From Aptenodytes patagonicus (Eukaryota; Chordata; Aves; Sphenisciformes; Spheniscidae): DNA of 64,000 nt. The translations under genes were made by a program, and so were the position numbers. Of the stretch, positions 1-64,000 are shown in pieces. The stretch is from contig NC_134974.1 in NCBI RefSeq assembly GCF_965638725.1, positions 2,688,143 through 2,752,142 on the forward strand, in the 5' to 3' direction. The notes under the pieces are model-generated. The model saw nothing but the letters and a program-made list of their open reading frames with translations, did no database searches and had not been told where the DNA came from. How positions within the stretch are numbered: the first letter of the stretch is position 1; each line of letters opens with the position of its first letter.

Positions 1-171
1 CTCCGGGCCCGTCCCCCCGGGCCCGGCTGATTTGACTCCATCTGCAGCAGACAACGAATCATCCATGTTCATACACCAGCTCTACGTTTGCAGCACACAG
101 AAACGCTGCGTTAGCAATACAGGACAGCTGAAGAAATGTCATGTTTTACCCTTGGCTGGGTTGGATCTGGC

Positions 172-204
<33 letters not shown>

Positions 205-2870
205 GGAAGGAGAGACACACAGCTGAACACTGGATGAGTTTGCAGGCTGAGGCCCACACAAGACCAGACGTTGCAGGCAGCGCTCGGTAAGGAGATTCAG
301 GCCTTGCAGCCTTCCTTAATCTGGACAAACGACTTCTTGGTTTTACATTCGAGTTTTGCAATTTTTTGCAAAGAAACAGAAGTTTCTCGGGAGGCGCAGC
401 AGAAGCAGATTCCCGACACACGGCTCGATGGTGTGGACACTGGCAGCAGAGACACAGCAGCATAAAGGGAATAAAGTAACTCCCAGATGAGCACACATGA
501 GATTTTTATTGCTGTAAAATCTCTAGTTTAAGAAAGTTTGGGGAACAAGCTAAGGGCTGGTCCCAGCACAAGACAATTCAGACATCTGCTGGTTTCCTGG
601 ACCAAGGGAAAATTAACTTGTATAAAGTAGCTTAAAGCAGCTTAAAGTAGTGAATTCCAGAATTTGCTGGAATTTACGCTGGACCTGCCCGGCCCCACCA
701 CCACCTGGCCAACTCCAGGGATTGCTGCTTTCAAATACGAGGCAATAACATCGAGTGCTTCAAATAATACAGGTCCAGGAAGCTGCTGGGGATATTCGGA
801 GGCCGGGAAAGTTCTTACAGCACCTCGAGTATCCCTATTGCTGTGCACTGTTTAAACAGCTTGCCCCGCCTCCGGAACAAAATACGTTTAAAACATTGCC
901 AAGAGAAACTCTTCGCTGCGCTGCTTTCATCTACCATTTATGTAAAGCTTCGGTTTCCATTATTCAAGCAGCTGCAGCCAACGTGAGCAGAGAGACCTCG
1001 TTGCGTCCTGCTCTCCATCAGCCGGTTGTTTTCCACCGAGCAGCTGATGGGCAGAGACATGAAAGATTCATCTACCCATCGGCAAATGCCACGACCCCGG
1101 CTCGCAGCTGGGGTTTCACCCAAGAACGGTGAGAGGCAGGACAGGGTGGTTTTACCTTGAAACCAGACCGGACGACTGCCGCTTCACGCCTCCGAAACCT
1201 CCTTCAACTCCTTATCCAAAGGAGCCTTCCCCAAGTCTGGCAGACAGGCAGGAGACCACGCAGACCCTTCCAACGATTTACAACCCAGCGTGGAGCCAAG
1301 GGAAAGGGGGAATCTCAGGCAGGAAAGCCAAGAAATACTCCACCGTTACGAAAACAGTCACGAGATCTCGAATGTCTAGACGGAGCTGCGGGGAAGTTGG
1401 CTTTCAAGGTCTCATCCACACGAGGCACAGGGATGACCCAGAAAAGGAGCTGCGTGGAGGCTGGCTGATCTGCCCGGGTGCCGGGTGAACGGCTGCCGAA
1501 GCCCCACCGGGACCGAACCTTTGGTACTGTGGTTTTACAAGCCATCCCCGCTGGAGAGGTGAACCACCTCCCCGGGGGAGTATTTCAACTTCTTGAGTTC
1601 TGGAAGAGGCATTGCTTTTCTCCAATTTGGTTAGCACTGCTCATAAAATTTGCATTTAGCATCAGCTCACCTCCTCCGTTCTCCTCTCCCGCCCGGCATC
1701 CCCATCTCAGGCTGCATTTCTCACCATCTCAGGCTGATGCTCGTGCTAAAAACCATCAGCCCTTCAAAACAAAGCAGCAAAATAAAAAATTTCCATTTCC
1801 AGCTCTTTTCCCTCCAGCCTTGTGTCCTCACTACCAAGGATGCTGCTCATCCCTTTTGCTCTGTGTCAGCAGATGTGTGAAATGAATAATCTGCATTTTC
1901 TTTGGGAGAAATCCCACTCAAGCAAAAACACTCACTCTCCAGCGAGCGCGCACAGAGTCTTGCAGCGTGCACCGATACAGCAGCTCAGCACCAAAGCAAC
2001 TTTGCGCCGATAACTTTTTGACACTTAAAAATAAACGCCGCAAAGCTCACGGGAGCTATTTGGGTTTGGAAGATGGGTAACACGCATATGCCCGAGCTCA
2101 CCTATTTAATTGCCATTTGCTTTGGCATTAGACCGCATTAGCGCCCAACCCTGGAAACCGGAATCGTCCCCTCCGCGCAGCCCAGTCCCCCCAGCAGGGA
2201 AAGCCTGGCTTTCCACTGTCTTGGAGCTGCAGAAAGAAGGCAAAAATCCAAAGGAGAGCTCGGCACAGGGCAGCAGCCACGGACAAACCCCACAGCTGCA
2301 GCTCTCGGCCCTACAGCCAGAAGGGTGTGTGCACCAGAGGCTCATTTTGGCCAGGGCACCGGGACGGCGGAGCTGATGGGTTTACCTGCTCTCCTCCTGC
2401 TCCCAGCTCTCGGCTGCCCAAGGCCTTTTCTACCTGCAAATAAACCTCATCGTTGCTAAATCTGAACAAGTCGGGACAAGGAGGAAATCAGATTTCCAAC
2501 AGCGATCAGACGGCTGCAGATTGCAAAACAGAGACACCGGCCGAGTTGCCCAAATCGTGTGGGAATTCAGCAGTGTAGGAAGTGACCCAGTCCTCCTGAC
2601 CCAGCTTTCTGCCTTACCTTGAATCCATCTAATGTCTTCCCCTCACACCAAGAAAACTCCCCCTCTGGAGCCCCAGCACCCTTGAGTGTGACCCACCAGT
2701 GTGTGTCAGTTTGCTTAGAGACACAGGAATCAAAACTCATTTGCAGCAACTAGGATAAAAAAAACCTCTGCAGTAAAGGAGGAGCTATGAGATGAGAACC
2801 AACCGCACGAGCATGGCCCTGGGGGCATCCCTTCCCAGGCAGGCTGAGCCTTGGAGAGCCCCAACGTTAC
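1..2870 (-). other. PI4KB: PI4KB intron downstream of the first coding exon (partial)
   Basis: The splice donor of the PI4KB coding exon lies at 2870/2869 and no later PI4KB exon (kinase domain) is recognisable to the left, so this stretch is read as intron that continues past the window start. It holds a 27-base T run at 172-198. Open frames here are short and overlap on both strands, and I recognise no other gene. Confidence 0.75.
172..198. repeat. poly-T run, 27 bases
   Basis: Uninterrupted T homopolymer in the PI4KB intron. On the minus (transcribed) strand it reads as poly-A, so it may be the tail of an old retroposed sequence, but the flanks give no recognisable body. Confidence 0.9.
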
Positions 2871-3812
2871 CTCTTCCTCGCTCTCGACTTTGGGATTGCT
2901 GGCTGTGCGCTTCAGATTGCTGCTCAGGCTGATGGTAACGGTGGCGTCCGACTTGGACCTCTGGTGAGTCCTTTTGGAAGGAGACAGCCCCGTATCGGGC
3001 GCTGGGCTCAGAGACGGCAGCTCCCTCTTCTTGTAAGCTGGCTTCAACTCGTCCGAGAGGATGAGTTTCCGCAGCTTGGTCCCGCGGGAGTGTCGCTGAG
3101 TGGAGATGTGCATGTCCGAGGAGTAGGCACCCAGCAGCAGGGCACACTGCAGGGAGAAGTTGATGCTCTGCCGGCAGCGGTGCACGATGTAGGGCTTGAT
3201 CGCATCTCCCACGTCCTCGTCCATGTGAATGTACATATTCAGCAGCTGTGGCAGGTAGAAGTCCACTTCTTCGTTCCTAAAGCAGAACAACCTATTCCCA
3301 ATGTAAGCCTGCACACCAGGTTCCTTTGAATTGTACAAGTATGAAATGGCCATGGAGATATCAAAGAGTTTGGATTCAAAGAGCCGGAGGAGCCAGGACT
3401 GCTTAGCAGAGTTATTCTTCTGCCGCTTCCGGGCGGTTTTCACCGTGTTGGCCATGGTCTCGTCCTCCTCCTGGATCTTAGAGGCCATGCTGGGTGGATC
3501 GTCCAAGCACTTGATTTCACAGCCCTCCCCGATGTCTCCATTGGCCAAATCCACCGCGGTCCGTGGGGTGCACTCTGCCTCGCTGCCATCAGCCGGTTTT
3601 GTTAAGTTGTCGGAAGAGACGCCATGCATCAGCTTGACCTTCTCCAGGACCTCTTCGCAGGCTTTCTTCGCCACCTCGGGGTCGATGACCGCCAGCTCCC
3701 CGACACCTTCCGTGATGACGCTGAGAGACGTCCCGCCATTCCCTTGGGGCGCTGAGCCGGGCGCCTGGTCCAAGCCTGTCCCTCGGGCTGGGTCTACAAC
3801 AGAGTCTCCCAT
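2871..3812 (-). CDS. PI4KB: Phosphatidylinositol 4-kinase beta, first coding exon (N-terminal 314 residues)
   Basis: PI4KB makes phosphatidylinositol 4-phosphate at the Golgi. The exon runs from acceptor at 3840/3841 (pyrimidine-rich tract ending in CAG) to donor GT at 2870/2869. Translation starts at 3812 with MGDSVVDP, 28 bases inside the exon, matching the known PI4KB N-terminus. Residues about 42-64 ([20 protein letters not shown]) match the helix known to bind the Golgi adaptor ACBD3. Residues about 133-260 are the lipid-kinase-unique helical domain that binds Rab11 ([35 protein letters not shown]). RSKSDA at 285-290 is the protein kinase D / 14-3-3 site (Ser294 in human, Ser288 here). 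The segment between residues 65 and 130 differs from mammals, as expected for a linker. The catalytic domain lies beyond the left edge, so only the 5' end of the gene is here. Confidence 0.97.
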
Positions 3813-3840
3813 AGCAGTGGCGGGTCTGCACACTTCAAAG

Positions 3841-6800
3841 CTGAAAAGAAAAGAAGACAAAAAAAAGAGTCAGGGACACAATCTGCAGAGGAGACCTGCT
3901 TCCAGCCTGAAGGTGGGAAAATAGGAATCCATGGTGGGATACACCTCAAGGGAAACCGAGAGCTGAGCTGAGGTTTGGTGCAAACCTTTTCAAAAAGCCT
4001 TTGTCTAGAGAGGGAAGGTGCCCCAAGCCAACGCACGCAATGCAAGTCGGCCCAGAGCAACGCCGAGCTGCTCACGTTGGGTTTTAAAGGTCTTCTTGGT
4101 GTCCCTTCCACTCAGACTTGAAAGAGAGCTGTGAGCATCTATCAGCCATTACACAAAATTTCCCTGTTACCATGACGATAAAAAAAATTGAGCAAGCCAA
4201 AAAGAGAAGGAGAGGGGAAGAAAAAAAAATAACCAGGTTGCTTTATGCTCTCCACCCTAAAGGCATTCTGCAACGCTTGGGATTAGAGGGCCACAGGCTG
4301 GGTGGACCCAGTGGCTCTGCTTCTTGCTAGAGAAGATGAAGTTTATCCCCCGTGCTCAGCTTTTGCTCATTTAACCTCCCTCCAGGACGGAGGGCGACAG
4401 CGGTACGCGGCGCTTTGATGGTGAAATCCCCTGCTGGTGCCGGGCGATGGGCGAGCAGAGAGCCGGCGCAAGAACCGTGTTTGTTGCAACAAGGTCCCTG
4501 TTTTCAAAGTCCAGACACCAATGCCCAGATTATGCATCCTCGCCAATGATTAGCACTTAATTACGTTTTAAAAATAAGATAAATGAGGGATTGAACACAC
4601 TTCCCGGTTTCCCATCTCGATAAAAAGAGCAGCAGTGCATCTCTACGGATAACCAGCAAGAATAAAGAAGGCCAGCGCCAAGTGAAATCGTCCTCTAAAA
4701 ATAAAATAAGGCACTCTATTCAATCTAACATCATTACTGCGGCTCTGACTGCTTCCCTTTATTGCTTATATGCTACAACAAGACAGCTCGTGATCAGCAG
4801 AAGGGCACAATGCCTTTTACAAATGTTAAGCACTGCAAGCAGATTGCCAATTCCCTCCTGCTTTTCACGTCCAGCACGGTGGAAAAAATTACTGTCTTTG
4901 GAAAAGAAGTTCACTGAACCATTTTCTGCCTGTCTGTTCCCCCAACGACCCCCAGCCCCTGTTTTGACCACAGAAGCTGCACCGGCGGGTTCTTGCAACG
5001 AGATATTTCCCAGCTAATTTAATGACCTTGTTTTAGCTGTTTATTTTTACAAGCGATTACAGCTCCCGACGCCGGAGAAAAGGGCGAGGAAACCCACGGC
5101 GTTTCTTTCTAAATATTCCAAGCGAGTAAAAACGAGGTCAGTGTATCCAGATGCGAGTGCCGCTTCCCAGAGACCGGTTTCCTCCTCTTGTTTTCAAAGC
5201 ACTTAAGCTCTAACTACGAGGTGAAAAAAGCTTGACCAAAGTTCAGCAGTCTGAAGCGATATGAATAGCATCTTTCACCCCGTCCGCACGGCAGCAACAC
5301 ACAACGTTTTCCTCTGTGCTTGCCATTCCCTTTGGTACAAATCCCGCATGCTTCAAATATTTGTGGTCATTAGATCCTAAAGACCCTGCAAGCTGAAGGA
5401 AGTTGTTTTTCCTTCTTAGTGAGCCCAGCCTTGCCCCACGAAAGCCCAGACAATCTAATTTTTAAATTAACACCATGCCGGCAAAAAGGACATCCTTCGG
5501 CGTAACTCGGCAAGGCGGGATTTGAAGAGGCACGGAGCGGAGCCGGGTCCAAGGAAGAGTCGCCCAGAGCTTTGCTCGTGCCAGCACTTCTGGGGTCCTT
5601 CAAACGTTCGCATCAAGACAACTGGGATGACAAGCTGATTAAAATATAAAAAAAATTCAGCGGTGGCATCTTCCGGAGTCCCAAACACGGCTCCATGGCC
5701 ACACGCCGGGTGCAGAAGTACCTGCGATCCCGGGCGGCTCGGTCGCCCGCAGAGGGCTTTCCCAGCCCCGACTGGTTTATCCGATGCAGGGAAATGCTTT
5801 TGACATCCTCCTTGCCAGGCTGCAGAGGGAGAAAAAGTGTGTAGGATCTCGTTAAACCTCCCTCCCCGTAAACACGGGGCACGCAGGAGAAGCCTGGTGC
5901 AGCATGACGGCACATGCTGAAATTCTGGACATTAAACCGCCTTCACGTCCGCGGGAGAGGCTGGATCCGACCTGACCTCCTCACGCAAGGTATCCCGATG
6001 ACTCCGAGGCGCCCGCGTCGCACGGCGCACTCATCGTGAGCAGAGCCACTCCCGCGGCCAGCCCGAACTCCCTGATCCTTTTGCCACCTTCAGCCGGCCG
6101 GCCAGGCCCGTAAGGGCCCTGCGTGCCAGCTCTGCACCGGAGAGGAGATAGCCAGTCAGAGCTCGCAACTGCTGAGTGGGTTAAACTTGGATTAAGGAAC
6201 TGCGCAAGATAAATCCACCCACGGGCCTGCAGGGTTACCTCTGCACCGCAGGCACAGCTTTGAAATCCGTGCATTGCTTTTTTTTTTTTTTTTTAATTCT
6301 CATTGCTCTCTTTTATGCTTTTCAGCCTCCCCCCCGGACACTTACACAGCCGCCGCCTTCAGTGACATCCCGGCGATGGGGCCGTTCAGAGCCCGCCAAG
6401 GACACGTCTCCGCTCCTAGCGCTCCCTAAAATCCCAGCGAGGGAATTCACTCCCCGCCTCCTGCACCTCTCCGCATTTTTCCGTGATTCACATCACCATT
6501 TGTTAAACATATCACAACGTACTATTTACCTCTCGAGGCTCAGCATAACTCCCCTATTCCAAATCGCTGGTCTCAACAGGGATAAAAACCCCATCAGCTG
6601 CACACAATGAAGCAATCCAGTCTGGAAAACAGGCTGAGCTGAATTCATGTGGTTCATCCTCCACCCACAGCCATAACGGGCCAAGTTTCTCTCTGGTGGA
6701 ATGGCCCTGAAGTCGGTGATTAAATACGAAATACAGGGAAGCCCCTATTAGCACAGAAACTACCGATGAAGCAGCCGCGTGTCGGTGCAGCGATTCGAGA

Positions 6801-9800
6801 GCACAGTTCCTTCAGGGAGGGACAAAAGCAGAGGGAGATCTACGGGAACAGAGCTGTGGCTTCACAGGAAAAAAAAAGAAAAGTCTCGCTCCTGCCTGAC
6901 TTGAATAAGAAATATTAGCCCTGGCAAACAACCAGGGGGGACAGGATGAAGCCTCACCAAGACATCTGGTCTCTATTACGCTGCATTACTTTTTGTTTTG
7001 CTCAGCACTGACGGCCTTCGACATCTTGCTGCGCCTTCGGGAAGGCCACAGGAGTTGGGATGGGGGCAGAAAACATCACAGCAGCACTGGAGGCCGGAGG
7101 AGGACGCACTGTCAGTGCCCCTCACTACGCTAAGGGGAGAGCCCTCGGACCCGCTGCAAACAGAGTGACTCAGTGCAACTTATTAGGTGATAGCTTAGAG
7201 GTTGGGGAAACTGAGGCACAAAGGGACTGTGACTGACTCAGCTCACGTGGGGGAGACGGGCAGCGTGCACCATTGAAGCGAGGACAAATAATTCTTCCTG
7301 GGGGACGCTGCGCCCTCTTTCAATTCCGAAATCCCCTTCCAGGAGAGACTCGGCACCGACAGAGACGGGCTCCCACCCGTTTTTCACACTTGCCTGAAGC
7401 AGATTCAACCTCTGCACAGCACACGGGTCTCACTCCGCTTCAAAAAAACCAAAATGCCAGGTTCCAGACATCCCCCAAGGACAAACTCTGCCCGTAAACC
7501 TACCCTACTGCACAAGGGCACTGCTGTGGGACTTTTCTCTCACGGAGCAGCACCGCTTCCCTCCCAAAGGATGCACACCACGGAGCAAATAGCAGAGGAA
7601 AAGCAAAAAAAGGTGACTTTTCAGTGAAAAGGGCAACAGGAGGTCCTGAGCCAGAGACTGAGCGATCGCTGGCACCACAGACAGGACAGGCTCCTCCATC
7701 CAATGCAACTTCCCTGCGTCAGGCCTTGGGATGGAGCAGCCTTTGAGAGCCTTTCCTTGGGACACAGAACAAGTGCAGGACAAGTGCAGCTCCTCTCAGC
7801 TGAATTGGTGCCTCAAACCAGTACGTCAAAGCCCCGACACACCAGACCAGCAGTTTTCTTAACAAAGCAGCAGGTTATGAGCGACACTCTGCTGGAAGAA
7901 ACAGCTGGAAGCAACCACCATGGGCGGCCCGAGCTCGCTCACAGCTTAGCTCCGCACCACGCAGCTCCTAAAACCCATCCCGGTCCCCAGCACAGCGGCG
8001 GGGCTCACCGGCTCGGTGACAGCACGGCACCGCTTGGCTCCTCTGGTGGGATGGGACGCTGGAGGCTCTGCTCCGGTTCGGCCTCGTCGGGATGCTCGCA
8101 CTGGAAGGACTCCGCGTCCCGGTGCCAAGTTGTGTTCAGCCAAGCCTGTGTGTCTGAAACAGCAACAACCCTGGGGCTCGCACAAGCAGAGCAATGACTC
8201 GCCCTTAAATTTGGAATAAAATAAAAGCCACACTGCAAGAAACGCAGCAGGAGAATGACAAAATACACCGCACATTCAAGAACGGCTCCCAGCGCTCCTC
8301 AGCCTCTTGGCTCTGTAAGGGCGAGACGCCTTTAACTCCCTACTCTGAACATTCATGCACAGCAAACTATTTATAATTTGTCTTTGTGGCATCTTTCCTA
8401 GGAAGTCGTTCTGCCTCCCCCGCTGCGGAGCAACGGTCCCCGGGCTGCAGAGGGGACCAAGGCGCAGGGAGGAGGGAAAGCCGCAGTCTGCCAGCCCCAG
8501 AACCGCACCACCAGCGCTTCCTTCGTTCCTTCCTCCTCCACAAATGATACAGCCCCACGGGAAGGAGTTAAATCCAGAGATTTACTTATAAATTAACTTC
8601 CCCATTAAAAAAAAAAAAAAAAACAACAAACTGTGGGAGTGCTCTCTCTCACCTCTGAGAAGTGCCCCAGCCCTTTGGAAAAGGCGGCTTTTGCTGCAAC
8701 AGGCGTCGCTTCGGCGACAAAGCCCTTCGCAAACCCACTCCACGCATACCACAGCGGTGGCTCATCCGACACGTTACTCACACAAACACGTCCAACCTTT
8801 TGTCCTCTTCCGTCGCACCTCTCTGCCCCTGACGAGCATTAATTACGGTCCCTGAGCAAGCAAGGACAAACCCTTCCATCCCAGCAACCTGTTTCCGAGC
8901 ACACCAAAGCCTTAAGCAAGCCGTGCTGGCACAGACACCATGGGAAGTTTCCTCCTCCCAGTGATCACAAGGTACTTTGAGCCTGAACGTTCCCACACTC
9001 ATTTATATATGTAAATTCACTATTTCAAGTTGCTGTTGTTACCCACGGTCATGTCTGAGCCTTCATCTAAAGCGTGACTTGAAATAAGCTGTCTAGATGA
9101 GACTTAAAATGGAAGGAGAAAAGGCAGGAGCCCACATCCCCGGCTCGGACTCCAAGAGCAGCTCTTCCACTGCCGATCCAAGCACGGACCCCGAACCGCG
9201 CGATGACACATCAGCTGTGATTTAAGGAGCACACGACCGTGGCACAGACTGAAATCCCCTTCGGATTGCCAAGCAAGAAGTCAGAGACTATCATCTCTAC
9301 CGAGCAGAGACTGCAGGTTGAGCCCCAGGCCTGGGGCTGACTCTGCAGGAGCAGATCCCTCGGCATTCACGCGAGCCGAGGGCAGCCTCCGACACGGCCG
9401 CCGGTTTGCACAGAGCGCGATGAAGTCCCCAAGGGGAGCTCAAAACCTCAGAGGCGCTGACAAGCCTCTGCTCTTCCAGCCAGCGCCGAGAGCAGGATGG
9501 CAGCAGGAGCGGGCGAAAGAGCTGGAAACCAGCGTTTCCACCCAGATCTGTACCCAGTTACTTCCCCAGGCTGCTTCTCAAAGTTTCACCACAGGTTACA
9601 GAGAAGTAGGGGACAGCAAAGGGACTGATTAAATATTATTATTATTATTATTCACCATGCCTAAAGTTACTATCAACTTGAAGCAGAAGTTTCAGGGGGA
9701 AAAAAGCATCGACAGATTACTAACCCACGGCAAACACGCGTATCTTGACGAACCGCTGCTCAGCAGCCCACCAGCCGAGCGCGTTGCATAACATCTCCGG

Positions 9801-10671
9801 TCTTTAAGTAGATATTTTAGGCAATTACAAAGCGCGAGGGGCAGCAGATGGCTCCCGGGGGGGTTGGCAAAGCCTAGTCAGAAATGGCAGTCTAACGGCA
9901 CGGAGAAAATCAGCTGAAAAAGTCTCTTAACAGGTCCTTGCGACACGTATCCAGCCGGCCTACGCCACGAGCCCAGCTGCACCCCTGCGGGGGGGGGGGA
10001 CGGGGACGTGCTTTCGGGCCAGCACCGAAGCCAGAGAGGTCGGTGTCCTCCCCGCCGGCGCGGCGGGATTTAGGGCAGGCGGCTGGCGGAGGTCCCTGGA
10101 AGGGTAAGGATAAGGATAAGCAGCGGTACCTGGTGCAATCCCATCCCGCACGGCCGCGCCTCCGGTCCGGGATGCCGACGCACGGGGCAGCGCAGGCGGC
10201 TCATCCTGGGCAGCGGCTCCGCGGGGCTCCGGGGACGATCGGCTGCTGCCGGGGGAGGGAGGGGGGAAGAAAAAAAAAAAAAGGGGAAACAGATTATTTT
10301 CCTGGGCGACGAAGCGCTCCCGGCCCGCAAAGCCCCGGCCGCCGGGCCGCCGCCGGTGCTGGCGAGCCCGGGGAAGGCGGCGGAGGCCCCGGACAGCCCC
10401 GCTCTGACCCTGCTCAGCCCCAGGGGCCCGGCCCGGGAGGAGGAGGCGGAGGCGGCGGCGGCTGCCCGGGAAGGGGCGTGGGCCGGGACGGGCGACCGGC
10501 CTCCCGGAGAGGCCGCAAAACCGACCCGAGAGACCCCCGGCCCCCTCCCCGCGGTGACGGTGCCGCCGCGGCCCGGGCCGGGGGGACAGGGCGGGGGCCC
10601 GGGGGAGGCCGCGGGGGTCCAGGGGAGGCCGCGGGGGACCCAGTGCCTCCCGGCGCGGGGGCGGCGCTCAC
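3841..10671 (-). other. PI4KB: PI4KB intron 1 (5' UTR intron)
   Basis: This 6.8 kb lies between the first PI4KB coding exon and the CpG island that should hold its non-coding first exon. It contains a T17 run at 6278-6294, an A18 run at 8607-8624 and an (ATT)n run at 9634-9652. Scattered frames of 60-165 codons on both strands overlap each other and resemble no family I know. I see no other gene. The right boundary rests on a candidate donor and is less certain than the left. Confidence 0.65.
9634..9652. repeat. (ATT)n microsatellite
   Basis: About six tandem ATT units in PI4KB intron 1. Confidence 0.9.
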
Positions 10672-11250
10672 CTGCGCGGGGCCGGAGCGGAGCGGAGCGG
10701 GTCGGAGCGGCGGGGGCAGGCGCAGGCCCCGGCGGCCCGGGCTGCCCGCGGCGCCGCCTGACGGGGCTGAGGGGGCGGGCGGGCCTGGCCGCCGGCGAGC
10801 GCCCCCTGCCGGCCCGGCGGCACCGGCGCGGCGGAGGGGGCGGGGCCGCGGGGCGGGGCGGGGCCGCGGGGCGGGGCGGGAGCCGGCGGGTTCCGCGGCC
10901 GCGGGGTTGGCGAGAACCGGCGTTTTTTCGTTGAAAATCGCCTCTGCCGCCACAGCCACCCCCGGGGGCGGCGCGGGCCGGGAGCGGAGATCCCCGCGCC
11001 GGGCCCGCCGCCGCCTACGCCCCCGGCGGGGAAACTGAGGCACGGCTCCGCCCACGCCCCCCACGGGCCCGTGTCCCCTCCCCACGCCCCCCCCCGGCTG
11101 GAGGCCGCGCCACCCGCGGCTGCCCCCACCCCAAGCCGGAGCTGGACCGACCCAGGGCGCCCGTGCCCCCCCCCCCCCCCCCATGGCGGGGCCCCACGCC
11201 CACGCGGGGCAGCCGGAGCCCCAGCGCTGCCCCCGACCCGCTGCGGGCCA
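9940..11250 (-). promoter_or_regulatory. PI4KB: CpG island, PI4KB promoter and non-coding exon 1
   Basis: The base composition changes sharply to very G+C-rich sequence dense in CpG, with many GGGCGG-type (Sp1-like) motifs, for example between 10840 and 10880. This position fits a TATA-less housekeeping promoter upstream of PI4KB. On the minus strand a good donor (GCAG followed by gtgagc) at 10672/10671 is the best candidate end of non-coding exon 1; a second possible donor lies near 10126. The island ends about where the RFX5 3' UTR begins, so the PI4KB promoter and the RFX5 transcription end are only a few hundred bases apart. The transcription start itself cannot be read from sequence. Confidence 0.75.
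11166..11182. repeat. poly-C run, 17 bases
   Basis: C homopolymer at the edge of the CpG island, between the PI4KB promoter and the end of RFX5. Its length may be unreliable in the assembly. Confidence 0.85.
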
Positions 11251-11285
11251 CAGACAGGACAGACGGACGGACAGAGTGCTTGGTT

Positions 11286-11291
11286 TTTAAT
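11286..11291 (-). terminator. RFX5: RFX5 polyadenylation signal (ATTAAA)
   Basis: TTTAAT on the plus strand reads ATTAAA on the gene strand, 54 bases past the RFX5 stop codon. ATTAAA is the commonest variant signal. This gives a very short 3' UTR of roughly 70-80 nt ending near 11270. Confidence 0.65.
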
Positions 11292-11344
11292 GACGGGGCG
11301 CAGGGCAGGGGGCAGGCCGGGTGGGGGGGGCCGGGGCGCAGCCC

Positions 11345-14300
11345 CTAAGTGCCAGGGTGGGCGCAGAGCCCTGCCCGCCCCGGCGAGCCCCCCCGGGACG
11401 CGGGGACACGGGGGGACGCGTCCAAGTGCTGGGAGGCGGCAGCAGCAGGGCCGGTCCCTGCCTGCGTCTGTCCATGGCACTGCGTGGGGGGGTCCCCCCC
11501 GTCCTGGGGGGAGCAGGAGCCCCTCACAGCCCCGGTGTCACCCAGGGGGGACCCGGCCTCGCCCGGGCTCCACTGTGCCGCTTCCTCCTCCGGTGCCAGC
11601 TCGCGGCCGTCGGCGACCTTGGCGCCGGTCCTGCCGTCATGGATGACGCTGACCTGGGTGGGCAGGGAGCCCCCGGCCGGGCTGTCCCCGAGGGGGCTGG
11701 TGGCACTGCCACTGCCAGGCGAGCCACCGCCATCGGCACCCGGAGCCGCCCCGCGGCGAAGCTCCGCCGCCTCCCCTGGGGACCCTGCGCCCCCTTCCTC
11801 CGGCCTCTTCCGCGGCCGCCCGCGTCTCCGCTTCTGTGGGGTGGCATCGCCGGCCGGCTCCGGGGGACGCTTGGTGGCTTTGGGGCGCTGCGAGTCCAGG
11901 GGGCCAGGACCCTCGCCGCCCCCCGTGCTCCGGGGGTTGGCGGGGCTCTCGGCCGCGGGGACGCCCACGCCGGGCAGCAGCACGTTGAGGACGGGGACGG
12001 CGGCTTGCTGGCTCAGCAGCCCCGCCGCCCCGTTGGCCCCCGGGGCCAGCCCCAGGGGCAGGGAGGGGGAGGCTGTGCCCACCGGCAGTGGCAGGGCCAC
12101 CTTGACCGTGCCCCCCAGGGGGGCGGACGTGATTTTGGGTGCCAGGACAGGAGGGGAGGAGCGAATGGCCGTGGCACCGGGCGCCATCGGTCGCTCCCCT
12201 GGTGGGATACGGGGCAGGAGCAGGGGCAGGCGGGCGACCAGGGCGTTCACCTGGGGGCTGCTGGCCGCCTTGGGGGGCTCCGGGGGCTTCTTCTTCTCAG
12301 GCCGTGTCAGGACGGGGGGCTTGGGGCCACTCTCCTTCTTGATCTGCAGGCAGAGAGAGGTGTTGGGACGTCATGGTGGAGCTGGGCTGCTTCCCCGAGC
12401 GTGCCCCCCCATGCTGAGTGGGGAACCTGGCGTCCTGGCTCTCCACCCAGCTCCAGCACGGCCTCACCTGCCCCTGGCTCCCGTCGCTGCTCTCGGAGGT
12501 GTCCAGGCCATTCTTCTTTGCCATCGATGGGGTCCGACTCTCACGGTGGATCTTCTCCGTGCTCTCTGTGGGTGCACAGAAGGCGATGGAGCAGGGACAA
12601 GCCTCTGGCCCCTCTGCGCTCCCCCATGCCATGGGCAGCTGGAAGGGGACACTGCATCCCGGGGGGACCCCACCTCCCAAACCGCCTGTGCCCTTTGGGG
12701 GTCCGAGTGAGCCCGACGGGGGGTGAGTGGGGCCGGGGCTCCACACCACCCACCTGAGACCACCATGGCCATGACCAGGTCGGCGCGGGCCGAGCGGGAG
12801 CTGATGATGTGCTGCTGGATGAGGAACTGGGCCACCTCCACGATGTTGTTGAAGGAGCGTTTGAGGATCTTCTCAGCCCAGTCGCAGGTCAGGGCACAGG
12901 CCGCCTCCATCACCTCGCTGTTGTAGGACTGCACCAGGTCCGTCAGCTCCGACTGCTGCTGCTGGGACAAGCCGTGACCCCCCACGGCACGGGACAGGAC
13001 ACCCCGGATGTGAACGGGGCCTGATCCAGACACCCTGGCAGGTCACAAGCCTGCACGGGCAGGCAGGTCCTCATCCACCCTTGGGGAGGCTCACGGGACA
13101 GAGCAGAACCTGCTCGCAGAGAGGGCATCCCTCCACCCCCTGCCTTTTGTTAGATCTATCGAGCGAGGAGGTTCGTTACCCTGCCAAAACAGGGCCAGCG
13201 AAACCCAACCCACGGAGGCAGCAGGGGACTTACGGTCTCCATCACTTTGAGGTCCAGGCTGGGCAGGGGCGGCAGGCTGACCACCGTCTTCCTCCGGATC
13301 CCGCTGTAGCAGTACGTTTGGCAGGGTTAAGGTTTTTCGCTGTCACACGAACGCGGCCGTGACAGGTTACAACTCAAAGGGATGCAGCTGCGGGGCTCGT
13401 GATGGGCTTGTCCTGGAGGTGTGACGGCAGCCGGCCCCACGCCGAGACGGGCTGCCCCCTTCTCGGCGTGCCCCCTGCCCGCCATGAGCAACCCCAGGCT
13501 GCCCCGCGTGTACGGCAAGGACAGGACAACTCCAAGCCCCTCTCAGACAACCGAGCTGAACCTTCAGGAGCCGAAAAACCAGGAACCAGACCCTCTCAGA
13601 AACTACAAAATACCACCTCGTGCACAGACTTATAGACGGGAAAACCTGGACAAGCAGCAGCTGTCGCCACCAGTCCAGCCAGCTCCCCGGGCTTCCCTGG
13701 CCAGCCAGGCACGCTGAAGGATATTTTGACTGTCCTCGGCCTCCCAGCCTTCGGGCTTTGATGTTTGGGAAGATCTCCCGGATGATCTTGCCGAAATTGG
13801 CGGTGCTCAGAGGGCGATAGCAGAGGTTATCACAGTATCGCCTGTCGGGGAGAGCTGCAGGTTAAAGCCGTCGAGCCCTTCTCGCTGCCCTCCGGACGCA
13901 CCCCGCTGACGTGGCTTGTTTCAAGAGCCCAAGGTTAGGCAGGGCCATTCCCCAAAAAACTCAGGCGCTTGCTGCCCTCTGAACCGACCTCCCCACCGGG
14001 CTTTTCTGGACAAGCCCGGCGCCGGGGAGAGACACTCCTTGCACCAGGCCGGCCCCTGCGCTCACTTGTAGGCGTCGTAGACGTCCTGCTTGGGCAGGCA
14101 GGTGTCCGTGTGCTCTTCCAGGTGGTTCCGGATCCAGTTGCACGCGTGCATGTACTCGGCCGTGCTCAGCGAGCTCAGGTCCAGGCTACCGCTACTCCCG
14201 TGGGAGCCCGAGACAAACATTTAATTAGTGGAGAAGTGGCACAAGCAGGACAGGAGAAGGCAGAGCGTGGCAATCTCCCTCCTGGCCTCTTGCGATCTGC

Positions 14301-15706
14301 GTCCCCCACCACCATCCTGACAGCCCCTGCTCTCCCGGACACGGCGCTGGCTCGCTCCGGCACCCACCTCTTCTCCCCCAGGCTCGGCCCCGACGGCAGC
14401 TGGAGGTAGAGGTAGAGCTTGTCGTTGTCTGAAAACTTCTGGACATCTTGCTACGGTCAAAGGGTCCACAGGGAGGGGGAGAACGGACCAGAGACAAAGA
14501 AAGGTTAAGGATCCAAAATAAGGAAGAGCTGGTGCAGGCAGCGCTCTCGTTACCCTCTTAATGGCAGTAATTGATGGGGCGTTGAAACCGGAGCAGCTTT
14601 GTCAGCATGAACACAGCCTGCGCGCGAGGGAACTGGGCAAACGAAGTCACAGGAACTGCCCCTCGAGGGGACTGGAAAGGGTTGTCCCACACAGGGCTGG
14701 GGGAGTGGGTGCCACCCCCTGGGCAGAGTGATCAGGGGTTTCTCGGGGCTAATCCCCGCAGCCAGATCCTGACCCTGAATGGGAAATGGGATCAGGCAAA
14801 ACCCAGGGTTCAGTTTAGCTAGGAGAGGAGAGAGGCGGAGACGCGTCGCTCCCTCACCCTCAGCACAACCTGCCGCAGAGGCACTCACCAGGATGGAGTC
14901 GACTTTGCTCTGCACGGATTTGCTGTGTGGGACAGAGACAAAAGGCGTTAGCGCAGAGCAGGACGACACCGCAGCACCCAGGGCACTCCTCAACCTGCCC
15001 AGCTCTCTGCCACAGCCGCTGCCCGGGGCCTCCGAAGACAGCACTGTCCCTGGGCCCTCCCAGGCCCTACACGTGCACCCCGGGGTGAGCAGCAATGCCA
15101 AGATGGGGACACCGGAGCACCAAGAGCCGAAGGCTGGCTGCACCCATGGGTCAGCGCAGCCCATTCTCCCCGTGCTCCGGGTTTCCCTGCGCACCCACAA
15201 CCCAGCTCTAGAGCTGCGTGCTCTACCCTAACCCCAGGGAGAGCAGAGCAGGCGTAAAACTACATCCCACGGGGTCACAGCAGACAAAACTGCGCCACCG
15301 TGAATCCCCGAGTTGATTTTGCACCCAAAACGGGCAGCAAGCTGCTGGCAGCGCAGCGCGGGGCTGCGCTCTGTGTGCAGCACCTCGCACGGGACCAAGC
15401 AGGGCACGCCTGAGGCCATGCCACTCTGCAGCGCCAGCGCCAACGCAAGAAGCTGCAAGGCACCGCAACGCTTGTCCCTTCGGTCCCTGGGGCTGCAAAT
15501 TAATCAACCTTATTAAATTAGCCCACATTTGGTAACGCTCAGATTAACTGGAAGAGCTGCCCGGGGAAAAGCGAGCGCTGCCCTTACGAGATGGTGCTCT
15601 TCAGCTCCTGCAGCAGCGTGCTCGACTCGGTTGTGCCGCCCCGGGAGCTGCTGGGTGACAAACTTCCCTTTTTGGTGGCTCGGGCGCTCAGCTCTTCGTC
15701 AGCCAT
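11345..15706 (-). CDS. RFX5: Regulatory factor X5, complete
   Basis: RFX5 is the DNA-binding subunit of the RFX complex (with RFXAP and RFXANK) that binds the X box of MHC class II promoters. Coding exons in gene order: 15588-15706, 14889-14922, 14368-14450, 14066-14191, 13725-13841, 13234-13315, 12754-12961, 12468-12565, 11345-12343. They total 1866 bases, giving 621 residues (human 616). The N-terminal oligomerisation region includes [11 protein letters not shown]. The RFX winged-helix domain is at about 90-170 ([50 protein letters not shown]). Then come the [16 protein letters not shown]-like block and [20 protein letters not shown]. The long last exon holds a proline-rich region with [12 protein letters not shown] and an AT-hook-like [11 protein letters not shown] at about 460-470. 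The intron between 13725 and 13315 is AT-AC. The start ATG follows a good acceptor at 15718 and matches MADEELS of the family. Confidence 0.97.
13316..13724 (-). other. RFX5: U12-type AT-AC intron in RFX5
   Basis: Read on the gene strand, the exon for the end of the DNA-binding domain stops after CAG TCA AA and is followed at once by ATATCCTT, the minor-spliceosome 5' splice-site consensus. The 3' end has CCTTAAC (13326-13332), the U12 branch-site consensus, 10-11 bases before the terminal AC. The next exon starts G TAC TGC. Joining AA to G restores Gln-Ser-Lys-Tyr-Cys-Tyr, exactly the conserved RFX sequence. No GT-AG choice preserves this sequence. Confidence 0.93.
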
Positions 15707-15718
15707 GACATTTGGTTC

Positions 15719-16742
15719 CTGTTGGGAGGCGAAAACCGAAAATTCAACCGAAAAAAAGGGAAGAAAACCCCTTCAGAGTCATAAAGTCCCCACTGGGCAC
15801 CTGCAGGGCTGACCTCTGGCCACCTGCCCCCAGGCTGGGCTCGGGGAGGGAGGCAGGGCACAGTGGGGTGGCCGTGGGGCCCAGTGCAGCCCGAAACTCG
15901 CCCGCCCTCAGCCCCTGTCCGTCCTGGTCTGAAGACGAGCCCCGGCTCTGCGGGCCGAGCTCCATCAGCGCAGCGGGTGAGGGGAGGGCTGGGTCGTCAG
16001 TGGGACACGAGCCACCAGTGGACGTGGAAATGGCCCCAGCGGTCCCAGGAGGGGCGTCTCCAGCAGCAGAGACCACGACCGGCTCCGGGTACCCCATTCC
16101 TGGCAGGGGACAGGGATGCTGGGGGGCACCGCAGAGCGGCCCTGGCCCAGCATGCCCAGGAGGGGACCAGAAGGGCAGGTCCCCGCAGGCCTGGTGTGCC
16201 CCAGGCTGGGGATGCTGATGGGGACCATGACAGTCCCATGGGGCCTGGGGCACGGATGCAAGTCCCCAGGGGCGTGGGGACAGGAAAACAGGGATGATGG
16301 GGGGCACCAGGAGGGCAGGTCCCCAGGGTGATGGGGACATGGGGCACCAGGAGGGCAGGTCCTCAGGGTCATGGGGACATGGGGCAGCTGGAGGGCAGGT
16401 CCTCAGGGTCATGGGGACATGGGGCAGCTGGAGGGCAGGTCCTCAGGGTGATGGGGACATGAGGCACCAGGAGGGCCGAAGTCCCGAGGGACACGGACAC
16501 CAGGAGGGCAGGTCCCCCGGGACAGGGACACCAGCAGGGCAGGTCGACGTGGGACGGGCCGTGACAGCGCAGCCCCACCGGTGCCAGCTGCCGGGGAGGG
16601 GACGGGGGACAGCGACAGCCACGTCCCGGGCCGGGGAGCACCGGGCCAGGCCCGGCGGGGCTGGGGTCGCACCGGACCGGACCGCCCCCCTCCCCCCAGC
16701 CCTGCAGCCCGGCGGGCCCGAGGCGCCCCGACCCGCACCCAC
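15719..16742 (-). other. RFX5: RFX5 intron 1
   Basis: This lies between the non-coding exon 1 donor (gtgggt at 16742) and the acceptor before the start codon (15719/15720, preceded by a pyrimidine-rich run on the gene strand). It contains the 40-bp minisatellite described separately. No independent gene is seen; overlapping frames of 70-220 codons in both directions reflect G+C richness. Confidence 0.8.
16270..16540. repeat. 40-bp minisatellite
   Basis: GAGGGCAGGT recurs at 16311, 16351, 16391 and 16431 at exactly 40-base spacing, with the intervening CAGGGTGATGGGGACATGGG-type core. Decayed units extend to both sides, for about six units in all. It lies within RFX5 intron 1. Confidence 0.9.
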
Positions 16743-17065
16743 CTGCGGGCGGCTACAGCCGGGGCGCGGCCCGCCTCATGCCGGTCCGGTCCGGTCCGGT
16801 CCGGTCCGGTTCGGTCCCCGCCACGTGCCGCTGCCCCGCGCGCAACAGGAACCGAAAGTGCTGCGCCCCACCGGGACGCGCCCGCGGGCCCCGCCGGATG
16901 CTTTTTTCTGATTGGCTGCGGCGCCACCAGTCTGCCCGGATACTGCGCTCTCCTTTAATGCGATTGGCCGCTCTGGCTTTCCTACCCGGATACAAGCGGG
17001 GCCGGTCTCCTGAGCGGCCGCGCGCGAGCTGAAGTCTGCCTAGTAACAGGCTTCCGATTGGTGGG
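16743..17065 (-). promoter_or_regulatory. RFX5: RFX5 promoter and non-coding exon 1
   Basis: This CpG-rich segment lies just upstream of RFX5. Exon 1 should end at 16743 (CCGCAG followed by gtgggt). Three inverted CCAAT boxes (ATTGG on the plus strand at 16911, 16963 and 17057) are typical NF-Y sites. A tandem GGTCC run occupies about 16782-16817. An upstream open frame of eight codons (16779 back to 16753, MRRAAPRL) lies in the presumed leader. Near 17039-17061 an X-box-like and a Y-box-like motif sit side by side. The exact start site is unknown. Confidence 0.75.
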
Positions 17066-17094
17066 GCGGGAGGAGGCAGCACGAGTGTAAACGA

Positions 17095-17425
17095 GCCTGT
17101 GCGCGTGCAGTGCGTGTGCGTGCAACGTGCGTGCACGCAACGGGTGTGCGGCGTGCGCTCGGCCTGCACGCGGTGTGCGTGTGCCCGTGCGTGCGTGTGC
17201 CCGCGCAGCGCCTGGACGCGCGCACGCGGCGTGCACTTGCAGGGTGTGCAAAAACCAACGACGTGTTCACGTGCCCCGCGGGCGCCCGCACGGTTCGTGC
17301 ACAGCGTGCGTGTAAGCGTGCATGGCACGCGCGTGCAGTACGGGTGCGCGTGCGCTGGGCAGGGCCCGCGTGCGATGCACGCGCGCGGCGTGTGCGCAGC
17401 CGGCGTTTGTGCGGGCAGTGCCCGT
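17095..17425. repeat. Degenerate GTGC/GTGCGTGC alternating tract
   Basis: About 330 bases made largely of alternating purine-pyrimidine GTGC, GCGTGC and CACGC steps with imperfect repetition. It lies between the RFX5 promoter and the 3' end of SELENBP1 copy A. All six reading frames stay open for long stretches because of this composition, giving Cys/Arg/Ala-rich nonsense; it is not coding. Confidence 0.85.
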
Positions 17426-17732
17426 GCGAGCCGGAGACTGCCGGGCCCGGCAGCACAAGGGGCGCCTTAGGAAAACCCCGTCTCTTAAGGGGTTGGCGGT
17501 GTCGTGTCCCTGGTTTGGTCACACATCGGTTTTGCGGCTCCTGAAAACGGTTCAAAAACAAGATTCGAGGCGAGGAGAGCTGCTGCTGCGGAGGACGACA
17601 ACCTCCCGCTTCTATTTAAGCAAGCGCGGGATGCACGGGTCACCGGCGGTTTGCTGAGTGTGTGAACCCCCCGAAGCCCTCGTGCACTGGGATTTTGGGG
17701 CGTGGAGAGGCTTTGGGGGCGGCAGAAGGTGG

Positions 17733-20700
17733 CTAAACCCAAATATCGGAGGTGCAGTCCCCACCGGGGTAGCGGATCTCGTGCGCCAGGCAGGGCCCGT
17801 CGGGCTCCTTCCCAAAATCCACCAGGAAGCTCTCGTTGACTGTCAGGCCGCCCTGCTCCGTGTCCACGTCCAGCTGCAGCATGACGGAGCCGTCCCTGCG
17901 GAGGGGTGAGAGCAGGGAGGCTGGGGGGAGCCAGATGCCCCAACCGCCCTGTGGGGGAGGACCCGCCCCTGCCTCCAAGGAGCTGCCAAAATTCGGTCCC
18001 CGAGCTGCGGGGTCCGTGCCTCCCGCCTGACGAGCTCATACAATCATTCTCACTTATCGAAGTTTTCTTACTTGATGAGGTCGGGGTAGAACTGCCTGTC
18101 CCAGGCACTGTAGAGGGACGTGGTGACATACAGCCTCTTCCCGTCCAAGCTGAGCTGGATCATCTGGGGCCCCCCCGGCACCTTCTTCCCCTGGGAGCAG
18201 GCGGAGGAGCAGATGTGCTGCTGGAGGGTGCCAGACCGGGGGACTCCTCCACCTCACCCAGACCGGCGGTGCAGGCTGCCATGTCCATCCCACGGGATGC
18301 GGTGGAGCAGAACCGCAAGGACCCAGCTCCCCAGCCTTGCCACCGCTGCCCAGCATGCTCCGTGGCAGAGCCGTCACCATCCACCCCCCCCCAGCATCGC
18401 TCAAGGCGGAGGTGGGACTGAGCAGATGGTGGGGGCGATGCCGTGGGATTTTGGGGAGCCGGCCGAGCTCACCTTGATGAAAAATGGGTCTGGCTGGCTC
18501 TGCAGCTCTTCGTCCCTGCACACGGTCACGGGTCCTCCCTTGGTGATGCTGCCACCCACAAAGACCTGCAAGAGACCAAAGGTCTGGGTGACCGAGACAG
18601 CGAGGATGGGGCTGATCCCAGCCGTACCCAAGAGATAGAGGAAAAGCGTCGGGATGTGACCGGGAGCCTGCTGCTGCCTCACCTGCCCCACCAGCTTGGG
18701 CTTGCGGGTGTCGGAGATGTCGTACTGGCGAATGTCTCCGTGCAGCCAGTTGCTGAAGTAGAGGAACCTGTCGTCCAGCGAGATGAGGATGTCGGTGATG
18801 AAGCCTTGGGGAGGGTACGACAGAGCTGCACAAACAGGCGGCAGCACCGGCAGCGCCCGGGGAAGCCGGGGAGCACCTCGGCACCCAGCCTGGGGGTGCA
18901 CTGACCTGGCATGTCCGGGAGGAGCCATCCCTCCACCTTCTTGCTGGGGACTTGGATCACCTTCTCGGCCGCCCAGTCTCCTTGCTGCAGGAGGTGCGGG
19001 ACAGAGCACAGCCCCAGGGGGCTCAGCGTGCGTGGCAGAGGCAGGATAAGACCCAATGCCGGGGCAGATGCTGCGTGCGCGCGTCCACCACCTCTAGTCT
19101 CGAGGGCTGTAGCTCAGCTACTTTGCCAGCCATCTCTGGCTTTGCAGAGATGTCTAATTTTCCAGCTAGATTAGCTGGTTTGGTGAAAGATTTTCTCTCT
19201 CCTCACCCAGTTCGTCATTACGCACAACAACAGACACTGAGAAGAATATTGCTTGGGCTGTTGTAAATCCACAACAAAGGTAAAAATAAATCTCCTTTAA
19301 ATTAAATCATTTCAGCCTAAACTGCTGCCAGTCAGAACAAGTCCTCTGGTGAGATTACCCCCAGCCAGCTCATGTTCTGGGTGCAGAGAGGTGGCTGCAC
19401 AGCACGGGGAGGCGGGTGCGTGCATCGGCAGGGACCAGAGTCGGGCTGGGAGGACGGCGGGGGATGTGGGAAGCGGGATGCTGCGCAGAGTCGTGGGGCT
19501 CAGTCAACCAAGGGGCAGCACCCCTTTTCCACTAACCCTGGGGGAGCACGTACCTCGGTCTTGTAGAAGCGGTGGATGGCGCTGCTGATGGTGCAGCCCA
19601 CGTAGCCCTCGGCAGCGGCGGGGTTGTGGAGGAAGCGGATCTCCAGGGGGGCCGCGTCCTCGCCCACGTCGATAGCCTGGACGTAGGTGTGAGTGGTCCA
19701 GTCCCACACATTGATGCAGCGTCCGTAGCGCCCTGGGAGGGAGAGTTAGAGGGGATGCTGCGAGGCGCAGGGTCTCAAGGAGATGTGCTGTGGGTTCGGG
19801 TGAGTCCTCAGCCCCTTTAGCTCCCCGCAGGGACAACCCCATGGTATCTGCACCAGCACACGCCGGTTGCTTTGGACCTTGGCAAAAGCCACGGGAAGGT
19901 GCCCAGCATCCAACAGGGACCATCTCGCTAGGACGGGGCTGGGAAGGGCAGTGTAACCTTTTTGGAGGAGCTGGGCTGAGATGGAGCTTCATCCTTCATC
20001 CCTACAGCCGAAATCCAACCCCACGTACAGCTCAACAGCAGAATTTATGGACTGTCTTGGGTTGAACTTCTGGTGCTTGCAACTGAAGTGTCTTTACAGT
20101 AAATGGGCTGGGCTTGTCTTTTTTAAATCCATGGGATCTCTAGGAATTGGTGTGAAATTCATTTTGCAAGCAAACTGTCTTGGACAATTTTATCTACATC
20201 CATTAGATGCCAGCTCTCACTAGCAACAGAAGAGGGTTGAAATTTGGCCTTCTTGCAGTCCTGCTCAGCATCTCTCTCCCCAAGTATTTAAACAACAGTG
20301 TTCTCACCTTTCTTCAGATCATTTGGGTCAAACCCATATCCCAGGCATTTTGGGATTCCCCATTCAGTGCTGATCAGGACGTTATGGCGTGGCTGGTACC
20401 AGAAGTCATAACCCATTGGAGGGATCTTGTCCCCTTTCTCCCAGTTCCCCTTGATCTCGAAGGTCTCTCCGTCCAGCAGAATAAAGCCGCCTGATGCAGA
20501 AACGAAACCACATCGGTAGTGAGGAAATCACCCAGATTAACAGTTTACGTGTTATAAAACAAGCAGCGACAGACAGATCAACCCGTTGCAGACCAGGCTG
20601 CTGAACGGGCTGGGAGTCCTGGATGAAGTCTCCAGGACAGCTCTGGATGTGAGGACTGTTCCTCCTGTCCCAGCACCCTCTCCCTGGAAGACTGGGGGGG

Positions 20701-23700
20701 ACTTGGGGTACCTTTCCCGCTGCCAGCTGGGTCTCCCAGGGTGCTGATCATGATTTCACCACTGCCCAGGCAGTGGGAGGTGTGGGGGTAGCCCAGGTCA
20801 CACTTCCAGAAGACGTCCTCCGAGTTGACAACCTGCCGGGGAGTTCACAGGCACCGTCACGTCCTCCGTGCCGGGCTGACCCAGGTTGAGAAGGGTGTTG
20901 GCTGCTGCGCTGAATGCAGGTTCACAAGCCTGGTGTTACCTGTGGCGCGGCCTGCCTGACCTCAAGATGGGACTTGCCGGACAGCCAGAGGGGCTGAGCA
21001 TGTGAGCTGGGGCAGAGCGTGCACGGTCCTGCATCCCCAGGCATGCCGGCACACAGGGCGGCTGCTGCGCTCACCCTGAGAAGCTGGCTGAGGCCACCAG
21101 CGAGGCCCTTGCACACCCAGGCATGGGGCAAACTGCAGGCAGGTGCCCGGGGCTCCTTCGGAGACACACGCCGCAGGCGAGACATGGACTGTAAACCCGA
21201 CAGGCAGTGCTGTGCCTGGCACCCGGCGTGCCCTGGTCCCCTCCTGCACAGAGCTAGATGGAGAACTCAGTATTTGCACATCACCAGAAGAACAACCACC
21301 TTCCACAGCCTTCCCGTGCTGTCATCCAGACAGCAGGGTCCTGCTAAGCTCATAGATGTACCCCAAAGGCTCTTTGCCAAGCTATTCCCGCAGCCAGAAG
21401 CCACGATCCCAGACCTTTAGCCTTTAACGTGTATTGGCACCACCTCCAAGGTACCTTGAAAAGCCTGGGAGCTCGCAGGTCGGTTCCCACGTCCACCACA
21501 TAGATGCGGGAGGAGATGAAGCTGGGGAGGATCAGGCGGTTCCGCTTCTTGGTGGCGTCTCCGAAGCAGCTGCTGCAGGTGTTCCACCCCGAGTGGTGCA
21601 GCTCGTCCCCCAGGTTGGGCATGGGCAGGCGGTGGATCACCTGCAAAGTCCCAGCCTTGCTTACACTGGTCTGTCCTCTGCCAAGTGCAGGATCACAGGC
21701 AGACCGGGGAGCTCAGTGCATTGCAGACCCCACCATAGGGTCAGGATGCCTCAAGCGAGCCTCACCCTGCAGAGGGGAGCGATGGTGCACAGGGGCTCCT
21801 AAGGATGGGGTGTGAAGCGGATTTTACATTACATTTCATAAGCACAGGGAGGCTCAGGGGCTTGGGAAGAAGCGGACAGGCATCAGCCTTTGGTACTGAG
21901 CCAGCAGCTTTGGGGCACGTGAAGGACAAGCACTGAGCTGTTTCCCAGGCCAGTTTAGTACCGAGATAAAGCGTTTGGTACCTGGCAATAGTGCGGAGAT
22001 TTGGGGTTGACATCCACAGTGGCCAGAAAGTCAGGTTTCTCTATCCCAGTGTTCCTGTAGATGCAGGGCACATACACAATCTCCTCCCGGGGACCTTTCA
22101 AGACAGAAACACTGCGTGAGCATCAGCAGAAACCACCTTTGACAGAATAAAAACCTTGCAGGAGTCTCTGGTCAGCCTAGATCTCCCTCCCGGGGAGCCG
22201 GTGTGTTCCCCCATATGTATGGGGCGGTTGGATCTCCATCTCTCTGCTGTACCAGAGGCACTAGGCAGGACTCTGTTTGGAGGGGGCTTCCCTGCGGGGG
22301 TTTGGGCTTATTTATATCCCTTGCCCTGGGAAGGGATCTCTGGACCTCAGAGTCCCTAAGGAAGTCCACAGCTTTGGGATCACCCCATGCCTGCGAGGAC
22401 ATGGCAGCCCCTCCCCAATCCTACCAATCACGCGAATCAAAACACATTGCGTCTCATTTCCATCACATCTGCACAGGAGAAGCCTTAAAAACACGAGAAG
22501 TGCTTGCCAGACTGAAGCCAAAGGCAGAAAGGCCCCCAGGCCCCTGTGCCGTCCGATAGCCCTACCGAGCAGTGAAAATCTACCGTGACGAGGTGGTGCA
22601 AGAGCTCCCTGCCTGCAGGGCATCCCGCTGGGAAAGGGAGAAGGGCTCTGCCCCAGGGATGTCCTTGCAGCAACAGGTCTGCCATGCTCCCTGCTCCCCA
22701 AAGAGGAGCTGCTGCCCTGGTGCACGCACTGCTCCTGATAGGAAGTGTGATCGGCTTTGCCGGGAAATGGCTTTGCCCTGGGACCTGAGCAATGCCCAGC
22801 CCTCAAGCAAGGGCATTCAGACCCCACGGAGTCTCCTTGTCACTGCGGAGGTGGTACTCACTCTCGTTTGTGTCAGGATAAAGCACTGCCAAAGCCAGGG
22901 CTAGTGGGGAAGAACTGGTTTAGGAAATGCTGAGGAAGAGAGAGTGGTGGGAAACGGAGACAGAGAGGTGATTTGGGACCTTTGGAGTTGATCCAAAACA
23001 GGTAATAGCTGGCTTTGCAACATGGTGCCTTTATAAACCTTTATACAGTGGTGCCTGTGTCAGTCTTGGGTTTGAGAGCAGTTGCTGAACGCCGAGGTAT
23101 CCCATCCCTGCAGCTGCAGTGGCACCAAAAGTCAGGGTATGGGACGCAGGCACAGAGCTCATACACCGCCCGAGGTATCCGAAGGACACCGAGGAGCTTC
23201 TCACCACCTGCTCGGGAGCCTGACCTGCCAGATGTCTGCATGGAAGAGCTTTTTGGGTGCCAGTTACTCGGCACCACTGAAGCAACCAGATAGTCCCCAA
23301 GGGAACTTGCCAGAGTAGCAGAGTCAATGGGATTTGTGCTATTTGCTATTAATTTAAACCACTGTCCCCCCCTGCCAACACGCGGGGATGTTTTAAAGAC
23401 TCATCTCTTCCTTGTTTTCTTGGTTCAAAGACGTTTCAGGGATAGGAATCACAGATCATGAGCAAGGTCCAAAGCTCTCTAAGGTTTCAGGGATGTGTTT
23501 GCTAAGCCCTAGAGAAGAGGATTAAGGGAGGGATAGCCCGAGATGATGCATTCATCAGTCTCTTCACATCAAAGCACCAGTGTTTCGGCAATACAGCAGG
23601 AAGGATTCCCTGGCAAAGCATCCAGACATGTAAGGAAGCAGCCCGTGAGGCTCGTTTTTATACAAGGAGGTTTTGTCATGTTGTGATCCCAGCCATCAGG

Positions 23701-25645
23701 AGCAGAGTGCAATGAAAAATCAGGATGGTCCCCTCTCCCTTCCCAGGTTTAGCTCCAGTGATGGTGTCGTGGGGGTATAGCAATACAATTGCCTCTGAGA
23801 AACTTAAAAATCCCATTTGGTTTTGCACAAGGAAGCCACAGGTGACTTTGCTGCAGGCTATGACCCATCCCAAGCCATCACGAAACCTAAAAAGGTTTGT
23901 TCTGACACCAAGCTGTCATTATGCAATTGATGTTTGGCCTCAGGACAGGCCAGAAGCGAAACCATCGCTTCCCTAACGCGTGCTGGGAGCCTCCTCAGAG
24001 AATGGAGTTAATTGATAATGCCCACTTGAAAGCATTGTTTTAATCTTCACCTAAATCACAGAGAGTGCAGGGCTCTTCCCTGCCTGCCCTGGATTTCAGA
24101 CTTGCCTTTCATTGCATCCAGAGGCGAGGCGAAGCCAGGACCACACGCTCCACACTTTTCTGCATTGAGAAGAATAGAAACACAGAAATTAGACAACAGC
24201 GAGTTCTTTTAATCCCCTTTTAACGAAGGAACTGCTCGCTGGAGTGGCTGTGCATGCTCCCACTCTATGGCAATGTCCGAGGCAAACCAGGATGCCCACG
24301 TGCATCCAAACGACCCCCAGAAAGGTTTGGGTCTCTGGGCAGCCAAAAAGGCCAGTGATATATTCCTAGGGCAGAAAGGTACAAGGCTCAGAGCCGTCTC
24401 TCCACTTTGCCTCCCATCGTGTCCCTGTGGCGGGGAGGAAGGGTTGCTCACCACGTGTAGGGGCAATGCCAGGCTTGCACGGCCTCAAGGCAATGCTGAG
24501 AACTCTGCGGTTCTTCTGCGAGGAGGAGGAGGAGGGGAGGCAGCAAGGAAGAAAGGCAGTATGGCTGGGCTGCTGCACCGGGGGCAGAGGGAGGGGAGAG
24601 GATTCTCCCTAGAGCCGAGTGGGGAGAGAGCATCCCCTCGCTGCAGGGTGAGGAGCGGGATGAGCTGAGCCTGGTCTGCGGCTTCTCCTGACCCTTTTTG
24701 GGATGGCTGCACTTTACTGTGCCTTGGTTTGGGAGCATTAATGCAAAGCTTTCGCATAGAAAGCTGTTTCCACCCAAGGCAGTCAGTGCTCGCGGCATCA
24801 GCCTCCCTGCCAGCCCCTAGCACCATTCTGGGAATCCCCATCACGCTGCTGAGGGTCTCCGGGGCACTTTGAACCCTGCCAGCCTCGTTCTCTTTATAAC
24901 CGCTGAGAAAATTGTCCTTAATGCAGTTGAACGAGAGCTTGTTAGAGAACAACAACCACCACTGAAAGAACACCTCTTCCCTATTTACGATGGCAAGCCT
25001 GAGGACAGGGAGGAAAACTCCCAGCTAAATTGTATGACTCAACTTTGCTGTGTAAGCTCCTTATTTGTTTTTATTCTTACTGTTGTATCACTCGTGTCCC
25101 AGCTCCTCCAGGGAAACACTCCTACCTGAAGCACTGAGAAACCACCCATCCAGCCTGCTTCTCCCTTCTCCTTAGATTAGTCCTGCAAAAACAGCCCCAT
25201 CAAAGCCAGACTTTGCACTGAGGACTCCCTGCCTTGGTATATCTGACTATAGCAAGCATAGCCTGTACAAGTTGCAGATGAATAAATGAGAGAACAGTTA
25301 GAAGGCTTTTAATCATCAGTCCACCTAAACTTTTCCTGGCACTTTTAGTAGCTTGAGAAAAGAAACCCTTTCCTGGCCAGACAAAACACCACATTCATCC
25401 CCATGTTTCTTTTTACTTTGTTTTCTGGGTGTCACAGTAACAAAACCACGAGACCCAGCTCCAAACGAGTTTAGGAGGACTCTGGAGCAGAGCCCATGGC
25501 CAGAAGGCAGCAAGCCACCAACAGTGCCAAGCCTTCTCCTCTGGAGAGCAAGCTGCAGTCAACGGAGAGATCTCTTACCTGTGCTGGAGGCTGGGCTGGA
25601 TCTCACCTGCTGCTGAGCAGCGGAAGGAGATGATCCTGCCTGCAT
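17733..25645 (-). CDS. SELENBP1: Selenium-binding protein 1 / methanethiol oxidase, copy A
   Basis: SELENBP1 oxidises methanethiol to hydrogen sulfide, formaldehyde and hydrogen peroxide in the cytosol and binds selenium. Coding exons in gene order: 25579-25645, 24106-24159, 21982-22094, 21455-21640, 20712-20832, 20308-20490, 19554-19732, 18906-18984, 18683-18804, 18473-18565, 18072-18190, 17733-17895. They total 1479 bases, giving 492 residues (human 472). Family hallmarks: [36 protein letters not shown] (selenium-ligand Cys57 kept), [66 protein letters not shown] (human His329), ending in [10 protein letters not shown]. Intron 2 has a GC donor (AAAG/gcaagt). The start is in an exon joined in phase through a gtaaga donor, giving a 20-residue Ser/Ala/Gln-rich extension absent from human. 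The body is secure; the exact N-terminus is less so. Confidence 0.94.
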
Positions 25646-25697
25646 TCCGCCTGCTAGGAGCAAGTCAAGAGAGAAGGTGCAGCTCTGCGGGGGTTCA

Positions 25698-25706
25698 AAT
25701 ATATAG
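25698..25706 (-). promoter_or_regulatory. SELENBP1: TATA box of SELENBP1 copy A
   Basis: TATATATTT on the gene strand, about 53 bases upstream of the proposed ATG, predicts transcription starting near 25670 and a short leader. The diverged copies B and C have a TATA box in the corresponding place, which supports the assignment. Confidence 0.65.
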
Positions 25707-26816
25707 GGAGCAGGACGGGGAGAAGGAGGGTTTGGAAAAAGGACACCAAGGGGAGGATCCACACACCTCGGGGTGTGGGAGGTACCAGGGCAGCCTTTAG
25801 CATCTTACAGCACTGGAAACATGCAGGGAAGCTATTTCAGTACTACCAGAGCCTCCTCCCCTCCCAGAGCGGTAGGGGACGTGGCTGTGGCTGCACTGCA
25901 TAGCGCACACATTCTCGCACACTGGAAACACAAGGGCTTTTAGCCACGAAGGGAAAGCAGGCTGGTCCTCTCCTCCGATTCCTTGCTAGAAGCAACGTTT
26001 TGCAGCAGCATGGGGCTGACAGGGTGCCCCTGATGAGAGACAAGCAAGCACTGCATTCCCAACCACAGAAATATTGAGGTTGCAGATGTTAATCACAAGT
26101 GAAAATGAAAAGCGAGGACTGGGTTTCTTTTAATTGCAGGATGAGTGTTTACTGTGGGATGTTAATTTGCTGGCTGGGAGGAGGCAGAAGCAATGTAACA
26201 GTGTTCCCCATGACACATCTGACTTACTCAGTGTCTGCTGCTGCTTCTGGCTGCAAAGCTGGGCGTCAGCTCGCTTGGCTCGTAAGGGCCATGCAGTGGA
26301 TGCGCAGCCTTCACAGGCACATCTTTGCTGGCAGGTTGCTGCCTTGTCCTCTCCAGTGCTCACCCCAGAGGTAGACTCTGAAACCAGCAAGCTCAAACAG
26401 TCATTCACTCTGCCATCAGAGGCTCTCAGCCCATTGCATCTGCTAGCAAGAAGACCGATGGCCTTGGCTCAATCTCTCCCCCCCATTTCCAGCTTGGGCT
26501 CATCTGTTTGTATCTGATGCTCAACACCATGCTATGGAGCGCACTGCAGATCCACACCGCGGCGGTCAGCACATCCCCCTGTGTCCCACCTTGCCTCTGA
26601 CCAAAGAAATCTTCTCCAGGAGGCCCCAGGGCTTAAATGCAAAGGACAAGGCATGTATAAGCAGCAGCCCGGCTTCATCTGGACCTCACATGCACCTTCC
26701 AGTCATCCTCCATAGAAATGTCTCCACTGCAGTTCAGCAAGATTGCTGTAAGAGTGTTACTTCCCTTAGGGAAGAGGGGTGATGCCAGCGGTGTCTGTCC
26801 TCATGGTCTAGGAGAT
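25707..26816. other. Intergenic, upstream of copy A
   Basis: No gene, SELENBP1 exon or recognisable mobile element is seen. It ends where homology with the second duplicated unit begins, near 26817. Confidence 0.6.
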
Positions 26817-28635
26817 CTGTTGGAAGCTGCGAAGGACTTGATGGGTGCTGGCACCAGGGAGAAACCTATCTTCCAAATAACCACTAGAGGGAACAGGCGA
26901 AGCATCCAACTGCAGCCAGCCCAATTCACCGCCTCCCCAGGTGAGGCACATTCAGCCGCTGCAGATGCACCACGTTCCACGTTCCTCAGGATAACTCATG
27001 CACGAGGGTGAGGAAAGGCCCACGCTCCCCGAAACATGGGAGTCAGGACCCAAAGACCTGGGAACAGGCCTTGGAGGGGATGAAGGAGTTTGCTCGTACC
27101 AGCAGAAATACGTCCACATCCATCCAACTTGGGCAGAGCATGGCCTGATGGTGGAACGAGGAGCTGGGTCACCCCTGCCGCGTTGTCTGTTGCTCTTCGT
27201 GGCTCAGCTGCAGCTCAAAGCCCGGGCTGAGTCCTCGCCTTGCCGTGTGACCACCTGCAGGTCAGAGAGGGTGCTCAGTTGAGAGCGTAAGGGACAGCAG
27301 ACTCTCTGATCAAACCCGTAAACACGGCCATGAGGTAAGGGAGCTCTTCCCTCCACTGATGTGGATGGTGCCCGGCCCCATCACGAGGAGGGGTTTCCAG
27401 GGCGGATTCAGCTCAGCTACCTCCAGCCATCTGGACCGCACGCTGGCATGGGGATGTCTGCTGGCCAGACTCTCCCTCCAGCCAGCGGAGAGGAGGAGGC
27501 ACCTCTAGTGAGGTACGTGCCTTGTAGGGTCTGAAGGTAGGTGAGATGAGGCTCATTCAAAAGCCACCGCAACAGCAGGGACATCCCCTGAGAAGGCCCT
27601 CAAACAAGGCAAAAGCTGGAGGATCAGAAGGGGCTGTCACACGCAAGTGATCGTGACGCTGAACAGCAGCACCCCAGGGTGCTCAAGAGAGCTGGAGCAA
27701 CATGCGTGCCCGTGAGCAGGGTGAGGAAGTAAATGAAGTTGTGTTCCTCCAAGGTAAATCCATAAAGGGCTAAAACTTAGAAGGATCCTCTTTATATCCT
27801 AATTTTTGCAGCCTCCAAACTCATTACGGTTTTGGCTGCAAATTGTACCCTCGTGAAGATGCTCAAGGCAAACGGGACTAATGGGACGATGTGTGGGTGT
27901 GCAGCGGGGTTTTGGAGGCCGGTGGTTGCCCTCCTGTGTAGCAAACAGGCTTACATTGGGCGAGTGGGATTTGGCATCCTACGCAGCACGTGATAAGCAG
28001 GAGAACAACCTACAACTCCAGCGAGTACATCTTGCGAAAGAGGACAGCCTATGGAGAATTCTGAAGGGACTAAGGACATTTTGCCAACACCGTATTAACT
28101 GTATGCAGAGTACTTTGGGTGAAAACCCTGACTTGACTCTGCCTCAACTGTGTTAAGACTACGCCGTCCATGGGAACCGATCAAGCTGAAACCGATATTC
28201 TCACCAGCAGCAAGCAAACCGCTTAACAAACGCACGGGATTGCACTGGAGCGTCTACTAAGTGTGTTCTTGCAGCCCTTCACGTATCTTAAAGTAAGCCC
28301 TACTAAAACCAAATGGTTGGTTTGGGGGATGACAACACTACATTGCTTTGACAAGGTACGTTTGTTTGGGGCAGAAAAAGAACAAATGGTTGCCGCGCTT
28401 CCCTATAAAAGCCGTGCCTGCAAGAATGCACACAAAAAAAAGAACGAGCAAAGACAATTTCTACCAGAAACTTCCCAGAAGACTAACAGGCGCTCTGGCA
28501 CAATCAGTGTCCTGTCTTAGGGGTTTTCAAAACCCTGATCTTATCACTGACCCCTGCTGGCGTTTGTTTTCCCCTGAAATAAATCTGAAAGGCTTCAGTA
28601 AGACACGTGAAGATCTAGCTGATGCAAAGAACAAT
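26817..28635. other. Unit 1 sequence downstream of copy B
   Basis: This non-coding stretch lies between the left duplication boundary and the copy B polyadenylation site. Short frames on either strand are repeated in unit 2 only because the DNA is duplicated. I recognise no gene in it. Confidence 0.6.
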
Positions 28636-28641
28636 TTTATT
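28636..28641 (-). terminator. Polyadenylation signal of copy B
   Basis: AATAAA on the gene strand, 665 bases past the stop codon. The surrounding AAGAACAATTTTATT (plus strand) recurs in unit 2 and, in diverged form, below copy D at 58050, which argues that this 3' end is ancestral to the family. Confidence 0.8.
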
Positions 28642-29305
28642 CTTGTTTAAAGCAGAACATAAGAGCAAACCAGTGTCGGGAAACAGGCACTTCTTTTCAA
28701 AATAAAGCACTTCATACTCCTTCAGCTGTGACGCGTACCGACCCAAGCACGTGAGAAGGGAGCCAAGAGGGCTCTCGTGCCAGGGGAAGACTATCCAGGA
28801 ACGACCCGGCTGAAGAACAGTAACTCAGGCGAACTGGGCACTTCACTTTCTTTTGCCTTAGTTTTCAAGGGTGAACAAGCGCTGAATCGTAACTGAGAGT
28901 TCAACACCTTGCTACCGGCCCCGGTACTAGACAGCAATAGCTAACAGGCCGGGGACATCAAGGCAGGCGTCCGACAGGCCTGTAGCAATGAAGCGAGGCA
29001 CGGTGGGTATGCAGGTATCTGCCCAAAGGCACTGTGCGTACTGCACATCTCTGCATTTGAGCAACTGTCCTGGGCTCTGCTCTGCGAACCACGCCCAGGG
29101 GTTGCTTTGCACTGAAAACATGCCATGTGTCCACTGGTCTGCCTGAACCAAACCCTCGCAAAAAGGCAGAGCTTCCGTAGCTCAGGTTAGCAGAAATCAA
29201 GACTCCAGCAATGAACGGGGACCCCCAAACCCAATTACCCTACGCTCTTTCTTAATGGCTGCACTACAGAAGAGAGAGAGAAGAAGGGAGTCTTCCACAT
29301 GGCGC

Positions 29306-32300
29306 CTAGGCCAAGATGTCGGAGGTGGAATCCCCACTACGGAAGTGGATGTCATGGGCAAGGCAAGGCCCATTGGGTTCCTTTCCAAAATCCACCAGGA
29401 AGTTCTTGTTCACGGTCAGGCCTCCTTTCTCAGTGTCCACGTCGATCTGCAGCATGACCGAGCCTTCCCTGCGAGGGGACAAGAGCGCAGCTATTACAGA
29501 CAAGCAAACCACGGTCCTGCTCAAGAGATCCTGCTCTTCAGCCTCCTGTTCCGTATCGAGGAAGAGGCTTTCTCCTGAACATCTTGTCTTCTACCGGGAG
29601 AAGGGAGCAGAGGCCCAGTTTCAGTAGCGGCATACACCAGCGCTCACATTTTTTTCCTGAATTCTCAATGGACGCGAGTAAACCGCTAGGCATGATGCGA
29701 TAGGCAGGCTGGAGCTTGCCTTTGTGTTGGAGGTCATCGTCTGCTTTGCTACATCAAAACATCTCTGGTGGATACACTGGGAGATGCTGTGGCAGAGACG
29801 TGGCCTGGCTCTCAGAGATCCACAGATGGATTCACTCCACCTTTCAGACTGAAACACTTGGGCTCTCCCAAGCAAAACCCTGGCACTGCCGCTCCGCACA
29901 GGCAGCAGCCGCACCTCGCCCAGCCAGAGACGCTTGTGAGTCAACTGCATGTGAAATTCAACGTGAGGAAGCTGCGGGGACGATGTTAGGAAAAGCTGTC
30001 CCTCTGCAATCACAAACGCGCCCTTGTAGCCCCCCAGATGAGGCGCCTTTCCCCTCTCTAACAGAGCGCCCATCCAAAGAGGCCCCTTTCCTTTCCTCCC
30101 ACATGTTTCTTACTTGACCACGGTCGGGTAGAACTGCTTGTCCCACGTGCTGTAGAAGGAGTTGGTGACGTACAGCCTCTTGCCATCCAGGCTGAGCTGC
30201 AGTTTACTAGGGCCGCCGTACACTCTCTTGCACTGAAGGCACAACAGACAGCAGTGGTGTTACTGGCTTCTTTCGTTCAGCAGCCAAGCACAAGCAGGGG
30301 CAGGGGAGCAGAGCAGAGCAGAGCAGAGCGGCTGCCTCCCCTTCTAACACAGGCAAGCTACCAGGTGCTGCAGACACACGGGCCACTGCAACGGGGCCCC
30401 ACCCCAGAAACCCTGGGCAGAGAACTAGCAGAGCAGAGCCCAAGTCCAAAGGACACCAGAGGGCAAAGAGGACGCAGAACTCACCTTGATCACCAAGGGC
30501 TCCGGCTGGCACTTCAGCTCTTCGTCTCTACACACAGTCACGGGTCCGCCTCTGAGGATACTGCCTCCCACAAACACCTGGAAGCCAGGCAGCGGGAGAC
30601 ATGTTGCCTTGTCATCCAACCACCACCAGATACCGCTAGGGAGCCCAACAGTGCAAGCCCTTCTGCTCCTGCCTTACCTGTCCCACCAGCCTGGGCTTGC
30701 AGGTTTTGGAGAGCTCGTATTGGCGGATGTCTCCGTGCAGCCAGTTGCTGAGATACAGGTACTTGTCATCCGTTGAGATGATGAGGTCGACTGTGAAGGC
30801 TAGGGCACAGAAACAAAGAGCTCTAGAGAAGGCAGCAGCAACAGAAAACGTGCCTTGCTTCGAGCCCCAGCTCGCATCTCTCCCTGCCATGCTGTACGTC
30901 GTGCCTCCAGCACAGGAGACCTGCCCAAGTGCACAGGCTCCAGCCGGGGCAGCAGTGTCTTCCTGGGGGTGTGCGCAGCCCCTCAGCCCCTCCGACAAGC
31001 CTTCCGCCGTGTTTACGCAGCAAGGCTTTGAGGGTCAGCGAGTGGCCTTTGCCAAGCTGCACAACACAAAGCTCCGGGAGGAAAAAGGAAACACCACCTC
31101 AGGGCACACGAACCTGGCATCTTGGGCATAATCCATCCCGTCACGTCCTTGGCCGGTATCCGAATCACCTCTTCTACTGCCCAGTTGTCTCTCTGTACAA
31201 GAAACACAGGCACCGCTCCAGGAGCGCTCCTGGCTGCTCAGGCAAGAGCGCTCCCCTGCCCTCACACACTTGCACAGCTAGGCAAAGCTGCCTGAGGAAG
31301 GCTACCACTGCACCCAGCTACTACGAGCAGACACCAGTAAGGGCAGCATCGTCTGATACCAACAGCGAGGCTGGGCCTCATCGCTCCAATTAATCCCCCA
31401 GTTGTTCAGCCAAGAAGTCCCAATTGGTCACGATGGGCTTTTACACTCAGTGGAAGAACAGACTCCTCTCATTCTAGCACACACGTCCAAAGCAGGGTCT
31501 GGATACCGCCCTCTCCACACGCCTCCTTCTTTCTCTCTGCTACCCCAAATTTCTTCTGCGCGTTTCTCCATCACCCTCTAGCTCACCATGGCCGGGTCTC
31601 CCGTGGCTGCTGGCAGAATACTTGCCTCGCACTTGTAGAAGCGGTAGACGATGCCACTCAGGGCACAGCTGACGTATCCCTCAGCAGCATCGGGGTTGTG
31701 GAGGAATTTAACACTCAGGGGCAAAGAGTCCTCCCCCAGGTCAAAGCACTGGGTGAGGGTGCGGCAGGACAAGTTCCACACGTTCAGGCGGCGCCCAAAG
31801 ACCCCTGAGGAAAAGGAAAACCAAGTCAGGAGAGAGGGGGCTACCCATGGAGACTCACCCCTCCCCAAATGCTCACAGACACCAACGGCCATGGCACCGT
31901 CCAGCCAGAATTAGCAGAGAAACTGCCGTGATTTAGGGAGCAGCGGGAAAAGACAGGGGCCAGCCTCTCTTAAGGACAGACGCTGCACGCCCTGTAGCAG
32001 TGCCTGTAAAATCGGCCGTTTGGGGAGAAATCTTCCTGTCCCCTCTCTCTGACCGCATCGACACCCTCCCACCACCTCGGGCAGTTCTGGCTCAGCGCTT
32101 GCATCCGTATTGCCTCACCTTTCTTCAAGTCGTCGGGATTAAATCCACGTCCCGCACGTTTTGGGACTAATCCAGCAGAGCTGATCAGAACATTGTGGCG
32201 TGGCTGGTACCAGAAGTCGTATCCAGTGGGGGGGGCCTCACACTCGTTTTCCCAGTTCCCCTTCAGCTCAAAGGTCTCTCCATCCAGCACAATAAATCCA

Positions 32301-35300
32301 CCTGTGATACAAAAAGGGGATGCACAACAAATCACATACTCCACGTCTAAATAGGTATCGTGCTTTGTGCATTAGCCTAGCTTAAACAGCCAAGATCTTC
32401 AAAATACTTGAGATACTTAGCTGCAAAGACTCTACAGCTCTTTGCTAGGTAAAGAGATGTGTTTATAGATTCCTATACGTGCTAAGCAGAAGTTTTGAGG
32501 ACCAAAAATGATCCCAACTTAATATTCACTTTAGTGAATATTTTAGTGAATATTTTAGTGAAAGGCCAAGTTACCTTTTCCATTGCCAGCTGGATCTCCC
32601 ATGTTGGCAATCAGAATATCACCATTAGGCAGGCTATGAACTACACTGAGGTATCCCTTGTTGCAGTTCCAGAAGACATCCACTGGCTCAATCATCTGAA
32701 AAAAGTTGACACACACACACACACACACACACTTCAGTGTCCGACTGCTCAGCTCATTTCACACCCCCTGGCAGAGCCTTTGGCCATCGCAGACTTCTGA
32801 AAATCTCTGACGGTTGCGGGAGCTTTCTTCCCAAGAACCCACACTTGCTAGGGCCCGCTCCTCCTTGGAGAGGAGCACAGAAGCTTCTGAGCTCCCCTCC
32901 GCACAGACAACAAGAATGCAGCAACACCTAACTCATAACAGCTTGTCTGTCCACCTCCCTATTTGGGTGGGGGCAGGCATGGGGTTTCCGTTCTCTGAAC
33001 GAAACACGTACAGAGAAAGGAACGCAATGATGAGCGGAGCCTTCCCTGGTCTGAAGAGGAGAGAGCTGAGAGGGAAACGTGACCCAGCTCTCTAAAATCA
33101 GGGTGGAAGAGAAGATGAAGAGAGAACCCTTCTTCCCTGGGTATTATTCCAGAAGCACCAGTTCCCAACTCCTTCCCAGAAACTTGTCTTTGAATCACCT
33201 CAGGCATACCTTACACAGCTTGGGAGCCCGGCACTGTGAACCCACATCCACCACGTAAATGCGGGAAGAAATCAAGCAGGGAAGAATCAGCTTGTTCCTT
33301 TTCGTTGTGATATTGTCAAAGCAGGTGCAGCCAGCGCTCCACCCCGAGGAATGCAGCTCGTCTTTGAGGTTGGGCATGGGCAGGCGGTGGATCACCTAGG
33401 CAGTCAAGGTAGAGTTAGGGTTCACTCAGGGAGGCACAGAGAAATGGGGACCCTAATGCTGGCAGATACTTCTGTCTTTGTAGCCTCCATTTGACTGTAG
33501 CTGGGACTGCCTCTAGAGACTTAGGGAGGAGAATGCTGCTCCTTGCACTGGCCACTGCTCTTTGTTAGGATACTGTGTGCAGCTGAGAAATGCGGAGATT
33601 CTTTCAAGAATTCCTCACCCCATGCCACTAAAATTCAGAAAATCATGTATGTGAAGAAATGATGATTATCAACTTGACAAAACTGGTGCATTGCTCTGCA
33701 AACTCCTCCTAAGAATGGAGTTCAAAATGTGTTAAAAACTTTCAGAAGTCTATATTGGCTTTAAAGTCCATTTTCTTCTAAGCTCTTGTAGTAATGGACT
33801 AATCAGGTCATATATACACCCCTGATGTAGATAACCTGTCTTTGCAGCCTTGAGAGACAGGTAAATGCCGATTTCCCATTTAGGATGACAGCAAGCAGGT
33901 TGGTACAGTGCACAACAGAACATCTCTGACACTGCAGCACAACAGAAACATGCTGAACTCTGCAAAAATGCTGGATACCCTAAACCACCTGGGTCACTAG
34001 AGGCCATTTTCCATGCTGAGCAGCCACTGAGAGGGTGATTCAGAGCATGTGCTCAAAAGCTCACTAGCAGCACCAAGATGCTCTGGAAGCGAGTCAGAGC
34101 CGACTTGTCCCAGGACACAAAAAAAAAGATGATTCAACTACAGCCAAGCACACAGGGGACAGTGGAAAAGAGTAAATGTCATGGATCTGACACACAGAGA
34201 CAGGCTAGTCATCAGCCCAGTAAAAACACAGTCAAGACACAGGTACCTGGGAATAATATGGAGATCTGGGGTTGAGATCGATGGTGGCCAGGAAGTCAGG
34301 CTGGTCGATGCATGTTTCCCTGTAGGTACAGGTCACGTAGGCAACCTCCTCTCTAGGAGCTGGGTATATAGAAAGCTTGTGTTAAAACATGCCATGAACC
34401 AGCCAGAAAGGAAAAGAAAAGCTTCAAGAGACTCTCAGATAGGACTGAACTTATTTTTCTGGATGCTACGACCTTCCTACAGGCAGTTGAGCTAGGTGAT
34501 CGTTGTAGGTCCCTTCCAGCTGGAACTATTCTATTCCATTCCATCCCATTCCATTCTATGCTATTCCATTCCATCCCATTCCATGCCATTCCATTCCATG
34601 CCATTCCATTCCATGCCATTCCATGCCATTCCATTCTATTCTATGCTATTCCATTCCATTCCATCCCATCCCATTCCATGCCATTCCATTCCATTCCTTT
34701 CCTCCTTGCTCGCTGGCAACTGTCCAACCCTGGCTCCATTACTGACCCAGAGGTAAGAAAACAAGAAAAGTGGATCTCCATATAGTTACAGTTTTCTCCC
34801 TTTGGGGGAAGGGACTCCGCATACACAGTTAATTAATGGTGGTCTCCACAAACACGGAGCTCCTTCCCAAGTACCCCCCACTCCAAAACACGCTCAAGAG
34901 GACTTGCCTTTCAAAACATCCGGGCAGATGGGGTAGTCGTAGCACTGAAGCCTGCATCTGTCTGATTTGAGAAGAAGAGAAGAATAAAATGAGAAACGTC
35001 CACATCTTTAAAAGGTGCCTGTGCAGAAGACTCTGTCCCACCCGATGGACCTTCTCCCACCCCAGCTGTCAACGGCCACCTCTGAGACCAGCAGCTACTT
35101 TTGTTATGGCAGTAAAAACTCTCAGATCCAGGAGAGGAATTCTCCCCTGAAGAAGAGACACTGAGGATATCACAGACCAAACCACTGCTCCGTTCCCTTT
35201 TGCATCCTCTGAGCCCCAGTGGAGGAGAGCGAGCCTACACTGAGAACCATGTCAGTATCGAAGGTCTAGCCTGGAAAATAACCCTGGTTTCTTGTCTCCC

Positions 35301-35635
35301 TGACGATTCCCCAGCAGAAGGGGAGGCTCCCCTCACCACGGATGCTGCAGCCACATGGAAGTAGCTTTTCAAGGCAAAAAGATCCCCCAGAAGCAGATCG
35401 GTAGCGAGACAAAGGAAACCTTTGGTACCAGTCAGACAAAACGCCAAACTTCGGTCCCACCTCTCCCCTTCCTGCAGCGCTGACAGAACAAACCTACCAG
35501 TCCCCAAGGGGGACTCGGTGTCAAGGTGGGATGCCTGCAGCCTCCAGGCAGTGGCTGGAGCCAGATCCAGGGTGGACCTACAAGCCTTGGAGCTGCTGTG
35601 GGCTGCGGGGAGGCTGCAGAGTATCTCTCACCCAT
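29306..35635 (-). CDS. Diverged SELENBP1-like protein, copy B
   Basis: Coding exons in gene order: 35632-35635, 34908-34961, 34247-34359, 33210-33395, 32575-32695, 32119-32301, 31626-31804, 31114-31192, 30678-30799, 30485-30577, 30114-30232, 29306-29468. Every exon from the second on equals the copy A exon in length. Total 1416 bases, 471 residues, all open. Family motifs kept: [75 protein letters not shown]. Replaced relative to human: Cys57 by Ser56, His74 by Ser73, CSSC (80-83) by GCTC, His137 by Ser136, Cys141 by Ser140, TEW (202-204) by SAG; the C-terminus is DILA instead of DIWI. His329 and Gly225, mutated in human methanethiol oxidase deficiency, are kept. Introns 2 and 7 use GC donors. 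Either a neofunctionalised enzyme or a binding protein; inference only. Confidence 0.9.
32709..32732. repeat. (AC)n microsatellite, long allele in copy B intron 4
   Basis: Twelve AC units just upstream of exon 5 in copy B. The same site in copy C (after 48953) has only about four units. Confidence 0.9.
34490..34703 (+). repeat. CR1 3' tail with expanded TTCCA-type satellite (copy B intron 2)
   Basis: The segment before 34527 (CTAGGTGATCGTTGTAGG, then GTCCCTTCCAGCTGG) resembles the 3' end of CR1 LINEs. It is followed by about 175 bases of CATTC/CATGC/CTATT pentamers. The array is open in several frames on both strands (Ile-Pro-Phe-His-Ser repeats, Trp-Asn-Gly-Met on the other), which is not coding. 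Confidence 0.85.
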
Positions 35636-35751
35636 GCTGAAGGCCGCCTGGTTCACTCTCCTCAGGAGCAGAGGTGCTGGAACTGGAGGTGCAGCTTGCT
35701 GTCTGCCTCGCCGGAGCGGGTTGTGTTGTGCCAAGGCTGCTCCGAGGGGGC

Positions 35752-35759
35752 CTTATATA
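35752..35759 (-). promoter_or_regulatory. TATA box of copy B
   Basis: TATATAAG on the gene strand, about 117 bases upstream of the copy B start codon, predicts a leader of roughly 90 nt. It is repeated exactly in unit 2, so each diverged gene has its own core promoter. Confidence 0.75.
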
Positions 35760-38700
35760 CAAGGCAAAGGGGTGGGGGGAGAAAGCAAGCTGCCAAGGGA
35801 GGAGCCATCGCTCCTAAGCGTTTGGGAGGTGCCAGACCAGCGCCGTGGCTTGTTTCCGCCTTGCTAACCACCAATCTAGAGGAAAAATCTGCTGGTCCAT
35901 GCAGGTCTTTTTCCTAAATGCAACCTCCCGTATCTGATCCTGGGGCTCTGCTGATTTCCACCAGGACTTCTTCGGCTCTGGAGGCCTCCACGTCCCAGCC
36001 GAGACACAAGCTAATTAAAGCCATCCCCCGTACCCAGGTTCCTGCCATACAAATGTGCAGTGGCTGCAAATTCCACACGAGGGATGAGAAGTCCAGCTAG
36101 ATAATTGGCCCCACCAGCAGCCTCCTGGAAATTACAAGGTTTGAACATACGGAGGCCACCAAAGGCACCTCTGAAATCTGGACCCTGACAGAAGGCACGT
36201 CTCTGTCTGAGGGCTGAGCTGAAGACATGGGCTCGCGGCGTCAGCTCAGCAAGCCAGGTCCAGAGGTGCCTCTACCCAGAAAGAAGACTTTCGGAGCTCC
36301 TAAGGACTGCAAACTGGGATAAGTGCCCACAAGAGGAGGGAGGGGGCTCCAACAGTACCCAAATCAGATGAGGAGCTGCCGACACCTCCCAAACAGCTAG
36401 AAAAGACATCAGGCTAGAAATGGGTGCCTCAGGAAATACAATCCGTGCCCTTGTTGATGCAGCACTTGCAAGGTCAAGACATGCCTGCTGCCTCTCACGT
36501 TTGTATCTCCACGTGGGAAGACAGTCAACCTGTGGAAAAGAGGAACCTTTAGGATTCGGGGCGACTCAGCACAGTGAAACACTGCCTGAGCAGCAGCTAC
36601 TTACTCTCCCCACCAGTCTGCCCAATGAACACCCAAAGCCCCATGGCAGGCACTAACACCGCAAAGTGCCTGGCACCGGTGCGGTCAAATTACACGCCAA
36701 CTAGACTAAACTGTCACAAAACACCCACGGGAACAGCAGAGATCTCTGTTAAAGGGAATGAGGCGTTGGATAGAAGAATTTTGGAAAGAAGGGTCCCCTC
36801 CCGAGATCACCACGGGCCTGGCTGCCACCAGCTGCCAAACTAAAGCAGGAAGAAAACACCAAGTGCCGTGGAACGTGAACAAGTATCGTATCTTGTGGAA
36901 GAACTCCTCCATCAGTGGGCAAATTACACGGGATAAGTAATTGCTCCATGTAGGAACGCAGAAACATCTGACAGCGCCATTAAAGAAGCCCTCGGGAGAT
37001 CTCTATCAGAAGAGAGGACAGCTTAGCCCATCTCACTAGGGCTGTAATTAAATGGCTTCCAGAACAGCACTTTAAACATATGACAGGCAAACACAGGAGC
37101 AGCCAAACACTTGGTCTTTTCTGTAAGCGAGGAGCATCAAACTGCTGCAATTGGAAGAACTCGTGATTTGTTTAGCAGAAATCCATCTTGGCAGTTTCAG
37201 TGCAAAGGGCAAAGGCAGCCGGGAGAGGGATCATTACCCACCACAGCCGGACACATCCATGCCACCAGTCGATGTATGGTTATTACTGACAAGCTGCATC
37301 CCAGGTACATCATGGTTCTCTATAAGGAAAGGAGAAGGTGTGAAAATAATATCATGGACGAAAGGAGAAAGCATGCAAAGAAATGGCTCAAAGCCTTATC
37401 TTACTGACTATGAAAGAAGTTGAGATCCTGGGCAAGAGTAACCACACGGAAAGAAATTCTATCCTCATATCAAATCAGACACGTAATGGAGGCACTTTTG
37501 GATGGCTTTTCCACAGCATTAGAGCACCCCATTTAACTGAGCACGGTATCCACCTAGGACCTGGAAGACCCCAACAGAGGAACCTTTCCTGGATGTCAGA
37601 AAAACTAGCAAGCACAAGGAGGAAAGGATGCAAAGGATGCCAGAAGAAAGAGGCATCAAAGAGCTATGCTGCACAGGGGTAGTTCAGCTGCATCAGGGCA
37701 AACTAGATTAAGGCACTGGACTCCACGTTGGACTTCAGGGGGTAAGTGTAATACCAGGTTTAATGTGTACAGGATGTCACCATCTCCAAATGGTGAGGAG
37801 ACTCAATGAAAGACCACTGCATATCCACACTGGACAAAACAAAGACTGACAGGCCAATGCCATAAGACCCAGACTGCTGAACGTTGGCTGTCTTTCCCCC
37901 CTCGTGGCTATATGAATGTTAAACACTTCTACTTCAGCTGTGTGAAGCCAGCAGCACTCTGAAGGTGAAGGACACAGTGATGCCTCCCAGGGCTGTGCAG
38001 GGCTTTCTAAGCATAGCAGGATATTGCTAGATTTCTCCTTCTGGATTAAGAACAGTCATGGCCCTTTCACAGTAATCTCAAAGGAGTTTATTTTACAGAC
38101 ATGTGCTTCTGAACAGGACTTGTGGCACTGCTTTTGCAGGAGTTTGCACATCCCAGTCTTCACCAGCAAACTCCTACTGCAGAGAGATGTGGAAGTAGCT
38201 GGTATAACCTTTTCTGTAAAACGCAGCACAGAGACTTTCAGTATTGCTTGCCTGGGACAGCTTTCAGCCTGGGTCTGCCTGTTGCAGCACCTGTAGCCTG
38301 TCAACGCTCTGGTTCATCACACCTCAACCCACACACGTTCACAACATGCTATAAGTTTGAGGACCACACTTGTGCGAGTGGAAGTAAAGAATCTGTCTCC
38401 ATCTCCAGTTCTCAGAGGCAAACCCTTTCATGTCTCCTAAGGGCAGCAAGCTTGTCCTGGGGGCACAAAGAGGTGCCAGCGTTGGGAACCAACCTGGCAT
38501 CCGATCATCACCAGGCAGATTTTGAGAGCTGACACCTCGAGAATCAGAAGGAAGCCCTCAGTCCAGGAGCAGCTCCATAGCCGGAGCTAGCTGTCCTCCT
38601 CAGAGCAACTCAAAACAGACTTTCCCTCTTCTCCCCTTGACTGCACGGAGCTCACCACTGCTCTCCCATGCTGCTCTGAGCTGGGCAGGAACGGCCCATC

Positions 38701-40563
38701 TTTCTCCAATCAAAACCAAAAGAGAGGTTCAGGCACTGTACCTGACGTGCTGCCGTCCTTGTTTGCCCGGCTGGCAGGAAGCACAACCAGGCCCAAGGAC
38801 GCGCGAGAAGCCCCTGCTCCATCAGAAGCAATTTCAGGTGCTCAGCTGATGCTTCTTTGCATGCTTCTGCTGTCATGATGTGCATGTCTCACTGCATCTT
38901 CTTCTTGCACCTGCACGCCTGCTAATTAAAAAGTTCATTAGTCTTCCGCTCATTAACAAAGTTTGCTGGTCATCCTCTTTGGCTTTCCTTGGTGACGTCT
39001 TTGGCATCCCTCACAAAACCAAGCTGTGGGGTGTAGAGTTTTCTAATTAAAACTGATAGTAGGAAGGATAAGAGCAGGCTCAGCAACACCAACAAGCAAG
39101 CAAGCGATGGTTAGCGGAGAACTCAATCAGCGTGGTCTGCTCTTGGCCTAAGTAAAGCTCCCTGTGGCAGGCAGAGATGGGAAGCCATGACATGGAAAAG
39201 CAATCGGGGCTTCGCTGGACAGCCCACACTGAGGTGGCAACTACTCCCCTCCTCCCGACCACCTCTTCCAACCCTGATAGGGAAGAGCATGCTATAATTT
39301 GGATAATGGGCAAGACTAGGTGATGCAATCTGGTGCAGACCGGCACCGCACACTAAATGTGCTGGGAGAAGACCTTGCTTCACCAAGAACACCAAGTCTG
39401 CTCTGAACACCCAAGGATGAACCCCCCTGACCATGGGAGCAGTCTCCAACCTTCCCCCGCTTCTCCAGGGACGACGTTCTCTCCCTTCCCACCTCACCCT
39501 GCCATAAAACCCTGGAGGTGTCCCAGGCTAAGTGCTGCTCATCGTCTTGCATTCTTAAATCCCCCTTTCCCATACAAGCAGTCGATGGCAGGTGGCACAG
39601 CTCACTGCACATTGGCGGTGGCAAGACACAAACGGCTCTGGGGGCGGCAGAGGAGAAGAGCCCACCGGAGGCACGTGAGACAGAAAGACAGAGTGCTCAA
39701 GACTTTGGGACAAGTGGTAATGCAAACAGCCAGAAGGGCGGGGGCACATTTAAGACAAAAGGCAAATGTTGTTAGAAGCAGGCAGACTACGCAAAGCTCG
39801 GATCCACCACCCTGGCTCTCTTGATCACCTCACCGAGCAGGGACAAACCAAATGTCCCAGGGCTACAGGACTCACACCTGGTACACGCGGTGCCCTTCGG
39901 CACATCACTTCAGCAACAGTACCATGTACAGGCTACAAGGTTTGCTGGAGGGATCATCAGCGTAGCACAGCTACACTTCTTCTCCCTCAAGGCACCTCTC
40001 TGCCTTTTTTCCACTACTGTTTCAGCCTCCCCTTCCCCTCCAAAGGAGCGGTTTGCTGTTGGAGCAGGAGTCACAGGGGAGGGGGCAGAAAGGTCTGGCC
40101 AGAAGCACGGCAGCAGTGGGATCACCCCTCCCCACTACAGCCCACAGCTACGACCGGACAAACCCATCCGAAACCCACATCCTTAGGTTGTGATTTCAGG
40201 CACCATGTAATGAGACGTGACTCCGGGCTGCCACTGAAGGGCCCTGCCATGTGCAGCCACAGGGAGACGGACGGTGAGCCACTTTTTTGGCAGCGCAGTT
40301 TTCTGCCGGATCAGCTCCTTCAACCGACTCCTCCCACAACCGCACGATCGCTCCATCTGGCACAAGAGGAGTGGCAGCACCACGCAGCTGGGGAGGACGG
40401 ACGAGCAGGACCTGCTTTTTCTCCTCTTCCATGCCTCTGCCTGAAGACAGGCACTAGCACTTTTCCTTAAAAGTCCCTACGAACACTGCAAATCAGACTC
40501 CAAGCTTGTAACAAATGAAAACAAGAACGGCTGACTTTTCTCCACTGATGGAGAAGGAAATTG
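35760..40563. other. Unit 1 intergenic sequence upstream of copy B
   Basis: There is no SELENBP1 exon or other recognisable gene in these 4.8 kb. About 37045-38545 is poorly alignable with unit 2 (53600-54088), and 39401-40230 is absent from unit 2. Frames of up to 234 codons (39766-40470) are broken or missing in the other unit and show no family similarity. Confidence 0.6.
39401..40230. other. 830-base segment present only in unit 1
   Basis: Unit 2 reads AAGTCTG directly into CCACTGAAGG at 54942, whereas unit 1 has 830 bases between the same two words. The trinucleotide CTG stands at both edges in unit 1, as expected for a microhomology deletion in unit 2. I do not recognise a mobile element in it. 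Confidence 0.8.
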
Positions 40564-42463
40564 TTACAGAGAAATTGTCTGAGCAGCCAGGGATCAGGTT
40601 AGGAATGGTAAAGCCCTGATAGAATTAAATCTGGCCAGGGACGTCAAGGGCAACAAGAAAAGATTCTATAGGTACGTCAGGGATAAAAGGAAGATGAGGG
40701 AAAATGTGGGCCCTCTCCAGAACGAAACGGGAGACCTGGTTACCCGGGACATGGAGAAGGCGGAGGTACTCAAGGACTTTTTTGCCTCGGTCTTCACCAG
40801 CAAGTGCTCGAGCCTCACCGCCCAAGCCGCAGAAGGCAAAGGCGGGGACTGGGAGGATGAAGAGCCGCCCACTGTGGGAGAACATCAGGTTCAAGACCAC
40901 CTAAGATCACCTGAAGGTGCACAAGTCCATGGGACCTGATGAGATCCATCCGCAGGTCCTGAAGGAACTGGTGGATGAAGTTGCTAAGCCACTATCCATC
41001 GTATTTGAGAAGTCGTGGCAGTCCAGTGAAGTTCCCACTGACTGGAAAAGGGGCAAGATAACCCCCATTTTTAAAAAGGGAAAAAAGGAAGACCCAGGGA
41101 ACCACAGGCCAGTCAGTCTCACCTCTGTGCCTGGGAAGATCATGGAACAGATCCTCCTGGAAGCTATGCTAAGGCACATGGAGGACAGGGAGGTGATTCG
41201 AGACAGCCAGCATGGCTTCACCAAGGGCAAGTCCTGCCTGACCAACCTAGTGGCCTTCTATGATGGAGTGACTACAGCAGTGGACACGGGAAGGCCTACA
41301 GGTGTCGCCTGTCTGGACCTCTGTAAGGCCTTTGACACGGTCCCCCACAACATCCTTCTCTCTAAACTGGAGAGGTATGGATTTGATGGGTGGACTGTCC
41401 GGTGGGTGCGGAATTGGTTAGATGGTCGCATCCAGAGGGTAGTGGTCAACGGCTCAATGTCCAGATGGAGATTGGTGACGAGCGGCATCCCGCAGGGGTC
41501 CATATTGGGACCAGTACTGTTTAATATCTTCATCAGTGACATAGACAGTGGGATCGAGTGCACCCTCAGCAAGTTTGCAGATGACACCAAGCTGAGTAGT
41601 GCGGTCGACACACCAGGACAGGATGCCATCCAGAGGGACCTGGACAAGCTTGAGAAGTGGGCCCGTGTGAACCTCATGAGGTTCAACAAGGCCAAGTGCA
41701 GGGTCCTGCACCTGGGTCAGGGCAACCCCCGGTATCAAGAGAGGCTGGGGGATGAAGGGGTGGAGAGCAGCCCTGCCGAGAAGGACTTGGGGGTACTGGT
41801 GGGTGAAAAGCTGGACATGAGCCAGCAATGTGCGCTTGCAGCCCAGAAGGCCAACCGTATCCTGGGCTGCATCCAAAGCAGCGTGGCCAGCAGGGCGAGG
41901 GAGGGGATTCTGCCCCTCTGCTCTGCTCTGGTGAGACCCCCCCTGGGGCACTGCGTCCAGCTCTGGAGCCCTCAGCATAAGAAAGACACAGACCTGTGGG
42001 AGCGGGTCCAGAAGAGGGCCACAAAAATGATCAGGGGGATGGAACACGTCTGCTATGGAGAAAGGCTGAGAGAGTTGGGGTTGTTCAGCCTAGAGGAGAG
42101 AAGGCTTCGGGGAGACCTTCTTGCAGCCTGTCAGTACTTAAAGGGGGCTTCTAAAAAAGATGGCAGCAAACTTTTTAGCAGGGCCTGTTGCAACAGGACA
42201 AGGGGGAATGGCTTTAAACTAAAGGGGGGGTCGATTTAGACTAGATCTAAGGAAGAAATTTTTTACGCTGAGGGTGGTGAAATACTGGCACAGGTTGCCC
42301 AGAGAGGTGGTGGATGCCCCATCCCTGGAAACATTCCAGGTCAGGTTGGACGGGGCTCTGAGCGACCTGATCTAGTTGAAGATGTCCCTGCCCACGGCAG
42401 GGGGGTTGGACTAGATGACCTTTAGAGGTCCCTTCCAACCCAAATTATTCTATGATTCTATGA
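40564..42463 (+). mobile_element. CR1 LINE, 5'-truncated, young
   Basis: The 3' 1.9 kb of a chicken-repeat-1 non-LTR retrotransposon. The first frame (about 40590-40905) reads [20 protein letters not shown] and on to DHL. A one-base insertion near 40905 shifts into a second frame (from about 40908) that carries the reverse transcriptase for about 440 codons: [77 protein letters not shown] and the catalytic FADDT at 41574-41588. A further shift in a G run near 42228 precedes the C-terminal HRLPREVVDAPSLE. It ends in two ATTCTATG-type units at 42447-42463. The frame is otherwise clean, so the element is recent. The matching place in unit 2 (55270) is empty. Confidence 0.95.
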
Positions 42464-42547
42464 AACGCAAACCAGGAATGCATATGCTGAGCAGTTTAAC
42501 TAAACGTTTCAGGTTGCACTCCAAGGACTCATTTACACTTCTCTGTA

Positions 42548-43245
42548 CGAGTTTCTGGTCAGTCTCTATTCAGCCTACTATGAATGTGAAGGCAGAACAT
42601 GTATCAGTGGTTTGTTCATCTATTACAGAAGACAGTATTTTTATCTATGGTAAAACAACCTAATAAATACCCTTTTCCTCCCTCTGCAATAGCCATGATT
42701 CCTCTGCAAAATACTTTAAGATACAGCCAGAAAGTTACATTTGCATCCTCATCTCCCTGGCAACGTCCCTTAAAGAAAACAAAGGTCACATTCACACTCT
42801 GTGCAATTTCCACTTGTTCAGGTTCTAAACGCTGAAATGAGCAAATGCTACAAAAGCACAGCAAAAACCATTCAGGAGGGTTACGAGATCTCAATATTCA
42901 TCTGCTGCATCCTGCAGACTAGAGGGGAGGAGATCCAATGTGTGGGTCTTCTGCTGCTAAGAGTTGAATATAGCCTGGGATTATTTCTTGCCTCTGCTGC
43001 TATCTGGAAGGGGAGGGAAAATTGAAGGTCCATCTGAAAAGAAGACCCAGGGCAGAATGGAGCACTCAAAACAGCTGCACTGTCAACATGGTTTTTCAGG
43101 ACACTAGTTTCCAGTCCTATAGCTACAAGCCTCATCTCAATTTGGTGCATTAATGAGTAGTGCAGCCCAACGATGCCCTCAGCTACTCATGAAACGCCAT
43201 CCTCCCACCAAGCTTCTACCCCAGAACAAAGCTCTTTTGGGGAGC
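42548..43245. other. Spacer between the two duplicated units
   Basis: About 700 bases after unit 1 homology ends and before unit 2 begins. A clean tandem duplication would have no such spacer. No gene, repeat family or SELENBP1 exon is recognised in it. Confidence 0.7.
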
Positions 43246-45063
43246 TGTTGGAAACTGCGAAGGACTTGACAGATGCTGGCACCAGGGAGAAGCCTATCTT
43301 CCAAATAACCACTAGAGGGAACAGACGAAGCATCCAACTTCAGCCAGCCCAATTCACCGCCTCCCCAGGTGAGGCACATTCAGCCGCTGCAGATGCACCA
43401 CGTTCCACGTTCCTCAGGATAACTCATGCACGAGGGTGAGGAAAGGCCCACGCTCCCCGAAACATGGGAGTCAGGACCCAAAGACCTGGGAACAGGCCTT
43501 GGAGGGGATGAAGGAGTTTGCTCGTACCAGCAGAAATACGTCCACATCCATCCAACTTGGGCAGAGCATGGCCTGATGGTGGAACGAGGAGCTGGGTCAC
43601 CCCTGCCGCGTTGTCTGTTGCTCTTCGTGGCTCAGCTGCAGCTCAAAGCCCGGGCTGAGTCCTCGCCTTGCCGTGTGACCACCTGCAGGTCAGAGAGGGT
43701 GCTCAGTTGAGAGCGTAAGGGACAGCAGACTCTCTGATCAAACCCGTAAACACGGCCATGAGGTAAGGGAGCTCTTCCCTCCACTGATGTGGATGGTGCC
43801 CGGCCCCATCACGAGGAGGGGTTTCCAGGGCAGATTCAGCTCAGCTACCTCCAGCCATCTGGACCGCATGCTGGCATGGGGATGTCTGCTGGCCAGACTC
43901 TCCCTCCAGCCAGCGGAGAGGAGGAGGCACCTCTAGTGAGGTACGTGCCTTGTAGGGTCTGAAGGTAGGTGAGATGAGGCTCATTCAAAAGCCACCGCAA
44001 CAGCAGGGACGTCCCCTGAGAAGGCCCTCAAACAAGGCAAAAGCTGGAGGATCAGAAGGGGCTGTCACACGCAAGTGATCGTGACGCTGAACAGCAGCAC
44101 CCCAGGGTGCTCAAGAGAGCTGGAGCAACATGCGTGCCCGTGAGCAGGGTGAGGAAGTAAATGAAGTTGTGTTCCTCCAAGGTAAATCCATAAAGGGCTA
44201 AAACTTAGAAGGATCCTCTTTATATCCTAATTTTTGCAGCCTCCAAACTCATTACGGTTTTGGCTGCAAATTGTACCCTCGTGAAGATGCTCAAGGCAAA
44301 CGGGACTAATGGGACGATGTGTGGGTGTGCAGCGGGGTTTTGGAGGCCGGTGGTTGCCCTCCTGTGTAGCAAACAGGCTTACATTGGGCGAGTGGGATTT
44401 GGCATCCTACGCAGCACGTGATAAGCAGGAGAACAACCTACAACTCCAGCGAGTACATCTTGCGAAAGAGGACAGCCTATGGAGAATTCTGAAGGGACTA
44501 AGGACATTTTGCCAACACCGTATTAACTGTATGCAGAGTACTTTGGGTGAAAACCCTGACTTGACTCTGCCTCAACTGTGTTAAGACTACGCCGTCCATG
44601 GGAACCGATCAAGCTGAAACCGATATTCTCACCAGCAGCAAGCAAACCGCTTAACAAACGCACGGGATTGCACTGGAGCGTCTACTAAGTGTGTTCTTGC
44701 AGCCCTTCACGTATCTTAAAGTAAGCCCTACTAAAACCAAATGGTTGGTTTGGGGGATGACAACACTACATTGCTTTGACAAGGTACGTTCGTTTGGGGC
44801 AGAAAAAGAACAAATGGTTGCCGCGCTTCCCTATAAAAGCTGTGCCTGCAAGAATGCACACAAAAAAAAGAACGAGCAAAGACAATTTCTACCAGAAACT
44901 TCCCAGAAGACTAACAGGCGCTCTGGCACAATCAGTGTCCTGTCTTAGGGGTTTTCAAAACCCTGATCTTATCACTGACCCCTGCTGGCATTTGTTTTCC
45001 CCTGAAATAAATCTGAAAGGCTTCAGTAAGACACGTGAAGATCTAGCTGATGCAAAGAACAAT
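43246..45063. other. Unit 2 sequence downstream of copy C
   Basis: Near-identical counterpart of 26817-28635. No gene recognised. Confidence 0.6.
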
Positions 45064-45069
45064 TTTATT
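45064..45069 (-). terminator. Polyadenylation signal of copy C
   Basis: AATAAA on the gene strand, 665 bases past the stop, identical in context to that of copy B. Confidence 0.8.
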
Positions 45070-45733
45070 CTTGTTTAAAGCAGAACATAAGAGCAAACCA
45101 GTGTCGGGAAACAGGCACTTCTTTTCAAAATAAAGCACTTCATACTCCTTCAGCTGTGACGCGTACCGACCCAAGCACGTGAGAAGGGAGCCAAGAGGGC
45201 TCTCGTGCCAGGGGAAGACTATCCAGGAACGACCCGGCTGAAGAACAGTAACTCAGGCGAACTGGGCACTTCACTTTCTTTTGCCTTAGTTTTCAAGGGT
45301 GAACAAGCGCTGAATCGTAACTGAGAGTTCAACACCTTGCTACCGGCCCCGGTACTAGACAGCAATAGCTAACAGGCCGGGGACATCAAGGCAGGTGTCC
45401 GACAGGCCTGTAGCAATGAAGCGAGGCACGGTGGGTATGCAGGTATCTGCCCAAAGGCACTGTGCGTACTGCACATCTCTGCATTTGAGCAACTGTCCTG
45501 GGCTCTGCTCTGCGAACCACGCCCAGGGGTTGCTTTGCACTGAAAACATGCCATGTGTCCACTGGTCTGCCTGAACCAAACCCTCGCAAAAAGGCAGAGC
45601 TTCCGTAGCTCAGGTTAGCAGAAATCAAGACTCCAGCAATGAACGGGGACCCCCAAACCCAATTACCCTACGCTCTTTCTTAATGGCTGCACTACAGAAG
45701 AGAGAGAGAAGAAGGGAGTCTTCCACATGGCGC

Positions 45734-48700
45734 CTAGGCCAAGATGTCGGAGGTGGAATCCCCACTACGGAAGTGGATGTCATGGGCAAGGCAAGGCCCA
45801 TTGGGTTCCTTTCCAAAATCCACCAGGAAGTTCTTGTTCACGGTCAGGCCTCCTTTCTCAGTGTCCACGTCGATCTGCAGCATGACCGAGCCTTCCCTGC
45901 GAGGGGACAAGAGCGCAGCTATTACAGACAAGCAAACCACGGTCCTGCTCAAGAGATCCTGCTCTTCAGCCTCCTGTTCCGTATCGAGGAAGAGGCTTTC
46001 TCCTGAACATCTTGTCTTCTACCGGGAGAAGGGAGCAGAGGCCCAGTTTCAGTAGCGGCATACACCAGCGCTCACATTTTTTTCCTGAATTCTCAATGGA
46101 CGCGAGTAAACCGCTAGGCATGATGCGATAGGCAGGCTGGAGCTTGCCTTTGTGTTGGAGGTCATCGTCTGCTTTGCTACATCAAAACATCTCTGGTGGA
46201 TACACTGGGAGATGCTGTGGCAGAGACGTGGCCTGGCTCTCAGAGATCCACAGATGGATTCACTCCACCTTTCAGACTGAAACACTTGGGCTCTCCCAAG
46301 CAAAACCCTGGCACTGCCGCTCCGCACAGGCAGCAGCCGCACCTCGCCCAGCCAGAGACGCTTGTGAGTCAACTGCATGTGAAATTCAACGTGAGGAAGC
46401 TGCGGGGACGATGTTAGGAAAAGCTGTCCCTCTGCAATCACAAACGCGTCCTTGTAGCCCCCCAGATGAGGCGCCTTTCCCCTCTCTAACAGAGCGCCCA
46501 TCCAAAGAGGCCCCTTTCCTTTCCTCCCACATGTTTCTTACTTGACCACGGTCGGGTAGAACTGCTTGTCCCACGTGCTGTAGAAGGAGTTGGTGACGTA
46601 CAGCCTCTTGCCATCCAGGCTGAGCTGCAGTTTACTAGGGCCGCCGTACACTCTCTTGCACTGAAGGCACAACAGACAGCAGTGGTGTTACTGGCTTCTT
46701 TCGTTCAGCAGCCAAGCACAAGCAGGGGCAGGGGAGCAGAGCAGAGCAGAGCAGAGCGGCTGCCTCCCCTTCTAACACAGGCAAGCTACCAGGTGCTGCA
46801 GACACACGGGCCACTGCAACGGGGCCCCACCCCAGAAACCCTGGGCAGAGAACTAGCAGAGCAGAGCCCAAGTCCAAAGGACACCAGAGGGCAAAGAGGA
46901 CGCAGAACTCACCTTGATCACCAAGGGCTCCGGCTGGCACTTCAGCTCTTCGTCTCTACACACAGTCACGGGTCCGCCTCTGAGGATACTGCCTCCCACA
47001 AACACCTGGAAGCCAGGCAGCGGGAGACATGTTGCCTTGTCATCCAACCACCACCAGATACCGCTAGGGAGCCCAACAGTGCAAGCCCTTCTGCTCCTGC
47101 CTTACCTGTCCCACCAGCCTGGGCTTGCAGGTTTTGGAGAGCTCGTATTGGCGGATGTCTCCGTGCAGCCAGTTGCTGAGATACAGGTACTTGTCATCCG
47201 TTGAGATGATGAGGTCGACTGTGAAGGCTAGGGCACAGAAACAAAGAGCTCTAGAGAAGGCAGCAGCAACAGAAAACGTGCCTTGCTTCGAGCCCCAGCT
47301 CGCATCTCTCCCTGCCATGCTGTACGTCGTGCCTCCAGCACAGGAGACCTGCCCAAGTGCACAGGCTCCAGCCGGGGCAGCAGTGTCTTCCTGGGGGTGT
47401 GCGCAGCCCCTCAGCCCCTCCGACAAGCCTTCCGCCGTGTTTACGCAGCAAGGCTTTGAGGGTCAGCGAGTGGCCTTTGCCAAGCTGCACAACACAAAGC
47501 TCCGGGAGGAAAAAGGAAACACCACCTCAGGGCACACGAACCTGGCATCTTGGGCATAATCCATCCCGTCACGTCCTTGGCCGGTATCCGAATCACCTCT
47601 TCTACTGCCCAGTTGTCTCTCTGTACAAGAAACACAGGCACCGCTCCAGGAGCGCTCCTGGCTGCTCAGGCAAGAGCGCTCCCCTGCCCTCACACACTTG
47701 CACAGCTAGGCAAAGCTGCCTGAGGAAGGCTACCACTGCACCCAGCTACTACGAGCAGACACCAGTAAGGGCAGCATCGTCTGATACCAACAGCGAGGCT
47801 GGGCATCATCGCTCCAATTAATCCCCCAGTTGTTCAGCCAAGAAGTCCCAATTGGTCACGATGGGCTTTTACACTCAGTGGAAGAACAGACTCCTCTCAT
47901 TCTAGCACACACGTCCAAAGCAGGGTCTGGATACCGCCCTCTCCACACGCCTCCTTCTTTCTCTCTGCTACCCCAAATTTCTTCTGCGCGTTTCTCCATC
48001 ACCCTCTAGCTCACCATGGCCGGGTCTCCCGTGGCTGCTGGCAGAATACTTGCCTCGCACTTGTAGAAGCGGTAGACGATGCCACTCAGGGCACAGCTGA
48101 CGTATCCCTCAGCAGCATCGGGGTTGTGGAGGAATTTAACACTCAGGGGCAAAGAGTCCTCCCCCAGGTCAAAGCACTGGGTGAGGGTGCGGCAGGACAA
48201 GTTCCACACGTTCAGGCGGCGCCCAAAGACCCCTGAGGAAAAGGAAAACCAAGTCAGGAGAGAGGGGGCTACCCATGGAGACTCACCCCTCCCCAAATGC
48301 TCACAGACACCAACGGCCATGGTACCGTCCAGCCAGAATTAGCAGAGAGACTGCCGTGATTTAGGGAGCAGCGGGAAAAGACAGGGGCCAGCCTCTCTTA
48401 AGGACAGACGCTGCACGCCCTGTAGCAGTGCCTGTAAAATCGGCCGTTTGGGGAGAAATCTTCCTGTCCCCTCTCTCTGACCGCATCGACACCCTCCCAC
48501 CACCTCGGGCAGTTCTGGCTCAGCGCTTGCATCCGTATTGCCTCACCTTTCTTCAAGTCGTCGGGATTAAATCCACGTCCCGCACGTTTTGGGACTAATC
48601 CGGCAGAGCTGATCAGAACATTGTGGCGTGGCTGGTACCAGAAGTCGTATCCAGTGGGGGGGGCCTCACACTCGTTTTCCCAGTTCCCCTTCAGCTCAAA

Positions 48701-51700
48701 GGTCTCTCCATCCAGCACAATAAATCCACCTGTGATACAAAAAGGGGATGCACAACAAATCACATACTCCACTTCCAAACCAGTGAGATTGTTCATGGAG
48801 TTATTGCATGGCAAAGTACCTTTTCCATTGCCAGCTGGATCTCCCATGTTGGCAATCAGAATATCACCATTGGGCAAGCTGCGAGGTACACTGAGGTATC
48901 CCTTGTTGCACTTCCAGAAGACATCCACTGGATCAATCATCTGAAAAATGTTGACACACACTTCAGTGTCCGACTGCTCAGCTCATTTCACACCCCCTGG
49001 CAGAGCCTTTGGCCATCGCAGACTTCTGAAAATCTCTGATGGTTGCGGGAGCTTTCTTCCCAAGAACCCACACTTGCTAGGGCCTGCTCCTCCTTGGAGG
49101 GGAGCACAGAAGCTTCTGAGCTCCCCTCTGCACAGACAACAAGAATGCAGCAACACCTAACTCATAACAGCTTGTCTGTCCACCTCCCTATTTGGGTGGG
49201 GGCAGGCATGGGGTTTCCGTTCTCTGAACGAAACACGTACAGAGAAAGGAACGCAATGATGAGCGGAGCCTTCCCTGGTCTGAAGAGGAGAGAGCCGAGA
49301 GGGAAACGTGACCCAGCTCTCTAAAATCAGGGTGGAAGAGAAGATGAAGAGAGAACCCTTCTTCCCTGGGTATTATTCCAGAAGCACCAGTTCCCAACTC
49401 CTTCCCAGAAACTTGTCTTTGAATCACCTCAGGCATACCTTACACAGCTTGGGAGCCCGGCACTGTGAACCCACATCCACCACGTAAATGCGGGAAGAAA
49501 TCAAGCAGGGAAGAATCAGCTTGTTCCTTTTCGTTGTGATATTGTCAAAGCAGGTGCAGCCAGCGCTCCACCCCGAGGAATGCAGCTCGTCTTTGAGGTT
49601 GGGCATGGGCAGGCGGTGGATCACCTAGGCAGTCAAGGTAGAGTTAGGGTTCACTCAGGGAGGCACAGAGAAATGGGGACCCTAATGCTGGCAGATACTT
49701 CTGTCTTTGTAGCCTCCATTTGACTGTAGCTGGGACTGCCTCTAGAGACTTAGGGAGGAGAATGCTGCTCCTTGCACTGGCCACTGCTCTTTGTTAGGAT
49801 ACTGTGTGCAGCTGAGAAATGCGGAGATTCTTTCAAGAATTCCTCACCCCATGCCACTAAAATTCAGAAAATCATGTATGTGAAGAAATGATGATTATCA
49901 ACTTGACAAAACTGGTGCATTGCTCTGCAAACTCCTCCTAAGAATGGAGTTCAAAATGTGTTAAAAACTTTCAGAAGTCTATATTGGCTTTAAAGTCCAT
50001 TTTCTTCTAAGCTCTTGTAGTAATGGACTAATCAGGTCATATATACACCCCTGATGTAGATAACCTGTCTTTGCAGCCTTGAGAGACAGGTAAATGCCGA
50101 TTTCCCATTTAGGATGACAGCAGGCAGGTTGGTACAGTGCACAACAGAACATCTCTGACACTGCAGCACAACAGAAACATGCTGAACTCTGCAAAAATGC
50201 TGGATACCCTAAACCACCTGGGTCACTAGAGGCCATTTTCCATGCTGAGCAGCCACTGAGAGGGTGATTCAGAGCATGTGCTCAAAAGCTCACTAGCAGC
50301 ACCAAGATGCTCTGGAAGCGAGTTGGGAAGTGAGTCACAGCCGACTTGTCCCCAGAACACAGAGATGGAGATGATTCAACTAGAGCCAGGCATACTGAGG
50401 ACAGTGGAAAGAGCAGGAAGGTGAGATTTCCTAGCAGACAACATCCCTATCTCGCGCATAACACCAGTGGAGAAGCAAGAAGTAAACCTGCCATGACAAA
50501 ACTTACAAGGTGTTTCCCAGACAGGTCTTGGCAGGACATGAAGAGGCAGGAGGCAAGAGTCAAGCCAGGGTGGATGAGACAGAAAGATGCAGGAAGACAA
50601 GAAGGTGCAAGGCATAAACAGAAAGCCTGCATGACAGAGTGGCTATCAAGCAATCTGATTTTCCCCAGCAAAAAAGAGTAAATGTCCTGAATCTGGGGCA
50701 CTATGAAGCATAGAACCAGCAGCTAGTCATCAGCCCAGTAAAAACACAGTCAAGACACAGGTACCTGGGAATAATATGGAGATCTGGGGTTGAGATCGAT
50801 GGTGGCCAGGAAGTCAGGCTGGTCGATGCATGTTTCCCTGTAGGTACAGGTCACGTAGGCAACCTCCTCTCTAGGAGCTGGGTATATAGAAAGCTTGTGT
50901 TAAAACATGCCATGAACCAGCCAGAAAGGAAAAGAAAAGCTTCAAGAGACTCTCAGATAGGACTGAACTTATTTTTCTGGATGCTACGACCTTCCTACAG
51001 GCAGTTGAGCTAGGTGATCGTTGTAGGTCCCTTCCAGCTGGAACTATTCTATTCCATTCCATCCCATTCCATTCTATGCTATTCCATTCCATCCCATTCC
51101 ATTCCATTCCATGCCATTCCATCCCATTCCATTCTATTCCATCCCATCCCATTCTATTCCATCCCATCCCATGCCATTCCATCCCATCTCATCCCATTCC
51201 ATGCCATTCCATGCCATTCCATTCTATTCTATGCTATTCCATTCTATTCCTTTCCTCCTTGCTCGCTGGCAACTGTCCAACCCTGGCTCCATTACTGACC
51301 CAGAGGTAAGAAAACAAGAAAAGTGGATCTCCATATAGTTACAGTTTTCTCCCTTTGGGGGAAGGGACTCCGCATACACAGTTAATTAATGGTGGTCTCC
51401 ACAAACACGGAGCTCCTTCCCAAGTACCCCCCACTCCAAAACACGCTCAAGAGGACTTGCCTTTCAAAACATCCGGGCAGATGGGGTAGTCGTAGCACTG
51501 AAGCCTGCATCTGTCTGATTTGAGAAGAAGAGAAGAATAAAATGAGAAACGTCCACATCTTTAAAAGGTGCCTGTGCAGAAGACTCTGTCCCACCCGATG
51601 GACCTTCTCCCACCCCAGCTGTCAACGGCCACCTCTGAGACCAGCAGCTACTTTTGTTATGGCAGTAAAAACTCTCAGATCCAGGAGAGGAATTCTCCCC

Positions 51701-52188
51701 TGAAGAAGAGACACTGAGGATATCACAGACCAAACCACTGCTCCGTTCCCTTTTGCATCCTCTGAGCCCCAGTGGAGGAGAGCGAGCCTACACTGAGAAC
51801 CATGTCAGTATCGAAGGTCTAGCCTGGAAAATAACCCTGGTTTCTTGTCTCCCTGACGATTCCCCAGCAGAAGGGGAGGCTCCCCTCACCACGGATGCTG
51901 CAGCCACATGGAAGCAGCTTTTCAAGGCAAAAAGATCCCCCAGAAGCAGATCGGTAGCGAGACAAAGGAAACCTTTGGTACCAGTCAGACAAAACGCCAA
52001 ACTTCGGTCCCACCTCTCCCCTTCCTGCAGCGCTGACAGAACAAACCTACCAGTCCCCAAGGGGGACTCGGTGTCAAGGTGGGATGCCTGCAGCCTCCAG
52101 GCAGTGGCTGGAGCCAGATCCAGGGTGGACCTACAAGCCTTGGAGCTGCTGTGGGCTGCGGGGAGGCTGCAGAGTATCTCTCACCCAT
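45734..52188 (-). CDS. Diverged SELENBP1-like protein, copy C
   Basis: Coding exons in gene order: 52185-52188, 51461-51514, 50765-50877, 49439-49624, 48820-48940, 48547-48729, 48054-48232, 47542-47620, 47106-47227, 46913-47005, 46542-46660, 45734-45896. Total 1416 bases, 471 residues, open throughout. It shares every replaced residue of copy B (Ser at the Cys57 position, GCTC for CSSC, SAG for TEW, DILA end) and both GC donors (introns 2 and 7). The amino-acid differences I noticed from B cluster in exon 5: [20 protein letters not shown] against [20 protein letters not shown]. One of these replaces the His at human position 140 by Arg. The only exonic difference I noted elsewhere (exon 6, GCT to GCC) is silent. 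It has its own TATA box and polyadenylation signal, so it should be transcribed independently. Confidence 0.9.
51008..51256 (+). repeat. CR1 3' tail with expanded TTCCA-type satellite (copy C intron 2)
   Basis: Counterpart of 34490-34703. The CR1-derived start is the same, but the pentamer array is longer (about 212 against 177 bases) and differs inside, with more CCATCCCATC units. The arrays have therefore changed since the duplication. Confidence 0.85.
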
Positions 52189-52304
52189 GCTGAAGGCCGC
52201 CTGGTTCACTCTCCTCAGGAGCAGAGGTGCTGGAACTGGAGGTGCAGCTTGCTGTCTGCCTCGCCGGAGCGGGTTGTGTTGTGCCAAGGCTGCTCCGAGG
52301 GGGC

Positions 52305-52312
52305 CTTATATA
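52305..52312 (-). promoter_or_regulatory. TATA box of copy C
   Basis: TATATAAG on the gene strand, same position relative to the start codon as in copy B. Confidence 0.75.
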
Positions 52313-55300
52313 CAAGGCAAAGGGGTGGGGGGAGAAAGCAAGCTGCCAAGGGAGGAGCCATCGCTCCTAAGCGTTTGGGAGGTGCCAGACCAGCGCCGTG
52401 GCTTGTTTCCGCCTTGCTAACCACCAATCTAGAGGAAAAATCTGCTGGTCCATGCAGGTCTTTTTCCTAAATGCAACCTCCCGTATCTGATCCTGGGGCT
52501 CTGCTGATTTCCACCAGGACTTCTTCGGCTCTGGAGGCCTCCACGTCCCAGCCGAGACACAAGCTAATTAAAGCCATCCCCCGTACCCAGGTTCCTGCCA
52601 TACAAATGTGCAGTGGCTGCAAATTCCACACGAGGGATGAGAAGTCCAGCTAGATAATTGGCCCCACCAGCAGCCTCCTGGAAATTACAAGGTTTGAACA
52701 TACGGAGGCCACCAAAGGCACCTCTGAAATCTGGACCCTGACAGAAGGCACGTCTCTGTCTGAGGGCTGAGCTGAAGACATGGGCTCGCGGCGTCAGCTC
52801 AGCAAGCCAGGTCCAGAGGTGCCTCTACCCAGAAAGAAGACTTTCGGAGCTCCTAAGGACTGCAAACTGGGATAAGTGCCCACAAGAGGAGGGAGGGGGC
52901 TCCAACAGTACCCAAATCAGATGAGGAGCTGCCGACACCTCCCAAACAGCTAGAAAAGACATCAGGCTAGAAATGGGTGCCTCAGGAAATACAATCCGTG
53001 CCCTTGTTGATGCAGCACTTGCAAGGTCAAGACATGCCTGCTGCCTCTCACGTTTGTATCTCCACGTGGGAAGACAGTCAACCTGTGGAAAAGAGGAACC
53101 TTTAGGATTCGGGGCGACTCAGCACAGTGAAACACTGCCTGAGCAGCAGCTACTTACTCTCCCCACCAGTCTGCCCAATGAACACCCAAAGCCCCATGGC
53201 AGGCACTAACACCGCAAAGTGCCTGGCACCGGTGCGGTCAAATTACACGCCAACTAGACTAAACTGTCACAAAACACCCACGGGAACAGCAGAGATCTCT
53301 GTTAAAGGGAATGAGGCGTTGGATAGAAGAATTTTGGAAAGAAGGGTCCCCTCCCGAGATCACCACGGGCCTGGCTGCCACCAGCTGCCAAACTAAAGCA
53401 GGAAGAAAACACCAAGTGCCGTGGAACGTGAACAAGTATCGTATCTTGTGGAAGAACTCCTCCATCAGTGGGCAAATTACACGGGATAAGTAATTGCTCC
53501 ATGTAGGAACGCAGAAACATCTGACAGCGCCATTAAAGAAGCCCTCGGGAGATCTCTATCAGAAGAGAGGACAGCTTAGCCCATCTCACTAGGGCTGTAA
53601 TTAATGGGTCTCTGGTTCCAGAACAGCACTTTAAATGTTTGACAGGTGGACATGGGAGCAGCCCAGCACCTGGCACCAGTGCCCAGATATAAGCAATTTC
53701 TCAAAAAATTAGTGCACTACCCAGAGGCAGGTGGGCCCAGCTTGCCAAATACTTTGCTTCAGGCAGTAGAAAAGGAAAAAATGTCTTTTTCATGCAGGCT
53801 CGTTCTCAATCCTTCCACAAAGAGTGGAAATTTCAATTTCCAGGCTGGCAGGATGGATTGCCAAAACACGTGCTCCAGGCATTGTGGACCAGAGGATGGT
53901 GCCCACTGAAGGACACTCAGGCCTGATGGGAGGATGCAGCCGCAGCTCTGGTCCAGCAGCTGAGAAAGGCAAAAGACAGAGCAGAACTCAGCACGCAGTA
54001 GCATGAGCTGAGCTGGGGGCCAAAGGGCTGAAAGGCCAGCAGGGATCTGGGGAAATGAGGGGCTGGCTGGCATTTCCCTAACGTGACAGAAGGAAGCCCT
54101 CAGTCCAGGAGCAGCTCCATAGCCGGAGCTAGCTGTCCTCCTCAGAGCAACTCAAAACAGACTTTCCCTCTTCTCCCCTTGACTGCACGGAGCTCACCAC
54201 TGCTCTCCCATGCTGCTCTGAGCTGGGCAGGAACGGCCCATCTTTCTCCAATCAAAACCAAAAGAGAGGTTCAGGCACTGTACCTGACGTGCTGCCGTCC
54301 TTGTTTGCCCGGCTGGCAGGAAGCACAACCAGGCCCAAGGACGCGCGAGAAGCCCCTGCTCCATCAGAAGCAATTTCAGGTGCTCAGCTGATGCTTCTTT
54401 GCATGCTTCTGCTGTCATGATGTGCATGTCTCACTGCATCTTCTTCTTGCACCTGCACGCCTGCTAATTAAAAAGTTCATTAGTCTTCCGCTCATTAACA
54501 AAGTTTGCTGGTCATCCTCTTTGGCTTTCCTTGGTGACGTCTTTGGCATCCCTCACAAAACCAAGCTGTGGGGTGTAGAGTTTTCTAATTAAAACTGATA
54601 GTAGGAAGGATAAGAGCAGGCTCAGCAACACCAACAAGCAAGCAAGCGATGGTTAGCGGAGAACACAATCAGCGTGGTCTGCTCTCGGCCTAAGTAAAGC
54701 TCCCTGTGGCAGGCAGAGATGTGAAGCCATGACATGGAAAAGCAATCGGGGCTTCGCTGGACAGCCCACACTGAGGTGGCAACTACTCCCCTCCTCCCGA
54801 CCACCTCTTCCAACCCTGATAGGGAAGAGCATGCTATAATTTGGATAATGGGCAAGACTAGGTGATGCAATCTGGTGCAGACCGGCACCGCACACTAAAT
54901 GTGCTGGGAGAAGACCTTGCTTCACCAAGAACACCAAGTCTGCCACTGAAGGGCCCTGCCATGTGCAGCCACAGGGAGACGGACGGTGAGCCACTTTTTT
55001 GGCAGCACAGTTTTCTGCCGGATCAGCTCCTTCAACCGACTCCTCCCACAACCGCACGATCGCTCCATCTGGCACAAGAGGAGTGGCAGCACCACGCAGC
55101 TGGGGAGGACGGACGAGCAGGACCTGCTTTTTCTCCTCTTCCATGCCTCTGCCTGAAGACAGGCACTAGCACTTTTCCTTAAAAGTCCCTACGAGCACTG
55201 CAAATCAGACTCCAAGCTTATAACAAATGAAAACAAGAACGGCTGACTTTTCTCCACTGATGGAGAAGGAAATTGCAGGAATGCATATGCTGAGCAGCAT

Positions 55301-55370
55301 ATGCATATGCTGAGCAGTTTAACTAAACATTTCAGGTTCCACTCCAAGGACTCATTTACACTTCTCTGTA
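52313..55370. other. Unit 2 intergenic sequence upstream of copy C
   Basis: Non-coding. It is near-identical to unit 1 up to about 53600, divergent from there to 54088, then near-identical again to the right end. A small internal duplication of GCATATGCTGAGCAG lies at about 55277-55317. Confidence 0.65.
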
Positions 55371-56382
55371 TGTAACAAGGCACTTCCTTACACTCTTACT
55401 CCTAAAAATAGGTGGTCAGTCTTCATCAGAGAAGTAGAGAGCTCAAGGTAGCAGACCAAAAAATACGTTTTTTTTAATGGTGACTCTCATCACAACTGCT
55501 CCGGCTTCACTTAAGCAGAAACTGTTCTCCATTCTATAACTTTCCCAGCTAATAACTGGGATATAATATATCTTGCTGTCCTCCCCCACTTGTTGAAAAT
55601 ACTACAAATAGACTCTCTTTCTGGTATAAACACATCTACTTGTCCTGGATATGACCTGGCAGCCGAAATATAAATGAAACTGCAACCTCAAATTAAAAAT
55701 GAATGAGTGAAAACTAGGAAAGAGTTACTTATGAAGGAATAAGCAAGCTGCACTATGCCCTCCTGTGGCCATCTGGAATATCATCTACTTAGTTCCAAAA
55801 ATTGAAGTCATGCTGATGCACTCGGAGGCAGTTTGGAAGTACCATGGATTGCAGAAGGTTAGGTCACGTTCACTGGCTTCTTCACATTCTTACCTACTTC
55901 CCAGTAGATCATGATTTCAACAAACAGTATCAAATAGTATGTGCAGACCCAGAGCTTTGTGTGCTTGTGAGTAAGGATGGATTTTGGCTAGTGGGTGAAA
56001 CCTCTACACTACTACTGAATGAATATGTGAGTATCTTTTTTTGACCCACCAGATATCTGGACCTGCTCTGCATTCGCCAACTTATTTTGTTTCACTGCAT
56101 GTGTTTCTTCCACTTTGACAAGCATGAGAGAGACCATGGTCAGTCATGAGGGTAAGGTTTCATACCACCTTCAGAGATTCTCCAAAAAGCAGGCATTTGA
56201 CTAATGTCTGAAATTCTGGGGTCCATTTCCAATGGCCTCTGACTGACTGTGGGTATTTACCATGACAGCGTCCCCTCAGAAACTTCCAATGAAGCCAATG
56301 AAGGTGTTGTCAATACAGTCAGGTGAGTCCATGGTAAAGCTCATCCTGCAATAAGGTAGACCCAGACAGGAACACATACTAA
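55371..56382. other. Intergenic sequence between unit 2 and the relic exon
   Basis: A+T-richer than the units. It contains the first member of the 330-base repeat pair. No gene is seen. Confidence 0.6.
55675..56006. repeat. Two-copy interspersed repeat, member 1
   Basis: About 332 bases matching 58961-59297 in the same orientation with scattered substitutions and small gaps. Shared words include CTGCACTATGCCCTCCTGTG, AGATCATGATTTCAACAAA and GGCTAGTGGGTGAAAC. The family is not recognised. Confidence 0.85.
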
Positions 56383-56494
56383 AAGCAGAATCTCTACTAC
56401 GGACATGGATTCCATAAGCATGGCAAGACCCATTGGTTTCCTCTCAGAATCAGGAGAAACTCTCTACTCACAGCTTACCTTTTTCAGTACCCAG
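56383..56494 (-). pseudogene. Relic of a SELENBP1-like last exon
   Basis: On the plus strand GAATCTCTACTACGGACATG, then CATGGCAAGACCCATTGGTT, align with the last exon of copies B/C (about 29324-29434; GAATCCCCACTACGGAAGTG, CAAGGCAAGGCCCATTGGGT). It resembles B/C much more than A or D. The frame is broken by several small gaps, there is no stop or splice context, and no neighbouring exon was found. It is a leftover of an additional diverged copy. Confidence 0.8.
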
Positions 56495-58049
56495 ATTAGC
56501 AGGTGTTCAGAAAAATGAAATATTTTAATTCAAGAGAGTCCCACGCTTTGCTTTTCTCTTCCTTCTCTAAGCACCTTTTTACATTTAATATTTGCCTTTT
56601 ATGAGGAATAGAAGCAATCCACACTTCAGTAGTTGTACACGCTTGTATGCAGGGGCATTTCCAACTGGGATTTCAGGATGGGACCCAGACTGGAGCGCTC
56701 ACTGTAGCTGGAATGAGAAACCTCAGTCACCTTGCAATACGCTGATGGACTGAGAAGAGACCTGAGGGCCACCCTCACTAGCAAGTTTGTGATCTGTGGA
56801 AAATCACAACCTAAGATTGCTAGTAGAGTGAGAGAAACTCCTAGATGTACTTCTGTACTGCATGAAGACAGGCTGCAGTCTGCCCTCACGTGGCCAAGTG
56901 GAAGATCATGCACCTTTTCCAATTTAAAACGCTCAGTTGTATAGGAAATAGGTGTGAAAAAAATACAGGCTCCAGTAGTATTGGTTAGTAGCAAATGACT
57001 TCCTAACAAATCAATGACTTTCCTGGACAACATGAGATTATTTAGACACTGAGCACTCACTGTACCCACTCAGCATGGACTATTAGCAGCATTTACACGG
57101 GTTAGCAGTGTATACTCCATTCTTGAAACCAGTCCCTTCGCAAGGCAAACAATGGGTCCTTGCAGCAAGATGGTTTAAACACCACCCATTTCTAACAAGA
57201 AGCTGCTGAAAATGGGCTTTTACATCAGACACAGGTGGCTACAATGCCATGTCAGTTAGAAAGCTTTCTGGCTTTACAAGGTCCTAACAGAACTGCTTGT
57301 TGCGGGTTTCAAAGAGGGGCAGCAGTCCAGCTGCCCTATGTTAAAAACACAAAACTGAACTCTCAAAGCCTGCTTCCAAATATGTTAGGCAAGACAGTAA
57401 GCAGCTGTGTACAGAATGAAGTCTTGATTATAAAGATCTGTCAGCTAGATGAGGATTTTGCCGTGGAAGCACAGTAAAAGTTGGAAAAAAACCCAGCCAA
57501 AAGGCTCCAGCGGGCAGTCCCATTAACACACTGCTCCTCCGACGCTGCTGATGTGATTCCAGCGTTACAACTGGCAATGCTAAAGCTCGGCAGGAAACGG
57601 CAGAGGCTGGCAATGGACACAGATGGGAAAGCAACAGATCTAGAGAGGCAGAAAAGAGAATCAGACCCAAGAAAGAGCTTCGGGAAGATGCATCAGGAAC
57701 TGGCAAGAGAAGAAAGGGTGGAGTTGTGAGTGCTTGTCTGTTCAAGAAGTCGCGAGACACCTGAAAGACACCTGTAAGACACCTGCTGCTAGCATCGTCT
57801 GGCTTTGGCACAGTGTGCAGAAAAGTTTTTTGCAGTTTTCTCCAGTCTTAGAAAATGGAAGAGAATCTTTGCTTGCAATAATGGGAACAAAGGTGGCTTC
57901 AGCGAAAATAAATACCTCACCAAAGAATTTTTAGACAAATGACACTGTTACTTTCTGAAATGACCTTACATTTAGGTTCTTTGAAATAGAAAATGCTGAC
58001 ATGCTAAAAAGAAAAAAAATGTGCTGCTCCACCTGACTTGAAGAACAAT
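56495..58049. other. Intergenic sequence between relic exon and copy D 3' end
   Basis: No coding exon or known repeat recognised. A short run of near-tandem GACACCTG units lies at about 57755-57785. Confidence 0.55.
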
Positions 58050-58055
58050 TTTATT
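58050..58055 (-). terminator. SELENBP1: Polyadenylation signal of copy D
   Basis: AATAAA on the gene strand, 580 bases past the copy D stop, within AAGAACAATTTTATT, which is shared with the copy B and C 3' ends. Confidence 0.8.
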
Positions 58056-58634
58056 GTTGATTTTTTATAACACATAGGCACAAATGTTAAAATATAACCC
58101 AGCTCCGGAAACATGTGGCTTCATATTAGATAAGCATGATTTTTATGCTGTGTCTGCTGTAAAGCATTGATTACTTTATGAGCAAATTAAGCTTTGCAGG
58201 GACAGGACACTCTTGCTCTGGGGCAAGCCCATGGAATGTATCCTTCTTATGGAGTTATTCAGGAACAGCTTCTCCATCAGCAAACAGTGGCAAGACAAAG
58301 TGGCACCGGACAACGCAAACAGTCCTTAAAAGACTGGTGACCTCGGCCTTGAAACCTACAGTCAACAGTGATTACACAGGACCTTATGAAAGGGGAAGGA
58401 GTGGAGAAAATGAGATGTATATCATGTTTCAGCGATTCACTTGGCTGCCTCAGAATGAGAAGAAAGTGGAGCTTCTGTGGCTCACCCTAATGGAAGTCTA
58501 AATTTAGATAGCGGACAAAGTTCCAGCTGAACCGATTCACCTATACAAAAGGGAAGTGGAGGGTAGGGAGGAGAGAGAGGGAGAAAGAGAAAAAAAGACA
58601 TAAAGCAAAAAAAGAAAACAGCACCATACTACAA

Positions 58635-61600
58635 TTATATCCAGATATCAGAGGTACTGTCTCCACCAGGGTAACGAATCTCATGAGCTAGGACAGGCCC
58701 ATCAGGTTCCTTCCCAAAATCCACTACGAAGTTTTTATTCACTTTCAATCCACCTCTTTCAGTATCCACATCAATCTGCAGCATAACAGAGCCTTCCCTG
58801 AAAAAGGGACAAGAAAACAGATATTGGGAAAAGGATTCATATTTGTTGCTCTTCTCTTCCATATTTGGGCAGGATTTGTCTTCATTTAATATAAAATGGA
58901 AAAAAACCCAGATTTAAACTGGGGCTTAGCAGGTCTCAAAAGTGAGTTACATCACCTCAGTGAAACCTGCAACCTCAAATTAGCAATGAATGACTGAAAA
59001 TTAATAGCTGTTGTTGCTTATGAAGGAATAGGCAAGCTGCACTATGCCCTCCTGTGGCCATCTGGAAGATCATCGTCTCCTTTCTTTAATTCCAAAAAAT
59101 AGAAAGTCATGCTGATACACTCAAAGGCGGTGCGGAAGTACTACGGATTCCAGGAGGCTAGGTCATGTTCACTGGTTTCTTCCCATTCTCATCTACTTCC
59201 AAATAGATCATGATTTCAACAAATAGTGTGCACAGACCCCAACTTTTGTGTGCCTGTTGAGCAGGGGTGGATTCTGGCTAGTGGGTGAAACATCTCTAGG
59301 TTGGTAGGCTGTGTGCAAAAAGTTACTGGATTCAGTCTCCCTGTGTGGGGAGTATACCAGCTGGTATATGCATATCACTATTTAAGAAAGAAATCTTGAA
59401 CATGGGCTTGTACAGTCATCCTTTTTTACCAAAGTTTTCTTACTTGACAAGATCTGGGTAGAACTGCTTGTCCCATGCACTGTAGAGAGAGCTGCTGACA
59501 TACAATCTCTTCCCATCCAAGCTAAGCTGAATCATCTGAGGTCCACCTGGCACCCTCTTCCCCTAAAATTATAATAGAGAACAAGGTGCTCAAGAAAGCT
59601 GCCATGGAGGTTGAACAGAAGAAATGCAACAGCAAGGACAAACAAAACAGCACGGCAGTTCTGCTACTCAGAGGACCATCCAGCACTCTGAAATCCTTGA
59701 CACAAGAGCACCAAATCCCCTGTTTTGGAGCGAGAACAGTTTTTATTGGGAGTCTTACTCCTTATTAACGGGGAGCCTCGAAGCCAATCCAGATGAGTTC
59801 CACTTAATTCACAGAACTAGTAATGTAAGAAAGTAAGGGCTGAAGGGTTCGGGTTGCTGTACTTGGATGGAAGTGTCAAAAATCAAGAGATGGGTCGCGT
59901 AACACAGTTGCGAATAAGAACTTGTCTATACTGCAGCTCGGTCACAATCTGCACTATGAAGAAAAGGAGTATGTGGAACTTCCTCAGACTGCCTTCAATG
60001 GCCAACAGATCTTAGCCGTGACCATATTCAGTTAACAGATCTTAGCCATGACCATATTCAGTTCTTGCACATCCCATGAGACTTTCCATGGATAGCTGCC
60101 TTGACAGTGATAATATTAATGCACATTGATAATGACCAGAGACAATTAATGCTCTTTCATTTTTCTATCACGATGCCAGATGCCATCGAACTCTTTACAC
60201 ACACACAGACGCACACAGACACACCCACCACTGCAGAATGAGCTGGTTTAGTGCTTCAACCATCAGTTGTTGAAAGATTATCAGAAGCAATGATGGCAGT
60301 GTGATGAATGCACACTGCATTAGCTTTAAATTAGCTAGCTAACAACTGCAGGGAAGATGTAATTACACAGGTTTCAGTACAGTTGAACAGCTTGTCCAAT
60401 TCCACCAGGGACCCAGAACACTTACCAGGATTTACTAGCTCCAGTCCATGCTGAAATGTGAGACCTGCCCAGGCTGTAAGCCAAGATATAAACTAGCTCA
60501 GGTATGGCTTTATATGTTGTACATTTGTCTGAGGTGTAGCGCTATTTCAAAATGGATTACAATTAGCAGAGCACTGACAACGTGCATGTTAGGAAAACTT
60601 ACTTTGATCACAAATGGCTCTGGCTGACACTGCAATTCCTTGTCTTCCACTACAGTTACAGGCCCACCTTTTGTGATACTGCCTCCCAGAAACACCTGTA
60701 ACCAAGGGAATGTGTGAGAACAGGCATCGGCTATCAAACGAACATGAAAGCAATATAGTGACAATTCTCAAGCAAAAGTAAATTGTCATTTTCTCCTTTT
60801 AAAAAAGAGGAAATAAGACTCTACTGTCCTTGTACACGACAGCTTTTCTGATGCTGGCTTACCTGTCCCACCAGCTTGGGCTTGCGGGTGTTGGAGATAT
60901 CGTACTGGCGGATGTCTCCATGCAGCCAGTTGCTGAAATACAGGAACCTGTCATCCAGCGAGATGAGGATATCAGTAATAAGACCTTCAAGAAAATATTC
61001 AGTAGCAAAGTCAGGAAACGGACAGGACCAGCAACAAACAAGACCACAAGCCTATTATCTTTCAAAATTCTATTCATAGTAGCCTCAGAAAAACAGGTTA
61101 AGATATGGGTTGAACAAACACAATCACCCTTGGAAACCCAGTGCCTACTCAAAGGCAGTTCAGGCTCTACCAGCATCCCCAGGACCATTCCTGAACACTG
61201 TGAGCTCGTGCTGAAAGACCCAAACTCCAAGTATTTTTCTAGAGAAACTGACCTCGAGCATTAGGCAGTGTGGGAGCAGAGGTTTGACAATCTCCTGCTT
61301 GGTGGCTCATAAGCAAGGCTAATTTGGTTACATCAGAAGTGTTACACAAAGAACCCAAACAGAAATTTAGTATTTTACAAGTGTTTGTCATTTAAGGATA
61401 AGATTTTGCAAAAAGCTACACTGTACCAGGGAACTGAAGAGGACACACCCCATTTCTTTTCCAAACATGCTCACACTAACCAGGCATGTCAGGGAGAAGC
61501 CATCCTTGCACCTTCTTGCTGGGTACTTCAATCACCTTCTCCGCTGCCCAGTCTCCTTTCTGCAGAAGGTACAGGAGAGAACACAGCATTTATTGCCTTG

Positions 61601-63051
61601 ATGTTAGCCAAGAGGGCTCAGCTATGCATGACAGAGGGAGGAGAAGCAAATAGTGCTATTTATTTAACAGGTCCTGTACGGAGGTGATATGCACACTGCA
61701 AATAAGTGTTACCAAGGGGTGAGGATGGTAACTACACTGCCAGTGAGAATGTTAATGATTAAACTATGCAACAACATCTCAGACAGACTGCTGCAACAGT
61801 AGCAGAACTAAAGACTGCTAATCTCCTACAGTTTGGTGTCCTGTCTGTCTCCAGCTCGCCCTCTAAAATGCCAACAGCTCTACTCCCTTGTCCGTGACAC
61901 CATCACTTTCCCTCCCTCCTCTACCTTCAGGTCTTCCCTATGCATCCAAATACTGGCTGAGCAGCAGGCAGCACACATTGACACTGGTGACAAGTTTCAC
62001 ATGTTCTGATTAGCTGTCCAACTGATACATGTTTGTTGACCAGCTTGCAGGCCAGAAAGCAAGCTGTTGAGCTAATGCTGCAGCTATTTCCTCAGTGCAA
62101 GTGTTCATTAGATTGACTCGCATTCAAGTCATCACTAATGTTCTATCATTGGCAAGACCTTCCCCTCTTTGAGACTCTCACAATTCATTAGCTGTGATTA
62201 AAATGATCAACAAGTTATTGTGGAGGGCAGGGGAGTTGGAAGTGGCGCTGACAGACCAGCGCTACGACCTCTTAAGCTTTGCCTCCTTTCAGGATCAGGC
62301 TGCTGAAGACTTGCATGCTGGACATCAGCAACACGGCTGCAGAGGTCCCCAAAATGCCCACCAACCACAATTGCTCAAAGATGAGGGACTACAGAGTAGC
62401 TTCAGAAAGCCATGGCATTGGCTTGTACGCATGCAGGTTTGCTCTCTGACACAATGTTATAGCTTGGCTAGAATTAGATTGGAATTAGGAGCCCTATTTT
62501 TTTAATCAGAATTCTACTATTTCCTAAGTGATTGGTGGATTTTTGAAACAACCAGGTTTGAGCTTCTATGTTTGCCATGGCTTTCATTACTTACCTCTGT
62601 CTTGTAGAGCCGATGCACTGCACTACTCAGAGCACACCCAACAAACCCCTCTGCAGCATCCGGATTGTGGAGGAATCGAATTTCCAAAGGTATGGAGCCC
62701 TTCCCCAAGTCAATTGCCTGAATGTAGGTGTGAGTGCTCCAGTCCCACACATTAATGCGGCGGCCATAATGCCCTAATAGATCAGGTCAGCCAAAAATAA
62801 GTACAGAAGATATTAGTTTAACGAAGAATCACTTTTACTTTTGAGAGTTTAAACAAATGCTCCCTCACCTCTCTCTACATCAGCTGGCTTAAACCCATCT
62901 GCCAAGACTTTTGGGGCTCCCCATTCGGTGCTCATCAGGACATTGTGTCGTGGCTGATACCAGAAGTCATAACCCAGGGGGGGTACCTTTTCCCCATTCT
63001 CCCAATTTCCTTTCACTTCAAAGGTCTCTCCGTCCAGCAAAATAAAGCCAC
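58635..63051 (-). CDS. SELENBP1: Selenium-binding protein 1 / methanethiol oxidase, copy D (3' part)
   Basis: The last seven coding exons in gene order: 62869-63051, 62595-62773, 61481-61559, 60863-60984, 60603-60695, 59444-59562, 58635-58797. Their lengths equal those of copies A, B and C exactly, and all are open (938 bases). The protein is of the conventional type: [39 protein letters not shown] (TEW kept), [51 protein letters not shown], then [10 protein letters not shown] as in human. The intron 7 donor is ordinary (gtaagt). Exons 1-5, including the Cys57 and CSSC region, must lie beyond the right edge; nothing resembling exon 5 is seen up to 64000. Which of A and D is the closer counterpart of the mammalian gene cannot be decided here. 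Confidence 0.93.
58961..59297. repeat. Two-copy interspersed repeat, member 2 (in copy D intron 11)
   Basis: Counterpart of 55675-56006. It lies between exons 12 and 11 of copy D and does not touch the splice sites. Confidence 0.85.
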
Positions 63052-64000
63052 CTGATATAAAACCCAAAGAAAATTGTTTGAAGACATTCACACAAATTCA
63101 CAGCTTTATATAAATAATATATTAATATTTAAATGTCTATTTTCTAAACATGCTGTAAAATGCAACTCTGTGCTTAAGGACAATTTTGTGATTCCGTTGG
63201 TATTGCTTTTGTGGACTAAAGCAAATGAAAGCTGGATTTTTAAAGAACTTCATCATATTATAATGCATTTTTTAAGCTCCAGTTGGTTCTATTTCTACTC
63301 AAGTCACTCCAATAAATCAGTTAGCCTCCTAGAGTACATTTCAATTAAGAGATATCTTAGAGAAGATCCTGGAGGAGTCACCTCTGTTATTCTTTGCTTG
63401 CCACCAATACCCTTGAATTACGTACATAATATGCATCTATTCAAGGACATGTTTGCCCACAATCCAGAAGAGAAAAACCCTGTGAAAAGGAGCAGGGTTC
63501 ACCACTTATCACCTGAAGTACATTTCTCCTAATAGCTAGTATTTCCCTTTAGATGTCAGGTAGTTTACATCTGACTAGGTAACAAAATTTATACACAAGA
63601 ATCCTTCAAAATTTTTAAATGGGAAATGCAACCTAGAATAGCTTGAAAGGCTTAATTTTCATTAGACAATGAGACAAAGACAATTTAGGTTGGCAACAGA
63701 ATCTTTCAAGTCCCAGTCACAAATACTGAGCTGATACAGATTATGTTCAAAAGCAATTCTTCCTTGCTCTATGCTGAAGGGGCCCAAGTGGAATGTTAAT
63801 GGGTTTCTTGCTCGCATTATAACCACTAGAGTTGGTCGTCTTGAGTAATGTATTTGAAAGAGAGAGAGAGAGACATGGAAGCGGAACTCATCAACAGTCC
63901 CACAGAGGTTCCTCCACATCAGGTCTGAATTGCTGTGGCAGAACAATGTCCATACAGCTCACCTGGTAACTGAAGTATTTATTCTACAGTTACATAAACA
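63052..64000 (-). other. SELENBP1: Copy D intron 5 (partial)
   Basis: A+T-rich sequence after the exon 6 acceptor. It holds a short (GA)n run near 63860. No exon is recognised, so intron 5 is longer than 949 bases here, compared with 221 in copy A. Confidence 0.65.

What the first reader, a model, noticed from the sequence alone, without database searches (positions are those of the whole stretch)
29306..52188. Diverged SELENBP1 subtype lacking the selenium-binding cysteine and other core residues
Copies B and C replace Cys57 (human) by Ser, His74 by Ser, CSSC 80-83 by GCTC (CxxC becomes CxC), His137 by Ser, Cys141 by Ser and Thr-Glu-Trp 202-204 by Ser-Ala-Gly, and alter the conserved YPGGD and DIWI C-terminus. 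Yet the frame is fully open, the propeller motifs and His329 persist, and promoters and poly(A) signals are present. That pattern suggests a retained protein with changed chemistry, not decay.
Basis: partly seen in the sequence, partly recalled or inferred. Interest (0 to 1): 0.82.

Follow-up and report, generated by a model that had tools for sequence, protein, structure and literature searches.

The report
Cysteine-rich, metal-site-less bird SELENBP1 paralog
Birds carry an extra copy of the sulfur-metabolism gene SELENBP1 that has lost half of its copper-site residues and gained about a dozen cysteines, yet has stayed intact, which suggests it was rebuilt for a new job, possibly in feathers or skin.

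Summary
In detail: copies B and C are complete 12-exon, 471-codon genes, nearly identical to each other, with every listed substitution. The subtype is not peculiar to this window: it forms one strongly supported clade whose named members are all birds, kiwi, emu and tinamous included. Omega on the B branch is 0.38 (A/D 0.08); omega = 1 is rejected, p = 0.002. 'Selenium-binding cysteine' is the wrong emphasis: published C57S changes neither selenium binding nor activity. What matters is the copper pocket: of six residues each needed in human SELENBP1, His74 (0 of 59 rows), His137 (0 of 59) and Glu252 (0 of 60) are gone from the B type, and His140 from copy C and 26 of 60 rows. Best reading: a retained, catalytically disabled, cysteine-enriched beta-propeller, possibly co-opted for cornified skin or feather like chicken CRUOX, whose embryonic-skin keratin cluster includes a methanethiol-oxidase-like gene, LOC425662. 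That LOC425662 is the B type was not shown here.

The parts
29306..35635 (-). Copy B, complete gene: 12 coding exons (35635-35632, 34961-34908, 34359-34247, 33395-33210, 32695-32575, 32301-32119, 31804-31626, 31192-31114, 30799-30678, 30577-30485, 30232-30114, 29468-29306), 471 aa
   Evidence: homology to SELENBP1, splice sites, no internal stop; PF05694 581 bits
45734..52188 (-). Copy C, complete gene: 12 coding exons (52188-52185, 51514-51461, 50877-50765, 49624-49439, 48940-48820, 48729-48547, 48232-48054, 47620-47542, 47227-47106, 47005-46913, 46660-46542, 45896-45734), 471 aa
   Evidence: 9 nt differences from B over 1416 nt
35754..35759 (-). TATATA box-like element, 124 nt before the ATG of B
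52307..52312 (-). TATATA box-like element, 124 nt before the ATG of C; the 600 nt upstream of the ATG are identical in B and C
28636..28641 (-). AATAAA, 665 nt after the stop of B
45064..45069 (-). AATAAA, 665 nt after the stop of C
33210..33395 (-). Exon 4 of B: H73 kept, H74S, N78S, C80G, S81C (new Cys), C83 kept; also C113 and C119 (new)
32575..32695 (-). Exon 5 of B: H137S, H140 kept in B (Arg in C), C141S
32119..32301 (-). Exon 6 of B: D189 kept, TEW 202-204 -> SAG, new Cys181
31626..31804 (-).
29306..29468 (-). Exon 12 of B: new Cys454, YPGGDC -> FRSGDS (Cys466 lost), C-terminus DILA
17733..25645 (-). Copy A, human-like paralog: 12 exons, 492 aa, all six copper-pocket residues kept
58635..63051 (-). 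Copy D, human-like paralog, exons 6-12 only (gene runs off the window), 311 aa, no stop
26811..40563 (.). Stretch around B that matches, with gaps, the stretch around C (43239-55275); 40564-43238 has no counterpart, so the far edge of the duplicated unit is not fixed

Best explanation
Copies B and C are near-identical duplicates of one SELENBP1 paralog (B type) found in palaeognath and neognath birds, so it very probably arose before the living birds diverged. SHOWN by sequence: the protein scaffold is kept under purifying selection, three of the six residues that make human SELENBP1 a copper thiol oxidase are absent from all B-type rows that read there, a fourth varies, and 13 cysteines are new and mostly conserved. 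INFERRED: the protein no longer oxidises methanethiol by the SELENBP1 mechanism and is a pseudoenzyme. INFERRED with less certainty: the added cysteines let it form disulfides with itself or with corneous proteins, or act as a thiol redox buffer, in cornifying epidermis or feather, much as the cysteine-enriched uricase CRUOX was co-opted in reptilian skin.
Against: No assay was run; loss of activity rests on human and worm mutants. His73 (58 of 60) and Asp189 (57 of 62) are mostly kept, and some changed positions do have a preferred new residue: 252 is Ser or Thr in 54 of 60, 204 is Gly in 62 of 62, so a rebuilt site is not excluded; human mutants also still bound some copper. Whether LOC425662 is B, A or D was not shown, and another feather paper lists LOC425662 under 'regulation of transcription' (PMC4594745, one passage), which fits poorly. 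A chick egg-tooth proteome paper and a review of skin-appendage proteins do not mention the protein in their main text. The loop placement of the new cysteines is weak: 10 of 13 lie outside strands and helices against 215 of 442 residues (p = 0.04), but 3 of those 10 are in low-confidence segments; without them 7 of 10, p = 0.15. Four of the 13 are absent or rare in palaeognaths (81: 0 of 6; 280: 0 of 6; 341: 1 of 5; 454: 2 of 7). Four of 60 database B rows are named LOW QUALITY PROTEIN, so some lineages may be decaying. No anseriform B-type row was listed (capped lists of cluster representatives). Related rows are not independent, so the Cys p-values are too small. Mutation bias towards Cys codons was not tested.
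Confidence: 0.52

Rival explanations
1. An active enzyme with changed chemistry: the pocket was rebuilt, with His73 and Asp189 kept and new residues accepting another metal or substrate.
For: His73 kept in 58 of 60 and Asp189 in 57 of 62 rows; position 252 is Ser/Thr in 54 of 60, 203 Ala in 53 of 62, 204 Gly in 62 of 62; fold intact; 7 formerly invariant sites switched to a new fixed residue. Human single mutants kept some copper.
Against: Positions 74 (C 24, S 23, A 9, others 3) and 137 (N 21, A 17, S 16, T 3, C 2) have no single new residue and 140 is split 34 His to 26 Arg, which is unlike a new conserved metal site.
Confidence: 0.2
2. A regulatory pseudoenzyme that binds the active A or D paralogs or other partners in gut or liver, with cysteines serving redox sensing rather than cornification.
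For: A keeps the full site and D the part inside the window; SELENBP1 is abundant in chicken caecum (PMC8614574, passages; paralog not stated there). Positions 74 and 137 drift while 120 of 178 invariant sites are kept.
Against: No interaction evidence. Does not by itself explain a dozen new cysteines.
Confidence: 0.2
3. A relaxed, decaying gene whose open frame is chance or recent.
For: B-branch omega is almost five times that of A/D; B distances between comparable bird groups are 1.1 to 4.5 times those of A or D; 4 of 60 database B rows are named LOW QUALITY.
Against: omega = 1 rejected, p = 0.002; 0 of 500 neutral runs stop-free at each of three divergences; strong rate variation among sites in B (gamma shape 0.73); presence in palaeognaths and many neognath lineages; new cysteines conserved.
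Confidence: 0.05
4. Only for the number of copies: B and C are two haplotypes of one locus placed in tandem by the assembler, not a real duplication.
For: 99.6% identity over 5541 bp; no reads were available.
Against: Around exon 5 and intron 5 they differ far more (29 mismatches in 401 aligned bases, 199 bases of B absent from C, B 32211-32810), and B has sequence without good counterpart near 37.1-38.5, 39.4-40.2 and from 40.56 kb.
Confidence: 0.25

Closest known systems
SELENBP1 / SBP56 family (PF05694), human copper-dependent methanethiol oxidase
   Same: Fold, exon lengths of the sister copy A, His73, Asp189, Gly225 and His329 mostly kept, locus beside the human-like copies A and D
   Different: His74, His137, Glu252, Cys80, Glu203 and Trp204 lost, Cys141 nearly so (2 of 60 rows keep it); His140 variable; 13 new cysteines
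Cysteine-rich urate oxidase CRUOX of chicken (Mori et al. 2023, PMC10517255; abstract, sections 6 and 11, passages)
   Same: An old oxidase enriched in cysteine in the sauropsid line with weakened activity; a methanethiol-oxidase-like gene is in its skin co-expression cluster
   Different: CRUOX was enriched on the reptile stem and is still active; B type is a duplicate known here only from birds, with a dismantled metal site, and its tissue is not shown
Bacterial cluster 1 methanethiol oxidases (PMC10936201, passages)
   Same: Same family
   Different: The catalytic cysteine proposed there, in GGDCS(T), corresponds to human Cys466, which is Cys in only 12 of 60 B rows
Mouse Selenbp2 (PMC11989624, abstract start in a listing: 'highly homologous')
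   Same: A lineage-specific SELENBP1 duplicate
   Different: Recalled as nearly identical to Selenbp1; not compared here

Membership tests
SBP56 / SELENBP protein family (PF05694) | Profile match above curated cut-off | tested here: met
   581.2 bits, cut-off 34, residues 11-469
SBP56 / SELENBP protein family (PF05694) | Beta-propeller fold as in 2ece | tested here: met
Functional copper thiol/methanethiol oxidase | Six copper-pocket residues H73, H74, H137, H140, D189, E252, each needed for activity | tested here: not met
   B has 3 of 6 (H73, H140, D189), C has 2 of 6; requirement from PMC10362175
Functional copper thiol/methanethiol oxidase | Copper content and methanethiol oxidation | not testable with these tools
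   Needs protein
Functional copper thiol/methanethiol oxidase | NCBIfam MthilOxMtoX equivalog cut-off (650 bits) | tested here: inconclusive
   90.9 bits, but the library serves prokaryote annotation and A, D or human were not run as control
Selenium binding by SELENBP1 | N-terminal Cys5-x-x-Cys8 | tested here: not met
   B type keeps the first Cys (26 of 28 rows), lacks Cys8 (1 of 29), has Cys at 9 (24 of 29); the N-terminal alignment is gappy; binding itself not testable
Cysteine-enriched skin enzyme of the CRUOX kind | Large rise in cysteine against relatives | tested here: met
   15-29 in 42 rows against 5-12 in 62
Cysteine-enriched skin enzyme of the CRUOX kind | Expression with beta-keratins in skin or feather | tested here: inconclusive
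   LOC425662 reported in the keratin cluster, paralog identity not shown
Cysteine-enriched skin enzyme of the CRUOX kind | Disulfide-mediated aggregation | not testable with these tools
   Needs protein
Processed or unprocessed pseudogene | Stops, frameshifts, broken splice sites, omega near 1 | tested here: not met

The most novel reading that the evidence does not exclude
The B type is a second ancient oxidase, after CRUOX, that birds turned into a cysteine-rich cross-linkable or redox protein of feather and cornified skin: copper catalysis was dropped and cysteines were added, perhaps in steps, so that two former H2O2-generating oxidases of sulfur and purine metabolism now act beside beta-keratins.
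Probability: 0.4. Interest if true: 0.82.

Novelty: new variant of a known kind. Interest (0 to 1): 0.63.

Why it matters
A SELENBP1 paralog spread through birds and named 'methanethiol oxidase-like' in many public records probably has no methanethiol oxidase activity, so the name may mislead. It offers a natural experiment that removes much of the copper pocket from a conserved propeller while the scaffold is kept. Mori et al. report cysteine enrichment as unique to uricase in their scan of single-copy orthologs; a duplicated gene like this one would fall outside such a scan, so enzyme co-option into cornified tissue by cysteine gain may be more common than thought, and can now be tested in feather.

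Tried and rejected
Decay: disfavoured by omega, exon lengths and retention in both main bird lineages. Loss of selenium binding through Cys57: rejected on the published C57S result. A penguin- or window-only oddity: rejected; P0057, from Aptenodytes forsteri, is 100% identical over 311 aa and the nearest row to D is a penguin, so the window is probably from a penguin. A clear order of events (first cysteines before, four more after the palaeognath-neognath split) was my first reading and is withdrawn: inside the B clade the tree puts owls first and palaeognaths with galliforms, against the usual bird tree and often with weak support, so later gain in neognaths and loss in palaeognaths are not told apart. 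dN/dS within the B clade: not done, only the window's DNA was available. The D-type model was not searched or superposed.

Literature (10 searches) in the held PMC library: 'methanethiol oxidase-like' 0 papers; SELENBP1 with 'pseudoenzyme' 0; SELENBP1 with 'paralog' and 'chicken' 2, and with 'birds' and 'duplication' 4, none about this by their titles. One search was badly formed (any 2 of 6 terms) and is uninformative. No claim of absence from print goes beyond these.

Rows dropped: the tree used 76 of the 125 sequences at hand; the Cys counts used 39 or 42 of 62 B rows by two completeness limits and 62 of 63 others (winD is partial); the rate test used 41 and 62 rows. B rows were sorted by residue 203, plus four assigned by name in the script (P0043, P0052, P0057, P0090); so the tally at residue 203 is circular, the others are not. 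One search had three wrong exon edges and one (D exon 9), corrected. Protein searches list only the best 120 of 4274, 4344 and 510 matches.

Full report
WHAT IS IN THE WINDOW. Four copies of SELENBP1 lie head to tail on the minus strand: A 25645-17733, B 35635-29306, C 52188-45734, and D, of which exons 6-12 (63051-58635) are inside. B and C have 12 exons, 471 codons and no internal stop. Splice acceptors are all AG; donors are GT save GC after exon 2 in A, B and C and after exon 7 in B and C. Lengths of exons 2-12 are the same in A, B and C. B and C lie in a tandem repeat, 99.6% identical over 5541 bp, and differ at 9 of 1416 coding bases, 8 of them in exon 5. All substitutions in the finding are present.

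IT IS SPREAD THROUGH BIRDS. A protein search with B returned bird proteins of the same type at 69-93% identity (and a partial penguin one at 100%), many labelled 'methanethiol oxidase-like' or 'SBP1 oxidase', from gulls, parrots, owls, hummingbirds, passerines, turkey and quail to kiwi, emu and tinamous. With the full-length query the listed non-avian hits are 64% identical or less, and those in the table keep the human-like site at most of the positions shown. In a 76-row tree the B type is one clade of 36 rows (100/100), with a stem of 0.48 changes per site; bird A and D form other groups, but how the three join each other and the crocodile, turtle and lizard genes is unresolved. Presence in palaeognaths and neognaths puts the origin before living birds; whether it predates the crocodile split is open. 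No anseriform B-type row was listed, in capped lists of cluster representatives.

IT IS UNDER PURIFYING SELECTION. With the window's own DNA (311 codons of A, B and D), omega is 0.38 on the B branch and 0.08 on A and D; one omega for all is rejected (p = 7e-7) and omega 1 for B is rejected (p = 0.002). This is a three-sequence fit and averages the stem with later time. Between comparable bird groups, B distances are 1.1 to 4.5 times those of A or D. Rates vary strongly among sites within B (gamma shape 0.73). Simulated neutral drift from A left 0 of 500 runs free of stops at each of three divergences. Against this, 4 of 60 database B rows are named LOW QUALITY PROTEIN.

WHAT WAS LOST. Philipp et al. 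2023 (PMC10362175; passages) found by mutagenesis that H73, H74, H137, H140, D189 and E252 are each needed for human activity, that C57S has no effect on selenium binding or activity, and that C5/C8 carry most selenium. Among B rows that read there, His74 is kept in 0 of 59, His137 in 0 of 59, Glu252 in 0 of 60 and His140 in 34 of 60 (26 have Arg); His73 is kept in 58 of 60 and Asp189 in 57 of 62. In this window B has His140 and C Arg. Cys80 and Glu203 are lost throughout, Trp204 is Gly in 62 of 62, Cys141 is kept in 2 of 60. Positions 74 and 137 have no single new residue, which fits release from constraint; 252 is Ser or Thr in 54 of 60 and 204 always Gly, which could also fit a rebuilt site. 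The archaeal structure 2ece keeps HH, HTVHC, YDF, SEW and LELR. Of 178 sites at least 97% invariant in non-B rows, 120 are kept in B. The copper residues rank 11, 12, 26, 62, 70 and 115 of 441 among sites that sped up in B (p = 0.0004; 0.006 among slow sites).

WHAT WAS GAINED. Cys counts in the core (human 22-462) are 15-29 in 42 B rows and 5-12 in 62 others. Cys is the most frequent new residue: 13 of 90 consensus replacements, p = 3e-8 against a 2% background; each is held in 79-98% of B rows. B and C carry all 13. Nine are found in most palaeognath rows read at the site (two of the nine in only 2 rows); 81 and 280 are absent, 341 and 454 rare there, and the tree does not settle whether these four were gained later or lost. 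Ten of 13 lie outside strands and helices of the predicted gull model against 215 of 442 residues (p = 0.04), but only 7 of 10 in confidently predicted parts (p = 0.15), so exposure is a guess. His fell from 14.0 to 8.5 on average. The rows are related, so the p-values are too small.

TRANSCRIPTION. P0052 (source tag lgn, which I recall as assembled sequencing runs) reads 359 residues, exons 5-12, on a contig of 1448 nt; in the window the same exons span 3.4 kb with seven introns, so it looks like spliced RNA from another animal with the B type. Its first residues resemble the end of intron 4 read through. This is indirect.

VERDICT.

Noticed in passing
window 32211-33110 (B) and 48639-49339 (C): Exon 5 and intron 5 of B and C differ far more than the rest of the unit. 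B reads VH and C PR at human 139-140; both variants are spread over bird lineages (of 62 B rows VH 8, PR 21, other 31, unread 2), as if two old exon-5 types persist through gene conversion.
   Followed up: partly
window 25645-25579: Copy A has lost the ATG that B and C use at the end of exon 1; an upstream in-frame ATG gives an N-terminal extension of about 20 residues (MQAGSS...) and a duck protein, P0059, has a similar one (MQAASP...).
   Followed up: partly
window 2730-3869 and about 11300-13900: Reading frames that I recognise from memory as PI4KB and RFX5, both on the minus strand, so the array seems to lie at the conserved SELENBP1 locus.
   Followed up: no
window about 40564-42490: A CR1-like repeat (recognised from memory) lies beyond the B unit and has no match beyond the C unit.
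   Followed up: no
window 34526-34825 and 51079-51378: Degenerate GGAAT-like short tandem repeat in intron 2 of B and C.
   Followed up: no
window 31625 and 48053; 34907, 51460 and 24105: GC donors (gcaagt) after exon 7 in B and C and after exon 2 in A, B and C.
   Followed up: no
window 10001-12000: G+C of 79%, the highest of the 2-kb steps in the window.
   Followed up: no
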